A stretch of DNA of 64,000 nt from Streptomyces sp. JJ38 (GTDB lineage Bacteria; Actinomycetota; Actinomycetes; Streptomycetales; Streptomycetaceae), in contig NZ_JABLSI010000001.1 of NCBI RefSeq assembly GCF_019303475.1, positions 178,248 to 242,247 on the forward strand, in the 5' to 3' direction. The translations under genes and the position numbers were made by a program. The notes beneath the pieces were generated by a model that saw only the letters and a list, made by a program, of their open reading frames with translations, made no database searches and was not told the origin of the DNA. This document shows, piece after piece, positions 1 through 64,000 of the stretch; the first letter of the stretch is position 1; every line of letters starts with the position of its first letter.

Positions 1-1866
1 ACCGGTTTCCCCAAGGCGTGCATGCTCACCCACGACTACTGGGTGCGGCTGGGCTGGACCTGCGCCGCGGTGACCGGCCTCGGGCCCGAGGACGTCCTGC
101 TCACCGCCCAGCCCTTCTCCTACATGGACCCGCAGTGGAACACCGCGCTCGCCCTGACGACCGGGGCCCCGCTGGTCGTGCTGCCGCGGTTCTCCGCGTC
201 GGGCTTCTTCGCCGACGTCCGCCGCCATCGCGCGACCTTCTTCTACGTTCTCGGGTCCATGCCGACGCTGCTGTTCAAGCAGCCGCCGAGCCCTGATGAC
301 CTGGACAACGAGGTGCGCCTGGTCCTCTGCTCGGGCGTTCCGGTCGGGATTCACGCCGAGCTGGAGAAGCGTTGGGGCGCGCCATGGCGGGAGATCTACG
401 GCATGACCGAGTCCGGCGTCGACCTGTTCAGCCCCGTCGACGACGTCACCGCCGTGGGGAGCGGGAGCCTGGGTGTCCCGGTGCCGACGAAACGCGTCCG
501 GGTGGTCGACCCGCAGGGCGCCGACGTGCCCGAAGGCGAGCCCGGCGAGCTGATCGTCTCGGGGAAGCCGATGATGCGCGGCTACTGGAACCGTCCGGAG
601 GACACGGCCCGGGCGCTGCGCCGTGGGGGTCCCCCCGGCGATGAAGGCGTAGCCGCAGGTGGCGGCTGGCTCCACACCGGCGACGTCGTCGTCCGCGAGC
701 CGGACGGCGGCATCCGGCTGGTCGGGCGGATCAAGGACATGGTGCGCCGTGGCGGCGAGAACATCGCGAGCGCCGAGGTCGAGGCCGTACTCGAACGCGA
801 CGACGCGGTCGTGGCCAGCGCGGTCGTCGCCGAACCCGACGAGATGCTCGGCGAAGAGGTCAAGGCCTTCGTCCAGCTCGCCGCCGGGGTGCCGGCCGAC
901 CGCACGACCGCCGCGCGGATCATCGACCGGGCCGGCCGGCAGCTTGCCCGCTTCAAGGTGCCGCGCTACGTCGAGTTCGTCGCCGACTTCCCGCGCACAC
1001 CGTCGGAGCGCGTGTCCAAACCGGCCCTCAAGGAGCGTGCCGCGGCCGAGCCCGGCGTCGTGCACGACCTGGGCGCCCGGCGCGAGACCGCGGGTGCGCC
1101 CACCGCCCCGTCCACGGACTTCCTCGGCGTCGACGTCGTCCGCGACGTGGCGGTGCTGACACTGCGCCGTCCGGAGAAGCTGAACGCCATGGACGTCGCC
1201 ACGCGGCTACGGCTGGCGAGCGTCGTCCGGGAGTACGGCGCCGGCGCGAACGTGCGCGGGATCGTGCTGACCGGCGAGGGCCGGGCGTTCTCGTCGGGTG
1301 AGGACCTCGGGTCCGCGCCCACCTCGTACGAGGAAGTCCGCGCGGCGTTCGAGAGCTTCCACGACATCACCCGGGCCATCGTGGAGACGCGGGTCCCCGT
1401 CATCGCGGCGGTGAACGGCCTCGCGGTGGGCGGCGCCTCCGAGATCACTCTCTGCTGTGACGCGCGGATCGGAACCCCGGCTACGGAGTTCTACCAGCCG
1501 GAGAACGGCCGCGGCATCACGATCTCGAACGCGTCGAGCCTGCTGCTGCCCCGCCTCGTCCGCAACCACGCGATGCGCATCGTCCTCGGCTCGCCGCGGA
1601 TCGGCGCCGAGGAGGCTCTGCGGGCCGGTCTCCTCGACGAGATCGTCGCGTCGGACGGACTGGTCGACCGGGCCGTCGACCTGGTCCTCGAGTGGACGCC
1701 GGAGAACAACACGACGGCGCTGCACCTCGCGCTCCTGCGCCCGCGGCCCGAGGAGATCGAGCAGGCCTTCGCCCGCGAGGACGTCGCCGCGCGGAAGGCC
1801 TGGGAGAGCGGCGTGTTCAGCGCCGGCATCGAGGACTTCTGGGCCGCGAAGGGCACCGGCGCATAG
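1..1866 (+). CDS. Acyl-CoA ligase / enoyl-CoA hydratase fusion (5' end cut by the window)
   Basis: The frame is open from the first base, so the gene starts upstream; the first visible residues (TGFPKAC) lie inside the P-loop-like ATP motif of AMP-forming ligases. Then follow the A5-type motif GMTES, the hinge region (GGWLHTGDVV, then RIKDMVRRGGENI) and a C-terminal SERVSKPALKE segment with the expected catalytic lysine. A second domain of about 240 residues is a crotonase: RRPEKLNAMD, the oxyanion-hole segment GRAFSSGEDL, and both hydratase glutamates (GGASEI and YQPENG). One chain would therefore activate a carboxylic acid to its CoA thioester and hydrate an enoyl-CoA. A low-complexity insert (GGPPGDEGVAAGGG) sits before the hinge. 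First visible member of a catabolic operon; substrate unknown. Confidence 0.88.
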   Translation, partial: TGFPKACMLTHDYWVRLGWTCAAVTGLGPEDVLLTAQPFSYMDPQWNTALALTTGAPLVVLPRFSASGFFADVRRHRATFFYVLGSMPTLLFKQPPSPDDLDNEVRLVLCSGVPVGIHAELEKRWGAPWREIYGMTESGVDLFSPVDDVTAVGSGSLGVPVPTKRVRVVDPQGADVPEGEPGELIVSGKPMMRGYWNRPEDTARALRRGGPPGDEGVAAGGGWLHTGDVVVREPDGGIRLVGRIKDMVRRGGENIASAEVEAVLERDDAVVASAVVAEPDEMLGEEVKAFVQLAAGVPADRTTAARIIDRAGRQLARFKVPRYVEFVADFPRTPSERVSKPALKERAAAEPGVVHDLGARRETAGAPTAPSTDFLGVDVVRDVAVLTLRRPEKLNAMDVATRLRLASVVREYGAGANVRGIVLTGEGRAFSSGEDLGSAPTSYEEVRAAFESFHDITRAIVETRVPVIAAVNGLAVGGASEITLCCDARIGTPATEFYQPENGRGITISNASSLLLPRLVRNHAMRIVLGSPRIGAEEALRAGLLDEIVASDGLVDRAVDLVLEWTPENNTTALHLALLRPRPEEIEQAFAREDVAARKAWESGVFSAGIEDFWAAKGTGA

Positions 1867-1924
1867 CCCCGGGACGGGGGCGACACCGCACATCCACACA
1901 ACGAACGACAGAGGAGACTGGGAC

Positions 1925-3022
1925 GTGATCGACACAGAGGCCGCGGTGCTCACCGCGGTGAACGAGCCGCTCGAGATGACCGCGATCCAGGTGGACGATC
2001 CCGAGCCCGACGAGGTGCGTGTGGCCGTTTCCCACGTGGGTCTGTGCCACAGCGACCTGCACTACATGACCGGAACGGTGCCGACCCCGCTCCCGGTGGT
2101 GGTGGGCCACGAGGTGGCCGGCGTGGTCGAGGCGACCGGTTCCGCGGTGACCGGACTGCGCCCGGGCGACCGCGTGGTCGGGGCGCTGACGCCGTCGTGC
2201 GGCCGATGCGTCAACTGCGAGGCCGGCCGGTCGACGCAGTGCGGGCGCGTCGAGGACGTCCGGCGCCGGCCGCGGCCCGCCTTCCAGCTGGCGAACGGCC
2301 AGCCGGTCGAGCGGCTCGGCGACGTCGGCGCGTTCTCGCGGCACACCCTCATGCGGGAGAACGCGCTGGTCAAGCTGGATGGCGCGATGCCGCCGCACGT
2401 GGCGTGCCTGCTGGCGTGCTGTGTCATCACCGGCGTCGGCGCCGTCTTCCGCGGCGCCCGGGTGCGTCCGGGGAGCACGGTGGCGGTGATCGGCTGCGGG
2501 GGCGTCGGGTCGGCCATCATCCAGGGGGCCAGGCTGGCGGGAGCCTCGGCCGTCGTCGCGATCGACCTGGACGAGGCGCGGCTGAAGGCCGCGCGCGGCT
2601 ACGGCGCGACCCACGTCGTGAACGGAGGCGCCGAAGACGTCGCCGCGGAGGTGCGGAACCTGCTGGGCGACGGGGTCGACTACGCGTTCGAGGCCGTCGG
2701 CTCGGCGCGCACCGCGGCCACGGCGCTGTCGGTGCTGCGGGCGACCGGCACCGCATGCCTGGTGGGCATCGCCCCGGACGGCACCGAGCTCACGCTGCCC
2801 GCGTCGGACTTCTTCTTCGGCGAGAAGCGCCTCATCGGCTCCTACATGGGCTCCGGTCAGGTGCGCCAGGACATCACCCAGCTCGCACGCCTGTACCAGC
2901 AGGGGCGGCTGCTGCTCGACGAGATGGTCACGCGCGTCATCCCGTTCGGCGAGATCAACGAGGGATTCAAGGCGATGCGCGGCGGCGACGTGACCCGCAT
3001 CGTCGTCGACCTCCAGGACTGA
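1925..3022 (+). CDS. Zinc-dependent medium-chain alcohol dehydrogenase
   Basis: A 365-residue MDR-family NAD(P)-dependent dehydrogenase, expected to interconvert an alcohol and an aldehyde. Visible features are the catalytic zinc ligands in GLCHSDLH and GHE, a four-cysteine structural zinc loop (CGRCVNCEAGRSTQC) and the Rossmann motif GCGGVGSA. The GTG start at 1925 is chosen because GAGGAG lies 8 bases upstream; the frame is open further 5' but overlaps the preceding gene. It begins 58 bases after the ligase/crotonase fusion and is followed closely by an aldehyde dehydrogenase, so alcohol-to-acid oxidation followed by CoA activation is the likely sequence. Substrate is inferred only from context. 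Confidence 0.9.
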   Translation: MIDTEAAVLTAVNEPLEMTAIQVDDPEPDEVRVAVSHVGLCHSDLHYMTGTVPTPLPVVVGHEVAGVVEATGSAVTGLRPGDRVVGALTPSCGRCVNCEAGRSTQCGRVEDVRRRPRPAFQLANGQPVERLGDVGAFSRHTLMRENALVKLDGAMPPHVACLLACCVITGVGAVFRGARVRPGSTVAVIGCGGVGSAIIQGARLAGASAVVAIDLDEARLKAARGYGATHVVNGGAEDVAAEVRNLLGDGVDYAFEAVGSARTAATALSVLRATGTACLVGIAPDGTELTLPASDFFFGEKRLIGSYMGSGQVRQDITQLARLYQQGRLLLDEMVTRVIPFGEINEGFKAMRGGDVTRIVVDLQD

Positions 3023-3048
3023 CGAACACGGATGCAGAGGTGACGCAC

Positions 3049-4512
3049 ATGCCGAACAGCGAGACGGCCATTCCCCAGCCGGTGAACTACATCGCGGACG
3101 CCTGGAGCGACTGCGAAACGGTCCGGGACGCCTGGAACGTCGACCCCAACACCCGCCGGCCGGTGCACCCCATGGTCACGACCGGGGCCGCGGACGTCGA
3201 ACGGGCGTTGCGGCACGCCGAGCGCGTGTACGGCGTCGGCCGGTGGGACGACGAGGCTCGTCGAGAGCGCGCGGACATGCTCGAACGGGTCGCCGCGCTC
3301 GTCGAGGCCCGAACCGAGGACATCGCCCGCACGGATTCCCTGACCAGCGGCGTGCCGATCAGCGTGACGCGGAAGGTGGCGGCCTTCCTGCCCGCCAGGA
3401 TCCGGGCGACGGCGGCGGACCTGCTGAACATCCCCCGCGTCCGCGCGCTGGCGGCGGACGGCCGCGACGTCCGCCTGTACAAGGTCCCGTGGGGACCGGC
3501 CGCGATCCTCACTCCGTGGAACGGCCCGAGCTTCATCCCCGCGGCGAAGGTCGTGAGCGCTGTCGCCGCGGGCTGCCCGGTGATCCTGAAGCCGTCGGAG
3601 CACGCTCCGGGCAGCGCGCAGATCATCGTCGAGTGCTTCGTCGAGGCCGGACTGCCCGCCGGCGCACTGCAGCTTGTGCACGGCCGCGGCGAGGTGGGCG
3701 CGGCGCTGACCGGTGACCCGCGCATCAGGATCGTTTCGTTCACCGGGGGGCCGGCCGCGGGCCGAGCGATCGCCCGCGCCGCCGCGGAGGACTTCAAGGT
3801 CCTTCAGCTGGAGCTCGGCGGCAACAACCCCGCGCTCGTCCTGGACGACGCCGACGTCGAGGTCGCCGCCGACGGCATCTTCGAGGGCATGACCAAACTG
3901 AACGGTCAGTGGTGTGAGGGACCGGGCAAGGTGCTCGCCCACCGGAGCGTGCTCGAGCCGCTGCTCGAAGCGCTGACCGAGCGCATCGCCAAGGTCGTGG
4001 TCGGGCACTCGCTCGACGAGAGCGTGGAACTCGGCCCGATCTCGAACGCGCCGCACTTCGCGACGCTGGAGAGCCGGATCGAGGGACTGCGCGCCCTGGG
4101 AGCCACCCTCCACCAGCCGGCCCGGATGCCCGAGCTCGACGGCTTCTTCCTCCCGCCGACCGTCGCCGCCGGGGCCGACCCGGACCAGGCCACCGCGGAG
4201 CTGTTCGGCCCCCTGGTGTCCCTGCACGCCGTCGACTCCGACGAGGAGGCGCTGCGGATCGCGAACTCCAGCCCCTCCGGACTCGACGCCTACGTGTTCG
4301 GCGGCGACGTCGAGCGGGCGATCGAGGTCGGCTCGCGGGTGGTCTCCGGCGAGGTGCGCGTCAACGGCGCGAAGCTGGCCGACCTCGGCGACGATTCCGC
4401 CCAGAGCTTCTGGGGCCCGGCCGGCATCGGCGGCCACGGCCCGGCCGAGTCGGTGCGCGTGTTCTGCGGCGACCGGGTGGTCGGCGTCGACTCGCCGGAC
4501 CTTCCCCTGTAG
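3049..4512 (+). CDS. NAD(P)-dependent aldehyde dehydrogenase
   Basis: A 487-residue ALDH superfamily enzyme oxidising an aldehyde to an acid. The cofactor region (TPWNGPSFIPAAK, then LKPSEHAPGS), the general-base glutamate (LELGGNNP) and the catalytic cysteine (NGQWCEGPGK) are all present, so it looks active. The segment around the cysteine (GQWCEGPG) differs from the common GQxC[CT]A form, which marks a divergent subfamily. The ATG at 3049 follows a GAGG-type ribosome site; the open frame upstream is read-through over the dehydrogenase gene. It probably acts on the aldehyde made by the preceding alcohol dehydrogenase. Confidence 0.9.
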   Translation: MPNSETAIPQPVNYIADAWSDCETVRDAWNVDPNTRRPVHPMVTTGAADVERALRHAERVYGVGRWDDEARRERADMLERVAALVEARTEDIARTDSLTSGVPISVTRKVAAFLPARIRATAADLLNIPRVRALAADGRDVRLYKVPWGPAAILTPWNGPSFIPAAKVVSAVAAGCPVILKPSEHAPGSAQIIVECFVEAGLPAGALQLVHGRGEVGAALTGDPRIRIVSFTGGPAAGRAIARAAAEDFKVLQLELGGNNPALVLDDADVEVAADGIFEGMTKLNGQWCEGPGKVLAHRSVLEPLLEALTERIAKVVVGHSLDESVELGPISNAPHFATLESRIEGLRALGATLHQPARMPELDGFFLPPTVAAGADPDQATAELFGPLVSLHAVDSDEEALRIANSSPSGLDAYVFGGDVERAIEVGSRVVSGEVRVNGAKLADLGDDSAQSFWGPAGIGGHGPAESVRVFCGDRVVGVDSPDLPL

Positions 4513-4558
4513 CAACGCCCCGCCCGACGACCGCACCCACCGCCACCGGAGAAGCCCC

Positions 4559-6106
4559 ATGCTGAACCTCTCGATCCTCCTCGAAGACTCCGCCCGCGCG
4601 TACCCGGACCGGGACGCACTCGTGCTCGGCTCGAACCGGCTGACCTACCGCCAGGTCGACGCCGCGGCGAACCAGGTCGCCAACCTGCTGGTGGCCCGCG
4701 GCATCCGGCCCGGCGACAAGGTCGCGCTGAGCTGCCCCAACCTCCCCTACTTCCCGATCGTCTACTACGGCGTCCTCAAGGCCGGGGCGGTCGTGGTGCC
4801 TCTCAACGTCCTCCTCAAGGGCCGTGAGATCGCCCACCACCTGGACGACGCGGACGTCTCGGCGTACTTCTGCTTCGAGGGAACTCCGGAGCTGGCCATG
4901 GGCGCGGAGGGCCACGCCGGATACCGCGAGGTCGAGGCGGTGGAGCACTTCTTCGTCATCACGGCCGACCCGGAGGCCCCCAGCCCGATCGCCGGTACCG
5001 AGACGCTCGGCCAGGCCCTCGCGGGCATGAGCACCGTGTTCGAGTCGGTGGTCAGAGAGCCCACCGACACCGCGGTCATCCTGTACACGTCGGGAACGAC
5101 CGGCCAGCCCAAGGGCGCCGAACTCTCCCACGCCAACACCATGATGAACGTGCTGGCCAACAACCGGCTGTTCCGCAGCGAACCGGCCGCCGACAGCCAG
5201 GTGGTGTGCCTTCCGCTGTTCCACACCTTCGGCGCGACGGTGCAGATGCACGCGGGGTTCTCCGTCGCCGCGACCCTGCACCTCGTGCCGCGCTTCGACG
5301 CGCGTGCGGTGGTCGAGCTGATGAACCGCGAGGTCATCACGTTCTTCGCCGGCGTTCCGACCATGTGGTGGGGACTGCTGGGCGCCCTCACCGACGACAT
5401 CGACGTCGACCGGATCGCCGCGAACCTGAGGATCGGGATCTCCGGCGGCGCGGCCCTGCCGGTCGAGATCCTCAACCAGGTCGAGCAGCGCCTCGGCATC
5501 ACCGTGCTCGAAGGGTACGGGCTCTCCGAGACGTCGCCCGTCGCCACGTTCAGCGACCCCCGGCACGACCCCCGTCCGGGCTCGATCGGCGTCCCGATCT
5601 GGGGTGTTGAGCTGAAGCTGATCCGGCCGGACTGGACGGAGGTCACCGAGGCCGGGGAGGTCGGCGAGATCGCCGTCAGGGGTCACAACGTCATGAAGGG
5701 TTACTACAACCGCCCGGAGGAGACGGCCGAGGCGATCCGCGACGGATGGTTCCGCACCGGAGACCTCGCCCGACGCGACGAGGACGGCTTCTACTACATC
5801 GTCGACCGGGTGAAGGACCTCATCATCCGGGGTGGTTACAACGTCTACCCCCGCGAGATCGAGGAGGTCCTGCTCACCCATCCCGCGGTGAGCCTGGCGG
5901 CGGTCATCGGCGTCCCGCACGACAGCCACGGCGAAGAGATCAAGGCGTTCGTGATCCCCGAGGAGGATTCCGCCGTCACGGCCGAGGAGCTCATCGCCTG
6001 GGGCAAGGAACAGATGGCTGCCTACAAGTACCCCCGCATCGTCGAACTCGTGCCGAGCCTGCCGATGACGGGCACCGGAAAGATCCTCAAGCGTGAGCTG
6101 ACCTGA
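4559..6106 (+). CDS. Long-chain-type acyl-CoA synthetase (AMP-forming)
   Basis: A 515-residue class I adenylate-forming enzyme that activates a carboxylate through an acyl-adenylate and transfers it to CoA. All core motifs are present: YTSGTTGQPKG (ATP binding), EGYGLSETSP, GWFRTGDLARRDEDG, the hinge [20 protein letters not shown] and the terminal PMTGTGKILKREL with the catalytic lysine. It starts at an ATG behind GGAGAA, 46 bases after the aldehyde dehydrogenase. It is a second ligase in the same operon as the ligase/crotonase fusion, so the two may act on different intermediates. Family assignment is firm; chain length or aromatic substrate cannot be read from sequence. Confidence 0.92.
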   Translation: MLNLSILLEDSARAYPDRDALVLGSNRLTYRQVDAAANQVANLLVARGIRPGDKVALSCPNLPYFPIVYYGVLKAGAVVVPLNVLLKGREIAHHLDDADVSAYFCFEGTPELAMGAEGHAGYREVEAVEHFFVITADPEAPSPIAGTETLGQALAGMSTVFESVVREPTDTAVILYTSGTTGQPKGAELSHANTMMNVLANNRLFRSEPAADSQVVCLPLFHTFGATVQMHAGFSVAATLHLVPRFDARAVVELMNREVITFFAGVPTMWWGLLGALTDDIDVDRIAANLRIGISGGAALPVEILNQVEQRLGITVLEGYGLSETSPVATFSDPRHDPRPGSIGVPIWGVELKLIRPDWTEVTEAGEVGEIAVRGHNVMKGYYNRPEETAEAIRDGWFRTGDLARRDEDGFYYIVDRVKDLIIRGGYNVYPREIEEVLLTHPAVSLAAVIGVPHDSHGEEIKAFVIPEEDSAVTAEELIAWGKEQMAAYKYPRIVELVPSLPMTGTGKILKRELT

Positions 6107-6165
6107 GTCCGTACCGAGCCGCAACGGCATCCCCCACCGCGTACGACGAAAGCAGGGAACGCGAG

Positions 6166-7449
6166 ATGAAGACGGACCACGTCGAGTACACCACCTTCAC
6201 CGGGTGGGTCGGCCCGCCCCGCGACGTCCAGCCCGCCCTGCGAGAAGACGTCGCCTGTGAGGTCGCGGTCGTGGGCGGCGGCCTGGCCGGCATGTCGACG
6301 GCGCTGCGGCTGGCCGAACGCGGCCGGGACGTGGTGCTGCTGGAGGCCGAGTTCTGCGGCCACGGCTCCGCCTCGCGCAACGCCGGGCAGGTGGCGGGCG
6401 CCCCGGGGGGCGACATCCAGCTCCTGAGCATGCTCTACCCCAGGAGGTTCCCCGGCGTCGTCCGGATGGCGGAGAACTCCGCGCACTTCCTGGAGCGGCT
6501 GATCGAACGGCTGGACATCGACTGCGACTACGAGGCCACGGGCAACGTCTGCGCCGCCGTGTCCCGGGGGCAGACGGGGCGCGTGCGTCGCGTGACGAAG
6601 CTCCTGCGGAAGGCCGGTGCGAAGGTCGAGCTGGGCACGAGCGCGGAACTGGGGATCCCCCGCGGATTCCTCGGCGGTATGCGCGAGTCCGTCGGCGGGA
6701 TGCTGAACCCCGGCACGTTCAGCCTGGGCATCCGCCGCGCCGTCCTCGCGTCGAGTGCCCGGGTCTTCGAGCGGACGCGCGTCACCGACGTCACGCGGGA
6801 CGGCGATCGGGACAGCGATCACGCCGTGATCAGGACTCCCGGGGGAGAGGTGCGCGCGAACAAGATCGTGCTCGCGACGAACGCCTTCGGCGGCGAGTTG
6901 GCCATCACCCCCAAGCGGCTCTCCGTACCGATCTGGGTCACCGAGGTTGAGACGGAGCCGATCGACCCCGCGCGCCTGGCCGCGCTGGGGTGGACCAGTC
7001 GGTCGGGGGTGGTGACCCAGCACAACATCATGGAGAACTACCGGCTGACCTCACGCAACACCATCGTGTTCGGCGTCCGTCGGCTTCTCCGGGGAAGGGA
7101 CTACCCACTTCCCCGGCGGCAGCCGGACGAGGCCGTCGTCGCCGATCTCGCCCGCGCCTTCGAGCGGCGCTTTCCCGCGCTCGCCGATGTCGCGGCCGCG
7201 CGGGCCTGGGGCGGATGGGTCGCGATCACCTCGTCGTGGCTTCCGCTCGCCGGTCGGATCGGCGACAGCGTCTTCTACTCGGCCCCCTGCAACGGCCATG
7301 GCCTGGCCCAGGCGCCGTATACCGGTTCCCTCATCGCCGACCTGATCGTCGACGGGGAACGGCATGAGGACCTGGAGGCGATCTGGGCGAAGAAGCCCAC
7401 GTTCCCTCGTCCCGTGATGATGGGCGCTGCGGGGCTGCGGACCATCTAA
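6166..7449 (+). CDS. FAD-dependent amine/amino-acid oxidoreductase (DAO/PuuB-like)
   Basis: A 427-residue flavoprotein of the DAO superfamily. The N-terminal dinucleotide motif (VGGGLAGMSTALRLAERG followed by VVLLEAEFCG) binds FAD, and RNAGQVAG is the conserved block that follows in gamma-glutamylputrescine-oxidase-like and DadA-like proteins. The C-terminal YSAPCNGHGLAQAPYTG is the second conserved flavin-contact block. Such enzymes oxidise primary or secondary amines or amino acids. It lies 59 bases after the acyl-CoA synthetase and ends the operon, so the degraded compound may carry an amine. The FAD family call is firm; the substrate is not known. Confidence 0.87.
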   Translation: MKTDHVEYTTFTGWVGPPRDVQPALREDVACEVAVVGGGLAGMSTALRLAERGRDVVLLEAEFCGHGSASRNAGQVAGAPGGDIQLLSMLYPRRFPGVVRMAENSAHFLERLIERLDIDCDYEATGNVCAAVSRGQTGRVRRVTKLLRKAGAKVELGTSAELGIPRGFLGGMRESVGGMLNPGTFSLGIRRAVLASSARVFERTRVTDVTRDGDRDSDHAVIRTPGGEVRANKIVLATNAFGGELAITPKRLSVPIWVTEVETEPIDPARLAALGWTSRSGVVTQHNIMENYRLTSRNTIVFGVRRLLRGRDYPLPRRQPDEAVVADLARAFERRFPALADVAAARAWGGWVAITSSWLPLAGRIGDSVFYSAPCNGHGLAQAPYTGSLIADLIVDGERHEDLEAIWAKKPTFPRPVMMGAAGLRTI

Positions 7450-7527
7450 ACCGTCGACCGCTTCAACGACCTGGTCAACGGAAGCCGTCGCAACGCCCGA
7501 CGCGGCGCGGGGCTCGGGGCCGACTGA

Positions 7528-9045
<1,518 letters not shown>

Positions 9046-9053
9046 CGCCGTCG

Positions 9054-9083
9054 GCAGCGCCCGGGACGTCGGGAGTGCGCTGC
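9054..9083. terminator. Possible hairpin between convergent genes
   Basis: The arms GCAGCGC and GCGCTGC flank a 16-base loop just after gdhA and just before the stop of the converging phosphatase gene. No T-run follows and the loop is long, so this is only a weak terminator candidate. Confidence 0.35.
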
Positions 9084-9087
9084 GGGC

Positions 9088-11323
9088 TCACCCGTGGTTC
9101 CGGGCGCTCCCGTCGGCGGGCAGGGCCTGTTCCGCCCAGATCACCTTGCCTTCGCCCCCGTGCCGCGTGCCCCAGTGCTCGGCGAGCTGCGCGACCAGCA
9201 GCAGGCCGCGGCCGCCCTCGTCGAAGGTGCGGGCGCGGCGCAGGTGCGGGGCGGTGCTGCTGGCGTCGGAGACCTCGCAGGTGAGCGTGGACTGGAGGAT
9301 CAGCCGCAGCCGGACGGGGTCCCGGCCGTAGCGGATCGCGTTCGTCACCAGCTCGCTGACCATGAGTTCCGTGGTGAAGGACAGCTCGTCCAGATCCCAG
9401 GCGCCCAGCGTCCGGGTCGTGAAGGCGCGGGCCCCGGAGACGGCCGTCGGGTCGGACGGGACGTCCAGCGTGGCGACGTGTCCGGGGTCGAGGGCCCGCG
9501 TCCGCACCACCAGGAGTGCGACGTCGTCGGCGGGGCGGTCGGGCAGGAGAGCGGTCAGCAGCCGGTCACTGACCTCCTCGGGCGAGCCCGGTGCCCGCGT
9601 GAGGACGTCACACAGCGCCGCGCGGGCGGCGTCCACGTCGCGGGTCCGGCTCCGCACGAGGCCATCGGTGAAGAGGGCGAGCAGACTGCCCTCGGGCAGC
9701 TCGAACTCGGTGGTCTCGAAGGGGAGTCCGCCCAGCCCCAGGGGTGGGCCGATCGAGGCGTCCGGAAAGGCGACCGACCGGGAGGGTGCCCCGTCACCGC
9801 CCGACGGGGTGGCGACGGCGGGCAGCACGTGTCCGGCGCTGGCGAGGGAACACACCCGGGAGACGGGGTCGTAGACGGCGTACAGGCAGGTCGCGCTGGT
9901 CTCGCCGTCCTCGGGGCCCTCTTCGCGTTGCAGCCGGATGACGACGTCGTCCAGGTGGGTGAGGAGCTCGTCCGGCATCAGATCGATGTCGGCGAAGGCG
10001 CGCACGGCCGTCCGCAGTCGGCCCATGGTCGCCGAGGCCTGCAGACCGCGGCCGACGACGTCGCCCACGACGAGGGCGACCCGGGCTCCGGACAGCGGAA
10101 TCACGTCGTACCAGTCGCCGCCCACTCCCGCGCGGGCCCCGCTGGGCAGATAGCGCGAGGCCGCCTCGACGGCGGACTGCTCGGCGGGGCGTTGCGGCAG
10201 CAGGCTGCGCTGGAGGGTGAGCGCGGTGTGGTGTTCGCGGGTGTACCGGCGGGCGTTGTCGATGGACACGGCCGCCCTGGCCGCGATTTCCCGGGCCAGC
10301 TGGAGGTCGTCGTCGGTGAAGCGCTCCGGCGTTTGGTGCCGGACGAACTGGGTGAGGCCGAGGACGCGTCCGCGGGCCTGCAGGGGCAGCAGCAGGACGG
10401 AAGTGGAAGCCGATGGTCCTCGGGGTGCCGCCGGGTCGCGGAGGGGGCACCAGCCATGCGGGCACCTCCGAGTGCGTCACGTGGTACAGGAGGGGCTGTC
10501 CCGTGGTCAGCACGTGACCCGGCTCCGACCCGGCCGGGTAGCTGTGGGTATGGCCCGCGTCCACGGTGGAGTCGGGGCAGCCTTCCAGACGGGACCGCTG
10601 GGCGACGCGGCGCAGCACCGGAACATCCGCCGACGGGCCCGTGGGGTCCTCGTCGAGCACGGAGTCGAGGAGGTCGACGGTGACGAGGTCGGCGAAGCCC
10701 TCGGTGCCGACGTCCGCCAGCTCCTGAGCGGTGCGGGTGACATCGAGTGTGGTCCCGATGCGCCGGCTCGCCTCGTTGGTCAGGACGAGTCTCCGCTGTA
10801 CCCGTCGGTCGCGCTCCTCCTGGTACACGGCGACGACTTCCTCCGCACCGCGGTCGGCGTACGCGAAGGTTTGCGCCGTCAGCCGGACCGATGCGGCGTG
10901 GATCAGTTCCCAGTCGTCCGTGAGGCGGTGCGCCTCCCCTCGGACCAGTTCGAGCAGGTCCAGGTGGCCGTGCCGGTAGCCGCGGAGGAGCGCGCTCAGC
11001 GGCAGCCCCTGCTCGGCGCCCCTGCGGGCGACCTCGCGGGCCGTGGGCGGAATCGCGGCACGGGACGGGTCCGCGCCGCGTTCGAGGAGGTCCAGGAACG
11101 TGGCGATGTGTTCGGCCGTCTCCGCGAGGAGCAGGGCCTTGTCGTCGTCGTGACGGCCCTCGGCAGGCGTGGTGAGGAGGCGCAGTTCGGGAAGCTCGTC
11201 GCGCATGCGCCGCAGCACCGCTTCGGCGTACTGCGGCGCACGTGGCCTGACCTCCTGGGCCAGACGCCGAAGGAAGGCATCGACATCGGTCCCCATGGGA
11301 GCAACGTACCGAAGGGTTCGCAT
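9088..11323 (-). pseudogene. SpoIIE-type phosphatase with GAF and ATPase domains, frameshifted
   Basis: Two overlapping minus-strand frames together encode one protein. The upstream part (from ATG 11323, preceded by GAGGGG) has an RsbR/PucR-like helical N-terminus (PLSALLRGYRHGHLDLLELV) and the first half of a GAF domain ending TIGFH. The continuation (SVLLLPLQARGRVLG, then the rest of GAF) is in another frame, followed by a PP2C/SpoIIE phosphatase (GVGGDWYDVIPL, VVGDVVGRGLQASA, ALFTDGLVRSR) and an RsbW-like ATPase (ELVTNAIRYG, GRGLLLVAQL). Deleting one A at 10401/10402 (ggaagtgg to ggagtgg) restores a continuous frame of 744 residues. Such proteins dephosphorylate anti-sigma-factor antagonists. 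Either a real inactivating insertion or a sequencing error. Confidence 0.85.
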
Positions 11324-11450
11324 GGGTGCCCCTCGGGGGACCGGAGACGGCCGCGGGGCGAGCAGCCCGGCCAGGTGGCGCAGCGGCCGCTCCCCGTGCA
11401 GGACGCACAGCGCCGTGCCCAGGGTGGCCAGAGCCCCGGGTCGGCCGCGC

Positions 11451-11663
11451 TCAGGCCGCCCGGCGGGCTCTGACCCGGGTCGCGATGCGGGCGGTCCGCC
11501 GGGCGCGTCGCGTCGCCCGGCTGCCGGTCAGCCCGGCCGCTTCGCGGTCCTCCTCGACGCGGCGTTCGAGCTTCCCGTCGTCCGGCCGCCGGGGCAGGCC
11601 GCGCCCGTGTCCGTGGTTCGGGGCGCCTTCGACGTCCTTGTTCGACTTGTGGTGATGGGCCAT
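11451..11663 (-). CDS. Small basic hypothetical protein, 70 aa
   Basis: Starts at an ATG preceded by GGGAG with good spacing. The N-terminus (MAHHHKSNKDVEGAPNHGHG, then LPRRPDDGKLERRVEEDREA) looks like a small hydrophilic His-, Arg- and Glu-rich Streptomyces protein, while the C-terminus is nearly all Arg/Ala. No domain, membrane segment or signal peptide is visible. It lies upstream of the frameshifted phosphatase gene on the same strand. Function unknown. It is called because of the ribosome site and a non-random N-terminal half. Confidence 0.5.
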   Translation of the reverse strand: MAHHHKSNKDVEGAPNHGHGRGLPRRPDDGKLERRVEEDREAAGLTGSRATRRARRTARIATRVRARRAA

Positions 11664-12277
11664 CGCACTACTCCCTGCCTTGCCGGACGGTGAAGGGCTG
11701 CGGGCGCGATGCCCGGAGGACGCCAGGGCACTGCCTCCTCCGGGGCGGTGGCTCCCGGGCCAGAGGCCGGGCAGCGGACCGAGCAGCGGACCGAGCAGCG
11801 GAGGGCACCGTCGTGCACATCGGCGACGATCATGCCGTCCGGTTCGGCCCCGCCGCCGAGGAGCGGCGAGGCGACGTGGTTGCTCGCTGAACGGTCCGAA
11901 GAGCCGCAGGGCGAACCGGACGCCATCGACATCTCACTCCCAAAGCGAGCTGGATACTCACCACTGAAACCCTCCTCCCGGAGCGCCGCAAGCGGGGTGC
12001 CACGCCCGCGGCCGCCTGCCCGCTTCCGGCCGGGAAGCCCCCACGACCTCGGCCTTCCCCGTCCCCCATGGGCACTCACGGCCCGCCGCTCCCCGTCGGG
12101 TGGCGGGGTGTGGTCAGCGCTCCCGGCCTGGCCGAGAGCCGCTGTCGGCGCCTGGCGGTGTTCGCGTGCCGGCCGGGCACGCGAGCCGGAAGGCTGAGCC
12201 GCGCGCCCACAGCGGCCAGTGACGAGCCGGTCATGAGACACGTGCAGGTCACGACCGAGCCCGCCGGGGCCATCGGC
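11664..12277. other. Gene-poor interval
   Basis: About 610 bases between the small basic protein and the LysR gene. Open frames here are low-complexity GC-rich shadows. The only local structure is a short tandem repeat of GCGGACCGAGCA units around 11770-11800. A 26-codon stretch ending near 11890 (plus strand) reads protein-like but has no credible start. I see no confident gene or RNA. Confidence 0.6.
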
Positions 12278-13204
12278 TCACGGACCGGGGCGGGGCGGCA
12301 GGCTCTCCAGGACGGTGGCGGTGTCGATGTGCCGCGCGGCCTCCAGCAGCGCCCTGGCGATGACCGAGCCCGGTTCCCGTGCCGCGGTCACGAGCCCGAT
12401 CGGTGCCGTCCGCTCCGGTTCCACCAGCGGGACGGCCCGCATGCCGGGCGGGACTCCGACGACGTGCAGCCCGGCGTACGGCACGATGCTGGCCCACTGG
12501 CCGGTCCGGACGTGCGCGAACAACGCGGGTACCGAGTCGGTCTCCACCCTCGGCGCCGGGTGGAGGCCGAGCCCCGTGAAGACGTCGTCCACCAGCCGCC
12601 GTCCCTGGAGGTTCGGGGCGAGCAGGCACAGCGGCAGGCGGGACGCCGCGGACCAGGTCGCGTTCGGGTGCCGGGCGAGATCCTCGGCCACGCTGGTCAG
12701 CAGCGCGTAGCGCTCCTCGTAGAGGGGCTGGGTCCGGAAGCCCTCGGAAACGTCCTCACCCAGATAGGTGATGCCTGCGTCGAGTTCGAAGCTCCGCAGC
12801 CGGCGCAGGATCTCCCCGGCCGGCAGATCCGCCAGGATCTCCACTGTGACCAGCGGGTGTGCGGCGCACAACGGCCCGGTGAGCAGCGGGACGGCGCCCG
12901 TCGCGGTCGGGACCAGGCCGATCCGCAGGCGTCCGCTGAGGCCGGTCCGCAGGGCGTGGACCTCGTCCTGGAGCGCGTCACGGTCGGCCAGGATCCGCTG
13001 GGCCCGTACGACGATCCGCTCGCCCTCGGGGGTGAGGCCCTCATACGCCCGGCCGCGCCGGACCAGCAGCACGTCCAGTTCCTCCTCCAGCTTGCGGATC
13101 GCCTCGGACAGGGCGGGCTGGGACACGTGGCAGGAGCGCGCGGCGCGGGCGAAGTGCCGCTCGCGGGCGAGCGCGACGAGGTACTCCAGCTGACGGAAGA
13201 GCAT
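12278..13204 (-). CDS. LysR-family transcriptional regulator
   Basis: A 308-residue LTTR. The N-terminal winged helix is typical (MLFRQLEYLVALARERHFA, SCHVSQPALSEAIRKLEEEL, VRRGRAYEGLTPEGE); the rest is a periplasmic-binding-like effector domain (SGRLRIGLVPTATGAVPLLT onward). The ATG lies 2 bases after the fdhD stop, so it is the last gene of an MFS-fdhD-LysR operon and translation is probably coupled. The long open frame upstream is read-through across fdhD. It may respond to a ligand linked to the MFS transporter or to molybdoenzyme maturation. A LysR-type palindrome occurs about 3 kb away at 16146-16164. Confidence 0.92.
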   Translation of the reverse strand: MLFRQLEYLVALARERHFARAARSCHVSQPALSEAIRKLEEELDVLLVRRGRAYEGLTPEGERIVVRAQRILADRDALQDEVHALRTGLSGRLRIGLVPTATGAVPLLTGPLCAAHPLVTVEILADLPAGEILRRLRSFELDAGITYLGEDVSEGFRTQPLYEERYALLTSVAEDLARHPNATWSAASRLPLCLLAPNLQGRRLVDDVFTGLGLHPAPRVETDSVPALFAHVRTGQWASIVPYAGLHVVGVPPGMRAVPLVEPERTAPIGLVTAAREPGSVIARALLEAARHIDTATVLESLPPRPGP

Positions 13205-13206
13205 CG

Positions 13207-14046
13207 CTAGCCCGCGGTCCCGAGGTCGACGCGGGTGGCGCCCGTGTAGACGTTCATGGAGTCGCCGCGCAGGAAGCCGACGAGGGTCAGCCCGCTCTCC
13301 TGCGCGAGGTCCACGGCGAGGGAGGAGGGTGCGGAGACGGCCGCGAGCAGCGGCACGCCCGCCATCACGGCCTTCTGGACCAGCTCGAAGGAGGCCCGGC
13401 CGCTCACCATCAGCAGGGCCTCCCGCAGCGGCAGGAGCCCCTCCCGCAGGGCGTGCCCGACGACTTTGTCGACGGCGTTGTGCCGGCCCACGTCCTCCCG
13501 CAGGCACAACAGCTCGCCGTCGGCGGTGAAGAGTCCAGCCGCGTGCAGGCCGCCGGTCGCGTCGAACACCCGCTGGGCGGCCCGCAGCCGGTCGGGCAGG
13601 ACCTCCAGCACCTCCGGCGACACGCGCAGCGGGTCCTGCGCGACCGTCCAGGCCGCCGAGGTGCGCACGGCGTCGAGGCTGGCCTTGCCGCACAGTCCGC
13701 ACGAGGAGGTGGTGTAGAAGTTCCGTTCCAGCGAGGCGGCGGGCGCGGGCACGCCGGGGGCCAGTGCGACATCGACGACGTTGTACGTGTTGCCGCCGTC
13801 CGCGGTGGCGCCGGCGCAGTAGCGGATGGCGGTGACGTCCTCGACGGCGTGGACGACGCCCTCGCTGACGAGGAAGCCGGCCGCGAGGTCGAAGTCGTCG
13901 CCGGGGGTGCGCATGGTCACCGTGAGGGGGCGGCCGCCGACCCGGATCTCCATCGGCTCCTCGGCGGCCAGGGTGTCGGGGCGCTGCGAGGGAACCCCTT
14001 TGCGCAGGCGCAGCACCGGTCGTCGTACGGTCACTCGGCCCATCAT
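13207..14046 (-). CDS. fdhD: Formate dehydrogenase accessory sulfurtransferase FdhD
   Basis: FdhD carries sulfur from a cysteine desulfurase to the molybdenum cofactor of formate dehydrogenases. The 279-residue protein has the family's cysteine motif ([10 protein letters not shown], Cys116 and Cys119), the N-terminal [20 protein letters not shown] block and the FLVSEGV segment. The ATG overlaps the stop of the MFS gene (ATGA), indicating translational coupling. No formate dehydrogenase or Mo-cofactor gene is visible in the window, so its client enzyme must lie elsewhere or be another molybdoenzyme. Confidence 0.95.
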
Positions 14047-15380
14047 CGGCTCCTCGTCCTGTCGTTCGGCGCGCTGCCGCGCGGCTGTGCCGTCCGGTCA
14101 CCGGCAGCGCTCCGGCCATCAGTACCCCCGGCCGGCCGGGCCCCGGCGGCCGGGGCGCGGAAGTACCCGGCCGGCGGCGTTCCCGGGCGGGGCGGATGCC
14201 GTCGGCTGTAGGTGGCCGCGACCACCAGGCACAGCACTCCTATGGTGGCCATACTCTCCAGCTGAGCGGGGTAGGAGACGGCGTCCGCCGTGACGGCGAG
14301 GAGCAGCGGGGTGAGGAAGCCGCCGGAGGCGGTGATCTGGTAGAGCGTCGCGGCCGACGGCCGGAAGGACTCCGGCGCCAGGCGTTCCATCTCTCGCAGC
14401 CCCGAGGCGAGGGCGAGTCCGTACCCGGCTCCCAGGACGATCGCGGCCGTCACCACCAGGCCGGCGGAGCCGCGCCGCACGGCGAGGGCCCCGACGAGCA
14501 GTCCGGCGATCACCGTGGCCATGGCGACGAGGGTGGCCCGCCCGCCGCACGCGTGGTCGAGCCGGGCCGCCCACGGCTGGACGACGGCGCCCACGGCGAG
14601 CGTCAGCGCCGCCACCAGGCCGCTGAACAGCGGGGCGTGGCCGGGGACGTGGCCGGCCACCAGCGGTGGCAGCACGACGTAGGCCACTGTGGCGGCGCCG
14701 AAAACGGCGGGGGTCGCCGGAAGGACCACCCACCGGAACCGGGGGTGGCCGACGGCCGCCCGGAGCAGCCGGGCGGGGTGCGGGCGGCGACGGGTGACAG
14801 CCCGGCGCGGCGCGGTCTCGGGCACACCGCCGGTGGCGCCGAGCACGAGCAGGCAGACGAGGGCGTGGACGAGGCAGGGGACGGCCGTCGGGAACGGTGC
14901 CCACTCGGCGAGTGCGCCCGCCGCCAGCGCGCCCGCCACGAAGCCGCTGCCGGTGGCGTACACCGCGCGGCGAGCACCGGCGTCCGGACGGCCGGACGCC
15001 GTGGAGAGTTCCCTGAGCCAGGCGGTCCCGGCGGCGAACACGCAGCCGGCGGCGACGCCCGTGGCCAGGCGGCTGACGTACACGGCCACCTCGGAGACCG
15101 CCGCCAGTGCCAGCGTCACACTCGCGGCGGCGCACAGGACCAGCGCGCACCGCACCACGCGCCGTCGGCCGTGCCGGTCCGCGGCGGGGCCACCGAGCAG
15201 GAGACCGGGCGCGAGGCCGAGCAGATAGGTGGAGAACATCGCGGTCAGCGAGACGGAGTGCCAGTGGGCCGACATCCGGTACACGCTGGTGAGCGGGGTG
15301 AACTGGTTGGCTCCCCACGCGGCGGTGGAGACGGCGGCGGCCGCCGGAGTCCAACCGTGTGTGACGCGGGGCGTGGGCAT
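14043..15380 (-). CDS. MFS transporter
   Basis: A 445-residue major facilitator with about 12 hydrophobic segments. The segment [16 protein letters not shown], with intervening Ala, is the inter-helix 2/3 signature and [14 protein letters not shown] is the helix 4/5 region. A strong AGAGGAG site precedes the ATG. It is the first gene of the operon that continues into fdhD and LysR. Substrate unknown; linkage with fdhD hints at formate, oxyanion or another molybdoenzyme-related solute, but this is only inference. Confidence 0.9.
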
Positions 15381-15843
15381 GACTAGGCCAACTCCTCTGC
15401 TCGTGTCGGGTGTTCGTCGTGCGGGTGGGGTGGCGGCGCGCGGGGCGGGCGCCTGCGTGGCCGTGCGGCCAGGCAGCCGTACGGCCTCGCGGTGACGTGG
15501 CTTCGGCGTTTGCCGGCGGCGTGCCCGCCGCCGGGGCGGCGCGCTGAGCCGGGGACGACCGCCGGGGCGGAAACGGAGCCGCGCGGCCGGTCGGGCCGCG
15601 TCCTGCGGAGGGCCTGAGGGGTGCGTCAGGCGGCGCCTGCCGCGGTGGCGACGGGTGTTCCGGGGCTGGTCTGCCGGGGTGTGCCGCCTCCTCGCCCGGA
15701 GTCCCCGGTGGCGGGTGCCGCACGGGTGAGGGGTGCGGGGTGCGGGCCGGGCGAGAGCTGGTGCGGAGGCCCGGACAGCACGGAGGCGTGCCCGGGAAGC
15801 GGCCCGAGGGGCCGGGTTTCGGGGCGGTTCGGGGCGGCTTCGT

Positions 15844-15972
15844 TCAGCCGGGCCGGCGGCGAGGGTGGGCGAGGGGGCGCGGGCGCACGGCGAGGGCTGT
15901 CGCCCGTGGGGTCGGGAGGAGACACCGGTGGGTGTCGATCGGGTCCTCGAACGGGTCCTCGATGGTGCTCAT
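15844..15972 (-). CDS. Possible 42-aa small protein
   Basis: An ATG frame reading MSTIEDPFEDPIDTHRCLLP and ending in a basic tail. A GCAGG-like site lies just upstream. The acidic start with the EDPFEDPI near-repeat is not what random GC-rich sequence usually gives, but the C-terminal half looks like it. No family recognised. It could be a small regulatory or leader peptide, or chance. Confidence 0.22.
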   Translation of the reverse strand: MSTIEDPFEDPIDTHRCLLPTPRATALAVRPRPLAHPRRRPG

Positions 15973-16145
15973 CGCCTGCTGTCGTCCCCTTCCGGTGCGT
16001 AGGGCGCACTCGGACGCGCCCCGGGCGGGAGGAGGACGGCGGGTGCCGGCCTTCGCAGCTCACACCCAGGGCGTTGCTGTTCTGTTGGCCCCTGTCAGTG
16101 TCCTGGCACGCTCGCGGGTAAGTCAAAGAGACGTTTCTGCTCACC

Positions 16146-16164
16146 TGATAGACGGCGCCTATCA
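16146..16164. promoter_or_regulatory. LysR-type operator candidate
   Basis: TGATAGACGGCGCCTATCA: perfect 6-base inverted arms (TGATAG/CTATCA) around a 7-base spacer, containing the T-N11-A signature of LysR-type sites (T16149, A16161). It sits in the intergenic region between the MFS-fdhD-LysR operon and the FAD oxidoreductase gene. Whether the LysR protein at 12278-13204 binds it is inference. Confidence 0.5.
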
Positions 16165-16607
16165 TGCTCTTCCTCTTCCTTCCCTGCCGAAGAGACGGTG
16201 TTACCCATGGCGGCGCTGACGCACGGCACTCCCGACCAGCCGGAGGCGCGGCACGTGGAGGAGGCCGGGCCAGGGCGACCGCTGACGTCGGTGCGCGCCA
16301 CCGTGGGCCGCGATGGGGCGGTGGTGAGACGATGGCCGGGCTGACGCCGAGAAGGCCGGCCCGGCCGCCGGCCGGCCTCGGGTGTGCGCAACCCACGGGC
16401 AGGCCGCCCCCGGCCTGCCCGAACGCGGCCCGCGAAGGTGCACTGCATGCCGACCCGCCAGACCTGCCAGACCCGGCTCATCGACGACGCCGACCCGCCC
16501 GTGTGCGCCGCGGGTTCGGGCTCCGTCCCACCGTCGGTGTCCGGCGTGGAGGACGCGGCCCGGACCGGCGTCCTCGCCGGATGCCTGCCGACCGCCGCGG
16601 CGGCGTC

Positions 16608-18026
16608 ATGACCTCGGCGGTCGTCGTGGGCGGCGGGCCCAACGGGCTCACCGCCGCCGCCCTCCTGGCGAAGGCCGGGCTGCGGGTCACCCTGCTGGAG
16701 GCCGCGGACGAGACCGGCGGCGGCACTCGCAGCCACGAGGCGATCCTGCCCGGGCTCCTGCACGACCACTGCTCGGCCATCCACCCCCTGGCCGTCACCT
16801 CCCCGGCGCTCCGCTCGCTCGAACTGGAGCGTCACGGGCTGCGCTGGCGGCTGCCGGAGGTCGACTGCGTCCACCCGCTGGACGACGGGACGGCCGGAGT
16901 GCTGCTGCGCTCCGTCGAGGAGACCGCAGCCGGGCTCGGCCCCGACGGCCGCCGCTACCGGGCCCTCGTCGGCCCCTCGGTGCGGCGCTGGGACACGCTG
17001 GCCGAGGACGTGATGGGTCCGCTGCTGCGGGTCCCCTCGCATCCTGTGCTGGTCGCGCGTTTCGGCCTGCCGACGGCCGCTCCGGCCGCCCTCCTCGCCC
17101 GCGTCTTCCGGACGCCCCAGGCACGGGCCCTGTGGGCCGGTGTGGCCGCCCATGCCTTCCGGCCGCTGTCCGAACCGTTCAGCTCGGCGATCGGGCTCGG
17201 CATCCTCACCGCCGGCCACGCCGCGGGCTGGGCCGTGGCCGAGGGCGGATCGCAGGCCATCGCCCGCGGCCTGGAGGGCGCGTTGAGGGAGTACGGCGGC
17301 GTGATCCACACCGGTGAACGCGTCACCGACGCAGCGCAGCTCCCGCCCGCGGACGTCACGCTCCTCGACCTGGACCCCGGTCAGCTCGTCCGGCTCTACG
17401 GCGACCGGCTGCCGCGCCGGGTGCGCGCCGCCTACCGGCGCTTCCGCCGCGGACCCGGCGCGTTCAAGGTCGACCTCGCCGTCGAGGGCGGCGTGCCCTG
17501 GGTGGCCGACGACGCCCGCCGGGCCGGGACCGTCCACCTCGGCGGCCCGCTGTCCGAGGTGGTCCGGGCCGAGAGGGACGCGGTGGCCGGACGGATGCCT
17601 GAGCGTCCCTTCGTCCTCGTCGGTCAGCAGTACCTGGCCGACCCCTCCCGGTCCGTGGGAGACGTGCACCCCGTCTGGGCGTACGCCCATGTGCCGCACG
17701 GATACGACGGGGACGCCACCGAGGTGATCCTGCGGCAGATCGAGCGGTTCGCCCCCGGCGCCCGGGACCGCGTCGTGGGCCTCCGCGTCACGCGTCCGAC
17801 CGACTTCGCGGCGGCCAACGCCAACTTCACCGGCGGCGACATCCTCACCGGGGCCAAGACCGTCCCCCAGCTCCTCCTCGGCGCCCGGCCCGCCCTGGAC
17901 CCGTACAGCACCGGGGTGCCCGGCGTGTTCCTGTGCTCGGCCGCGACGCCGCCCGGCCCCGGGGCCCACGGCATGTCCGGCGCGGGCGCGGTGGCCTCGG
18001 CGCTGCGCTACCTCGCCACCGTCTGA
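16608..18026 (+). CDS. Phytoene-desaturase-like NAD(P)/FAD oxidoreductase
   Basis: A 472-residue flavoprotein of the CrtI/amine-oxidase superfamily. The N-terminus carries the dinucleotide motif VVVGGGPNGLTAAALLAKAG followed by VTLLEAADETGGGTRS. The C-terminal FLCSAATPPGPGAHGMSGAG is the conserved FAD-contact block. The ATG at 16608 is chosen because the flavin motif begins within five residues; the long open frame upstream has no such similarity. No carotenoid genes are adjacent, so it is probably one of the many uncharacterised actinobacterial relatives, not a true phytoene desaturase. Confidence 0.88.
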   Translation: MTSAVVVGGGPNGLTAAALLAKAGLRVTLLEAADETGGGTRSHEAILPGLLHDHCSAIHPLAVTSPALRSLELERHGLRWRLPEVDCVHPLDDGTAGVLLRSVEETAAGLGPDGRRYRALVGPSVRRWDTLAEDVMGPLLRVPSHPVLVARFGLPTAAPAALLARVFRTPQARALWAGVAAHAFRPLSEPFSSAIGLGILTAGHAAGWAVAEGGSQAIARGLEGALREYGGVIHTGERVTDAAQLPPADVTLLDLDPGQLVRLYGDRLPRRVRAAYRRFRRGPGAFKVDLAVEGGVPWVADDARRAGTVHLGGPLSEVVRAERDAVAGRMPERPFVLVGQQYLADPSRSVGDVHPVWAYAHVPHGYDGDATEVILRQIERFAPGARDRVVGLRVTRPTDFAAANANFTGGDILTGAKTVPQLLLGARPALDPYSTGVPGVFLCSAATPPGPGAHGMSGAGAVASALRYLATV

Positions 18027-18310
18027 GGTCCGCTGTCACGCCCCCGTGCGCCCGCCGCGCCGCGCGGCCTCGCCGCCACCTTCGCCCGCTCGTCCCGCGG
18101 GTCGGCGCGTTCCCGCCGGAACGCCCGAAGGGCGTCGGCACTCATGGGCTCGGGGCCACCGGTCATACCCGCTCGCGTGGGGTGCGGTCACCGGGGTTCC
18201 CCGGACACCCTCAGGCCCGCGCTGCGTACAGGGTCCGGCGCATCGCCATACGCCCCCGCCCGACGCGGACGCTGTCGGAGTCGGACGGGGGCGCGCGGCC
18301 GGGCCCGGGC

Positions 18311-19159
18311 TCAGGCTCCGGGGCGGCGACGCGAGAGGCGGGAGAGCAGGAAGCAGGCGGCCGTGAGCCCGACGGCGCCGACCCCGGCCAGCGTCTGCGG
18401 CAGGACGGTGCGCTGTTCCCCGGCCGGGGCACCTCCGTGGCCGTGGTGGCTGACGGTGGAGTGGGGGAGCCCGTCCGCGATCTGCTGCTCCGTCGGGGCC
18501 TTCGGTGCCGACTCGGCCGAGGCGGCGGCGGAGAACGTCACGTCCGAGCAGCTGTAGAAGGCCTCCGGGCTGTCACTGCGCTGCCAGATCTTGTAGAGCA
18601 GGTGACGGCCCGTCCGCTCGGGGAGGGTGCCGCCGAACTCGTAGTAGCCGCTCGGCGCGCTCCGGGTGACGTCGGCCACGGCCACCGGCGTCGGATCCAG
18701 GTCCGACCACTTCAGGGGCTTGGTGGGGTCGTAGCCCTCCTTGGTGATGTAGACGGTCATCGTGCCCAGGTGGGGGGCCGTGACGCGGAACCGGAAGTCG
18801 GCGGCCCCGGCGGAGACGGGGGTGGCGGCCCAGTCGGTGCGGGCCCAGTCGAGCGCCTTGTACTTCTCCCGGCCCGCCGAGCAGAGCTTCCCGTCGGGGA
18901 TCACCTCCTGGTGCCGCCCGTTGACGTTGGCGAGGTTGACCTCGTTCCAGTCGTAGAGGGGCTGCGTGCCGCTCTCCGCGATGAGGTCCTTGCACACCTG
19001 GGAGTCCGGGTGCTCGGGCCCCTCCGCGTAGCAGGCCGCAACGCGGCTGACCGGGTCGTACATGGTGCCGTGCGCGGAGGCCTGTTCCGCGGGCAGGAGG
19101 AGCAGCAGGGGAGCGGCGGCGGCGACGGCCGCCACCCCCGCCGTGGTACGTGCGGACAT
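18311..19159 (-). CDS. Secreted AA10 lytic polysaccharide monooxygenase, C-terminally anchored
   Basis: A copper-dependent oxidative enzyme acting on chitin or cellulose. The signal peptide ends ...EQASA, leaving His30 (HGTMYDPVSR) as the mature N-terminus, as the copper histidine brace requires. The second brace histidine is in the TAPHLGTMTVYITKEGYDP segment. After the AA10 domain comes a linker and a C-terminal LPQTLAG, hydrophobic helix and SRLSRRRPGA basic tail, resembling a sortase or membrane anchor signal, though the motif is not a canonical LPxTG or LAxTG. The ATG at 19159 follows GGAGAAGGGA. The protein is 282 residues and probably stays on the cell surface. Confidence 0.9.
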   Translation of the reverse strand: MSARTTAGVAAVAAAAPLLLLLPAEQASAHGTMYDPVSRVAACYAEGPEHPDSQVCKDLIAESGTQPLYDWNEVNLANVNGRHQEVIPDGKLCSAGREKYKALDWARTDWAATPVSAGAADFRFRVTAPHLGTMTVYITKEGYDPTKPLKWSDLDPTPVAVADVTRSAPSGYYEFGGTLPERTGRHLLYKIWQRSDSPEAFYSCSDVTFSAAASAESAPKAPTEQQIADGLPHSTVSHHGHGGAPAGEQRTVLPQTLAGVGAVGLTAACFLLSRLSRRRPGA

Positions 19160-19360
19160 GTGGGGGTGTCCCTTCTCCAGTGCGGTGCTCAAGTCGGGTG
19201 CCACTCCTGAGCTTTGCATTGGCCTAGACCAAGGACAAGGGTCTGGTATGGACCTTCTTGCCGGGGTTGCTTGACGGGCGGGGCTCTGCGGTGCTGACAC
19301 CCGGTCAGCGGGAGTGCGAGGCCGGTCGGGCCGGGCTCGCCGGCCGCGCCTGCGGTGGTG

Positions 19361-19753
19361 TCAGTACAGTTCGACGATCGACGGCGGGACGACGATGTGG
19401 CGGGCCCGGTGCTCCCCGCCGATGCGGATCAGCGTGGCGGCCCGGGAGTCGTCGCGACCGGCCGCCCCGGAGACCGCCTTGCGGTGACTCGCGCACGTGG
19501 CGCACGTGGGGCTCCACTCGGGGAGCTGGTCGAGATGCTCGGCGGCCATGTGCTCCGCGAGCGCGATCTGGGAGGAGACGATGCTGTCGAACGGATCGTG
19601 GTCCACGTGGGGTTGCCCGGTGAGGCGCAGTTCCTCCACCGTCTCGATGGCTCGCTTCATGAAGCGGTAACGGTCCGCGCACTCCTGGCAGGCCCACATC
19701 CAGGCCGGGGGAAGGGGCCATTCGTCCTCGGGCCTGATCTGGTCGGCACTCAT
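19361..19753 (-). CDS. Hypothetical protein with two CxxC pairs, 130 aa
   Basis: A cytoplasmic-looking protein starting MSADQIRPEDEWPLPPAW. It has a CQEC pair near the N-terminus and a CATC pair near the middle (EWSPTCATCASHRK), which together could bind a zinc ion. The region between is helical and rich in charged residues (RYRFMKRAIETVEEL). The start chosen is the first ATG with protein-like sequence; the frame runs on upstream as shadow of neighbouring genes. The ribosome site is weak. No family recognised. Confidence 0.65.
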   Translation of the reverse strand: MSADQIRPEDEWPLPPAWMWACQECADRYRFMKRAIETVEELRLTGQPHVDHDPFDSIVSSQIALAEHMAAEHLDQLPEWSPTCATCASHRKAVSGAAGRDDSRAATLIRIGGEHRARHIVVPPSIVELY

Positions 19754-19986
19754 GCCGGTCACCGTAGCCGCCACCGGCGACACTTCGGGGCGAACCGGCA
19801 GAACTCGGCCGGTTTCGCCGTCGCGTTGGCCGAGCGTAGCGAAGGGGCGCACCGTCACGCCCAGTCTGCGGTCTCGTGCCCTGGCCCGCCAGGTTCCGGC
19901 CACCTCGGCCCCGGCCAGGAGGGCCCCGGTGGGCCGATCGCGCCACACCTCCAGACCGAGGGTGGCGCCCTCCTTGACGGAGGTCG

Positions 19987-20703
19987 TCAGCCCGTGACGA
20001 GGCGGACGCAGCGGCGGCAGGCGCGGGCCGAGGAGGCGACCAGCGCGTGCGAGGCCGCGGCCAGCCCTCCGGCGCCCACCGCGAGCGGCCAGTCCCGCCC
20101 GAGCAGGGCGAGGACGAGGAGGAGGAGCGTGGTCAGCGCCATGGCGACGCTCGCCGCCGTACCCGTCCAGGCCACCGCGAGCGGAAGCCGCGGCGGAGTG
20201 GGCAGTCGGCGGGCGAGCCGCCCCGTGGCCGCCAGGCTCGCGGCGGTCAGGACGGCGGCGACCGTGGCGACGGCGACCAGGTGGACGGCCAGCAGGAGGG
20301 CGGCTCCGTACGGGCTTCCGGCCCCGCCGTGCTCCGCCGTGTGCGTGAGGAGCCAGCAGGCCGCGGTGAACGGCGCCGTGACAGCGGCGGCCCGCGCGGT
20401 GTGCCGCGCCTGCGCGATCGTCAGTTCGTGCTGGTAGACGGGGATGAGGACATCGGGCGTGCCGATGTCGCGGAGGGCGCGGGCGGTGGCGTCCGCGTGC
20501 GAGAGACCCTCTCCTGTGTGCTCGGCCACGGCGTCGTCCAGGCCGTCCCTGAGCTCGGCCAGCAGCCGTGCCTTGTGCCTGGCCGGGCCGTGCAGGGAGG
20601 CGGCCAGGGCGGCGACGTAGGCGTCGGCCGGATCCCCGCCCCGGGCGCCGTCCGGGGCGCCCTCCGCCGCGGTGCGCCGATCCGCGCCGGACCCGGTGCT
20701 CAT
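19987..20703 (-). CDS. Permease-prefix (HAAS-type) membrane protein
   Basis: A 238-residue protein with a soluble helical N-terminus (YVAALAASLHGPARHKARLL, then ELRDGLDDAVAEHTGEGLS) typical of the HAAS/permease-prefix domain, followed by four to five hydrophobic segments. Its ATG overlaps the stop of the PadR gene (ATGA). Such proteins usually pair with PadR regulators, and the prefix domain is thought to couple the regulator to a membrane partner. No ABC transporter accompanies it here. Confidence 0.8.
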   Translation of the reverse strand: MSTGSGADRRTAAEGAPDGARGGDPADAYVAALAASLHGPARHKARLLAELRDGLDDAVAEHTGEGLSHADATARALRDIGTPDVLIPVYQHELTIAQARHTARAAAVTAPFTAACWLLTHTAEHGGAGSPYGAALLLAVHLVAVATVAAVLTAASLAATGRLARRLPTPPRLPLAVAWTGTAASVAMALTTLLLLVLALLGRDWPLAVGAGGLAAASHALVASSARACRRCVRLVTG

Positions 20704-21044
20704 GCCGCACCGCCCGCGGCCGGGCGCGCCGGGTTCAGGACCGAACCGATGGCGGCGGTGAACTCCTGCCATGCGGTGCGTTCTTCGGCGAGCGCTCGGC
20801 GCCCGTCGTCGGTCAGCTCGTAGCAGCGCCTGCGCCGCTCCCCGACCGCGTCCCAGGCGCTGCGCAGCAGGCCGAGCCGCTCCAGGCGCTGGAGGGCCGG
20901 GTAGATGGTGCCCGTGCGCAGCTCCAGTGCGCCGCCGCTGCGCTCCTGAACGGCGGTGATGATCGCGTACCCGTGCCGCGGGCCCGGCTCCAGAACGGCC
21001 AGGAGAAGTCCGTCCAGGTGGCCCCGTACCGCATCCGTCCTCAT
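20700..21044 (-). CDS. PadR-family transcriptional regulator
   Basis: A 114-residue PadR winged-helix repressor: MRTDAVRGHLDGLLLAVLEP, GPRHGYAIITAVQERSGGAL, LRTGTIYPALQRLERLGLL and RRRRCYELTDDGRRALAEER are the conserved blocks. It is the first gene of a two-gene operon with the permease-prefix protein. PadR proteins usually repress their own operon; the AT-richer intergenic stretch 21045-21147 (around GCTATCTATTGGTAGACAAC) is the likely control region. Confidence 0.92.
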   Translation of the reverse strand: MRTDAVRGHLDGLLLAVLEPGPRHGYAIITAVQERSGGALELRTGTIYPALQRLERLGLLRSAWDAVGERRRRCYELTDDGRRALAEERTAWQEFTAAIGSVLNPARPAAGGAA

Positions 21045-21147
21045 GTCGCCTCAGTGTACCCAGCCTTGATGTAGGCGTGCTATCTATTGGTAGACAACCT
21101 ATTGAGGGCCAAGTCAGTGCGTCCTCGGACAACCGAGAGGTGTCTCC

Positions 21148-21618
21148 GTGACGAAGTTCCTGCTGTCCGTCCATGTCCTGGCCGCGATCCTGACCGTCGG
21201 ATCGATAGCGGTCGCCGCCTCGCTCTTCCCCCGCTACGCGCGCCACGCGCTGGCCGAGGGGAAGGAGAGTCGCTCCGCCGGGGTCGCGGCGTTTCTGCAC
21301 CGTGTGTGCCGTGGCTACGCGGTCGCCGGGGTCGTCGTCCCCGTCTTCGGTATCGCCACCGGCGCCCAGCTCGGTGTCCTCACCGACGCGTGGCTGATCG
21401 TCTCCCTGCTCCTGACCACGCTCGCCGCCGTCCTCCTCGCCGCGCTGATCATCCCGGCCCAGCGGCGGATGCTCGCCCCACGCGCCGCGGGTGTCGCCGA
21501 TGGCGAACCGGCCGCGCTCGCCCCCCGGCTGGCCATGCTCACCGGGCTCTTCAACGTGTTGTGGGCCGTCGTCGTCGTGCTGATGATCGTCCGCCCCGGC
21601 TCGACGACGGGGGTGTGA
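21148..21618 (+). CDS. Small integral membrane protein (DUF2269-like)
   Basis: A 156-residue protein with four predicted membrane helices, beginning MTKFLLSVHVLAAILTVGS; the short His-containing first helix and the following TM pattern resemble DUF2269-type proteins. The GTG start follows GAGAGG at 7 bases. It is divergent from the PadR operon and so may be one of its targets, which is inference from position. Function unknown. Confidence 0.75.
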   Translation: MTKFLLSVHVLAAILTVGSIAVAASLFPRYARHALAEGKESRSAGVAAFLHRVCRGYAVAGVVVPVFGIATGAQLGVLTDAWLIVSLLLTTLAAVLLAALIIPAQRRMLAPRAAGVADGEPAALAPRLAMLTGLFNVLWAVVVVLMIVRPGSTTGV

Positions 21619-21753
21619 CGGCCTGCGGAGGCCGCGCGCGGCCCGGGCGCACGGGGTCCCGTCGGCCGGGCGGCGAAAGGGCACGGTGACGAGCGCCACG
21701 TGCCCGGGCCTGCGACACGGGGGTGATCTCCGCGGGATCGGGCGGGTTTTTCC

Positions 21754-21759
21754 TACACT
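21754..21759 (+). promoter_or_regulatory. -10 element for a leaderless transcript
   Basis: TACACT ends 6 bases before the ATG at 21766, and no ribosome site precedes that ATG. This layout places transcription initiation at or next to the start codon, the usual leaderless arrangement in Streptomyces. No clear -35 box. Confidence 0.4.
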
Positions 21760-21765
21760 CGCGGA

Positions 21766-22173
21766 ATGCGGATACCGAGTGATGCCCCGGAGGAGGAGTG
21801 GGAGGGCCTGGCCGAGGTCGTTCCGCTGCGCGGTGGCTACGAGTGGGGTTCCTGGGCCACCGTCCCGCAGCTGCCCGTGGCGGACGCCGGCGATGACGCG
21901 CGGCTTCCGGCGGAGGACGCCGAAGCCGAGGTGGGTGGGCGGCAGTTCGTCGTTGTCCGGCTCCAGGTCTTCGCGGACGCGCGGGATGTCGCCGAGCACG
22001 TGATGGCGGGGGATCCCGTGCTGCTCGACCTCACCGCCGCGGAACAGGACGTGGCACGGCGCGTGCTGGACTTCGCCAGCGGTGTCGTGTTCGGGCTCGG
22101 AGGCGGGATGAACCGCATCAACAGCGACGTCTTCCTCGTCACGCCCGTGGGTACGGAGGTCGACGACGGCTGA
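21766..22173 (+). CDS. SepF-like protein (SflA/SflB-type paralogue)
   Basis: The C-terminal two thirds match the SepF fold: FADARDVAEHVMAGDPVLLD aligns with the 'prefix-increase-P-V-I-x-N-L' block, VARRVLDFASGVVFGLGGGM with the RLVDFAAGLVFG block, and INSDVFLVTPVGTEV with the final strand. SepF tethers FtsZ to the membrane; Streptomyces carries extra SepF-like proteins. At 135 residues it lacks the long linker and obvious membrane-binding amphipathic start of true SepF, and the cell-division cluster is not here, so a paralogue is more likely than SepF itself. Probably translated from a leaderless mRNA. Confidence 0.75.
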   Translation: MRIPSDAPEEEWEGLAEVVPLRGGYEWGSWATVPQLPVADAGDDARLPAEDAEAEVGGRQFVVVRLQVFADARDVAEHVMAGDPVLLDLTAAEQDVARRVLDFASGVVFGLGGGMNRINSDVFLVTPVGTEVDDG

Positions 22174-22254
22174 GCCGGGGGCCGGTGCGGGCCGTCGGGC
22201 GCCGTGCGGACGGGGCGCGACCGTGGAGCCGCGCGATGGGTGGATCATGGACGC

Positions 22255-22623
22255 ATGAGCAATGACGACGACCGCGGTCTCGCGGCCCGGCAGCGGCGGT
22301 TGGCCGCGTTCGCCGCCGCTCGGGACTGGGGTCAGTACCACAATCCGAAGAATCTGGCCGCGGCGTTGAGCGTCGAGGCGGGGGAGCTCGTGGAGATCTT
22401 CCAGTGGCTCACGCCCGAGCAGTCCGCCGCCATCATGGACCGGCCGGAGCAGGCGGCGCGGGTGCGCGACGAAGTCGCCGACGTGCTGGCGTACCTGCTG
22501 CAGTTCTGCGAGGTGCTGGGGGTGGACGCGCTGGAGGTGCTGGACGCCAAGATCGAACGGAACGAGGAACGCTTTCCTGCCCCGGGCGGCGGCGGGCGCA
22601 CCGGTACACCGCTGAACGGGTGA
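22255..22623 (+). CDS. MazG-like nucleotide pyrophosphohydrolase
   Basis: A 122-residue all-alpha NTP pyrophosphatase that hydrolyses (d)NTPs to monophosphates, probably for nucleotide-pool cleaning. The metal-binding motifs are EAGELVEIFQWL (ExxE) and DEVADVLAYLLQF (ExxD), and the N-terminal AARDWGQYHNPKNLAAALSV block is typical of the dCTPase-like branch. The ATG at 22255 is taken as the start because similarity begins soon after it. The gene stands alone between unrelated genes. Confidence 0.85.
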   Translation: MSNDDDRGLAARQRRLAAFAAARDWGQYHNPKNLAAALSVEAGELVEIFQWLTPEQSAAIMDRPEQAARVRDEVADVLAYLLQFCEVLGVDALEVLDAKIERNEERFPAPGGGGRTGTPLNG

Positions 22624-22762
22624 GGGACTTATCCCCAACCCGTCGGTAATCCACCGCTTTCCAGGGGCGCTGGACCGTCTGCCGGCTACCCGTCACCGTG
22701 AGTGCGGATGAGGCTTCGCCGAGTGAAGCCCCGACGCTCTACACGGCTCACGGAGAGGGCAG

Positions 22763-23197
22763 ATGGATGCGGTACGGCTCATCGGAATCAGCCGCTCGGC
22801 GCTCGCGCGCTGCGGGGACGGTGCGCAGATCGTGGCGGAGGCCTGGCAGGCCCAGGCGCTCGCCCAGGCGGTGGGGCGCTTGCTGGCCGACAGCGGCCCG
22901 CCCCAGGCGCGGCCGGCGGCCGACGCGTTGGCCCGGGCAGGGGTCCGGTTGCGCTCCCTCCCCGGTGGTGCCGCCGAGGTCCGGGCGGTGCGGCTCACCG
23001 GGGTCCGCGAGCCTCATCACGCTCTGGAGGAACTGGCCGGATTCCTGGCGGAGTTGTGTACCGCCCTGGTCGAAGTGGCGGCCGGGGCGGAGGAGGAGTC
23101 CCTCTACTGGCACTGCCTGGAGGCCCTGGACGCGGCGGGGGAGGCCGCCGATCACGCGGTCTGCCTGCGCGGCAGCCTTCCCCGTGTTCCCTCGTAG
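22763..23197 (+). CDS. DUF6099-like hypothetical protein
   Basis: A 144-residue alpha-helical soluble protein starting MDAVRLIGISRSALARCGDG, with AWQAQALAQAVG soon after. It resembles a conserved Streptomyces family I remember as DUF6099, but I cannot check this. The ATG follows GGAGAGG. No catalytic motif or membrane segment is visible. It lies just upstream of the LLM oxidoreductase but with a separate-looking leader. Function unknown. Confidence 0.7.
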   Translation: MDAVRLIGISRSALARCGDGAQIVAEAWQAQALAQAVGRLLADSGPPQARPAADALARAGVRLRSLPGGAAEVRAVRLTGVREPHHALEELAGFLAELCTALVEVAAGAEEESLYWHCLEALDAAGEAADHAVCLRGSLPRVPS

Positions 23198-23280
23198 GCC
23201 GGGGCGGCCGCACGGCTGGTGGCTCCCGGGGCCGCGTCGCGGCCCCGGGAGGGCTTGCACTCCGGGGCAGGATGGAGTGC

Positions 23281-24204
23281 ATGGACCTTCGCATCTTCAC
23301 CGAGCCCCAGCAGGGGGCGAGCTACGAGACGTTGCTGCGCATGGCCAAGGCCAGCGAGGACCTCGGCTTCGACGCCTTCTTCCGTTCGGACCACTACCTG
23401 GCGATGGGGGAGGCCGACGGCCTTCCGGGGCCGACGGACGCCTGGATCACCCTGGCCGGGCTGGCCCGCGAGACGAGCCGCATCCGCCTGGGCACCCTGA
23501 TGACGGCCGGCACGTTCCGGCTCCCGGGGGTTCTGGCGATCCAGGTGGCCCAGGTGGACGCCATGTCCGGCGGTCGCGTCGAGTTCGGGCTCGGGGCCGG
23601 CTGGTTCGAGGCCGAGCACAGGGCGTACGGCATTCCGTTTCCGAAGGAGAAGTTCGGCCGGCTGGAGGAACAGCTCGCCATCGTCACCGGAATGTGGAAG
23701 ACCCCGCCCGGCGAGACCTTCGGTTTCGACGGGAGGTTCTACCAGCTCAGCGACTGCCCCGCGCTGCCGAAGCCCGCCCAGGAGCGGCTGCCGGTGCTGA
23801 TCGGCGGGCACGGCGCCACCCGCACCCCGCGCATCGCCGCACGTTACGCCGACGAGTTCAACCTCCCCTTCGCCTCCATCGAGGAGAGCGCCCGCCAGTT
23901 CGGGCGGGTCCGCGCCGCGGCTGCCGAGCAGGGGCGCGCTCCCGAGGAGCTCGTGTACTCCAACGCCCTGGTCGCCTGCGTGGGCAAGGACGACGATGAG
24001 GTCTCCCGCCGGGCCGCCGCCATCGGCCGCGAGGTGGCCGAGCTCAAGGAGAACGGGCTCGCCGGTTCCCCGGCCGAGGTGGTGGACAAGATCGGGCGAT
24101 ACGCGGAGGTCGGCTCGCAGCGGATCTACCTCCAGATGCTCGACCTCGACGACCTGGAACACCTTGAGCTGATCTCCTCCCAGGTGCAGGTGCAGCTCCC
24201 TTGA
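23281..24204 (+). CDS. LLM-class F420-dependent oxidoreductase
   Basis: A 307-residue luciferase-like TIM-barrel enzyme. DLRIFTEPQQGASYETLLRM, FDAFFRSDHYLAMG, RIRLGTLMTAGTFRLPGVLA and GRVEFGLGAGWFEAEH are the usual blocks of the F420-binding branch. Such enzymes reduce or oxidise small molecules with coenzyme F420 made by actinobacteria. An in-frame ATG three codons upstream (23272) is an alternative start. The stop overlaps the TTG start of the homocysteine methyltransferase gene, so the two are translationally coupled. Confidence 0.9.
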   Translation: MDLRIFTEPQQGASYETLLRMAKASEDLGFDAFFRSDHYLAMGEADGLPGPTDAWITLAGLARETSRIRLGTLMTAGTFRLPGVLAIQVAQVDAMSGGRVEFGLGAGWFEAEHRAYGIPFPKEKFGRLEEQLAIVTGMWKTPPGETFGFDGRFYQLSDCPALPKPAQERLPVLIGGHGATRTPRIAARYADEFNLPFASIEESARQFGRVRAAAAEQGRAPEELVYSNALVACVGKDDDEVSRRAAAIGREVAELKENGLAGSPAEVVDKIGRYAEVGSQRIYLQMLDLDDLEHLELISSQVQVQLP

Positions 24205-25100
24205 CGCCACCTCCTTCCCCGCTGGCCGAAGCGCTCGCCGGCGCGACGCTCGTCCTCGACGGCGGTCTGTCCAACCAGCTCGCCGCCCAGGGCTGCGACC
24301 TGGGCGACGCGCTGTGGTCGGCGCGGCTGCTGGCGGACGATCCCGGGCAGGTGCGCGCCGCGCACGCGGCCTACGTCGGGGCCGGGGCACGGGTCCTCAT
24401 CACCGCCAGCTACCAGGCGTCCTTCGAGGGCTTCGCGCGACGCGGCATCGGCCCCCGGGCCGCCGCCGGGCTCTTCGCCCGCAGCGTCGAGGTGGCGCGG
24501 GCGGCGGCGGGGGAGCGGGCGGTGTGGGTGGCCGGGTCCGTCGGGCCGTACGGTGCGGTGCTCGCCGACGGCAGCGAGTACCGGGGCCGGTACGGGCTCA
24601 GCACCCGGGAGCTGGTCCGCTTCCACCGGCCGCGCATCCAGGCCCTGGCGGAGGCCGGTCCGGACGTGCTGGCCCTGGAGACGGTGCCGGACGTGCGGGA
24701 AGCGGAGGCCCTGCTCCTGGCCGCGGAGGGCTGCGGAGTCCCGGTGTGGCTCAGCTACACGGTCCTGGGCGAGCGGACCCGGGCCGGGCAGCCCCTGCCC
24801 GAGGCATTCGCCGTGGCGGCCGGGGTCGACCAGGTGATCGCCGTCGGGGCCAACTGCTGCGCGCCCTCCGACGCGGGCTTCGCCGTCGCGTCGGCGGCCG
24901 AGGTCACCGGCAAGCCGGTCGTCGTCTATCCGAACAGCGGGGAGCGCTGGAGCGCGGAGGCCCGGGAATGGGAGGGCGAGGTCGCCTACGACCCACGGCA
25001 GGCGGTGCGCTGGCAGTCGGCGGGGGCCAGGCTGATCGGCGGCTGCTGCCGCGTCGGCCCGGGCCACATCGCCCAACTCGCTCGGCGGCTTGCCCCGTAG
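24201..25100 (+). CDS. mmuM: Homocysteine S-methyltransferase
   Basis: Transfers a methyl group from S-methylmethionine or S-adenosylmethionine to homocysteine, giving methionine. The 299-residue barrel shows the zinc cysteines in GANCC and GGCCR and the N-terminal LVLDGGLSNQLAAQGCDL block. Further family blocks are WVAGSVGPYGA, LETVPDVREAEALL and VYPNSGERW. It begins with TTG overlapping the previous stop (TTGA), which makes the start choice firm despite the rare codon. Coupling to an F420-type oxidoreductase is unusual; no biochemical link is known to me. Confidence 0.93.
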   Translation: MTPPPSPLAEALAGATLVLDGGLSNQLAAQGCDLGDALWSARLLADDPGQVRAAHAAYVGAGARVLITASYQASFEGFARRGIGPRAAAGLFARSVEVARAAAGERAVWVAGSVGPYGAVLADGSEYRGRYGLSTRELVRFHRPRIQALAEAGPDVLALETVPDVREAEALLLAAEGCGVPVWLSYTVLGERTRAGQPLPEAFAVAAGVDQVIAVGANCCAPSDAGFAVASAAEVTGKPVVVYPNSGERWSAEAREWEGEVAYDPRQAVRWQSAGARLIGGCCRVGPGHIAQLARRLAP

Positions 25101-25238
25101 CCGTGGTCCGGACGGCCCGGCCGGTCCCGGCGGGGAGGGTTGGCCGGTGGCGGGATCCGGTCCCCGGCGGCGTGGGGGAGCGAGGAAAGGTCCGCCGTTT
25201 CCTGGGCAGGGCGCGCTCGGCTCGGCAAGGATGAGTTC

Positions 25239-26465
25239 ATGGGATTCCACGTCGATTCCGAGGCCGGGCGGCTGCGCCGCGTCATCCTGCACCGCCCTGG
25301 GCTCGAGCTCAAAAGGCTCACCCCGACCAACAAGGACGATCTCCTGTTCGACGACGTGCTGTGGGTCCGCCGGGCGCGGCAGGAGCACGACATGTTCGCG
25401 GACGTGCTGCGCGAGCGGGGCGTCGAGGTGCACCTGTTCGCCGACCTGCTCACCGAGAGTCTGGACCTCGCTCCCGCGCGCAGGCTGGTCCTGGACCGGG
25501 TCTTCGACGAGCGGGAGTTCGGCCCGCTCGCCACCGACCACCTGCGGGCCGCCTATGACGAGTTGTCCTCGGCCGAGCTGGCCCGCGTGCTGATCGGGGG
25601 TGAGACGAAGCGGGAGTTCCTGGAGCGGCACGTCGAGCCGATGTCCGTCCGCTTCCACGTCATGGACATGGACGACTTCCTGCTCAGCCCGCTGCCCAAC
25701 CACCTCTTCGCCCGGGACACCTCGGCCTGGATCTACGACGGGGTGGCCATCAACGCCATGCGCTGGCCGGCCCGGCAGCGCGAGACGGCGCACTTCGAGG
25801 CCGTCTACCAGCACCACCCGCTCTTCGCCGGGTCCGACTTCCACTTCTGGTCGCGTGGCGAGAGCACCCACCCGTCCACGATCGAGGGGGGCGACGTCCT
25901 CGTCATCGGCAACGGCGCGGTGCTGGTCGGCATGAGCGAGCGCACCACTCCGCAGGCGGTGGAGATGCTGGCCAAGGTTCTCTTCGAGGCCGGTTCCGCG
26001 CGCACCATCGTCGCACTGGACCTGCCGAAGGCCCGCTCGTTCATGCATCTGGACACCGTCATGACGATGATCGACGGGGACACGTTCACGCAGTACGCGG
26101 GGCTGGGCATGCTGCCCTCCTACACCATCGAACCGGCGGCGGACGGAGACGAGCTGAAGGTCACCGGGCACCCCCCGGAGCACATGCACCACGCCATCGC
26201 GGCGGCCCTGGGGCTGGACGGCATCCGGGTGCTCACCCCCGTGCAGGACGTGCGCTCGGCCGAGCGGGAGCAGTGGGACGACGGTTGTAACGTGCTCGCC
26301 GTGGAACCCGGAGTGGTGATGGCCTACGAGCGCAACGTCACGACCAACACCCACCTGCGCAAGCAGGGCATCGAGGTGGTGGAGATCCCCGGAAGCGAGC
26401 TGGGCCGGGGGCGTGGCGGTCCGCGCTGCATGAGCTGCCCCGTGCAGCGCGATCCCGTCGGGTGA
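25239..26465 (+). CDS. arcA: Arginine deiminase
   Basis: Hydrolyses L-arginine to citrulline and ammonia, the first step of the ADI pathway. The 408-residue protein has the guanidinium-modifying-enzyme motifs: [45 protein letters not shown] with the catalytic His/Asp, and the nucleophile in the C-terminal GGPRCMSCP (Cys397). The ATG at 25239 follows AAGGATGAG and starts the conserved [20 protein letters not shown] segment. It is followed 83 bases later by ornithine carbamoyltransferase; carbamate kinase is not seen. Confidence 0.95.
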
Positions 26466-26500
26466 CGGTTCGAGGGGAGGCTGCATAGAGATACGGGGTT

Positions 26501-26511
26501 GCGTATATAAT
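26501..26511 (+). promoter_or_regulatory. AT-rich promoter, possible ArgR-controlled
   Basis: GCGTATATAAT contains a perfect TATAAT (26506-26511) 37 bases before the ornithine carbamoyltransferase ATG. The preceding TGCATAGAGATACGGGGTTG carries TGCATA and, overlapping the -10, TTGCGTATA, both similar to halves of Streptomyces ARG boxes. No good -35 hexamer is visible. The strength of the -10 stands out in this GC-rich window; ArgR control is inference. Confidence 0.45.
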
Positions 26512-26548
26512 TTCGCCAGTCCCTCGTTCGCTACCCAGGAGCCCTCCC

Positions 26549-27571
26549 ATGGCGACAGACCTCGCCGGCCGCCACTTCCTCAAGGAGCTGGACTTCACCC
26601 CCGAGGAGTTCCGCGGCCTGATCCGGCTTGCCGCTGAGCTGAAGGCCGCCAAGAAGCTGGGCACCGAGGTGCAGCGGCTGCGCGGGCGGAACATCGCACT
26701 GGTCTTCGAGAAGACCTCCACGCGGACCCGTTGCGCTTTCGAGGTCGCCGCGGCGGACCAGGGTGCCGCGACGACGTTCCTGGACCCCTCGGCCTCGCAG
26801 ATGGGCCACAAGGAGTCCGTCAGGGACACGGCCCGTGTGCTCGGCCGGATGTTCGACGCCGTCCAGTACCGCGGCAGTGCGCAGGACACCGTCGAGGAGC
26901 TGGCCGCGTACGCGGGCGTCCCCGTCTACAACGGGCTCACCGACGACTGGCATCCGACGCAGATGCTCGCCGACGTGCTCACGATGACCGAGCACTGCGC
27001 CAAGCCGCTGACCGAGATCGCCTTCGCCTATCTCGGCGACGCCCGCTCGAACATGGGCAACTCCTACCTCATCACCGCCGCCCTCCTCGGCATGGACGTG
27101 CGCATTGCCGCGCCCCGCTCGCTGTGGCCGCGGCAGGAGGTCGTCGACCGGGCCCGTGAGCTGGCCGCCGAGACCGGGGCCCGGGTCCTGCTGGACGAGG
27201 AGGTCGCCGACGCGGTGCACGGCGCCGACTTCGTCGCGACCGACGTGTGGGTCTCCATGGGGGAGCCCAAGGAGGTCTGGGACGAGCGCATCGCGCTGCT
27301 CACCCCCTACGCGGTCACGATGGAGGTGCTGCGCGCGACCGAGAACCCCGACGTGCGGTTCCTGCACTGCCTGCCCGCCTTCCACGACCTGGGCACCGTC
27401 CTCGGGCGGGAGATCCACGCGCGGCACGGGCTGGCCTCGCTGGAGGTGACGGACGAGGTGTTCGAATCCGAGCACTCGCTCGTCTTCGACGAGGCCGAGA
27501 ACCGCATGCACACCATCAAGGCCGTCCTCGTCGCCACGCTGGCCGAGCGGGCGGGGGTGCCCGGGGTCTGA
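26549..27571 (+). CDS. arcB: Ornithine carbamoyltransferase (catabolic type)
   Basis: Catalyses ornithine + carbamoyl phosphate to and from citrulline + phosphate. The 340-residue length and adjacency to arcA point to the catabolic ArcB form, with an anabolic ArgF role also possible. Visible motifs are [20 protein letters not shown] (carbamoyl phosphate site), [15 protein letters not shown] and [10 protein letters not shown] with the catalytic cysteine. ATG start behind AGGAG. With arcA it would turn arginine into ornithine and carbamoyl phosphate. Confidence 0.95.
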
Positions 27572-27630
27572 CGGCCCGTCCCGCCGAGGGGTGGGGTGCC
27601 CGAGGGGGTCGAAGTGTGTATCGCGTACTC

Positions 27631-27658
27631 GTGACGGGAGTAAGAAACCGGTGATACT
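27631..27658 (+). promoter_or_regulatory. Promoter candidate for the aromatic-CoA operon
   Basis: GTGACG (27631-27636) and GATACT (27653-27658) are separated by 16 bases, near the sigma-70-type layout. Initiation would fall a few bases before the ATG at 27668, which has no ribosome site, so a leaderless or nearly leaderless transcript is likely. Confidence 0.45.
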
Positions 27659-27667
27659 TTCGCTCGC

Positions 27668-28495
27668 ATGAGCCCGTTCACCGGTTCCGCACGCAGTACC
27701 GACGACTGGCACCACATCGGCGTAGAACGGGACGACGGCGTCGTCACCGTGACCCTGAACCGCCCGGAGCGGCTCAACGCCCTCACCTTCGGGGCCTACG
27801 CCGACCTCCGCGACCTGCTGGCGGAGCTCTCCCGGGAGCGCTCCGCCCGCGCCCTCGTCCTCGGCGGCACCGGGCGGAGCTTCTGCTCCGGCGGCGACGT
27901 CGAGGAGATCATCGGGGCCACTCTGAGCTCCGACACCGCGGAGCTTCTCGATTTCAACCGGATGACCGGCCAGGTCGTCCGGGCCATCCGCGAGGCGCCC
28001 TTCCCCGTCGTCGCCGCGCTGCACGGCGCCGCCGCCGGGGCGGGTGCCGTCCTCGCGCTGGCCGCCGACTTCCGCGTCGCCGACCCCAGCACCCGCTTCT
28101 CCTTCCTCTTCACCCGCGTCGGCCTCTCCGGCGGGGACATGGGTGCCGCCTACCTCCTGCCCCGGGTGGTCGGGCTCGGCCACGCCACCCGCATCCTCAT
28201 GCTCGGCGACGCCGTCACCGCCGACGAGGCCGAACGCATCGGGCTCGTCAGCCAGTCGGTCAAGGACGGCGAGGCCGACGACGCGGCCCGCGCCCTCGCC
28301 CGCCGGCTGGCCGACGGCCCCGCCCTCGCCCACGCCCAGACCAAGGCCCTGCTGACCGCCGAGCTGGATCTGCCCCTGTCCGCCGCCGTCGAGATGGACG
28401 CCGCCACTCAGGCGCTGCTCATGCACAGCGACGACTACGCCGAGTTCCACGCCGCCTTCACCGGGAAGAGGGCCCCCGTATGGCAGGGCAGGTAG
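27668..28495 (+). CDS. Crotonase-fold enzyme (enoyl-CoA hydratase family)
   Basis: A 275-residue crotonase with the N-terminal strand VTVTLNRPERLNALTFG and oxyanion-hole segments GRSFCSGGDV and GAAAGAGA. Both hydratase glutamates are missing: GAVLALAAD replaces the first site, and FLFTRVGLSGGDMGA replaces the second. The aspartate in SGGD falls near the catalytic aspartate of MenB/BadI-type members, so ring hydrolysis or another crotonase reaction is more likely than simple hydration. The last 16 bases overlap the start of the flavin fusion gene, so it is first in that operon. Confidence 0.88.
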   Translation: MSPFTGSARSTDDWHHIGVERDDGVVTVTLNRPERLNALTFGAYADLRDLLAELSRERSARALVLGGTGRSFCSGGDVEEIIGATLSSDTAELLDFNRMTGQVVRAIREAPFPVVAALHGAAAGAGAVLALAADFRVADPSTRFSFLFTRVGLSGGDMGAAYLLPRVVGLGHATRILMLGDAVTADEAERIGLVSQSVKDGEADDAARALARRLADGPALAHAQTKALLTAELDLPLSAAVEMDAATQALLMHSDDYAEFHAAFTGKRAPVWQGR

Positions 28496-30771
28496 CACAG
28501 CCCGCGCGCCGCGTCGCCGTCATCGGCGGCGGGCCAGGCGGCCTCTACGCGGCCGCGCTGCTGAAAAGCCTCGACGCGGCCCGCCACATCACCGTCTACG
28601 AACGCAACGCCCCCGAGGACACCTTCGGCTTCGGTGTCGTCCTCTCCGACGAGACGCTCGGCGGCATCGAGCACGCCGACCCCGTCGTCTACGCGGCCCT
28701 GCGCGAGCGCTTCGTGCGCTGGGACGCCATCGACATCGTCCACCGCGGCCGCACTCTGACCTCCGGCGGGCACGGTTTCGCGGCGCTCAGCCGCCGCGAC
28801 CTGCTCGCCGTCCTGCACGAGCGGTGCCGCGCCCTCGGCGTCGAGCTGCGCTTCCGCACCGAGGCCCCGCCGGCGGCGCGGCTCGCGGACGAACACGACC
28901 TCGTGGTCGCCGCCGACGGCGTGCACAGCACCACCCGCGAGGCGCACCGCGCGGCCTTCGGCACCGACCTCACCCCCCACCGCTGCCGCTACGTGTGGCT
29001 CGCCGCCGACTTCGCCTTCGACGCCTTCCGCTTCGAGATCAACGAGACGCCGTACGGCGTCATGCAGCTCCACGGCTACCCGTACGCCGAAGACGCGTCC
29101 ACCGTCATCGTCGAGATGCGCGAGGAGGTGTGGCGGGCCGCCGGGTTCGACGAGCTGGACGAGCGGAACTCGGCCGAGCGCTGTGCCAAGCTCTTCGCCG
29201 ACGCCCTCGGCGGCCGGCCTCTTCGCGGCAACAACTCCCAGTGGACGGTCTTCCGCACCGTCGTCAACGAGCGCTGGCACCACGGGAACACCGTCCTGCT
29301 CGGCGACGCCGCCCATACCGCGCACTTCTCCATCGGCTCTGGCACCAAGCTCGCCGTCGAGGACGCTCTGGCGCTCGCCGCGTGCCTGCGCGAACAGCCC
29401 GGCGTGCCCCAGGCCCTGGCCGCGTACGAGGCCGAACGCCGCCCCGTCGTGCGGTCGGTGCAGCGGGCGGCCCGTGCCAGTCTGGAGTGGTTCGAGGATC
29501 TCTCCCGCTATACCGGCCAACCGCCCCGGCAGTTCGCGTTCAACCTGCTCACCCGCAGCCGCCGGGTCACCCATGACAACCTCCGGCTGCGCGACGCCGA
29601 GTTCACCGAGAGCGTCGCCCGCGAGGCCGGTGTGCCGCCGGACACCCCGCCGATGTTCACCCCCTTCACCCTCGGCGGCGTCCGGCTGCGCAACCGCGTC
29701 GTCGTCTCGCCCATGGACATGTACTCCGCCCGGGACGGCGTCCCCGGCGACTTCCACCTCGTCCACCTGGGCGCCCGCGCCCTCGGCGGGGCCGCGCTGG
29801 TGATGACCGAGATGGTGTGCGTCTCCCCCGAGGCCCGGATCACCCCAGGCTGCGCCGGGCTGTGGAACGCGGCCCAGGAGACCGGATGGCGGCGCGTCGT
29901 CGAGTTCGTACGGGCCCAGTCCCCGACGGCCGCCATCGGGGTGCAGCTCGGCCACGCCGGCCGCAAGGGCTCCACGCGGGTGATGTGGGAGGGCATCGAC
30001 CAGCCGCTCCCCGAGGGCAACTGGCCCCTCGTGGCCCCCTCACCGCTCCCGTACCTCGACGGCGTCAGCCAGCGGCCGCGCGAGCTGACGCGTGCCGATC
30101 TCGCCCGGATCCGCGAGGCGTTCGCCGCCGCCGCGCGCCGCGCCGCCCGTGCGGGGTTCGACGTCCTGGAGCTGCACTGCGCGCACGGCTACCTGCTGTC
30201 CTCCTTCCTCTCGCCGCTCACCAACCGCCGCACCGACGCCTACGGCGGTGACCTGGCCGGGCGGCTGCGCTTCCCCCTGGAGGTCCTCGACGCCGTCCGG
30301 GAGGCGTGGCCCACGGAGCGGGCGCTGACGGTACGGATCTCCGCCACCGACTGGGCCGACGGCGGCACCACGTCCGACGACGCCCTCGGCATCGCCGCCG
30401 CCTTCGCCGAACGGGGTGCCGACGCCATCGACGTCTCCACCGGTCAGGTGGTCTCCGACGAGCGTCCCGACTACGGCCGCTCCTACCAGGTGCCCTACGC
30501 CGACCGCATCCGCAACACCCTCGGCGTGCCGGTCATCGCCGTCGGCTCGATCTCCTCCTGGGACGACGTCAACTCCCTCGTCCTGGCCGGCCGCGCCGAC
30601 CTGTGCGCCCTCGCCCGTCCCCACCTGTACGACCCGCACTGGACGCTGCACGCCGCCGCCGAGCAGGGCTACAGCGGCCCCGGCGCGCCCTGGCCCGCGC
30701 CCTACCGCGCGGGCAGCCGCAGGCCGCCGACGGGCCGCACCGACGCGCCCCGCCCCCGGCTCGCGTTGTGA
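28480..30771 (+). CDS. Flavin monooxygenase / OYE reductase fusion acting on aryl-CoA
   Basis: A 763-residue two-domain flavoprotein of the 2-aminobenzoyl-CoA monooxygenase/reductase and 'bifunctional salicylyl-CoA 5-hydroxylase' family. The first half is an FAD hydroxylase: VAVIGGGPGGLYAAALLKSL, LVVAADGVHSTTRE (DG motif), TVLLGDAAHTAHFSIGSGTK (GD motif). The second half (about residue 390 on) is an Old Yellow Enzyme barrel: MFTPFTLGGVRLRNRVVVSP, GVQLGHAGRKGSTR, FDVLELHCAHGYLLSSFLSP and NRRTDAYGGD. It would hydroxylate and partly reduce the ring of a CoA-bound aromatic acid. Anthraniloyl-CoA is favoured because a RidA protein and benzoate-CoA-type ligase are nearby; salicylyl-CoA is the alternative. 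Confidence 0.92.
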   Translation: MAGQVAQPARRVAVIGGGPGGLYAAALLKSLDAARHITVYERNAPEDTFGFGVVLSDETLGGIEHADPVVYAALRERFVRWDAIDIVHRGRTLTSGGHGFAALSRRDLLAVLHERCRALGVELRFRTEAPPAARLADEHDLVVAADGVHSTTREAHRAAFGTDLTPHRCRYVWLAADFAFDAFRFEINETPYGVMQLHGYPYAEDASTVIVEMREEVWRAAGFDELDERNSAERCAKLFADALGGRPLRGNNSQWTVFRTVVNERWHHGNTVLLGDAAHTAHFSIGSGTKLAVEDALALAACLREQPGVPQALAAYEAERRPVVRSVQRAARASLEWFEDLSRYTGQPPRQFAFNLLTRSRRVTHDNLRLRDAEFTESVAREAGVPPDTPPMFTPFTLGGVRLRNRVVVSPMDMYSARDGVPGDFHLVHLGARALGGAALVMTEMVCVSPEARITPGCAGLWNAAQETGWRRVVEFVRAQSPTAAIGVQLGHAGRKGSTRVMWEGIDQPLPEGNWPLVAPSPLPYLDGVSQRPRELTRADLARIREAFAAAARRAARAGFDVLELHCAHGYLLSSFLSPLTNRRTDAYGGDLAGRLRFPLEVLDAVREAWPTERALTVRISATDWADGGTTSDDALGIAAAFAERGADAIDVSTGQVVSDERPDYGRSYQVPYADRIRNTLGVPVIAVGSISSWDDVNSLVLAGRADLCALARPHLYDPHWTLHAAAEQGYSGPGAPWPAPYRAGSRRPPTGRTDAPRPRLAL

Positions 30772-30776
30772 CCCGG

Positions 30777-30813
30777 CGCGCCGGGCACCCCTGGGCAGGG
30801 GGCGCCCGGCGCG
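30777..30813. terminator. Bidirectional terminator between convergent genes
   Basis: A long GC hairpin with CGCGCCGGGC pairing with GCCCGGCGCG, extended by CCCC/GGGG around a TGGGCA loop with one small bulge. It lies between the stops of the flavin fusion gene (+) and the acyl-CoA synthetase (-). There is no T-run, as is common in Streptomyces. Confidence 0.65.
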
Positions 30814-30874
30814 GTGTGTCGCAGGCTGCGGGTGCGTTGGGGCTGGTCGCTCCCCGAGCCACTGCCGGGGCGCG

Positions 30875-32482
30875 TCAGCTCGTGCCGTACCGGCTGCGCA
30901 GCTCCACCTTGCGCACCTTGCCGCTCACCGTCATCGGGAACGCGCTCAGGACCTCCAGCCGACGTGGCACCTTGTAGTGCGCGAGCCGGTCCCGGCAGAA
31001 CTCCGCTACCCCCTCCAGCGTCGGCGGGTCCGCCGCGTCCCGGGGGATCACGCAGGCCAGGATCTCCTCGCCGTACCGCTCGTCGGGCACGCCCACGACC
31101 TGCACGTCGGCGATCTGGGGGTGCGAGTAGAGGAACTCCTCGATCTCGCGGGGATAGACGTTCTCCCCGCCCCTGATGATCATGTCCTTGATCCGGCCGA
31201 CGATCTGGACGTAGCCGTCCTCCCGCATCACCGCGAGGTCCCCGGTGTGCATCCAGCGACCCGCGTCGACCGCCTCCGCCGTCTTCTCCGGCTCCTCCCA
31301 GTAGCCGAGCATGACGCTGTATCCGCGCGTGCACAGCTCGCCCGCCGTGCCGCGTGGCAGGGTCACGCCCGTCCCCGGGTCGACGACCTTGACCTCGGTG
31401 TGGGGCAGCACGCGGCCGACCGTGCCGGTGCGGCGTTCGAGGTCGTCCTCGCGGCGCGTCTGGGTGGAGACGGGGGACGTCTCTGTCATGCCGTAGGCGA
31501 TCGAGACCTCCGCCATGTGCATCTCCGCCACCACCCGCTTCATCACCTCCACCGGGCACGGTGAGCCCGCCATGATGCCGGTGCGCAGCGAGGAGAGGTC
31601 GTAGGAGGCGAACTCGGGCAGGCCCAGCTCGGCGATGAACATCGTCGGCACGCCGTACAGCGCGGTGCAACGCTCCTGCTGGACGGCCCGCAGGGTGGCC
31701 GCCGGCTCGAACGACGGGGCCGGGATCACGATGCAGCCCCCGTGCGAGGTGGCCGCGAGGTTGGCCAGGACCATGCCGAAGCAGTGGTAGAACGGCACGG
31801 GGACACAGACCCGGTCCCGCTCGGTGTAACCGAGCATCTCGCCCACGAAGTAGCCGTTGTTGAGGATGTTGTGGTGCGAGAGGGTGGCGCCCTTGGGGAA
31901 GCCCGTCGTGCCCGAGGTGTACTGGATGTTGATGGGATCGTCGCAGGACAGCTCGGCCTGCCGGGCCCGCAGCCGCTCCTCGCCCACGGCCCCCGCCTCG
32001 TCGAGCAGCTCGTCCCAGGAGGCGTCGTCGAGGTAGTGCACGGACCGCAGCCGCGGGCACGACGCGCGCACGGCCTCGACCATGGCGCGGTAGTCGCTCG
32101 TCTTGTGCGCCTGTGAGGCGATCAGGAGCGCGACCCCGGACTGGTTGAGGACGTACTCCAGCTCCCGGGACCGGTAGGCGGGGTTGATGTTCACCAGGAT
32201 CGCGCCGATCCGGGCCGTGGCGTACTGCGTGAGCACCCACTCCGCCCGGTTGACCGCCCAGATGCCGACCCGGTCACCCCTGGCGACGCCGAAGCCCAGC
32301 AGCCCGCGTGCCAGTTCCTCGACGGCGGCCCCGAACTCCGCGTACGTCCAGCGGGTACCGCTCGGCACATCCACGAGCGCCTCCCGCTCCGGCCAGGCGG
32401 CCACGGCGCGGTCCAGGTTGCGGCCGATGGTGTCGCCGAGCAGCGGCGCCGTGCCGGTGCCGTGTGCGTACGAGAGCGTCAC
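30875..32482 (-). CDS. AMP-forming acyl-CoA synthetase (fatty/short-chain type)
   Basis: A 535-residue adenylate-forming ligase: [18 protein letters not shown] (ATP motif), [46 protein letters not shown] and the terminal [14 protein letters not shown] with the catalytic lysine. It begins at a GTG overlapping the stop of the preceding synthetase gene (GTGA), so the two are translated together; the frame extends far upstream but without similarity. It may activate a ring-cleavage dicarboxylic or branched product, but the substrate is not readable. Confidence 0.9.
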
Positions 32483-34155
32483 CGCAGCTCCTCTTCCACG
32501 TACTCGGCGTCCGACCCCTCGGCCGTCCGTTCCCGCAGTTCGATCCGGCGGATCTTCCCCGAGACCGTCTTCGGCAGCGCGTCGAACTCCAGCCGCCTGA
32601 TGCGCTTGTACGGGGCGAGGACGGCGCGCGAGTGCGCGAACAGCAGCCTGGCCGTGTCCGCGTCCGGCTCCCAGCCCTCGGCCAGGACGACGTACGCCTT
32701 GGGGACGGCGAGCCGCAGCGGGTCCGGCGCGGGGACGACGGCGGCCTCCGCGACCGCCTCGTGCTCCAGCAGGGCGCTCTCCAGCTCGAAGGGGCTGATC
32801 TTGTAGTCGCTGGCCTTGAAGACGTCGTCGCTGCGGCCCACGTACGTGAGGTAGCCGTCCTCGTCGCGGGCCCCGATGTCGCCGGTGCGGTAGAAGCCGT
32901 CCCTCATCGCCTCGGCGGTGCGCTGCCCGTCCCCGTGGTAGCCGGTCATCAGCCCCACGGGCCGCTCGGCGAGGTCGACGGCGATCTCGCCCTCGGCCGC
33001 CCCCGGCTTCCCGGTCACGGGATCGAGCAGCTCGATGCGGTAGCCGGGGCTGGGGCGCCCCATCGAGCCCGTCTTGAGCGGCTGGCCGGGGCTGTTGGCC
33101 ACCTGGACGGCCGTCTCCGTCTGGCCGAAGCCGTCCCGGATCGTCATGCCCCACGCGCGGCGTACGGTCTCGATGACCTCGGGGTTCAGCGGCTCACCGG
33201 CGGCCACGGCCTCGCGCGGCGGCCGCCGCAGGCTGCTCAGGTCCGCCTGGATCAGCATGCGCCACACGGTCGGCGGGGCGCAGAAGCTGGTGATCCCCTC
33301 CCGGTCCATCTCGGCCATCAGCCGGCCGGCGTCGAAGCGGCTGTAGTTGTGGATGAAGACGGTCGCCTCCGCGTTCCACGGTGCGAAGAGGTTGGACCAG
33401 GCGTGCTTGGCCCAGCCGGGCGAGGAGATGTTGAGGTGCACGTCACCGGGCCGCAGCCCGATCCAGTACATCGTCGCCAGATGGCCGACGGGGTACGAGA
33501 CGTGCGTGTGCTCGACGAGCTTCGGCCGCGCCGTCGTGCCGGAGGTGAAGTAGAGCAGCAGCGTCTCGTCGGCCCGGGTGGGCCCGTCCGGCGCGAAGGT
33601 CTCCGGGCAGCCGTACGCCTCCCCGTAGGGCAGCCAGCCCTCGCTCCGGCCGCCGACCACGATGCGGGAGTAGCCGCCGGGGACGTCGTCGAACTTGGCG
33701 GTGTCGCCGGGACGTGTGACGACGTGTCGTACCCGGCCGCGCTCGACCCGGTCGCGCAGGTCGGCCGGGCCCAGCAGCGGCGTCGCCGGGATGACGACGG
33801 CCCGCAGTTTCATCGCGGCGAGCGCCGTCTCCCACAGCTCGGTCTGGTTGCCGAGCATGACGAGGACGCGGTCCCCGGCCCGCACACCCTGCGCACGCAG
33901 CCAGTTGGCCGCCTGGTTCGAGCGGGCCGCCAGCTCGGCGAACGACAGCCGCGCCCCCGACCCGTCCTCCTCGACGATCCGCAGCGCCGTCCTGTCGTTG
34001 CCCTCCGCGATGACGTCGAACCAGTCCAGGGCCCAGTTGAAGTGCTCCGGCCTGGGCCACGCGAAGCCCTTGTAGGCCCGTCCGTAGTCCTCCCGGTGCT
34101 CCAGCAGGAAGTCCCGGGCGGCCCGGAACTCCTCCGTGGCGCTGCCTGACGTCAT
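32479..34155 (-). CDS. MACS-like acyl-CoA synthetase
   Basis: A 558-residue AMP-forming ligase of the medium-chain acyl-CoA synthetase branch, which includes benzoate- and aryl-acid-activating enzymes. The N-terminus has [20 protein letters not shown], the ATP motif is [17 protein letters not shown], with [50 protein letters not shown] and [14 protein letters not shown] following. A very strong AGGAGG precedes the ATG. It is the first gene of a two-ligase operon divergent from the GAF-LuxR regulator. Activation of an aromatic or medium-chain acid is plausible. Confidence 0.9.
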
Positions 34156-34217
34156 GTGTGTCCTCCTAGTTGCGGGACCGGCCGCGTCCATCGTGTAATC
34201 GGTGACCCAGGTCTCAC

Positions 34218-34235
34218 TACCCCCGTTCGGGGGTA
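34218..34235. promoter_or_regulatory. Palindromic operator candidate
   Basis: TACCCCCGTTCGGGGGTA is a perfect inverted repeat with 7-base arms and a 4-base centre, 27 bases before the GTG of the GAF-LuxR regulator and between divergent genes. Two-fold symmetry suits a dimeric LuxR-type HTH protein, so autoregulation and control of the ligase operon is likely. Direct binding is untested. Confidence 0.55.
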
Positions 34236-34261
34236 CTGTCCCCGGCCGGGAGGAGTGCCAC

Positions 34262-35101
34262 GTGAGCGGAGCCGACGACGCGGGCGTGCTGCGGGCGGCG
34301 CTGCTGCGGCTGCGCCGGGACACCGGCCTGCCCGTCGCGTTCGGCGGCCTGCTGCGCGACGCCCCGCGGCTGCGCATCGAGGAGCTCACCGGCGCGGCGA
34401 CCGGTTCGCTGCGCGGCCTCGCCATCACGCCCGGAGGCGGCCTCGGCGGGAAGACGATGGCACTCTCCCGGCCCTGCGCGGTGACGGACTATCCGGCCGC
34501 CCGGCACATCAGCCACGAGTACGACGCGGCAGTCGCCGCCGAGGGCCTGCGCTCCGTCGTCGCGGTGCCCGTCGTCGTCCGGCGCGGGGTGCGCGGCCTG
34601 CTCTACGGCGCGCTGCGCCGCCCGGCCGCGCTGGGCGACCGGGTGGTGGGCGCCGTCGTCGCCGCCGCACGGGACGTGGAGCACGCCCTCGTGGTGCGCG
34701 ACGAGGCCGAGCGTCTGCTGAGCCGCGCCCCGCGGCCCGGACCGGAGAACGACGCGGGCAGCCGCCCCGGGGCCTGGGAGACGGTGCGCGAGGTCCACGG
34801 CGAACTGCGCGCCCTGGCCCCGAGGGTCGACGACCCCGCACTGCGCGACGAACTGCTGGCCGCGTGCGGGCGGCTGGCGACGGCCGGACGTGACCGACCG
34901 GCGGCGGTCTCGCTGACGCCGCGCGAGCTGGACGTCCTCGGCTGCGTCGCGGAGGGCGCGACGAACCTGGCCGCGGCCCGGCGGCTGGGTCTGCGCCCGG
35001 AGACGGTGAAGGCGTACCTGCGGTCGGCGGCCCGCAAGCTGGGGGCGCACGGCCGGCTGGAAGCCGTGGTGGCGGCCCGTCGGTCGGGGCTGCTGCCCTG
35101 A
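34262..35101 (+). CDS. GAF-LuxR-type transcriptional regulator
   Basis: A 279-residue cytoplasmic regulator. The first 160 residues look like a GAF sensor domain (PGGGLGGKTMALSRPCAVTD, LRSVVAVPVVVRRGVRGLLY). The last 65 are a LuxR/NarL helix-turn-helix (SLTPRELDVLGCVAEGATNL, LRPETVKAYLRSAARKLGAH). The GTG at 34262 follows GGGAGGAG; an earlier in-frame start is less likely. It is divergent from the two acyl-CoA synthetase genes, suggesting it controls them in response to a small ligand or CoA ester bound by GAF. Confidence 0.88.
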   Translation: MSGADDAGVLRAALLRLRRDTGLPVAFGGLLRDAPRLRIEELTGAATGSLRGLAITPGGGLGGKTMALSRPCAVTDYPAARHISHEYDAAVAAEGLRSVVAVPVVVRRGVRGLLYGALRRPAALGDRVVGAVVAAARDVEHALVVRDEAERLLSRAPRPGPENDAGSRPGAWETVREVHGELRALAPRVDDPALRDELLAACGRLATAGRDRPAAVSLTPRELDVLGCVAEGATNLAAARRLGLRPETVKAYLRSAARKLGAHGRLEAVVAARRSGLLP

Positions 35102-35131
35102 TGTGCCGGACGGCGCCGCGCACGCCGGACG

Positions 35132-35431
35132 TCACCGGCCTCCGGTCCCACTCCCGTACCCGCCCCCGTCTTCGTTCTCGTCCTCACCCTCGCCCTCGTC
35201 GAACCAGTGGTCGGACTCCTCGCGCAGGTTGGCCACCACCACGGCCACCGGCGGGATCAGCGCGGCCACCACGCTCATGCCGATGGCCAGGGGGACGGAG
35301 AACAGCCGCACGAACGCCCAGGCGCTGACGAACAGCGCGAGGCACAGTGCCATCAGCGCGAAGTAGCGGCGCTCCCGCTTCGGCTGCGAACCGGTCGGGG
35401 GACGCCCGCCCGGGGATGCGCGTCCGACCAT
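35132..35431 (-). CDS. DUF3099-like two-helix membrane protein
   Basis: A 99-residue protein with RERRYFALMALCLALFVSAW and a second helix ending IPPVAVVVANLREESDHWFD, the arrangement of DUF3099-type actinobacterial membrane proteins. The C-terminus is a Gly/Glu-rich acidic tail. It faces the GAF-LuxR gene tail to tail and lies 50 bases downstream of the PaaX gene on the same strand. Function unknown; the family call is from memory of the pattern. Confidence 0.75.
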   Translation of the reverse strand: MVGRASPGGRPPTGSQPKRERRYFALMALCLALFVSAWAFVRLFSVPLAIGMSVVAALIPPVAVVVANLREESDHWFDEGEGEDENEDGGGYGSGTGGR

Positions 35432-35481
35432 GCCTCCAGGCTACGCCCGGCGCCCGCTCGGGGCAGCGGCCGTGCGGGTCG

Positions 35482-36321
35482 TCACGCCGGGGGCGTCGCA
35501 CGCCCCGTGAGCTGCTCGGCCACGAAACGGGCGCCCACGTCGCGCAGCCGCTCGTGCAGTTCGGTGAAGACCGACGCCGAGCGCTCGCCGGGCCAGTCCG
35601 CGGGCAGCAGCGCGGGCGAAAGGCCCGGGTCGGCGTAGGGGAGCCGGCGCCAGGAGTCCAGGGCCGCCAGGTAGTCGCGGTACGCCTCCTCGGGCGAGGG
35701 CTCGTACGCCCGGGCGGCCCAGTCCGCGAGGACGGGCTCGTGCACGTCCAGGAAGGCGCGGTGCAGCTCCGCCAGCGCCTCCAGGTCCCACCAGCGCGCG
35801 ACGGTCTCCTCGGTGGCGGTGAAGCCCGCGTGCGTGCCCAGGAAGAGGTCGACGTAGCCGTCGAGGCCCAGGCGTTCGACCGTGTGCCGGGTCTCCGCCA
35901 TCAGGTGGGACGGCGCTATCCACACGCCGGGCGCCGCGTTGCCGAAGCCGAGCCGGGCGAGCCGGGAGCGCAGCAGGTGGCGCTTGGTGCGCTCGCTCTC
36001 CGGCACCGAGAAGACGGCCAGCAGCCAGCGCCCGTCCGGCTCCGGACGCCGGTAGATGCGCCGGTCGCCGTCCTCCAGCAGCTCCCGGGCGGCGGCCGAC
36101 GGCGCGTAGCCCGCCGCCTTGCTCCGCGCGTCGGCGACGGTGAGCAGCCCGCGCCGTTTCAGCCGGGAGACGGCGGACCGCACGGCCGGGGCGTCGACGC
36201 CGAAGGGCGCCAGCAGGCGGATGAGCGCGGCGACGGGGACGCGGGCGTCCGCGGTGAGGTCGCGCCCGTAGGCGCCGTAGAACGTGAGGATCAGGGAACC
36301 GGGGGTGCGCTGCTCTGCCAC
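35482..36321 (-). CDS. PaaX-family transcriptional repressor
   Basis: A 279-residue PaaX/PaaX-C protein. The N-terminal winged helix is PGSLILTFYGAYGRD...VPVAALIRLLAPFGVDAPAV, with VRSAVSRLKRRGLLTVADAR as recognition region; the PaaX-C part includes WLLAVFSVPESERTKRHLLR and RLGFGNAAPGVWIAPSH. PaaX repressors bind aryl-CoA thioesters such as phenylacetyl-CoA and then release operator DNA. Here it sits next to the benzoate-CoA-ligase-like gene, so a CoA ester of this cluster is the likely inducer. Confidence 0.93.
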   Translation of the reverse strand: MAEQRTPGSLILTFYGAYGRDLTADARVPVAALIRLLAPFGVDAPAVRSAVSRLKRRGLLTVADARSKAAGYAPSAAARELLEDGDRRIYRRPEPDGRWLLAVFSVPESERTKRHLLRSRLARLGFGNAAPGVWIAPSHLMAETRHTVERLGLDGYVDLFLGTHAGFTATEETVARWWDLEALAELHRAFLDVHEPVLADWAARAYEPSPEEAYRDYLAALDSWRRLPYADPGLSPALLPADWPGERSASVFTELHERLRDVGARFVAEQLTGRATPPA

Positions 36322-36355
36322 GCCGTCACTCTAGAGGGATCGCCGGTGGCCGTGG

Positions 36356-38011
36356 TTACCGACCGGTTTCCCCGGCCCCGGCACCGGCACCGTCCCCCGC
36401 GCCGGCCTCCCGCAACCGGAAGCGCTGGAGCTTGCCCGTCGGCGTCCGCGGGAGCGCGGTGGTGAACACGAACGCCCGGGGGCACTTGTAGGGCGCCAGC
36501 TCGGTTCGGGCGAAGGCGCCCAGCTCCTCGGCCGTCTTTGGGGTGCCGGAGACCCCGTCCCGCAGGACGACGTGGGCGACGGCGATCTGGCCGCGCCGGG
36601 CGTCTGGCCGCCCCACGACGGCCGCCTCGACGACGTCCGGGTGCCTCAGGAGCGCGTCCTCCACCTCCGGGCCCGCGATGTTGTAACCGGCGGAGACGAT
36701 CATGTCGTCCGCGCGGGCGACGAAGCGGAAGTAGCCGTCCGGTTCCCGGACGTAGGTGTCGCCGGTGAGGTTCCAGCCGCCCTGGACGTAGCCGCGCTGC
36801 CGGTCGTCGGCGAGATAGCGGCAGCCCACCGGCCCGCGCACCGCCAGCAGGCCCGGCTCGCCGTCGGGCAGGGGGAGGCCGTCCGGCCCCTGGACGCGGG
36901 CCTCGAACCCGGGCACGGGCACGCCGGTCAGTCCGGGCCGGGCGTCCTCGTCGGCCGCGGAGATGAAGATGTGCAGCAGCTCGGTGGCTCCGATCCCGTT
37001 GATGAGCCGCAGCCCGGTGGCCTGCTCCCAGGCACGCCAGGTGGCCTCGGGGAGGTTCTCCCCCGCGGACACGCAGCGGCGCAGCGACGCGATGTCGTGT
37101 CCGTCCAGCCGCTCCAGCATCGTCCGGTAGCCGGTCGGGGCGGTGAACAGCACCGTGACGCGGTGCCGTGCGATCGCCTCCAGCATCTGCTCGGGGCCGC
37201 TCCACTGCGCCAGCAGCGCCGAGGCGCCCGCCCGCAGCGGGAAGACGAGCAGCCCGCCCAGGCCGAAGGTGAAGCCGAGGGGCGGCGAGCCGGCGAAGAC
37301 GTCCTCCGGCTTCGGCCGCAGGACGTGCGTGGAGAAGGTGTCGGCGACGGCCAGCACGTCGCGGTGGAAGTGCACGCAGCCCTTGGGGCGCCCCGTCGTA
37401 CCGGAGGTGAAGGCGATGAGCGCGACATCGTCGGCCGCGGTGTCCACGGCGCCGTAGGGCCCGTCGTGGCGCGCGGCCAGCCGCCCCAGCTCGTCGTGGT
37501 CGCCGCCGAACGCCGTCGTCCTCAGACCGGGGATCTCGGCCTTGACCAGCTCGTCCAGGGCGCTCACGTCGCACAGCGCGTGCCGCACCCGCGCGAGCTC
37601 GCACACCGTGCGCAGTTCACCGCGCCGCTGCGCCGCCAGCACGGTGACGGCGACGGCCCCCGCCTTCATCACCGCCAGCCAGCAGGCTGCCAGCCGGGGC
37701 GTGTTGGGCCCGCGCAGCAGTACGCGGTTGCCCGGCACGACGCCGAGCTCGGCGGTGAGCACGTGGGCGATGCGGTCCACCTCCGCGCGCAGCTCCCCGT
37801 ACGTCCAGCGCGGCCCGTCGGCGTCGTGCACGGCCGTGCGGTCGGCGCCGAACCGGGCGATGCCCGCGTCCAGCAACTCGAACCCGCAGTTGAGCCGTTC
37901 GGGGTAGTGCGCGGTGGGGCCGTCGTCCAGCAGTAGCCTGGGCCACTGCTCCGGGGGCGGCAGGTGATCGCGGGCGAAGGTGTCGACGTGGGCGGACCGG
38001 CTCAGCTCCAT
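36356..38011 (-). CDS. Benzoate-CoA-ligase-family enzyme (aryl-acid CoA ligase)
   Basis: A 551-residue AMP-forming ligase of the benzoate/2-aminobenzoate-CoA ligase group: NCGFELLDAGIARFGADRTA, FTSGTTGRPKGCVHFHRDVL, the characteristic FAGSPPLGFTFGLGGLLVFP, NGIGATELLHIFISA, WNLTGDTYVREPDGYFRFVA and LPRTPTGKLQRFRL. It would make the aryl-CoA substrate for the flavin fusion enzyme at 28480-30771. The ATG follows GGGGAGAA and is divergent from the acyl-CoA dehydrogenase. The C-terminus ends in a Gly/Ala repeat tail (GAGDGAGAGAGETGR). Confidence 0.92.
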   Translation of the reverse strand: MELSRSAHVDTFARDHLPPPEQWPRLLLDDGPTAHYPERLNCGFELLDAGIARFGADRTAVHDADGPRWTYGELRAEVDRIAHVLTAELGVVPGNRVLLRGPNTPRLAACWLAVMKAGAVAVTVLAAQRRGELRTVCELARVRHALCDVSALDELVKAEIPGLRTTAFGGDHDELGRLAARHDGPYGAVDTAADDVALIAFTSGTTGRPKGCVHFHRDVLAVADTFSTHVLRPKPEDVFAGSPPLGFTFGLGGLLVFPLRAGASALLAQWSGPEQMLEAIARHRVTVLFTAPTGYRTMLERLDGHDIASLRRCVSAGENLPEATWRAWEQATGLRLINGIGATELLHIFISAADEDARPGLTGVPVPGFEARVQGPDGLPLPDGEPGLLAVRGPVGCRYLADDRQRGYVQGGWNLTGDTYVREPDGYFRFVARADDMIVSAGYNIAGPEVEDALLRHPDVVEAAVVGRPDARRGQIAVAHVVLRDGVSGTPKTAEELGAFARTELAPYKCPRAFVFTTALPRTPTGKLQRFRLREAGAGDGAGAGAGETGR

Positions 38012-38132
38012 GGCGGGTTCTCCCCTTGGGCGGCAACCGAAGAAGTTGGTGTTCCGGGCGTGCCGAGGTGCCGTTGAGCGTAGCGTGATGGTGACGACAG
38101 TCAACAGATCGCCATATCAGGAGGTTCGCCGC

Positions 38133-39242
38133 ATGCCGCAGTTCGCCCTGAACCCCGAACAGACGTCCTGGTGTGCCGAGTTGCGTGCCCTCGCCGCCGA
38201 GAAGCTGCGCCCCCTCGCCGAGAGCGGCGCCCCCGGTGCCGTCAACCGGCCCCTGCTGGCCGCCCTCGGAGAGCTCGGGCTGCTGAACCACCTGTTCCCG
38301 GCCCAGGCCCTCGACCTGTGCCTCCTGCGCGAGTCCCTGGCCCACGGCTGCACCGAGGCGGAGACGGCCCTCGCCCTCCAGGGGCTCGGCGCCTGCCCCG
38401 TCGCGCTCGCCGGCACCGCCGCCCAGCGCGACCGCTGGCTCCCCAAGGTCACCGCCGGGCGGGCCGTCGCCGCCTTCGCCCTCTCCGAGCCCGGCGCCGG
38501 CTCCGACGCCGCCGCCCTCGCCCTCTCCGCCCGCCCCGACGGCGACGGCTGGCGGCTCACCGGCACCAAGACCTGGATCTCCAACGCCCCCGGCGCCGAC
38601 TTCGCCACCGTCTTCGCCCGCACGGGTGAGGAGCCCGGTGCCCGCGGCGTCACCGCCTTCCTCGTCCCCGCCGACCGCCCCGGCCTCACCGTCACCCCGC
38701 TCGACATGCTCGCCCCGCACCCCATCGGCACCCTCGACTTCGACGGCGTCCCCGTCAGCCGCAAGGACCTGCTCGGCGAGGTCGGGGGCGGCTTCGCGCT
38801 CGCCATGCGCACCCTCAACCTCTTCCGCCCCAGCGTCGGCGCCTTCGCCGTCGGCATGGCCCAGGCCGCCCTCGACGCCGCCCTCGACCACGCCGGCTCC
38901 CGCCACGCCTTCGGCGGTCCTCTGCGCGACCTCCAGTCCGTCAGCCACCAGCTCGCGGAGATGGCCACCCGGGTCGAGGCCGCCCGGCTCCTCGTCTACA
39001 GCGCCGCCGCGGCCTACGACCGCGCCGAACCCGACGTCGCCACCCGCTCCGCCATGGCCAAGCTCCTCGCCACCGAGACCGCCCAGTACGTCGTCGACGC
39101 CGCCGTCCAGATCCACGGCGCCGCCGCACTGCAACGCGGCCACCTGCTCGAACACCTCTACCGCGAGGTGCGCGCGCCCCGCGTCTACGAGGGCGCCACC
39201 GAGGTTCAGCGCACCATCATCGCGAAGGAGCTCTACCGATGA
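38133..39242 (+). CDS. Acyl-CoA dehydrogenase
   Basis: A 369-residue FAD-linked alpha,beta-dehydrogenase of acyl-CoA. FALSEPGAGSDAAALALSAR and TGTKTWISNAPGADFATVFA are the FAD/substrate blocks, and YEGATEVQRTIIAKELY carries the catalytic glutamate in the short/medium-chain position. The ATG follows CAGGAGG. It starts the plus-strand operon divergent from the benzoate-CoA ligase and overlaps the RidA gene by 4 bases. In the proposed pathway it would act on the reduced cyclic or ring-opened CoA thioester. The 120-base divergent region, with TGACGACAGTCA, may hold the PaaX site. Confidence 0.93.
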   Translation: MPQFALNPEQTSWCAELRALAAEKLRPLAESGAPGAVNRPLLAALGELGLLNHLFPAQALDLCLLRESLAHGCTEAETALALQGLGACPVALAGTAAQRDRWLPKVTAGRAVAAFALSEPGAGSDAAALALSARPDGDGWRLTGTKTWISNAPGADFATVFARTGEEPGARGVTAFLVPADRPGLTVTPLDMLAPHPIGTLDFDGVPVSRKDLLGEVGGGFALAMRTLNLFRPSVGAFAVGMAQAALDAALDHAGSRHAFGGPLRDLQSVSHQLAEMATRVEAARLLVYSAAAAYDRAEPDVATRSAMAKLLATETAQYVVDAAVQIHGAAALQRGHLLEHLYREVRAPRVYEGATEVQRTIIAKELYR

Positions 39243-39637
39243 CCCTCGACCGCCGCAATCCCGACTCCCTCGCCCGCCCCTCCGGCTTCAGCCACGCCGT
39301 CGTCGCCACCGGCTCCCGTCTCGTCCTCCTCGCCGGCCAGACGGCCCTGGACGCCGACGGCCGCATCGTCCCCGGCGACCTCCCCGCCCAGTTCGAGCAG
39401 GCCCTCACCAACCTCCTCACCGCACTCCGCGCGGCCGGCGGCACCCCGGCCGACCTCGCCCGCGTCACCGTCTACACCACCGACGTCGCCGCCTACCGCG
39501 ACCACGCCCCCGAACTCGGCCGCCTCTGGCGCAAGCACGCGGGCCGCGACTACCCGGCCATGGCCCTCATCGGCGTCACCCGCCTGTGGGACGAGGAGGC
39601 CCTCGTCGAACTCGACGGTTTGGCTGTCCTGCCCTGA
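39239..39637 (+). CDS. RidA-family enamine/imine deaminase
   Basis: A 132-residue RidA/YjgF/UK114 protein, translationally coupled to the acyl-CoA dehydrogenase (ATGA). LVLLAGQTALDADGRIVPGD and TNLLTALRAAGGTPADLARV are conserved blocks. The arginine of GVTRLWDEEALVELDGLAV matches the RidA arginine that binds the carboxylate and supports enamine hydrolysis. Monooxygenation/reduction of anthraniloyl-CoA gives an enamine, so RidA could release its amino group as ammonia. That role is inference from chemistry and position. Confidence 0.9.
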   Translation: MTLDRRNPDSLARPSGFSHAVVATGSRLVLLAGQTALDADGRIVPGDLPAQFEQALTNLLTALRAAGGTPADLARVTVYTTDVAAYRDHAPELGRLWRKHAGRDYPAMALIGVTRLWDEEALVELDGLAVLP

Positions 39638-39874
39638 CCTCGGCTCCGCATCGGGCCCGCTGGCACCTCATGCCCGTGCTGCGGCTCCGGCTGCCTGCGC
39701 CGCTGGCCGGGCTCCTGCGGACTGAGAGAGACGAGCATGTCTCGCCACCCGCCTGACGTGCACGGCCGTCCCCAGGAAAAGGGGGAGCACAAGCTTGCCG
39801 GACCCGGAGTCAGAGATCACCGTCCCGGGCTCGGTGGGCTCCCTATTCCGCACCTGCCGTGACGGCTCGTTGCG

Positions 39875-39880
39875 TAGTGT
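39875..39880 (+). promoter_or_regulatory. -10 element of a leaderless promoter
   Basis: TAGTGT ends 6 bases before the ATG at 39887 and no Shine-Dalgarno sequence precedes that ATG, so the Crp/Fnr mRNA probably starts at the initiation codon. A -35 hexamer is not clear. Confidence 0.45.
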
Positions 39881-39886
39881 GATCGC

Positions 39887-40555
39887 ATGGACAAGCAGGC
39901 ATGCGTGACGGCGAGACGGACCCTGCGAGACCTTCTTCCGGCCTGGGCGTGGGACGCGTTGGCCGGTCACCAGCGACGAGCGCACAGGGCCGGTGAGGTC
40001 CTGCTGCGTCAAGGGGAGCCGGGTACCCACGTGCTCCTGTTGATCCGGGGCATGGTGAAGGTCGTCCGCGACGATATTGAGGGCAGGCAGCGGCTGCTTG
40101 CGTTCCGCGGGCCGGGTGAGGTGTTGGGTGAGATGGCGGTCCGGACCGGCGAGGTCCGTCTGGCGAGGGTCCAGACGATGACCGACTGCCGGGTGTCTGT
40201 CGTTCCCGCGCGCGATTTCCGGGACTTCGTCAAGCAGCACGGTCTGGCTGAGGAATTGGAGATCCATGGGCTGCACCGGCTTCGGGAACATACAGAGTGT
40301 GTCGAGGGCGACCTCGACGGGCGGCTCGCGGCGGCTCTCCTCCAACTGATGGAGATCTCCGCAAAGCAGGTCTTCTCCTTGACGCGGGACGAATTGGCGC
40401 AGCATCTGAACGTGGGGCGGAACTCGATCAGCGGTGCGCTGGAACGGTTCGGCCCGCAGTGCGTACGCACGGGGCGTACGAGCGTCGAGGTGCTCGACGC
40501 GGCCCGCCTGCGCGCTCTCCGTGACCGCCGCATCCCTCGGGGGAGAAGCGCGTGA
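39887..40555 (+). CDS. Crp/Fnr-family transcriptional regulator
   Basis: A 222-residue protein with an N-terminal cyclic-nucleotide-binding barrel (GEVLLRQGEPGTHVLLLIRG) and a C-terminal winged helix (FSLTRDELAQHLNVGRNSIS). The phosphate-binding cassette GEVLGEMAVRTGEVRLARV keeps the G-E-[ML]-[AG] and R-x-A elements typical of nucleotide binders, so a cNMP ligand is plausible; no Fnr cysteines are seen. It lies directly upstream of a nucleotide-cyclase-like gene with a 102-base gap. That pairing suggests the cyclase's product may be its ligand. Confidence 0.9.
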   Translation: MDKQACVTARRTLRDLLPAWAWDALAGHQRRAHRAGEVLLRQGEPGTHVLLLIRGMVKVVRDDIEGRQRLLAFRGPGEVLGEMAVRTGEVRLARVQTMTDCRVSVVPARDFRDFVKQHGLAEELEIHGLHRLREHTECVEGDLDGRLAAALLQLMEISAKQVFSLTRDELAQHLNVGRNSISGALERFGPQCVRTGRTSVEVLDAARLRALRDRRIPRGRSA

Positions 40556-40657
40556 CCGGCATCACGCACCATCCGCACTGCGGAAGCGGAACACCTCACG
40601 CGCCTTCGTGAAGCTCAAGGGGGACAGCGAACGCACCCCCAATGCGAAGGAACGACG

Positions 40658-41605
40658 ATGTACGAGCACGATGCCGATCTGCCCCAGAGCACAGCCGCTC
40701 CGCACACCCGCAGCCGCCCGCTTCCCCCGTACCGCGGAATCCTCGCGGTGGACGCCAAGGACTTCACCGGCCGTCCCGCCATCGAGCACGAGGTCATCAG
40801 CCGTCTGGTGCCGGAGCTGCTCCGGACCTCGCTCGAACGTGCCGGTCTGGCACGGGTCTGGGCGGACCGGGTCTTCCCCGCCAGCACGGGGGACGGCTAC
40901 GTCCTCGGCTTCGACCCGACGTTGCTGCCGCTCGTCCTCCACCCCTGGCTGTTGACGCTCCAGGAGACGCTGACCGACTTCAACATCCACTCACATGGGA
41001 CGGTGCCGATCCGTCTCCGTGTGAGCCTGCACGTCGGCCCGCTGCCGGACACCGGCGACGCGTTCGGCGGCAATGGGACCGTGCGGAACGACACGCACCG
41101 GCTGCTGGACTCGACCCCGGTCAAGGCCGTGCTGGCCTCCTCCAGCGAGAACATCACGCACGTGGCCGCCATCCTCTCCGACCGCTGCTACGAGGACGCC
41201 GTCGCAAGCGGCTACACCGGCCGTCATCCGGACCACTTCATCGAGGTGGCGGCGACGGTCGAGGGCAAGCCGTTCGCCCAGAGAGCGTGGATCCACGTCC
41301 CGGCACCATCGGGCCCCCTGCGGAACACAGGGGTTCTCGGCCAGGGCGCACACCCGGGAGACGGGGGGCAGGCACGTCCAGAAGGTGACGACGGCCTCCG
41401 GCCCGGCGAGCGCCACCACGTTACGCAGCACTGGACAACGAACAGCGCACCCAGCGGAAACGTCAATACCGGAACGGTGCAGGGCGGGCAGAGTGTGTCG
41501 AACCACCACACCGTCGGTGACCACGTGGGCGGCAACAAGGCGGGACAGGTCCGGGGCTTCCAAGGCGACCAGGTGCGCGGTGACAAGAACCAGGACCGCC
41601 GGTGA
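40658..41605 (+). CDS. Class III nucleotide-cyclase-like protein with C-terminal GGQ motif
   Basis: A 315-residue soluble protein. The first about 215 residues match the class III cyclase fold: GILAVDAKDFTG supplies metal ligand Asp32, STGDGYVLGF supplies Asp79, and NDTHRLLDS supplies Asn144 and Arg148 at the transition-state spacing N-x3-R. The lysine expected three residues before GD in adenylyl/guanylyl cyclases is Ala75, so the base preference may differ. The C-terminal tail is Gly/Asn/Gln-rich, with SGNVNTGTVQGGQSV (266-280), the motif shared by four proteins here. AAGGA lies 6 bases before the ATG; the stop overlaps the next gene (GTGA). Confidence 0.72.
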   Translation: MYEHDADLPQSTAAPHTRSRPLPPYRGILAVDAKDFTGRPAIEHEVISRLVPELLRTSLERAGLARVWADRVFPASTGDGYVLGFDPTLLPLVLHPWLLTLQETLTDFNIHSHGTVPIRLRVSLHVGPLPDTGDAFGGNGTVRNDTHRLLDSTPVKAVLASSSENITHVAAILSDRCYEDAVASGYTGRHPDHFIEVAATVEGKPFAQRAWIHVPAPSGPLRNTGVLGQGAHPGDGGQARPEGDDGLRPGERHHVTQHWTTNSAPSGNVNTGTVQGGQSVSNHHTVGDHVGGNKAGQVRGFQGDQVRGDKNQDRR

Positions 41606-43656
41606 CGGAGACTGGAGGGCCGGGAAATGCCGAGGAACCGGCACCGGAGGACATGGCGCGTGCGACGTTCGCGTTCAACTACGCTCCCGGTGGCAACATC
41701 AATACCGGTGGCCTCAAAGGCGGGCAGAGAGTAGGCGGTGAGCAGGGCACAGGCCGCCGGGCCAGGGTGCACGAAGGACCGATCCCGCAGAGCGAGGTCG
41801 AGCAGGCGACCTTCGGCTTCGCGGAGCCGAAGTGGTTCTCGGCGGCGGCCGGGACCCTGGGCGGCGGCCTTCTCTTCCTGGCGGGGAGTCCGGGATCGGG
41901 TCGCCGTACCGCGGCACTCAATCTGCTGCTTCGGCATTGCCGGGACGCCGGTTCACTGCGGGCGTTGGACAGTACAACGGTGCTGGACCGGTGGCGACCG
42001 TCGCGTTCCGGTGGCTACCTCATGGAAGGGCTGTTGCCGGACAGACTTACGGCGGGCCTGCTGGGGCACCTGCGGTCTCTCCTCCGTGAGGCCGAGGCAG
42101 TCATGGTGATCGTCCTGCCGGACGATCCCGAACTGCTGCGGGGACTGGGGAAGAACCTCCACCTGCGGCCCGTTGACTGTCAGCCGCCACCTCCGGAGAG
42201 CGTCTTCGAGGCACGGTTCGAGGCGGAGGTACCTCCGCCCGCCGAACGGGAACGGCTGCTGTCGGCCTTGGAACCCGGCCTGCTGGACGAGTTGCTCGTA
42301 CCGAGTCTGATGCCCGCCGAGGTGGTGGAACTCGTGGCGGCCGTAGTGGCGGCCGACGGGGATCGTGCTGCTCTGGGCGACCTGAGGGAGCGTCTCAGCT
42401 ACCGGGCGGAGGACGAGGTGCCGGAGCTGATTCGGACACTGCGCGAGGACGCCTACGGACTGGCCTTCCTCTTGGCTGTCTGTGTCTTCGAGGGTCTGGA
42501 CCAGCGGGTCGTCAGAGAAGAGGCGGACCGGCTGCTGGAGCTGGCGGACGGGCGCCTGACCGCGCGGATACCTGCCAAGGAGGGTGACGAGGGCGGGCAA
42601 GAGGAGCGAGACAATCCGGCGTTCGTCTTCCGCCGGTCACTGACGGATTTGCTACGGGCGGTGGGTGCGAAGCCCGGTGCTCGGGAGATCCGGACGGACG
42701 GAGGCTATGCCCACGTCGTGGAGGCCGTGACGTTCATCCGGCATCAGCAGGCCGAGGCGGTTCTCCGGCACGTGTGGCGAGAGTATGGTCCGCTCTCCGA
42801 TCTGCTGGTGGGCTGGCTCGCTGACGTGGACGGTCGGCGCACGGAGCTGACCCAGCCGGTGGGCCGGGTGATGGGCCTGGCCGCGCGTTGGGGAGGCGGC
42901 CGTCAGGCGCTGGAGCACATCGGGAAGCTGGCCGCGTCCGAGCGTGGCTCCAGTCGACGAATTGCGGCTCACGCCCTGGGCCTCGCGGCGGAGGACCCCG
43001 TTCTGGCGACGGAGGTGTGGCATCGGCTCAGTATGTGGAGCAGGCGGCGCGATCCGTATCTGCGGGCCACTGTGGCGCATGCCTGCGGTGACACGTTCGG
43101 GCAGTCCCGCCCCGAGGCGGCCTTGCGGCTGTTGGGTGAGGTGGCCTTCGGCACCGGAAGCGGCGCCGAAGACGCGGTGGTGTCGGCTGCGGTGGGCACG
43201 GCGCTGGCTCAGCTATTCTACGCAGGCGAGGAGCAACGTGTGTTCGAACAGTTGGCCCGGTGGGCGGCGGATCCGCCGAATGGAGCCGCCTCGCTGTTGG
43301 CGGTGTTCCCAGCCCTCCTCGCCTCACCCCGGTGGTTCCAGCGGGAGCTGGCAGCGCGGACGGAAACCAGTGAGCGCATCGTGGACATGGTGCGGGCGTC
43401 GTTGAACTCCGCGGAGACCTTCGACGCGACGAGCCGCGTCCTGCTCCGCTGGTGTTCCGACGCGAGGTGGGACGAGGATCTCACGTGTGCGGTCGAGCAC
43501 TTGGTACACGCGCTGGCCAACCCGCTGGACCACGGCGCGTTCCGGTTCTTCGTCGACTTGGATCGCGATGACCAGTCAGGCACGTCTCGGCTCGTGGGAC
43601 AGGACATCGCTCAGAAAGCCCTCACCCGATGGCGACGAGGGAGGACGCAGGCATGA
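41602..43656 (+). CDS. STAND-like P-loop NTPase with N-terminal GGQ motif (paralogue 1)
   Basis: A 684-residue protein. Residues 30-44 are GGNINTGGLKGGQRV, the shared motif. A P-loop follows at 95-103 (GSPGSGRRT) with the canonical lysine replaced by arginine, then a Walker-B-like hydrophobic strand ending in acid (AVMVIVLPDD). The C-terminal 300 residues are helical and repeat-like (VAHACG, LLRWCSD), perhaps a superhelical sensor. It is a clear paralogue of the protein at 45091-47088: motif, GRRTAALN P-loop and C-terminal blocks occur in the same order. GTG start coupled to the cyclase-like gene; its stop overlaps the next ATG. Function unknown; a signalling or conflict ATPase is inferred. 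Confidence 0.8.
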   Translation: MTETGGPGNAEEPAPEDMARATFAFNYAPGGNINTGGLKGGQRVGGEQGTGRRARVHEGPIPQSEVEQATFGFAEPKWFSAAAGTLGGGLLFLAGSPGSGRRTAALNLLLRHCRDAGSLRALDSTTVLDRWRPSRSGGYLMEGLLPDRLTAGLLGHLRSLLREAEAVMVIVLPDDPELLRGLGKNLHLRPVDCQPPPPESVFEARFEAEVPPPAERERLLSALEPGLLDELLVPSLMPAEVVELVAAVVAADGDRAALGDLRERLSYRAEDEVPELIRTLREDAYGLAFLLAVCVFEGLDQRVVREEADRLLELADGRLTARIPAKEGDEGGQEERDNPAFVFRRSLTDLLRAVGAKPGAREIRTDGGYAHVVEAVTFIRHQQAEAVLRHVWREYGPLSDLLVGWLADVDGRRTELTQPVGRVMGLAARWGGGRQALEHIGKLAASERGSSRRIAAHALGLAAEDPVLATEVWHRLSMWSRRRDPYLRATVAHACGDTFGQSRPEAALRLLGEVAFGTGSGAEDAVVSAAVGTALAQLFYAGEEQRVFEQLARWAADPPNGAASLLAVFPALLASPRWFQRELAARTETSERIVDMVRASLNSAETFDATSRVLLRWCSDARWDEDLTCAVEHLVHALANPLDHGAFRFFVDLDRDDQSGTSRLVGQDIAQKALTRWRRGRTQA

Positions 43657-44534
43657 GTGAAGTGGTTTCCGACGGACTGTTCCAGCGAATGAACACAGCC
43701 CCATGGCGGGCGATTCTGCGGTACCGGTGGGTGTCGCCCCGGGGGCGTGCGCTCGTCGTTCGAGACCGGGCCGGTGAGTACTACCTGCTTTCGCGAGTCG
43801 GTGTGCCGGGCGAGCCAGGTGGAGACCTTCCGCTCGCCGACGACGTGCCGTCACCCCGGCTGGGAGGCGGCTATGCGGACGCTTTCGAGGTAGATCTGAC
43901 GGAGCGGCTCCATACTCGGGCGGTCGGCCTCCCGACCGTCTACGGAACCGAGTCCATGGATCTGTATGTCTCGTGGTGGGTGCATGACCCCGTGCGGGTG
44001 GTGCAGTCCCACACTGTGCACGGTTGGCATGTTGTGAGCGTCGAGCTCACCCGCGCTCTGACCATCCTGGATCAGACCCGGCGCGGGGCACAGCGCGAAC
44101 TGGGCCCGCAGGACATCCTGCGCCACCTCGGTGACCCGAAACGTCTGGACGCGGTCGGCCTGACCTACAGGGTTTTCGACGTGCGACGCCGGGAATCGCC
44201 GGACGAGCTGATTCTCGGGCGGTTGAGCGATGCTCCTATGCCCGATTCCTGGACCGTCAATCGACGAGGCGAGTACGAGTTCTGTCTCCAGGCTTTGCGT
44301 AACGGGCCGGCGTCATTGGCGGCGCTGTGGCTCCTGCGGTGTCCCGACCAGGTGAGCCAGGTAGTGGACTGGGCCGTTGCGCACCAGGACCTCCTCGCGC
44401 CCCACACAGATTGGCAAGAGGAGATGGCCGCACTGCTCGGCATGTTGTCGGAGCAGGAACGCGAGGAACTCTCCCACCTCCTGTACGAGCGGGTGACGGC
44501 CCTCGGTCATCGCATGCCAAATCCTGGGAGCTGA
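43653..44534 (+). CDS. Possible SPFH/band-7-like protein, 293 aa
   Basis: Translationally coupled to the P-loop gene by ATGA. The central part (MDLYVSWWVHDPVRVVQSHT, then GWHVVSVELTRALTILDQ) recalls the core of SPFH/band-7 domains, which form membrane scaffolds, but no membrane segment is visible. The C-terminal third is helical (CPDQVSQVVDWAVAHQDLLA, LSEQEREELSHLLYERV). It is the last gene of the first operon, before a strong terminator. The SPFH idea is a weak resemblance only; otherwise unknown. Confidence 0.7.
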   Translation: MSEVVSDGLFQRMNTAPWRAILRYRWVSPRGRALVVRDRAGEYYLLSRVGVPGEPGGDLPLADDVPSPRLGGGYADAFEVDLTERLHTRAVGLPTVYGTESMDLYVSWWVHDPVRVVQSHTVHGWHVVSVELTRALTILDQTRRGAQRELGPQDILRHLGDPKRLDAVGLTYRVFDVRRRESPDELILGRLSDAPMPDSWTVNRRGEYEFCLQALRNGPASLAALWLLRCPDQVSQVVDWAVAHQDLLAPHTDWQEEMAALLGMLSEQEREELSHLLYERVTALGHRMPNPGS

Positions 44535-44585
44535 CAGCCCGATACGCAGAGCTGAGCCGGGCTGAGGAACGGATAGACGAAGGGG

Positions 44586-44615
44586 ATGGGCAGGCCGCTC
44601 CGGTGGCCTGCCCAT
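44586..44615 (+). terminator. Rho-independent terminator
   Basis: ATGGGCAGGCC pairs perfectly with GGCCTGCCCAT (11 bp) around an 8-base loop, followed by TCTTGTTGTT. This is a textbook intrinsic terminator and closes the cyclase/P-loop/SPFH-like operon, so the genes from 44787 form a separate transcript. Confidence 0.85.
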
Positions 44616-44786
44616 TCTTGTTGTTCCCCGGGCCTGCGATGCCTATTCCCAGGTGCATCCCGGTGCCCGCTTCCGGGTCACCCTGTTCGGTTTGTGGCCA
44701 CCAACACTCCTTCTGTGCACTGGTGAAGCGGATGAAGCCCTGAATTCCTGGGAATCTCGTTGTGTCAGAGAATCCGGTCGTCAGGC

Positions 44787-45098
44787 ATGTCGACCGATGA
44801 GCGTTCCTGGAGGAATGAATTGCGTGAGCATGACGAAAGCGCGACCGAACTCTCCGGCATTGGGGAAGGAACGCACAGCGCCCTGCGAGGCGAAGAGGCC
44901 GGCGTGCGGCCGCAGGAGTCCGGCCGCCCGCCCGCGCTGCTGCGTCCCGAGAATCCCGCGCCCGCACGGTTGAACCCGTACACCGGCGGGATGCGCGCCG
45001 ATGGCGGGATCATCAACACCGGCATTGTGCACGGCGGGCAGCACGTCACGGACATCACTGTCGCGAAGGGCGAGGCGTGGGGTGTCGAAGATGACTGA
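44787..45098 (+). CDS. Small GGQ-motif protein, 103 aa
   Basis: A disordered-looking protein rich in Glu, Arg and Pro whose only conserved-looking element is GGIINTGIVHGGQHV (73-87), matching the motif in the cyclase-like and both P-loop proteins. It has no enzyme domain, so an adaptor or nucleating role is plausible. It overlaps the following P-loop gene by 8 bases. The ATG at 44787 is the best start; no strong ribosome site is visible. It is called a gene mainly because the motif matches its neighbours and the gene is coupled to the next. Confidence 0.6.
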   Translation: MSTDERSWRNELREHDESATELSGIGEGTHSALRGEEAGVRPQESGRPPALLRPENPAPARLNPYTGGMRADGGIINTGIVHGGQHVTDITVAKGEAWGVEDD

Positions 45099-47088
45099 TG
45101 AGGGGCACAGGCCGGAGGATCCGCTCGGCGGCATCCCACCGGAGTTCTTCCAGGACCGCTCGTTGTTGGTCGTTGCGAACGGTGTGGTGAACGCCGGTGT
45201 CGTCAACGGGGGGCAGCGTTACACGAAGGTGGCCGAGGCAGCGGCGGACGAGATGACCGCACCGACCCGACAAGGGCCGGTACGGTCACAGGACCTCCGG
45301 AGGGCCCGGCGCGTCTTCGTACCGCCTTCCGGTCACGCCGAGGGGCTCGGCGCACTCGAATCCGGCTTGCTGCTGCTCGTGGGTGCGCAGGGCACCGGTC
45401 GCCGCACTGCGGCCCTCAACATGCTCGCCCACGGGCACGAGAAGCCTGCCCTTGTCCAACTCGACGGGCACACCGACCTGGTCAACTGGCGTCCTGCGCC
45501 GGACGGGGTGCACGGGTACCTGGTCATGGACCCTGCAGACCCCCGTGCACTGCGCCCGTGGGATCTGGCCAACCTCGAACAACGGGTCACGGGCGCGGGC
45601 GCGCGACTCGTCATCGTGCTCGTGGAGGAGCCAGGTCTGGTCAGGGCACTGCGGAGGGAACACGGCCTTCCGGTGTTCCGGCACGTGCCACCGGACCCGA
45701 GGGATGTCTTCACCGCTCACTTGACGGAGCTGTGCCCGGACCCCGGCGAGCGAGAACGGCGCATGAAGGCGCTCGGCTTCGACGTGCTCAGCGGCCTGCT
45801 ACCCGCTGAGCTGCCCCCGGGGCATGCGGTCTCGGTGGCGGAGGCAGTGGTCCGGTCCGCTCCTGAAGGCGAGCCGTGTCCGGGCTCGGTGACCTCCGCG
45901 CTCGCCGAGGCGGAGGCCGCTGAACTGCTGGCCGTGTCCGAGGAGGACACGGAAGCGCTGACGCTCCTGCTGTCCGTGTGCGCCCACAGTGGCCTGGAGA
46001 CGAGCACAGTCATGGACCGGGCTGGGGCTCTGCGCCACCTTCTCGTTACTGGTCCGAATCCGGATGCTGTGTCAACGGTGCTCCCGCGACGCCTCCAGCC
46101 GGGGGTCTTGCGCCGCATCCGGACCAGACCTGTGACCACACCTCATGGAGACGAGCGAGTCGAACTGCTGTGGCCTGCCGTGGCGGAGGCGGTGTGGGAT
46201 CTCGTGTGCGGAGAACACCCGGAGCTGTTGCCCTCGCTACACCGCTGGCTTGCCATGACGGCTGAGGGTGACGAGGAGATCAGCCAGGCCGCCCGGGTGT
46301 TGTCGGGCCTCGCCGCCAGGACCGGCGGCCGGACCTTGACTTTGATGGGTGATGTAGTCGTGCCCCTCGCGCCGTCGGGCCCCGGCGTGGCTGCCCGGTG
46401 CCTGGCCAATGGACTGCGGCACACCGAGGCCGGGGCTGTGGCGCGTCAGGTGCTCGGCGAATGGAGCATGGCGGCCGAACCCGCCCTGCGCACTGCCGTT
46501 GCCCACGCCTGCGGCTGGGCCGGAGAGGCACTGGCATCCGAGGACGTCTTGGAGCTGCTGCAGCGCGTCGTCGACCGGTCAGACACGGTCGAGACGCCGA
46601 CGTGCGCTGCTGTGGTCACCGCCTTGGCTCGGCTCTTCTCCGCTGGCGGGCCCGAGGACCGGCGTACCTACGTCCGTCGCCTGATCGCCTGGTCGCGGGG
46701 CGAGGATGTCGTTGGCCGCCTGGCCACGCGGGCGTCTTCCGCGCTACTGCACGCGGATCCTGCCTGGTTCGGTGAGCAACTGAGGAGCGATGGCGAGGAC
46801 GCGGACGCGGTGCTGGAACTCCTCGTGCGCGCGCTCAACGAGGCAAGGTCGTTCTACGCGATGCGGGATGCGCTCCTGGGCTGGTGCAGCGCGACGGAGC
46901 AGGGGCTGACGCCCCGTCCACCGCTGGAGAAGTTGTTCGCGCGGTTGGTCGACACCCGCCAGCCCGGCGCTCTGCGTCTCCTGCTGTCCATTGAGCGCAG
47001 CGGAGACGCCACGCCCGGCAGAGATCTCGCCGAGCGGGCCCTAGCGGCATGGCACAGCAAGAACGTCTCGAAGGAGGGGACCTCATGA
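45091..47088 (+). CDS. STAND-like P-loop NTPase with N-terminal GGQ motif (paralogue 2)
   Basis: A 665-residue paralogue of the protein at 41602. Its motif GVVNAGVVNGGQRY (31-44) has Asn34 and Gln42 at the same residue numbers as paralogue 1. The P-loop is GAQGTGRRTAALN (98-110), again with arginine for lysine, followed by ARLVIVLVEEPG. C-terminal helical blocks (VAHACGWAGEAL, ALARLFSAGG, LLGWCS) repeat the paralogue's order. It overlaps the small motif protein upstream and the 248-residue protein downstream (ATGA). Probably an ATP-dependent or ATP-binding signalling switch; hydrolysis is uncertain. Confidence 0.8.
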   Translation: MTDEGHRPEDPLGGIPPEFFQDRSLLVVANGVVNAGVVNGGQRYTKVAEAAADEMTAPTRQGPVRSQDLRRARRVFVPPSGHAEGLGALESGLLLLVGAQGTGRRTAALNMLAHGHEKPALVQLDGHTDLVNWRPAPDGVHGYLVMDPADPRALRPWDLANLEQRVTGAGARLVIVLVEEPGLVRALRREHGLPVFRHVPPDPRDVFTAHLTELCPDPGERERRMKALGFDVLSGLLPAELPPGHAVSVAEAVVRSAPEGEPCPGSVTSALAEAEAAELLAVSEEDTEALTLLLSVCAHSGLETSTVMDRAGALRHLLVTGPNPDAVSTVLPRRLQPGVLRRIRTRPVTTPHGDERVELLWPAVAEAVWDLVCGEHPELLPSLHRWLAMTAEGDEEISQAARVLSGLAARTGGRTLTLMGDVVVPLAPSGPGVAARCLANGLRHTEAGAVARQVLGEWSMAAEPALRTAVAHACGWAGEALASEDVLELLQRVVDRSDTVETPTCAAVVTALARLFSAGGPEDRRTYVRRLIAWSRGEDVVGRLATRASSALLHADPAWFGEQLRSDGEDADAVLELLVRALNEARSFYAMRDALLGWCSATEQGLTPRPPLEKLFARLVDTRQPGALRLLLSIERSGDATPGRDLAERALAAWHSKNVSKEGTS

Positions 47089-47831
47089 GGGGGCTGACCG
47101 GACCGCCGCCCCGGCTCTTTGACGTAATCGACTACAGGGTCACGGAACTGGGACTGCTGTCGGAGCTGCGAATCGACGTGGAAGCCGAGTGGTACAGCGC
47201 CGGTCCGGCGATGTCGCTCACCCTGGAGCAGGCGCGCCGGATGTTGTTCGACACGTCGGCAGAATCCGAGGCACGACACGCGGTGTGGCTGCGCCTCGCG
47301 GAACTGGCCCGGCGAGACACCGACCGGGAGCGCTGGCCACTTGCCGCGGTGTGGGTGGGGCTCCCGGGGCTGTACCGGACAGTGTTCCGGATCGTCCGCC
47401 GGCTCCGAGCCGAAGTAGCCGACGTTGAAGCGGAGCTGCTGGTCGGCTATCTGGAGGCGCTGCGGGAGATCGGACCGGAGACCCCGGATCCTGGGACCAA
47501 GCTGCTGCGCACAGCATGCCGGCGGGCCTGGGAAGCGGCGCGATCCGGAGCCGGGGAGTCGGCGGTCGAGGATGTGGAGGCCACCGCCGCCGCTGTCGGG
47601 ACACATGCGCCGGAAGGTGTCTGGCAGGCGGAGTTCGACGCTCCCGGCCGACCCGATGGCCTCACGGCGAGCGTGCGGATCACTGTTCCGGCACATCGTG
47701 TGGAGGGCGTACGCGTCGGGGCGTTGGCCCGGGCCTGGGGACTGAGCGACGTGGCCACCGGAACCGAGCTGCCGCGCCGGGGGCGCCGGGTGGGCTCGCT
47801 GTCCCTGCGGAGCGTCGGGAGGCGAACGTGA
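47085..47831 (+). CDS. Helical protein with weak sigma-factor-like region, 248 aa
   Basis: Starts at an ATG overlapping the previous stop (ATGA) and ends in GTGA overlapping the HTH gene. The segment VEAELLVGYLEALREIGPET, followed by LLRTACRRAWEAAR, recalls region 2 of divergent sigma-70-like factors, but no clear region 4 is present. The N-terminal part (DVIDYRVTELGLLSELRIDV) is not recognised. Tight coupling to the P-loop protein and to a DNA-binding protein suggests it takes part in transcriptional output of the system. Function unknown. Confidence 0.65.
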   Translation: MRGLTGPPPRLFDVIDYRVTELGLLSELRIDVEAEWYSAGPAMSLTLEQARRMLFDTSAESEARHAVWLRLAELARRDTDRERWPLAAVWVGLPGLYRTVFRIVRRLRAEVADVEAELLVGYLEALREIGPETPDPGTKLLRTACRRAWEAARSGAGESAVEDVEATAAAVGTHAPEGVWQAEFDAPGRPDGLTASVRITVPAHRVEGVRVGALARAWGLSDVATGTELPRRGRRVGSLSLRSVGRRT

Positions 47832-48100
47832 GCGACCGTGACCAGACGCCGTTGTCCTTCCGAGAGGTCATGAACCTCCCGGTGAGCGTGGACTTGAGAA
47901 CCGCGTCCAGGGCATTCGGAATATGTCTGGCTACCGCGTACCGGCAGGTGCGGCTCGGCACTTTTCCCTGCGAGACGATCCGTGTCGGCCGCCGCCATCG
48001 GGTTCGCACTGTGGATCTCATGCGGGCCCTCGGTATCGAGGAGCGGCCGATCTACGCCGACGACCTCGCTGACGGCGTCGCGCTGACTCTCTTCGAGTGA
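47828..48100 (+). CDS. Small HTH (excisionase/MerR-like) DNA-binding protein
   Basis: A 90-residue protein with a helix-turn-helix of the HTH_17/excisionase kind: TASRAFGICLATAYRQVRLG then FPCETIRVGRRHRVRTVDL. The GTG start is fixed by the GTGA overlap with the previous gene. Such proteins are small DNA-binding regulators of mobile elements or local operons. No integrase is present, so a regulator of this operon is more likely than an excisionase. Confidence 0.75.
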   Translation: MSDRDQTPLSFREVMNLPVSVDLRTASRAFGICLATAYRQVRLGTFPCETIRVGRRHRVRTVDLMRALGIEERPIYADDLADGVALTLFE

Positions 48101-48157
48101 TCGCCCGCCCCCGCGCTGCCTCTGTGCCAGCTAGTCCCTGTGTTGAGGAGACCGACC

Positions 48158-49219
48158 ATGCCCACGTGCTTTGCGCTTGGGACGCGCACCGCGTTCTACG
48201 AGGACGTCGTCAGGCCCGTATGCCGACAGCTCGACCTGGCCCTGATCCGGGCTGACCATGTCATGGAGAACGGGGCGCTCAGCGAATCCGGGATCCGTCA
48301 CCTCACCGCGGCAGACATCCTCGTCGCGGACCTGACCGGTCGGAGCCCGGAGGTTGTCCACGGGCTTCGCATCCGACACGCGTTCGGCCTCTACTCCGTG
48401 CAACTCGGCGAGACGGGCGCGGCACCTTTTGCCGACGGAATGTTTCCCTCCATCGTTCACTCCGCTCTGCCGGTGGGATCCGCCGAAGCGCGCGAGAAGC
48501 TGACGGCGGCGCTGGCGGAGCGATTCCCGGAGGTGCTGGCCGCCCCGCGCTCGGGCCCGTACCAGCCGGTGACGCTGGCCGGGAGGACTGCGATGACCGG
48601 GACCACGAGAGTGCCGGAGCAAGCGCTGGGCGACGCCTGCGGTAAGCCGGTGGCCTCCGAGGCTGAGCCTCCCGGACTGCTCGATCAAGTGGCCCTCGCC
48701 GAAGCGGAGATGGAGTCAATCGCCGAGGCTATGACGGAGGTGGAGGTGGCGATCGCGGATCTGGCTGCGATGGCTGAGGTGTCCCAGGAAGACATCCGTC
48801 GGTCCGGGCAGCCGGGCACCCCGATGGGTGCCCGGCTCGCGGCCGTCAACCGATTCGCCGCCGCGATCGAGGGGCCAGCCGAGGAACTGGAGGCGGCAGC
48901 GTTGCGCTTCGCGGAACGCATGAAGGTCACCGTAGACGTCACGGGGGCCGGCATCCAGTGGGTGCGGGACATGCCGCGTGCCGATTGGCCCGACGGCACG
49001 GTGCGCATGCTCGACCAGGTGGTTGAAATGGCCGGTGACATCCGGGAAGCGGCGTCCGGCATGCAGGGGCTTCGGCAGTTGCTTGCGATGTTCGGCACTA
49101 TGAGCAGCCGTGCCCGGAAGCCGACCCGGAAGATCGGGAAGGCGGTGGAAGCCATGTTCGGAAGCGTGGTCGAGCTGGAGCAGTGGGCCCATGTCGCACG
49201 GGAGTTGAAGGTGGAGTAG
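48158..49219 (+). CDS. Nucleoside-deoxyribosyltransferase/TIR-like protein with helical tail
   Basis: A 353-residue protein. Residues 1-80 fit the DRHyd/TIR-like fold: MPTCFALGTRTAFYEDVVRP, the RADHVMENG loop and AADILVADLTGRSPEVVHGL. The Asp of VADLTG (58) is kept, but the catalytic Glu of the usual YELG is replaced by Gly69 (VHGL), so base hydrolysis may be lost. The rest is helical and Ala/Glu-rich (EAMTEVEVAIADLAAMAEVS). GAGGAG precedes the ATG, 57 bases after the HTH gene. In related immune systems this fold acts as an NAD/nucleotide effector or a ligand sensor; here a sensor role may be more likely. Confidence 0.75.
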   Translation: MPTCFALGTRTAFYEDVVRPVCRQLDLALIRADHVMENGALSESGIRHLTAADILVADLTGRSPEVVHGLRIRHAFGLYSVQLGETGAAPFADGMFPSIVHSALPVGSAEAREKLTAALAERFPEVLAAPRSGPYQPVTLAGRTAMTGTTRVPEQALGDACGKPVASEAEPPGLLDQVALAEAEMESIAEAMTEVEVAIADLAAMAEVSQEDIRRSGQPGTPMGARLAAVNRFAAAIEGPAEELEAAALRFAERMKVTVDVTGAGIQWVRDMPRADWPDGTVRMLDQVVEMAGDIREAASGMQGLRQLLAMFGTMSSRARKPTRKIGKAVEAMFGSVVELEQWAHVARELKVE

Positions 49220-49260
49220 GCGGGGCCGAAGGTATCGCCACAGGTGAGGACTAAAGCGAG

Positions 49261-49292
49261 GACGGGGCGGTGGCCGGGGGCACCGCCCCGTC
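49261..49292 (+). terminator. Hairpin terminator after the second operon
   Basis: GACGGGGCGGTG pairs perfectly with CACCGCCCCGTC (12 bp) around an 8-base loop, 41 bases after the DRHyd/TIR-like stop. No T-run follows, but stem strength supports a termination or processing role. Confidence 0.65.
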
Positions 49293-49303
49293 CCGCTCCG
49301 CCA

Positions 49304-49636
49304 GTGCGGGCGGAGCAGGACGGGCTGCCGGGGCTCGTCGTAAGCCGCCGTGCCGACGTCTACCTCTTCGGGGTGGGATAGCTCGACGGTCGTCTGGCGG
49401 ACGTCCTCGCCCGTGCCATGGGGTCCGCTGTGGACGGGGTGGAAGACCTGTTCGTTCCCGGGCTGCTGGACCTCGACGCGCTGGCAACGCTGACCGAGCG
49501 TTCACTCCTTCTGGTCAACGCCAAGGCCGGGCCGGGTGGCTCAGGCGTCAAGGAGCTTGCCGCCGTCGGCGTCCGCCGTATCTGGGGTGCCCTGGACTAC
49601 GACGCGCTCGATAGCCTCGTTGTCGGGAGAGGCTGA
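49304..49636 (+). pseudogene. Degenerate copy of an isocitrate-lyase-superfamily gene
   Basis: The frame from 49304 parallels the C-terminal third of the intact gene at 52973-53806: RADVYLFGVG, then DGRLADVLARA, DLFVPGLLDLDALATLTERS, GVKELAAVGVRRI, ALDYDALDSLVV. It has an in-frame TAG (49379-49381) right after YLFGVG and lacks about 35 codons between VGVRRI and the final ALDYDAL block; the first two thirds are missing. It is a remnant of a duplication or of an insertion event, at the edge of the GGQ-motif cluster. Confidence 0.85.
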
Positions 49637-49705
49637 CAGGCGACCCCGGTTCGCAATGCCGGGGGTCGGGACGCTCGTCGCGGGCCCGTCTTCCCGTCGG
49701 CAGTG

Positions 49706-49736
49706 TGACGGCCCAGGGCTCGCCCCTGGGCCGTCA
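49706..49736. terminator. Bidirectional hairpin terminator
   Basis: TGACGGCCCAGGG pairs perfectly with CCCTGGGCCGTCA (13 bp) around a 5-base loop, between the pseudogene (+) and the end of the lipoprotein gene (-). It could stop transcription from both directions. Confidence 0.75.
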
Positions 49737-49770
49737 CCCGAAGCGCACGCCTGCGGGCGGTATATGGCGA

Positions 49771-50373
49771 CTACGGCCTGTTGGTGGCCTGCCGCAGTTC
49801 CGCGACGGTGTCGAGTCCCTCCCATTCGGGTAGGTTCTCGTTCTCCGACGCCCATACATTCACCGTGTGGTTGTCTTCGCTCTCGATGATGTGGCCTTGC
49901 GGGTGAGCGGAGTAGAGGGTATCGAACTCGGCGGTACTCTCGATGAGCTTCACGCCGGTGTCCTCGTGAGCGAACAGCACGATGCGGGTACCCAGCGGGA
50001 GACCATTCTGGTAGTGCGAGATATCGACCTCGGTGGGACGGTTGAACCAGTAGTACACCGTGTTGCCGTTAATCGAGGGGCCGTCCTTCCATGTCTCCAC
50101 GGCACGTAGGCCCACAATCACGGCACCGACGGGCGGGCCGGATCCTTTGTCCTGGAGGGCCGAATCGACCGACACGACCTCGCCGACGACGGCGATATCT
50201 GCCACGTCGAGGAGATTTGCGGGCGTGTCGATGACGTTGTAATCGAAGTGGGTGGTTCTCTGAAGCAAATCGACCAGATCTTTGGTTGAGTTGACGTCTA
50301 CGCTGTTGCTGCCGTCGGCCGAGCAGCCTGCGAGTACGACGATTGTCGCCACACTGGCGATGGGTTTACGCAT
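49771..50373 (-). CDS. Lipoprotein, 200 aa, unknown function
   Basis: A short signal sequence ends in the lipobox VVLAGC (Cys17), so the protein should be lipidated and face outside. The rest (VADIAVVGEVVSVDSALQDK, NTVYYWFNRPTEVDISHYQN) looks like a beta-rich soluble domain, with no known catalytic motif. Codons with A/T in third position are more common than in neighbours, suggesting a different origin. It follows the metalloprotease gene at 9 bases, so they are probably co-transcribed. Confidence 0.82.
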   Translation of the reverse strand: MRKPIASVATIVVLAGCSADGSNSVDVNSTKDLVDLLQRTTHFDYNVIDTPANLLDVADIAVVGEVVSVDSALQDKGSGPPVGAVIVGLRAVETWKDGPSINGNTVYYWFNRPTEVDISHYQNGLPLGTRIVLFAHEDTGVKLIESTAEFDTLYSAHPQGHIIESEDNHTVNVWASENENLPEWEGLDTVAELRQATNRP

Positions 50374-50382
50374 GCCTCCACC

Positions 50383-50964
50383 TCAAAACCAGTTGTTTAT
50401 GTGCCAGACATGGTGGGGGCTGTAGCGGCGGTACTGGACGCTCGTTCCTGGCACTTCACCGCTGACCATGCAACCCCCATACGTGGAGCCGTGCGTCAAG
50501 CCGACGCTGTGGCCCAGTTCGTGGCAGGTGGTTTTGGCCTCGTCGTATTCGTCGTAGCTCCCGACGTTGATCTCGGCCAAGTCGATATCGATGTAGAACT
50601 GGTCGCAATGACTGCCGTCGAAATCTTCACAGAACGTAGTGCCGCGCTTGCCATACGGGAGGTTGGTCTGGAACCACACGACATCCGTCTCGCCTGATCC
50701 GGAGTACTTGCATGTGCTGTCATAATTGACCTCTGTGTCAGTCCCGTTGTGAAGAGCACTCCACTCCGCTTCGCGTATGCCGGACTTGAGGTCTTCGGAA
50801 ACACTGGCGGAATAGCAGTAGCCGTGTATTCCTCCGTCGGGATGCGCGCCGGTATTCTTGGTGTTCGTTCCCCATTCGTCGGCGACCGCGATTTGGGCAC
50901 TTGACAGGGCAAGAGCTGATAGTGAAAGCAGGAGTGCGCACCTTTTCATGACGTGAGACTCCAT
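50383..50964 (-). CDS. Secreted zinc metalloprotease (metzincin)
   Basis: A signal peptide (MKRCALLLSLSALALSSAQI, cleaved near AVA) leads a mature domain of about 165 residues. Residues 148-158 read HELGHSVGLTH, the full HExxHxxGxxH zinc motif of metzincins such as snapalysin, with a possible Met-turn at GGCMVSG. Several cysteines suggest disulfides. Two starts are possible: 50964, or the ATG five codons later (50949), which has GGAG at better spacing. It shares lower-GC codons and probably an operon with the lipoprotein. Extracellular protein digestion is likely; the target is unknown. Confidence 0.82.
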   Translation of the reverse strand: MESHVMKRCALLLSLSALALSSAQIAVADEWGTNTKNTGAHPDGGIHGYCYSASVSEDLKSGIREAEWSALHNGTDTEVNYDSTCKYSGSGETDVVWFQTNLPYGKRGTTFCEDFDGSHCDQFYIDIDLAEINVGSYDEYDEAKTTCHELGHSVGLTHGSTYGGCMVSGEVPGTSVQYRRYSPHHVWHINNWF

Positions 50965-51166
50965 TGCCCCCCTTGCAATTATTCGAGAACGCCGCGCGTC
51001 AACTTATGCGCGGGTGGTGTGCATGTCAATGAGTGTTGCACCTTCGTTCTGGGAAGGCCGGATTCAGATGGGTGGCTGGCCTGAACACCCCGGCGGATTT
51101 CTCCGTGGTTCCAACGGCACTCCGTGCACGATGCCTTGTTGATTGCGTCACCGGGCGGTAGTGCCC

Positions 51167-51610
51167 TCAGGGGAGTCTCGGTGCGCACTCGGCCCAGACG
51201 GTCTTGCCGCTGGGCGGGTAGGGCACGGTGCCCCAGCGATCGGCCAGGGCCGAGACGAGGAGCAAGCCGCGCCCGGTTCCACCCTCGGCGGTCGGCGCGG
51301 GGCCGGGTGTGGGCGGACGGCTCCCGCTCGCGTCGGTGACCTCGATACGTACCGTCTCGGATTCCGGGGTCAGTTGAAGCCCGAGCCGGAAGTCGCGGCC
51401 GGGCACCCTGCCGTGCAGCACGGCGTTCGCCGCCAGCTCCGCGACAACGACCTCCACGCGTTCGGTCACGCACGGTGTGACGTCCCAGGTGCGCAACTGG
51501 GCGGCCGCCAGCAGCCGGGCGAGCCGGGCCCCGCGCCGCGTGGACGACAGGAGTTGCCACACCGTGTGAGCGGCTTCGGGGACGGAGGTGCTGGAGTTCA
51601 TATCCGTCAC
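51167..51610 (-). CDS. RsbW-like ATP-binding (HATPase) protein
   Basis: A 147-residue GHKL-fold protein. VVVAELAANAVLHGRVPG is the N-box, EVTDASGS the G1 box and GTGRGLLLVSALADRWG the G2 region. Such small proteins act as anti-sigma or anti-anti-sigma kinases, or as partners of the XRE/DUF397 proteins encoded opposite. An in-frame ATG three codons downstream is an alternative start. It is divergent from the XRE gene across a palindrome. Confidence 0.9.
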   Translation of the reverse strand: MTDMNSSTSVPEAAHTVWQLLSSTRRGARLARLLAAAQLRTWDVTPCVTERVEVVVAELAANAVLHGRVPGRDFRLGLQLTPESETVRIEVTDASGSRPPTPGPAPTAEGGTGRGLLLVSALADRWGTVPYPPSGKTVWAECAPRLP

Positions 51611-51649
51611 CTTGGCGGCTGCGCTGAGTCATTGACCAGCGACCAGGTT

Positions 51650-51670
51650 CGTACGCTGAGTCAGCGTACG
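51650..51670. promoter_or_regulatory. Palindromic operator candidate of the XRE/HATPase locus
   Basis: CGTACGCTGA-G-TCAGCGTACG is a perfect 10-bp inverted repeat with a one-base centre. Related half-sites GCGCTGAGTCA (near 51621) and ACGCTGAGT (near 51707) lie on either side. All are between the divergent HATPase and XRE genes, so the XRE protein is the obvious candidate binder. Confidence 0.55.
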
Positions 51671-51764
51671 CGCACTCGTAGTGGACAGTACGCCGCCGCC
51701 GACGTCACGCTGAGTATGGAGGGCGAGAGCGTCGGGCTCACGCACGGTGGCAAGGGAGCCGCGT

Positions 51765-52619
51765 ATGTGGACTGGGGACGTCGTCGGGCCGGTGACGGAG
51801 AACGAGCGTGAACCGGACCCGTCCGACAGTCTGCGGACGTTCGGCGCCGTCGTCCAGGCCCTGCGCGAGCACGCGGGTCTCAGCCGTGAGGAGCTCGGTG
51901 CCCACGTCCGGTTCTCCAAGCACACGGTCGCCTCCGTCGAGCAGGGGCGCCGCATGCCCGACGAGCAGTTCGTCGAGCTCGCCGAATCGGTCCTGGGCAA
52001 CACCGGCGCCCTCCGGTTCGCCTCCCGCCACCTGACGCGCGGAGAGCCCGGACTCGCCGCCTGGTTCCGCCGATGGGCCAAGCTGGAGCGCGAGGCGGTC
52101 AGTCTGTGTACCTACGAGTGCCGTCTGGTACCGGGCCTGTTGCAGTCGGAGCCCTATGCGCGGGCGGTGTTCGACAACAGCATCCCCCGGCTGACGGACG
52201 AACAGCTTGAGGCGCAGGTGACTGCCCGCCTCGAACGGCAAGCGATGCTGTGGGAGCGCCCGCACGTCCCGTTCAGCTTCATCGTGGAGCAGTCCGTCTT
52301 CCACCGGCGGCTTGGCGGTGCGGAGGTACGGCGTGGAGTCATCGACCACGTCTTGGAACTCACGACTTCGCGCAATGTGACGCTGCAACTCGTCCCCCTG
52401 GATGCCGAGTACCACGCCTGTCTGGACGGCCCGGTGCGGCTGCTGGAGAACACGGACGCCCGCCGCTACGCGTACTCCGAAGGGCAGCAGAACGGAAGGC
52501 TGATCCATGACGCGAAAGGGGTGGCTCTCCTTCAACGCCGGTATGACACACTGCGCTCGCAGGCCCTGCCACCCAGGGAGTCGCGGGACCTGCTGGAGCG
52601 TCTGCGAGGAGAGCTGTGA
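51765..52619 (+). CDS. XRE-family regulator (DUF5753/Scr1-type)
   Basis: A 284-residue protein with an N-terminal helix-turn-helix (LREHAGLSREELGAHVRFSK, then HTVASVEQGRRMPDE) and a C-terminal DUF5753 domain (YECRLVPGLLQSEPYARAVF, VTLQLVPLDAEYHACLDGPV). The ATG at 51765 is preferred to the GTG at 51747 because AAGGGAG lies 7 bases before it. Members work with small DUF397 proteins in Streptomyces development (WhiJ-type); the coupled DUF397 gene follows at once. Confidence 0.9.
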   Translation: MWTGDVVGPVTENEREPDPSDSLRTFGAVVQALREHAGLSREELGAHVRFSKHTVASVEQGRRMPDEQFVELAESVLGNTGALRFASRHLTRGEPGLAAWFRRWAKLEREAVSLCTYECRLVPGLLQSEPYARAVFDNSIPRLTDEQLEAQVTARLERQAMLWERPHVPFSFIVEQSVFHRRLGGAEVRRGVIDHVLELTTSRNVTLQLVPLDAEYHACLDGPVRLLENTDARRYAYSEGQQNGRLIHDAKGVALLQRRYDTLRSQALPPRESRDLLERLRGEL

Positions 52620-52801
52620 GCAAGAGCGAACTGAAGTGGTTCAAGTCCAGCTACAGCGGCACCCAGGGTGATGACTGCGTGGAGGTCGCCTTCGCGGAAC
52701 AGATGGTGCACGTCAGGGACTCGAAGGACGTGATCCGCGCCTCCTTCGCCATCGGACGTGACGGCTGGTCTCGGTTCGTGGAGTTCGCCGCGCGCGGCTG
52801 A
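52616..52801 (+). CDS. DUF397 protein, 61 aa
   Basis: A small protein with the DUF397 core: LKWFKSSYSGTQGDDCVEVA, then VHVRDSKD and the terminal WSRFVEFAARG. The GTG start is fixed by overlap with the XRE stop (GTGA). DUF397 proteins pair with XRE/DUF5753 regulators and may modulate them; the exact mechanism is not known here. Confidence 0.92.
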   Translation: MSKSELKWFKSSYSGTQGDDCVEVAFAEQMVHVRDSKDVIRASFAIGRDGWSRFVEFAARG

Positions 52802-52972
52802 GCCGCCGCCGAGCAGGGGGAGAGACGCAGCGGACTGCCCCGCGACACGCACCCGTTGGTGTCGTGATTCCGCCAGCCGTTTGGGGGCGTGGTGGCCGAG
52901 ACTCGTCGTCGGCGGCCGGAACGGGCCGCGGCGAGACGGACGCGTGAAGCCGTCCGAGAGAAAGGCGCACCC

Positions 52973-53806
52973 ATGCCCCTGCACCCCTCCCAGCGAGACC
53001 GAGCCCGCACGCTCCGCGGGTTGGTCGACGACGGTCCGCTGCTCCTGCCCAACGCCTGGGACGCCGCGAGCGCGGCCGTGATCGCGGACGCCGGGGCGGC
53101 GGCCGTCGCCACGACGAGCGGGGGCGTGGCGTGGTCGTTGGGCCGCGGCGACGGGCACGGGCTGACCCGGGAACAGATGGCCGAGGCGGTGCGGCGCGTC
53201 GTGGCCGCCGTTGACGTGCCGGTCACGGCTGACGTCGAGGGCGGCTACGGTCCGGCGCCCGAGGACGTCGCCGCGACCGTCTCCGCCGTGGTCGCCGCCG
53301 GGGCCGTCGGCGTCAACCTGGAGGACTCGCGCGGGCCCGGGGAACTGTTCACCGCGCGGGAGCAGGGTGAGCGCATCCGGGCGGCCCGGGCGCGGGCCGA
53401 GCGGGACGGGCTGCCGGAACTCCTCGTCAATATCCGTACCGACGTCTACCTTTTCGGAGTGGGCGTCCCCGAGGAGCGGTTGGCCGACGTCCTCGCCCGG
53501 GCCGAGGTCTACGCCGAGGCCGGGGCCGACGGGTTGTTCGTCCCCGAACTGCTCGACCTCGAGGTGCTGGCCACCCTCACCGAGCGCTCGCCCCTGCCCG
53601 TCAACGCCCTGGCGGTCCCGGGTGGGCCGGGCGTCAAGGAGCTGGTCGCGGTGGGCGTCCGCCGGATCAGTCTCGGCACGGGCGTGGCCCAGGCCGCCTA
53701 CGCCGTGGCCCGCGCGGCCACCCGTGAGCTGCTGGACACCGGCACGTACTCCGCGCTGGCGGGCGGCCTGGACTACGGCACGCTCGACGGCCTCGTCGCC
53801 GGGTGA
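52973..53806 (+). CDS. Isocitrate-lyase/PEP-mutase-superfamily enzyme
   Basis: A 277-residue barrel protein: LLLPNAWDAASAAVIADAGA, TTSGGVAWSLGRGDG, VPVTADVEGGYGPAPEDVAA and VGVNLEDSRGPGELFT are superfamily blocks; the metal/substrate region is DVEGGYG. The loop after NLEDS lacks the EDKxxxxxNS motif of true phosphoenolpyruvate mutase, so a lyase or decarboxylase on 2-oxo/hydroxy diacids is more likely. The ATG follows GAGAGAAAGG. A broken partial copy lies at 49304-49636. It lies just upstream of the MocR gene, same strand. Confidence 0.88.
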   Translation: MPLHPSQRDRARTLRGLVDDGPLLLPNAWDAASAAVIADAGAAAVATTSGGVAWSLGRGDGHGLTREQMAEAVRRVVAAVDVPVTADVEGGYGPAPEDVAATVSAVVAAGAVGVNLEDSRGPGELFTAREQGERIRAARARAERDGLPELLVNIRTDVYLFGVGVPEERLADVLARAEVYAEAGADGLFVPELLDLEVLATLTERSPLPVNALAVPGGPGVKELVAVGVRRISLGTGVAQAAYAVARAATRELLDTGTYSALAGGLDYGTLDGLVAG

Positions 53807-53998
53807 GGCCGACGGGAACACCCTCGGGTGCCGGTCCGGCTAGGCTTACGTGAGGTGTTTCCGACGACGCGTCCGGCCCGGGCCGTCGCGCCACGCGTGC
53901 CGCATCCGGTGACCGGCTGGGGCGCCAGCCCAGGAGTTGACGATGCCCCCAGCGCCGTTCACCGGCACGACGGCTCGCCGACGTCGGCGAGCCGCCCG

Positions 53999-55420
53999 GT
54001 GAGCGCGATACCGCGGGCTCACACCCTGGACCTGCATCTGGAGCTCGACCTGCGGCAGCGGCGCGGCCGGCGGGAGCAGCTCGTGGCGGCCCTGCGGCGG
54101 GCGGTCGAGTCCGGCCGTCTGCCGCCGGGAGCCCGCCTGCCCTCCTCCCGCAGCGTCGCGGCCGAGTTCGGTATCGCCCGCGGCACCGTCGTCGCCGCCT
54201 ACCAACTCCTCCTCGCCGAGGGCTACCTGGAGACCGTGCAGGGCTCGGGCACCCGGGTGGTCGGCACCGTGCCCCCGACTCCCCGGGCCGCCGCTCGGTC
54301 TGCTCTCACTCCCTCACCCGTGGCCCGCAACGCGCGGCGGTACAGCTTCCAGCCGGGCATGCCCGACGTCACGCTGTTCCCGCGCAACGCCTGGATCAAG
54401 TCGACCCAGCACGTGCTCACGACGGTTCCGGCCGAGGCCCTGGACTACGGAGATCCCCGGGGCCGCATCGAGCTGCGCCAGGCCCTGGCCGACTATCTGG
54501 CCCGGAGCCGCGGCGTGATCACGCAGCCCGAGCGGATCGTCATCTGTCACGGCTTCACCCAGGCGCTCGGCCTCATCACCACCGTGCTGGCCGAGCACGG
54601 GGTGGACACGGTCTCCGTGGAGAACCCGTGCTACCCGCTGTTTAGGGACGTCATCCAGCTCGCCGGGCTAGGCGTCCACACCGTCGACGTCGACGGGGAC
54701 GGGCTGCTGCCGGCCGGACTCGCCGGCGGCGCCGCGGTCGTCACCCCGATCCACCAGTACCCGCTGGGCGTCAACCTGGCCACCGAGCGCCGCAGGGCGC
54801 TGGTCGACTGGGCCAAGGACGTCGACGCGGTGATCGTGGAGGACGACTACGACAGCGAGTTCCAGTACGGGAAGCAGCGGGTGGGTACGCTGCAGCCCAT
54901 GGCGCCCGACCGCGTCATCTACGCGGGGACCACCAGCAAGACGCTGGCCCCCGGCATCCGGCTGTCCTGGCTCGCGGTTCCTGCGGACTGGGTCGAACGG
55001 ATCACCAGCGCCAAGCGGATCGCCGACCGGCACACCGCGGCCCTCACCCAGATGGTCATGGCGGACCTGCTGCTGTCGGGCGCCTACGACCGGCACATCC
55101 GGCAGTGCCGCGACCACTACCGCAGGCGGCGGGACCAGCTCAGCGGGGCGCTGGCCGAGCACGCGCCGACGGCCTGGCTGGCGGGGGAGAGCGCCGGGCT
55201 GCACGCCCTCGTCCGCTGGTCTCCGGAGGGGCCGGCGGAGCGCGAGGTGGTGCGGGCGGCGCGCAGCGAGTCCCTCACCGTCGTCGGGCTCGGCGGTTAC
55301 TGGGGCACTCCCGGCCCGCACGCGCCCGGGCTCGTCATCGGGTACGCCACGCCGCCGCGGCACGCGTTCGCCGGAGCCCTGGACGCGCTGAGCCGGGTCC
55401 TCGCCCGCTGCTTCGGCTGA
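53999..55420 (+). CDS. MocR-family regulator (GntR HTH + aminotransferase fold)
   Basis: A 473-residue MocR/PdxR-type protein. The GntR winged helix spans LVAALRRAVESGRLPPGARL, PSSRSVAAEFGIARGTVVAA and LLAEGYLETVQGSGTRVVG. The fold-type I domain has the PLP lysine in YAGTTSKTLAPGIRLSWLAV and the VEDDYDSEFQYG block. Start: GTG at 53999 gives a family-length N-terminus; the frame is open further upstream with no similarity. MocR proteins bind direct-repeat sites near target genes. Its convergent neighbours are the CreE/CreD-like genes, whose upstream region has such repeats. Confidence 0.9.
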   Translation: MSAIPRAHTLDLHLELDLRQRRGRREQLVAALRRAVESGRLPPGARLPSSRSVAAEFGIARGTVVAAYQLLLAEGYLETVQGSGTRVVGTVPPTPRAAARSALTPSPVARNARRYSFQPGMPDVTLFPRNAWIKSTQHVLTTVPAEALDYGDPRGRIELRQALADYLARSRGVITQPERIVICHGFTQALGLITTVLAEHGVDTVSVENPCYPLFRDVIQLAGLGVHTVDVDGDGLLPAGLAGGAAVVTPIHQYPLGVNLATERRRALVDWAKDVDAVIVEDDYDSEFQYGKQRVGTLQPMAPDRVIYAGTTSKTLAPGIRLSWLAVPADWVERITSAKRIADRHTAALTQMVMADLLLSGAYDRHIRQCRDHYRRRRDQLSGALAEHAPTAWLAGESAGLHALVRWSPEGPAEREVVRAARSESLTVVGLGGYWGTPGPHAPGLVIGYATPPRHAFAGALDALSRVLARCFG

Positions 55421-55421
55421 C

Positions 55422-55461
55422 CTGGCCGCCCTCGCGGGGCGGACACCAGGAGGGCGGCCAG
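55422..55461. terminator. Bidirectional terminator hairpin
   Basis: CTGGCCGCCCT and AGGGCGGCCAG (11 bp, perfect) flank an 18-base loop, between the MocR stop (+) and the lyase stop (-). No strong T-run. Confidence 0.6.
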
Positions 55462-55472
55462 GAGAGGTCCGG

Positions 55473-56885
55473 CTAGTGGAGGGCGCGGTCGACCAACGTC
55501 CCCGCCGCGCCCACATAGCCCTCGGGGTCGCACAGGGCCTCGATCCGCTCCCGGCCCAGCGCCCGCGCCACCGCGGGGATCTCCGCGAGAATCCGGGCCA
55601 GCGGCGCCCCGGTACGGGCGGAGCGCGCCGAGGCCTCGGTGAGCAGTCGCCTCGCCTCGGCCTTCCCGAGCCGGGGCGCCAGATGGGCGGTCACGCGCTC
55701 GGAGACGAGCTGACTGCCGGTCAGCTCCAGGTTGGCCGCCATGCGTTCCGGGTGCACGGCCAGCCCCTCGGTGAGCTCGACGGCCGTGTGGGCGGCGCCC
55801 CCGGTCAGCCGCAGAGCCTCGCGCAGCAGCTGCCACTCGGCGTGCCACGCCCCGCCGGACCTCTCGTCCTCGGCCATCAGGCACTGCGTCAGCCCCGTGC
55901 AGAGGGCGGGAACCTGGAGCGCCGCACTGCGGATCAGCGTGGCCAGGACCGGGTTCCGCTTGTGCGGCATGGCGGAGGATGCGCCCCGGCCCTCACGGGC
56001 CTGCTCGGCCACCTCCCCGATCTCGGTGCGGGAGAGCGTCTGCACATCCAGGGCCAGCTTGCCGAGGGCCCCGGCGGTGAAGGCGAGGGCGGCGGCGAGG
56101 TCGGCGACGGGCGTGCGCAGCGCGTGCCAGGGGAGCGGCGGCCGGGCGAGCCCCGTCTCCGCGGCGAAGGCGTCCAGCAGCTTGTCGGGGTAACTCTCGG
56201 GCTCCACCGGGTCCGTGCCGTCCACCCCTTCCGCGTCCACCCGGGCGTACTCCAGATACCCCGCCAGCGTGCCCGCGGCTCCGCCGAGCGAGAGGGGGAG
56301 CCCGCCGTCGAGTACGCGGTCGACGCGGTCGTGCGCGTCGAGGAGGAGCTGCCGCCAGCCGGCCGCCTTGAGGCCGAAGGTGGTCGGAACCGCCTGCAGG
56401 GCCAGGGTCCGGCCCGCCATGGCCGTGTCGCGGTGCTCGTGTGCCATCCGCCCCAGCGCCTCGGCCGCACGGCACAGATCGGCCCGGATCAGCTCCAGAG
56501 CCCTCCGGGCGACCAGCATCGCGCCGGTGTCGAGGATGTCCTGGCTGGTCGAGCCGCGGTGGACGTACTCGGCCGCCGCCGGGTCGTCCGCCGCCACGGC
56601 GGCCGTCAGCGCCCGTACCAGAGCGACGACCGGATTGGCCGTCTCCCGCGACTCCACGGCCAGCGCCCGGACGTCGAAGCGTTCGGCACGGGCCGCCGCG
56701 GTGATCGCCTTGGCGCGGGCTGCGGGCACGGTGCCGAGCGTGGCCTGCGCCCGGACCAGTGCGGCCTCGGCGTCGAGCATCGCCTGCAGCCAGGCGACGT
56801 CGGCGACGGCCGACTCGACCGGCGTGCCGGCGCGTACCGGGGAGAGGAGACCGGAGTCGGGCTGCCGGTCGTCGGGCGCGGTCAT
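55473..56885 (-). CDS. creD: Nitrosuccinate-lyase-like (CreD-type) aspartase/fumarase-family enzyme
   Basis: A 470-residue lyase with EYVHRGSTSQDILDTGAM, and the signature GRGASSAMPHKRNPVLATL containing the catalytic serine loop. The family includes adenylosuccinate lyase, carboxymuconate cycloisomerase and CreD. Its coupling (ATGA overlap) to a CreE-like FAD monooxygenase is the arrangement of the aspartate-nitrosuccinate pathway, in which CreD splits nitrosuccinate into nitrite and fumarate. No protocatechuate genes are nearby, which argues against PcaB. The activity is inferred from the pair, not from diagnostic residues. Confidence 0.75.
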   Translation of the reverse strand: MTAPDDRQPDSGLLSPVRAGTPVESAVADVAWLQAMLDAEAALVRAQATLGTVPAARAKAITAAARAERFDVRALAVESRETANPVVALVRALTAAVAADDPAAAEYVHRGSTSQDILDTGAMLVARRALELIRADLCRAAEALGRMAHEHRDTAMAGRTLALQAVPTTFGLKAAGWRQLLLDAHDRVDRVLDGGLPLSLGGAAGTLAGYLEYARVDAEGVDGTDPVEPESYPDKLLDAFAAETGLARPPLPWHALRTPVADLAAALAFTAGALGKLALDVQTLSRTEIGEVAEQAREGRGASSAMPHKRNPVLATLIRSAALQVPALCTGLTQCLMAEDERSGGAWHAEWQLLREALRLTGGAAHTAVELTEGLAVHPERMAANLELTGSQLVSERVTAHLAPRLGKAEARRLLTEASARSARTGAPLARILAEIPAVARALGRERIEALCDPEGYVGAAGTLVDRALH

Positions 56886-58843
56886 GAGGCCACCTCCACA
56901 CGCGTGGACTCGGGCTGCCGGGCCGCCGGGCCCAGCGCCAGGACGGTACGGGCGATGGCGTCGGCGTCACCCAGGCTGACGGAGTCGACGCCGGGGCGTG
57001 CCGCGGCCGCCGTCACCCAGTGCACGGACTCGGTCGGCACGCCGTGCGCGAAGCGCCGCGGGTGAGGGCGGCCGTGGGCGTCGACGAGGCGGCTGGGGCG
57101 AGGCGTCACCGTCATCCCGCCCGTCTCGTAGCGGACTCCGCAGCCGCCGTCGATCCGGAACGGCGTGGCCTGTCCCCCGTCCCGCAGCCGGCGCATCAGC
57201 GGGTCGGCCGTACGGCGCAGGTCGGGTTCGGGCAGCCGGGCCTCGATCAGCACGCGGGCCCTGACCGGCGGTGCCGGTATCCGCTCCGAGACGCAGACGA
57301 AGGCCGGATCGCGCGTGTCCACCCGGATCGTCGCTCCGGGACCGGTCACCTGGAGGACTCCCGCCCGGATCAGGGCGATCATCTGCTCGATGCGGAAGGC
57401 CGGAGGGCCGATCGACGTGAACGCGTTGAGCGGCGTGTACCAGCCGTCCAGTTCGTCGCGGTGGGAGTTCCCGTCCAGCCCACCGTGGTCGACGGCGAGC
57501 CGTACCTCGTTGCGCAGGTCGCGCAGGACGTCGAGGGCCGCCTTGACCGGATCGCTGACGTTTCCGCCGCGTGCCTGCCGGACGTCCCGCTCCAGGTAGG
57601 CGATGAGCCAGGTGTGGAACGCCTCCCGGTCGGTGAACGCCGTCCCGGCGCAGGGGTGGGCGAGCCGTTCCCAGTTCCAGCGGCTGTCCTGCGGTATGCC
57701 GAAGGCGTCCAGCACCTCGCCCCGGTGCTCCGGCCGTTCGGCCGCCAGATACAGCTCGGTGAACGCCGCCCGGTCGGCCTCGCGACCCCGCCGGGCCAGC
57801 AGTGTCTCGTAGTAGACGCTTTCGACCTCGCGGGAGATCAGGGGCCACAGGTCGGTGCCGAAGTAGATCCGGTCGCCGTCCTTCGCCCGCTGCCGGAGCC
57901 CGGCGATGCGCTCGGCGGTGAGCAGCCTCGGGAAGTAGCGCCCGTGCGCCCCCTTCTCGTTCTCGCCCCTGGCGTGGTAGGGAATGCCGCGCCGCGAGGT
58001 GGCGCACAGCAGCGGTTCCAGACCGGAGGGTTCGTAGACGAGGCTTCCGCCCCGCCGTGTGAACGTCCCGCCGCGGCCGCTGGTGAAGAGCGCCAGATAG
58101 TCGAAGAAGTTCAGCCCCAGGCCGCGCAACAGGACGGTGTCCCGTGGCGTGACGGCGCCGAGCTCGACGTCGGCCGGGTTGGCCGGGGCGACGTAGTGGA
58201 GCCCGAGCTCGTGGGCCCTGGCGTTCAGCGCCCGCTCCTCGGCGCCGAGTTCGGCTGCGACGTGGCCCTGGGAGAGGACCACGGCGTCGAGCCTTCGGAG
58301 CAGCCGTCCGTTCTCCAGCCGGATGCTCTGCTCGGGCACCTCCTCGGTACCGCCGGTGAGGGCCACGGCCCGGCTCCGGTGAGTGGTGATCTCCACGTGA
58401 GGCGGTGCGTCGCGGCACACGCGTCTGAACATCTCACGCAGGTAGGCGCCGAAGAACGCGCGCGTGGGGTAGTCGTCCGGGCCGAGCGACCCGGCTTCGG
58501 CCAGGGTCGGCGCGTCCTGCGGGCCGAGGCCCGTCGCGCCGGAGGCGCGCAGTTCCTCCGCCCAGGCGTACAGGCTGGGGCCGGGCTCGACCGGACCGTC
58601 CATCGTCACGGTGAGATCCGTGAACACGGTGATCTGGGAGGCCACGGTGTTCATGAGCAGTTCGCGGGACTGGTCGGTGCGCCAGACGGCGCCGGCGCCC
58701 GCCGGCCACGGGTCGACGAGGTGGAGGCGGACGCCCTGAACCGACGGGGTGTGGCGGGCGTTGGCGCACAAACGTTCCAGCACGGCGAGGCCGCGCGGGC
58801 CGACTCCGACGACGGCTATCGACAAGGCTCGGGTGGCTGCCAA
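56882..58843 (-). CDS. creE: FAD-dependent L-aspartate N-monooxygenase-like (CreE-type)
   Basis: A 653-residue protein with N-terminal FAD motif SIAVVGVGPRGLAVLERLCA and further FAD_NAD_binding (PF13454-like) blocks: GAGAVWRTDQSRELLMNTVA, VVLSQGHVAAELG, LLRGLGLNFFDYLALFTSGR. Length and architecture fit the CreE/FzmM monooxygenases that oxidise L-aspartate to nitrosuccinate. First gene of a two-gene operon with the CreD-like lyase. The nitrite made by the pair normally feeds diazo or N-N bond formation, but no such tailoring genes are visible. Start ATG at 58843 sits behind a GAGG-like sequence. Confidence 0.75.
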   Translation of the reverse strand: MAATRALSIAVVGVGPRGLAVLERLCANARHTPSVQGVRLHLVDPWPAGAGAVWRTDQSRELLMNTVASQITVFTDLTVTMDGPVEPGPSLYAWAEELRASGATGLGPQDAPTLAEAGSLGPDDYPTRAFFGAYLREMFRRVCRDAPPHVEITTHRSRAVALTGGTEEVPEQSIRLENGRLLRRLDAVVLSQGHVAAELGAEERALNARAHELGLHYVAPANPADVELGAVTPRDTVLLRGLGLNFFDYLALFTSGRGGTFTRRGGSLVYEPSGLEPLLCATSRRGIPYHARGENEKGAHGRYFPRLLTAERIAGLRQRAKDGDRIYFGTDLWPLISREVESVYYETLLARRGREADRAAFTELYLAAERPEHRGEVLDAFGIPQDSRWNWERLAHPCAGTAFTDREAFHTWLIAYLERDVRQARGGNVSDPVKAALDVLRDLRNEVRLAVDHGGLDGNSHRDELDGWYTPLNAFTSIGPPAFRIEQMIALIRAGVLQVTGPGATIRVDTRDPAFVCVSERIPAPPVRARVLIEARLPEPDLRRTADPLMRRLRDGGQATPFRIDGGCGVRYETGGMTVTPRPSRLVDAHGRPHPRRFAHGVPTESVHWVTAAAARPGVDSVSLGDADAIARTVLALGPAARQPESTRVEVAS

Positions 58844-58909
58844 AACGTGCTCCTCACGGGAGAGGGAAGCAGGGCTGCCGATGAAGCTAGGTCACCCGAC
58901 CGGGCCTGA

Positions 58910-58943
58910 ATGGTCCACTTTTCCGCGGCTCACATGGTCCACT
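58910..58943. promoter_or_regulatory. Two direct repeats upstream of creE (MocR-site candidate)
   Basis: ATGGTCCACT occurs twice on the plus strand (58910-58919 and 58934-58943), 24 bases start to start, 67 bases before the creE-like ATG on the minus strand. MocR regulators of the PdxR kind bind direct repeats that often contain a TGGWCC core. The MocR gene at 53999-55420 is the nearest candidate. Confidence 0.6.
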
Positions 58944-59054
58944 CGCCCGCTGTGAGGCGCGCGCCGGGACGTCCGGAGCGGCTGCCTCGCGGCGGTGTGC
59001 CGCCCCGGGACGGTGCGGCACACGAGCAGGGGCCGGCGCGGCGGTGGGAACGGC

Positions 59055-59096
59055 GTGGAGCCGTGGCTCCGCGCTTGCGCGCCACCACGGCTCCAC
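59055..59096 (-). terminator. Terminator hairpin of the GH31 gene
   Basis: GTGGAGCCGTGG and CCACGGCTCCAC (12 bp, perfect) flank an 18-base loop, 18 bases past the GH31 stop. It lies between that stop and the creE promoter region, isolating the two units. Confidence 0.65.
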
Positions 59097-59113
59097 TCCC
59101 CGTCGACCCCGGG

Positions 59114-62100
59114 TCAGCCCGTGGGCGTCCAGCGCTGGTCTGCCGTGCCGGAACAGCGGGCCGTCTTCAGTTCGGTGCCGTTGGCGGTGGCCGATCCGAC
59201 GGGCGCGAGGCAGCGGCCGCCGCTGGTGACGGCCGACTCGGGCCCGAGCCGCCACTGCTGGGTGGCGGAGCCGTCGCAGGGCTGGACGGTGACGGGGTTG
59301 GTGGCGGCGTCCAGGCAGACACCGTCCTTGCCGGTGAGGGCGCCGTCGTCGGCGAACGTCCAGCGCTGGTTGGGGCCTCCGTGGCACGGGTACAGGGTGG
59401 GCTCGACGCCCGGGCTGGTGTCACTGTGGGGGATGTCGACGCACGTGGACGAGGCGCCGTTCACCAGGGTGACGTCCGTCGGCGGCGGGACGGCGGCGCC
59501 GGTCGCGGAGATCTCGGCCGCGCTGGTCCAGGGGCCGCTGTCCCCGGCCTCGGTGAGAGCCCTGAGCCGCAGGTAGCGCCCGGTCTTCGGCTTGAGGGCG
59601 ATGGACTTCTCCGCCGCGGTGTCGGCGAACGCGCCCGTCGCCACCGGGCTGCCCCAGTCGCCGGTGGTGTCGGAGACGTAGACCTCGTACGAGCCGATCC
59701 GACCGTTGTCGCCGCCGTCCTGCCGGGGCAGATAGCTCAGGCCGTCCACGGCGTAGCGGGCGCCGAGGTCGAGCTGGATCTCGTGGGGCAGCGGGTCGGG
59801 GCTGTTGCTCCAGGCGGTGTGCCAGTGCGTGGCCCGGTCGCCGTCGATCGCGTTCGCGGCCGCCCCGTCCTCGCCCTTCGTCTCCTCGCTGTCGGCGTGG
59901 ACGACGCTCCAGTCGCCGCGGGGGATCGGCGTCCCGGCGTCGTCGGGGATCTCGGTGGACGGGAGCAGCGTGACGCCGGAGGCGGTGACGGTGAACGCGC
60001 CGGAGTGGCCGCCCGCCTTGACCCACAGGAGGCCCGAGCGGTCCTCCGGGTCGAAGAACCAGCCGCTCTCGGCCGCGTCGTAGGCGCTCTTGGAGGCGAG
60101 CTCTCCGATCTCCGCCCCGTCCACCGTGACGGCCGAGGGCGCGGTGGCCACGTGAACGGTGAACTCGTAGTCCCGGGACGCGGGCTTGCCGTCGTAGGAG
60201 CCGGTGGCCGCACCGACGTCGATGCTCACGTCCCCGGTACCGGCGGCCGGTGCGGCGACGTCGACCCGCTGGGTGGCGAAGGCGCCCTCGCGGTGGGCGC
60301 GGGTGACACCGTCGTCCTCGTAGAGGGTGAAGTCGGAGCTTCCGCGCGGATAGACGTCGTAGGTGAGCTGGTCGACGGGCTTCTCGCCGGTGTGGTTCAT
60401 CTGCGGCCACATCGGCACGATGCTCCCGCCCCTGACGAACAGCGGCAGGGTGTCCAGCGGCGCGGAGTAGCCGCTGAGCCAGCCCGGGCCGGAGTAGGTG
60501 GTGCCGGTCCAGTAGTCGGTCCACGTCCCGGCGGGCAGGTAGATGCCGTCGCGGGTGGCGGTGTCGGAGACCACGGGGGCGACGAGGAAGGAGTCGCCGG
60601 CCATGAACTGCCCGCTGGTGAGGTTGCCGCGGGCCACCGGGTCGTCCGGGTACTCCAGGACCATGGCCCGGGTGGCGGGCACACCCGTCTGGCTGGCGTG
60701 GTGGCTCATCGTGTAGTGGTACGGCATCAGCCGCATCTTGAGCTTCAGGTACGTGCGGTTGATGGAGCGGTAGGGGTCGCTGAAGCGCCAGGGCTGCTTG
60801 TCCTGGTAGCCGGCCTCGGGATGGGTGGCGCCCCAGCCGGACATGGTCATGAACGCCGGGGTGAACGCCTTCCACTGCAGGTCGCGCACGTACGTCTCGG
60901 GGCTGCCGCCGAAGATGCCGTCGACATCACCGGCCGCGTAGTTGTGGCCGGAGAGCCCGGCGCCGGCGATGGCCGGGACGTGCCAGCGCATGTCGTCCCA
61001 GGTGCCGTGTGTGTCGCCGGTCCACACGACCGCGTTGCGCTGGGTGCCGGCCCAGCCGTCGACCGTCCACACGAAGCGGCGGGCGTCGGAGTTGTCCTCG
61101 ATGCCGTCGACGGCCTGCTGGACGCCGTCGAAGGCGTACTCGTAGCCGCTGCCGATCCAGGCCACGTCCGTCTTGACGCCACGGCTCCCGGCGACGCCGA
61201 CCTCCTCGTCGATGGAGTCCAGACCGGTGGATGTCCACAGCCCGGTCCTGAAGCCCAGCTCCGCCAGGCCCGCGACGGTCTCCGGCAGCTCGGTGTGGCC
61301 GCAGCCGTAGCCGTCGTTGGGCAGGAACCATCCCGAGGGCATGTCGGCGGCCCGGGCGTCGGCGGCGTAGCCGAGCACGTCCGGCGTGGTCTGGTGGCGT
61401 GCCCGGTCGTGGTCGCCGGTGTAGTCCGGGTTGGAGGCGTTCCAGCAGTCGGCGTTGCCCAGCTCGAAGCCCCACAGCGGCGCGAGGAACGGCTTGCCGC
61501 TGACGTCGGTGTACGCGTCCAGCACGCCTTTGAGGGAGTCGCCGACGAAGTACCAGGCGTCGAAGCGGCTCTCGTCGTGGGCGAAGACGCTTGGCGCGGT
61601 GAAGGAATAGCTTCCGGGCGCCCAGGTGTTGCGCATGACGCCGTAGCCGTTGGTGGACATGTAGAACGGCGCCGGGCTGGCGTTGGAGTTCTCCCGCCAG
61701 GCGTTGTCCACGGCGATGGGAACCGTCTTGCCGCGCAGCGCCCACTCGCCCAGCCGCAGCCCCGTCCCGTAGAACTGCTCGTCGGCGCCCCGGGCGAGGC
61801 GCTGGCTGGTCTGCGTGCCGGTCCAGGACAGCGGCTCGGACTCCCGCCAGACGAGGGTTCCGTCGGCCCGGTGGACGGAGAAGGTGAGCGGAGACTTGTC
61901 GACCGTGATCGACAGCGCCGGGGTGGTGATGCGGTACTGCCCGTTCTCGTCGCTGAGGCTGGACGACACCGGTCCGAAGTCGGTCGTGACGGCCAGTTTG
62001 CTCCCCGCGGGGTCGTCGGCGAAGGTGCCGTCGGGGGAGAGCCAGATCCGGAAGACGTCCTCCCGCGCCAGCTGGACCCGCACCGTGGCCGCGTGCGTCG

Positions 62101-62287
62101 TACTGATCGTGTAGGTGTTCCCCGACCGGGTGACGCCGGTGACGTCGCCCGGGGTCGCCGCCGCGGCCGGGCCCGTCGGGCCGGCGACGGTGAAGAGCGC
62201 CGCCACCATGGCCCCGACGAGTGTGAGGATGCCGGGACGCCTGCCGTGCCGCCGCCTTCTCCGGGCCCCTCGCGCGCGTCGTCTCAT
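59114..62287 (-). CDS. Secreted GH31 glycosidase with F5/8C-like and ricin-B-like modules
   Basis: A 1057-residue exported enzyme. An Arg-rich N-terminus and hydrophobic stretch end at about residue 43 (GPAAAA), as in a Tat- or Sec-type signal. The GH31 domain shows FLAPLWGFELGNADCW, KTDVAWIGSGYEYAFDG (nucleophile region), VWTGDTHGTWDDMRWHVPA (acid/base region) and GWGATHPEAG. A discoidin/F5-8C (CBM32-like) module follows (NAIDGDRATHWHTAWSNS, EIQLDLGARYAVDGLSYLP), then a ricin-B (CBM13-like) end with QRWTF/QQWRL repeats. It would release alpha-linked sugars from a polysaccharide or glycoprotein outside the cell. Exact sugar unknown. Start ATG behind GGAGAGG. Confidence 0.9.
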   Translation of the reverse strand: MRRRARGARRRRRHGRRPGILTLVGAMVAALFTVAGPTGPAAAATPGDVTGVTRSGNTYTISTTHAATVRVQLAREDVFRIWLSPDGTFADDPAGSKLAVTTDFGPVSSSLSDENGQYRITTPALSITVDKSPLTFSVHRADGTLVWRESEPLSWTGTQTSQRLARGADEQFYGTGLRLGEWALRGKTVPIAVDNAWRENSNASPAPFYMSTNGYGVMRNTWAPGSYSFTAPSVFAHDESRFDAWYFVGDSLKGVLDAYTDVSGKPFLAPLWGFELGNADCWNASNPDYTGDHDRARHQTTPDVLGYAADARAADMPSGWFLPNDGYGCGHTELPETVAGLAELGFRTGLWTSTGLDSIDEEVGVAGSRGVKTDVAWIGSGYEYAFDGVQQAVDGIEDNSDARRFVWTVDGWAGTQRNAVVWTGDTHGTWDDMRWHVPAIAGAGLSGHNYAAGDVDGIFGGSPETYVRDLQWKAFTPAFMTMSGWGATHPEAGYQDKQPWRFSDPYRSINRTYLKLKMRLMPYHYTMSHHASQTGVPATRAMVLEYPDDPVARGNLTSGQFMAGDSFLVAPVVSDTATRDGIYLPAGTWTDYWTGTTYSGPGWLSGYSAPLDTLPLFVRGGSIVPMWPQMNHTGEKPVDQLTYDVYPRGSSDFTLYEDDGVTRAHREGAFATQRVDVAAPAAGTGDVSIDVGAATGSYDGKPASRDYEFTVHVATAPSAVTVDGAEIGELASKSAYDAAESGWFFDPEDRSGLLWVKAGGHSGAFTVTASGVTLLPSTEIPDDAGTPIPRGDWSVVHADSEETKGEDGAAANAIDGDRATHWHTAWSNSPDPLPHEIQLDLGARYAVDGLSYLPRQDGGDNGRIGSYEVYVSDTTGDWGSPVATGAFADTAAEKSIALKPKTGRYLRLRALTEAGDSGPWTSAAEISATGAAVPPPTDVTLVNGASSTCVDIPHSDTSPGVEPTLYPCHGGPNQRWTFADDGALTGKDGVCLDAATNPVTVQPCDGSATQQWRLGPESAVTSGGRCLAPVGSATANGTELKTARCSGTADQRWTPTG

Positions 62288-62415
62288 CGCAACCGCCTCT
62301 CCGGCAAGGGCGAGTACCGTCTGCCGGCCCCGCCGACGTCCCGTATCGGTGCGTCATCAGAGCAGCCCGCACGGATGACGTCAAGTGCGCGCGGAGGCGG
62401 TGGTTCGCTCAACTC

Positions 62416-62431
62416 TGCGCACGCATGCGCA
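62416..62431. promoter_or_regulatory. Possible DeoR operator
   Basis: TGCGCA-CGCA-TGCGCA: two copies of the self-complementary hexamer TGCGCA spaced by four bases, in the 220-base gap between the DeoR gene and the GH31 start. A local regulator could bind it; DeoR binding is inference. Confidence 0.35.
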
Positions 62432-62507
62432 AGAAGTGCAAGGCTGGAGGTGACGTGCGGGGGTGTTGCGACGGGTGAACGCTCAGGCCCTCAACGCGTC
62501 AGGCCCG

Positions 62508-63293
62508 TCAGACCGTCAGGACCTCGACGCCCTGCGCGGTGAGCTTCTCGACCAGCTCGCCCGGCGCGGCGCGGTCCGTGACCAGCACCGTGATCTCCGG
62601 AACCGAGCAGACCCGGGCGAACGCCCGCCTCCCCAGCTTGGTCGAATCGGCGACGACGACCACCTTGCCGGCCCGCTCGGCCATCGCGCGGTTCGCGCTG
62701 GCCTCGCCCTCGTCATGCGTGGCCGCACCGAACTCCGGGTCCACGGCGTCGACGCCGAGGACGGCGTAGTCCAGGGAGAGCCCGTTCAGCACCTCGGTGG
62801 CCAGCGGGCCGGTGAGCTCGTAGGAGTTGGGCCGGGCCACGCCTCCGGTCACCACCGTCTTCACATAGGGGCGCACGGCCAGCTCGCCCGCGATGTTGAT
62901 GGCGTTGGTGACGATCGTCAGGGCCGTGCCCGGGGCGTGGTCGGCCAGGTCGGCCCGGGTGGCGAACTCGCGGGCCACCTCCGAGGTCGTCGTCCCGCCG
63001 TTGAGCCCGACCACCGCGCCGGGCAGTACGAGCCCGGCCGCCGCCCGGGCGATCCGGTGCTTCTCGTCGGCCTTGCGGGCCGTCTTGTAGCGCAGCGGCA
63101 GGTCGTAGGCGACGCCGCTGAGCACCGCGCCGCCGCGCGTGCGGGTGAGCAGCTGCTGACGGGCCAGCTCCTCCATGTCCCGGCGGATCGTGGCCGGGGA
63201 GACGCCGAGGAGTTCGGCGGCCTCGCCGACCTCCAGCCGCCCCCGCTCACTGAGCGCGTCGAGCAGGCGCGTCCAGCGCTCGTGCGCCGCCAT
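62508..63293 (-). CDS. DeoR-family (GlpR-type) sugar regulator
   Basis: A 261-residue repressor with the N-terminal winged helix RWTRLLDALSERGRLEVGEA, AELLGVSPATIRRDMEELAR and a sugar-phosphate-sensing DeoR-C domain (VVGLNGGTTTSEVAREF, LTIVTNAINIAGELA, YAVLGVDAVDPEFGAATHDE, VVADSTKLG). Members control sugar transport or catabolism genes and respond to a phosphorylated sugar. It is upstream of the GH31 gene on the same strand, which suggests control of glycan use. The ATG at 63293 is chosen because similarity begins there. Confidence 0.9.
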   Translation of the reverse strand: MAAHERWTRLLDALSERGRLEVGEAAELLGVSPATIRRDMEELARQQLLTRTRGGAVLSGVAYDLPLRYKTARKADEKHRIARAAAGLVLPGAVVGLNGGTTTSEVAREFATRADLADHAPGTALTIVTNAINIAGELAVRPYVKTVVTGGVARPNSYELTGPLATEVLNGLSLDYAVLGVDAVDPEFGAATHDEGEASANRAMAERAGKVVVVADSTKLGRRAFARVCSVPEITVLVTDRAAPGELVEKLTAQGVEVLTV

Positions 63294-64000
63294 GAGATCC
63301 TCCCGGTGCCGTCTGCGGATGAGCGTATCGCGTGGAGATCACCCTGAGGCTCCGCACGCCTGCGCTCCGGCCCCGGGCTCAGCGGTGGTGAAGCGGGGAG
63401 CCGGGGGCCTGGCCGATGCCGCTGTGCGCGGCCGTGCCCGGAGCTGCCGTTGCCCGGTGCCGGCCTCGCGCAACGATCGGAGCACTGCTCGCCGGCGTTC
63501 ATGGCGCCGAGCCGCGCAGCGGTGCTCCGGCCCGCCCGTTCGCCGAACACAAACGATCACAGGTGGACACGGCCTCCGGCGGGTGAGGAGCCCGCCCCCG
63601 CGGTCTGCCCGCCTGAGCCCCCGGTTCCCGGGCCCGCGCCGCAGGTGTCCGACCCGGCGCCGACGTCGGGGAGCGGGCGTCGTCCCCCCTCTGCACAGGT
63701 CCGGGCGCGGCCTGCGCACGGGCGCTCTGAGCTGCGCCTTCTCCGGTGAGGTCGAGGCGTGGTCGAGACCCGCACGGGAATTGTTCGATTTCCCGGTCGA
63801 ATAGGCCGGGCAGAGGGCGGAACTCGAGTGGGGGAGTGGCGCCAAGTGGGCTCTTGACAACCGCAGAACCGCGACCTCACAGTGGGCGCTACGGACATGG
63901 GCAAGACTGCTCATCTGTTCTCTGCACTTTTCGTCAGACCCATTTTCCGCGTCTTTGCGGGCTCATCTGTCGTGCCGCGATTCCTTCGCGGCTTCCGAAG
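63294..64000. other. Right-edge intergenic region
   Basis: About 700 bases with no confident gene; open frames are GC-rich shadows. A perfect TTGACA hexamer at 63854-63859 is followed at normal distance by a poor -10 (CACAGT, 63878-63883). An ATG at 63897 then opens a frame (MGKTAHLFSALFVRPIFRVF) that runs off the right end, with no ribosome site. This could be a promoter and the start of a gene beyond the window, at low confidence. Confidence 0.4.

What the first reader, a model, noticed from the sequence alone, without database searches (positions are those of the whole stretch)
55473..58843. Stand-alone CreE/CreD-like nitrite-forming (aspartate-nitrosuccinate) cassette
A CreE-size FAD/NAD-binding protein and an aspartase/fumarase-family lyase overlap by 4 bases on one strand, as in the cremeomycin and fosfazinomycin pathways, where they make nitrous acid from aspartate. 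The usual diazo- or hydrazine-forming partners are not visible. An orphan nitrite source next to a MocR regulator could serve an unknown N-N natural product or nitrite/NO signalling.
Basis: partly seen in the sequence, partly recalled or inferred. Interest (0 to 1): 0.8.

Follow-up and report, generated by a model that had tools for sequence, protein, structure and literature searches.

The report
Nitrite-making gene pair with own regulator
Two overlapping genes that very probably turn aspartate into nitrite sit beside their own regulator and, going by relatives, probably feed a separate gene cluster elsewhere in the genome that uses nitrite to build a nitrogen-nitrogen bond; if right, this would help explain where such clusters get nitrite when they cannot make it themselves.

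Summary
The pair is real. The lyase (55473-56885) passes NCBI's nitrosuccinate-lyase model and is 70% identical to CreD; the flavoprotein (56882-58843) is 55% identical to a solved L-aspartate N-hydroxylase; the catalytic residues checked are present. A stand-alone creE/creD operon is a known arrangement.

What looks new is the control and the customer. A MocR regulator (about 54.0-55.4 kb) has orthologues in eight further genomes found here. In eight of the nine, a tandem AGTGGWCCAT-like box (24-bp period, -10 box 30 bp on) lies at creE, even where MocR is on another contig. The ninth shows no creE; there the same site sits at a nitrate-transporter/nitrate-reductase-like operon adjoining an aminobenzoate/diazotase-type cluster. 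The window genome has the orthologous cluster, without creE/creD, on another contig. Best reading: a dedicated regulator drives nitrite supply, from aspartate here, acting in trans for that cluster. Enzyme function is very likely, regulation likely, the in-trans customer inferred; four of the nine genomes lack a close match to that cluster's diazotase-like enzyme. No chemistry was tested.

The parts
56882..58843 (-). creE-type L-aspartate N-hydroxylase (nitrosuccinate synthase), 653 aa, TTG start
   Evidence: PF13454; 55% identity over 594 aligned residues to PDB 8cp2; substrate/catalytic residues conserved. The TTG start with an upstream GAGGAG is also present in L054.
55473..56885 (-). creD-type nitrosuccinate lyase, 470 aa
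   Evidence: NCBIfam NF052556 773 bits (cut-off 650); 70% identity to CreD 5xny; published nitrite fingerprint residues and SS-loop conserved.
56882..56885 (-). 4-bp ATGA overlap of creE stop and creD start
58934..58943 (-). operator box 1, AGTGGACCAT
   Evidence: tandem site scoring 18/18; only zero-mismatch match to the search pattern in the genome; similar site at creE in seven other MocR-bearing genomes
58910..58919 (-). operator box 2, AGTGGACCAT, 24 bp start-to-start from box 1
58884..58889 (-). -10-like hexamer TAGCTT, 30 bp after start of box 2
   Evidence: same spacing in all nine sites; promoter activity not tested
53999..55420 (+). MocR-type regulator (GntR HTH plus PLP aminotransferase-like domain), convergent with creD; longest ORF starts at 53828
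   Evidence: PF00392 + PF00155; orthologues in eight further genomes; PLP lysine conserved

Best explanation
creE/creD is a stand-alone aspartate-nitrosuccinate operon: CreE oxidises L-aspartate to nitrosuccinate with NADPH and O2, and CreD splits it into nitrite (nitrous acid) and fumarate. It is switched on by the neighbouring MocR-type regulator, which binds two direct AGTGGWCCAT-like boxes just upstream of the -10 element of creE. The nitrite is most likely used in trans by an ATP-dependent diazotase in an aminobenzoate-type cluster elsewhere in the genome (contig C24). Shown here: enzyme family, catalytic residues, single copies, the site and its co-occurrence with MocR, the cluster without creED, and the same site at a nitrate-reductase-like operon in a relative without creE. 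Inferred: enzyme activity, direct MocR binding, activation rather than repression, MocR's ligand, diazotase activity, and use of this nitrite by that cluster.
For: Enzymes. MocR is tail to tail with creD in the window and its three closest creE relatives (L054, L034, L055) while most other flanking genes differ; these four creE form one clade, SH-aLRT 100, quick tree. Site score >=16 in 4 of 94 creE upstream regions, exactly those four; the other 90 reach at most 14, including L084, which has a more distant MocR (49%) nearby. Zero-mismatch pattern match once per genome in G000, G337, G238, G392, always at creE. Prediction written first, then tested on five further MocR orthologues found with MocR alone: in the four genomes with creE the site is at a creE (G740, G482, G476, G576; scores 17, 16, 17, 16), including G576 where creE and MocR lie on different contigs. 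Fisher 4/4 vs 0/90 p=3.3e-7; without G740, close kin of S. chumphonensis, 3/3 p=7.7e-6; 21 of 5774 control tiles of 360 bp reach 16. The fifth, G755, has no creE match at E<=1e-60; its site is upstream of narK/nasC/reductase-like genes beside the whole aminobenzoate/diazotase block. The orthologous block is in G000 C24 and G392 C49 without creED; in G392 a NasC-like and a reductase gene overlap the end of that operon. Its AMP-binding enzyme nests among creED-linked ones. A block enzyme of >=78% identity is in 5 of 9 MocR genomes.
Against: No expression, binding or chemistry data. The block itself carries no site >=16, so regulator and consumer are linked only by genome comparison. G337, G238 and G482 have MocR, site and creED but no diazotase-like match at E<=1e-60, and G576 has only a 40% one, so some such cassettes feed something else. 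Outside the creE/narK sites the pattern has background: G576 has four zero-mismatch matches, none at its creE (whose site has mismatches to that pattern), G482 has none, and the reversed control gives 3, 0, 1, 2 and 7 matches in G755, G740, G576, G482 and G476. G576 and G476's second creE were scanned over 500 bp, the controls over 360 bp. G476's block holds another creE (no CreD match in the 40 kb read) with best score 13. G755 may lack creE through assembly gaps (99% complete, about 110 contigs). The block's AMP-binding enzyme scores only 60 bits on the AvaA6 diazotase model (cut-off 975), so 'diazotase' rests on clade and context. A second, more distant candidate consumer lies on C38. The motif was defined on four loci, so those four are no independent test. 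The lyase also just passes the PcaB model (358.8 vs 355.75).
Confidence: 0.68

Rival explanations
1. The nitrite serves another consumer in this genome: the prenylated-aromatic-type cluster on C38 with a more distant AMP-binding enzyme, or several clusters share one source.
For: G000:C38:53318-54958 encodes an AMP-binding enzyme inside the creED-linked clade; neighbours include UbiA, polyprenyl synthase, LytB and a Pyr4-like cyclase. Azamerone is a published case of a creED operon away from its cluster (PMC11705231, passages); that it is a meroterpenoid is recalled.
Against: Only 37-40% identical to the fam-2 queries used; long branch; not found in S. chumphonensis at E<=1e-30, which has the same MocR-creED unit.
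Confidence: 0.15
2. General nitrite/NO supply: signalling or chemical nitrosation of metabolites such as siderophores, with no dedicated cluster.
For: Three of nine MocR genomes show no diazotase-like match at E<=1e-60 and a fourth only a 40% one; a NO-synthase gene lies beside MocR-creED in G476. Nitrosated desferrioxamines from a Streptomyces nitrous acid pathway are recalled, not read here.
Against: In G755 the same regulator type and site are attached to a nitrate-reductase-like operon adjoining the diazotase-type block. NO-signalling genes of the window genome were not searched.
Confidence: 0.12
3. MocR is a vitamin B6 regulator (PdxR) and its neighbourhood with creED is incidental.
For: MocR passes NCBIfam PdxR (385 bits, cut-off 320); its boxes resemble the reported PdxR repeat AAAGTGGW(-/T)CTA (PMC4494728, passages).
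Against: The only zero-mismatch match in G000 is at creE; the site is at creE even where MocR is unlinked (G576); in the listed rows (a capped list, four candidates scored per genome) MocR sequences outside the group reach at most 53% identity. pdxST promoters were not located.
Confidence: 0.04
4. The lyase is a PcaB-type cycloisomerase and the flavoprotein unrelated to CreE.
For: TIGR02426 (PcaB) is just passed, 358.8 vs 355.75.
Against: Nitrosuccinate-lyase model 773 vs 650; 70% identity to CreD; coupled to an aspartate N-hydroxylase homologue with the checked site residues.
Confidence: 0.01

Closest known systems
creE/creD of cremeomycin; fzmM/fzmL, azpE/azpD, avaE/avaD, cmaE/cmaD (aspartate-nitrosuccinate pathway)
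   Same: Same two enzyme types; catalytic residues conserved. The overlapping creE-creD order is the commonest among 94 loci compared here.
   Different: Those lie in the cluster that uses the nitrite (PMC11705231, PMC10777205, passages); here the pair stands apart with its own regulator and site.
creE/creD operon of Streptomyces sp. CNQ-525, away from the azamerone cluster (Sugai et al. as told in PMC11705231, passages)
   Same: Operon at a locus different from the cluster it is thought to serve.
   Different: The passages read mention no regulator or operator; here a MocR and site recur across genomes.
ava-like clusters without ANS genes, 72 of 134 (PMC10777205, passages)
   Same: Diazotase cluster without its own creE/creD; encoding elsewhere was offered as one possibility.
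   Different: The C24 block is aminobenzoate-type with a PabAB; a specific candidate source and regulator are named here.
PdxR/GabR and other MocR regulators (PMC5320631, sections 9 and 11 and passages; PMC4494728, passages)
   Same: Domain make-up, PLP lysine, direct repeats about two helical turns apart.
   Different: Predicted target is a nitrite-forming operon (or a nitrate-reductase-like one), not B6, GABA, taurine or ectoine genes.
Alanosine clusters proposed to use nitrate/nitrite reductases (PMC11705231; PMC12154649; passages)
   Same: Nitrate reduction as an alternative nitrite source for N-N chemistry.
   Different: Here both source types sit under one regulator/site type in related genomes.

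Membership tests
Nitrosuccinate lyase (CreD) | Passes NCBIfam NF052556 | tested here: met
   773.2 bits, cut-off 650
Nitrosuccinate lyase (CreD) | E49/H118/D125/H253/R341 fingerprint and SSxMPxKRNP loop (PMC13411527, passages) | tested here: met
   present as E40/H109/D116/H254/R342; loop SSAMPHKRNP (chain-to-CreD numbering set by me so that the loop Ser is 302); also in L054, L034, L055
Nitrosuccinate lyase (CreD) | Releases nitrite from nitrosuccinate | not testable with these tools
   needs protein
L-aspartate N-hydroxylase (CreE/FzmM) | Residues of the aspartate/catalytic site: R13, N62, R266, R276, R409, R412, N413, R416, R577 (PMC10404684, section 8) | tested here: met
   9 of 9 conserved in the window protein; of the outer-tunnel arginines R593 kept, R597 is Ala. 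In L055 the R13 position was not covered by my called start
L-aspartate N-hydroxylase (CreE/FzmM) | Clade with characterised CreE/FzmM | tested here: inconclusive
   only 8cp2 was a characterised anchor, on a long branch, and no non-CreE outgroup was included
PcaB (3-carboxymuconate cycloisomerase) | TIGR02426 as best-scoring family | tested here: not met
   358.8 vs cut-off 355.75, passed narrowly, but nitrosuccinate lyase scores 773
MocR regulator | GntR HTH plus aminotransferase domain with PLP lysine | tested here: met
   PF00392, PF00155; K314 conserved in all ten aligned sequences
PdxR | Operator at pdxST or other B6 genes | tested here: inconclusive
   NCBIfam PdxR model passed, but the single zero-mismatch site in G000 is at creE; pdxST promoters were not located
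ANL diazotase (CreM/AvaA6 type), C24 block | AMP-binding enzyme in the creED-linked clade | tested here: met
   42-row ingroup without outgroup rows, support 100, quick tree with long outgroup branches; no characterised diazotase in the tree
ANL diazotase (CreM/AvaA6 type), C24 block | Passes AvaA6 diazotase equivalog NF058622 | tested here: not met
   the S. chumphonensis orthologue L192:17823-19412 scores 59.8, cut-off 975; it is therefore called diazotase-like

The most novel reading that the evidence does not exclude
A portable nitrite-supply regulon: one MocR orthologous group and one fixed promoter code can be attached to different nitrite generators (aspartate route, nitrate transporter plus reductase, perhaps NO synthase) and work in trans for unlinked diazotase clusters, with MocR sensing demand by forming a PLP aldimine with an amine such as aspartate or an aminobenzoate-type intermediate.
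Probability: 0.35. Interest if true: 0.8.

Novelty: new variant of a known kind. Interest (0 to 1): 0.62.

Why it matters
About half of the ava-like diazotase clusters in one published survey (72 of 134; PMC10777205, passages) lack nitrite genes, and in another study every creD/creE homologue found, except those of strain CS057, lay outside called clusters (PMC11429834, passages). A conserved regulator and site that mark nitrite-supply operons would let one pair such sources with their customers by sequence, and would help find diazo and other N-N natural products. The same site at a nitrate-reductase-like operon suggests that the regulon may be defined by its product, nitrite, and not by one enzyme.

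Tried and rejected
Rejected: PcaB/PurB identity of the lyase. Rejected: a diazotase of the creED-linked kind inside the window; the five window genes of AMP-binding family 19 lie outside that clade, though only 29 of 56 window genes were searched against families. Judged unlikely: that MocR beside creD is mere neighbourhood, because the site is at creE in G576 where MocR is on another contig.

Led nowhere or weak: the MocR search in 150 relatives found only the window itself at E<=1e-140; the plasmid search gave 33 records with creE relatives, at most 61% identical in the 15 rows shown, not followed up; no tRNA in the window. No site of score >=16 in the C24, G392 C49 or C38 stretches. A score-16 site overlapping the MocR start in G476 did not match the full pattern with the -10 spacing, and a score-16 site within the L204 reductase genes lies inside genes; both are given no weight. 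B3/4-domain genes upstream of MocR occur in two of the first four loci.

Failed part of the prediction: only G740 is tail to tail; G482 is divergent, G476 about 4 kb away, and G755 and G576 have no creE/creD within the 20 kb read.

Dropped before counts: seven duplicate loci (L035, L039, L043, L047, L049, L050, and L053, the window's own neighbour) were left out of the 94-locus counts. G734 and L054's G392 are the same strain (17 kb identical) and are counted once. Genome samples overlap and were drawn, not complete; place lists are capped, and only 3 or 4 candidates per genome were scored there.
Full report
OBSERVATION. creE starts at a TTG 76 bases downstream of the start of the second operator box; the same TTG with a GAGGAG in front is seen in the closest named relative, S. 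chumphonensis (L054). Each gene is single-copy in the 5.89 Mb genome.

WHAT THE ENZYMES ARE. The lyase passes NCBIfam's nitrosuccinate-lyase equivalog (773 bits, cut-off 650); it also just passes the PcaB model (358.8 vs 355.75), which I take as family background. It is 70% identical to CreD (PDB 5xny), and the 16 positions I checked are identical, including the fingerprint proposed for nitrite-handling members (PMC13411527, passages and section 8). The flavoprotein's only PDB match at E<=0.01 is 8cp2, 55% identical over 594 residues. I take 8cp2 to be the L-aspartate N-hydroxylase of Streptomyces sp. V2 (PMC10404684; abstract and sections 4 and 8 read): chain length and residue numbers fit, but the PDB code was not seen in the text read. 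Of 12 positions checked, 11 are identical; R597 of the outer tunnel is Ala.

NOT NEW IN ITSELF. A review (PMC11705231, passages) reports that Sugai et al. found a creE/creD operon away from the azamerone cluster and the pathway widely distributed. PMC11429834 (passages) found its strains' creD/creE homologues outside called clusters except in CS057. In my sample 305 of 392 genomes of the genus have a CreE relative at E<=1e-60, which includes more distant paralogues.

THE REGULATOR. I compared gene neighbourhoods of 94 creE loci. MocR lies tail to tail with creD in the window and in its three nearest creE relatives (L054, L034, L055), while most other flanking genes differ. These four creE proteins form one clade (SH-aLRT 100, quick tree). 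In 392 genomes the listed rows show a MocR above 53% identity only in the window and two others, and both are such loci (capped list).

THE SITE. Upstream of creE the four loci share two direct repeats, AGTGGWCCAT-like, 24 bp apart. Scored over 94 creE upstream regions, exactly these four reach 16 or more out of 18; the other 90 reach at most 14. In each of the four genomes the only zero-mismatch match to the pattern is at creE; with one mismatch allowed, total matches do not exceed those of the reversed control, taken over the four genomes together. MocR regulators often use direct repeats one or more helical turns apart (PMC5320631, section 9), and the PdxR repeat AAAGTGGW(-/T)CTA is similar (PMC4494728, passages).

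A TEST MADE BEFORE LOOKING. I wrote down the prediction after finding more MocR orthologues with the MocR sequence alone: 7 of 394 genomes at E<=1e-135, namely the window, S. chumphonensis again (G734, same strain as G392) and five new ones. Outcome: G740 tail to tail, site score 17; G482, another genus, MocR divergent from creE, score 16 in the shared intergenic region; G476, a third genus, creED about 4 kb from MocR with a NO-synthase gene between (PF02898), score 17; G576, creE/creD on another contig than MocR, score 16 about 100 bp upstream of creE; G755, no creE match in the genome at E<=1e-60. So the tail-to-tail part failed for four of five, but in all four genomes of this group that have a creE a creE carries the site; a second creE in G476 does not (score 13). 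Against the 90 controls Fisher gives 3.3e-7, or 7.7e-6 without G740; 21 of 5774 control tiles of 360 bp reach 16. In one search, zero-mismatch matches to the earlier pattern were at creE in G740 and G476 and at the narK-like operon in G755; G482 had none and G576 four elsewhere, so that pattern alone would have missed those two. With a -10-like TASSKT exactly 30 bp from the start of box 2, a slightly looser pattern occurs once in one locus of each of the nine genomes; the 18 further hits in 2.7 Mb of held sequence are re-fetched copies of those sites.

THE SWAP. In G755 the site lies in front of an operon of a NarK-type transporter, a NasC-like nitrate reductase and two NirB-like FAD reductases, with MocR next. 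These are best or near-best NCBIfam models but all below cut-off (NasC 723 vs 1100, NarK 272 vs 312, NirB 242 and 392 vs 578). The two reductases match only the first 458 and 395 of 794 NirB positions, so they appear to lack the nitrite-reducing half. On the other side is a whole aminobenzoate/diazotase-type block. So with no creE found, the same regulator type and promoter code sit on another likely nitrite source, next to a likely nitrite user.

THE LIKELY CUSTOMER. The orthologous block is in the window genome on contig C24 (60.1-78.6 kb) and in S. chumphonensis on C49 (240.9-259.1 kb), about 111 kb from its creED; in G740 the distance is about 117 kb. For the window genome contig lengths put block and creED at least about 80 kb apart. 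The block encodes a fused aminodeoxychorismate synthase (TIGR00553 passed), a PabC-like aminotransferase, DAHP synthase, a benzoate-CoA-ligase-like enzyme, FAD hydroxylases, a BBE-type oxidase, an aldehyde-dehydrogenase-family protein and two more AMP-binding proteins, one being the diazotase-like enzyme, which was scanned as its S. chumphonensis orthologue. That enzyme nests in a clade of AMP-binding proteins found within 10 kb of creE in 35 of 94 loci; in L037 its gene overlaps creE by 4 bp. In S. chumphonensis a NasC-like gene and a reductase gene overlap the end of the block's operon. The window genome has no second creE or creD. A block enzyme of at least 78% identity is in 5 of 9 MocR genomes; G576 has only a 40% match, and G337, G238 and G482 none at E<=1e-60.

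HOW IT MOST LIKELY WORKS. MocR, with PLP and an amine ligand (unknown), activates creE from the two boxes; box 2 would overlap the -35 region. CreE makes nitrosuccinate from aspartate, CreD releases nitrite, and the nitrite reaches the diazotase-like enzyme of the C24 block. Activation, ligand, diazotase activity and the customer are inference.

PRINT. The search for MocR with nitrous acid, diazo and nitrosuccinate terms lists 12 of 28 papers, none with MocR in its text. Cluster-situated regulators are described (LysR-type cmaR in PMC10777205, a LuxR gene in the crx cluster of PMC11429834; passages), but in what I read of the searches I saw no dedicated regulator of a stand-alone creE/creD operon. 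Only open-licence PMC papers are held, so absence elsewhere is not shown. Papers seen: PMC13411527, PMC10404684 and PMC5320631, abstract or outline, named sections and passages; PMC11705231, PMC11429834, PMC10777205, PMC4494728 and PMC12154649 (a preprint), passages only; all others as search listings.

Noticed in passing
window 40658-49219: Six called genes of 248-684 aa without any Pfam match (E<=1e-6), two of them (684 and 665 aa) in one sequence cluster, in a stretch of lower GC (about 0.67-0.70) next to a Crp-like regulator.
   Followed up: no
window 28480-39637: Aromatic-acid-catabolism-like region (PaaX regulator, three AMP-binding ligases, FMN oxidoreductase). Relatives of its right part flank the diazotase-type block in S. 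chumphonensis, and relatives of genes right of the window flank the other side, so that block and the window's creED region occupy matching places.
   Followed up: partly
L207:13247-14419 (-): A NO-synthase oxygenase gene lies between MocR and creED in G476, next to ATP-grasp, MFS and AMP-binding genes.
   Followed up: partly
L037, L045, L046, L052, L065, L068, L126: 7 of 94 creE loci also carry relatives of the NasC-like reductase, NarK-type transporter and FAD reductase genes within 10 kb, so aspartate and nitrate routes to nitrite may lie side by side.
   Followed up: partly
L072: creE and creD appear fused in one ORF, as reported for SpiED (PMC11705231, passages).
   Followed up: no
L038, L044, L064, L075, L077, L081, L087, L104, L106, L112, L113, L115, L128: 13 of 94 creE loci show no CreD-like gene in the stretch read; some are cut by contig ends.
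   Followed up: no
G000:C38:44001-64000 (L194): Prenylated-aromatic-type gene group with a second, more distant creED-clade AMP-binding enzyme.
   Followed up: partly
plasmid collection: 33 plasmid records hold a CreE relative at E<=1e-100, 31 of them from Streptomyces.
   Followed up: no
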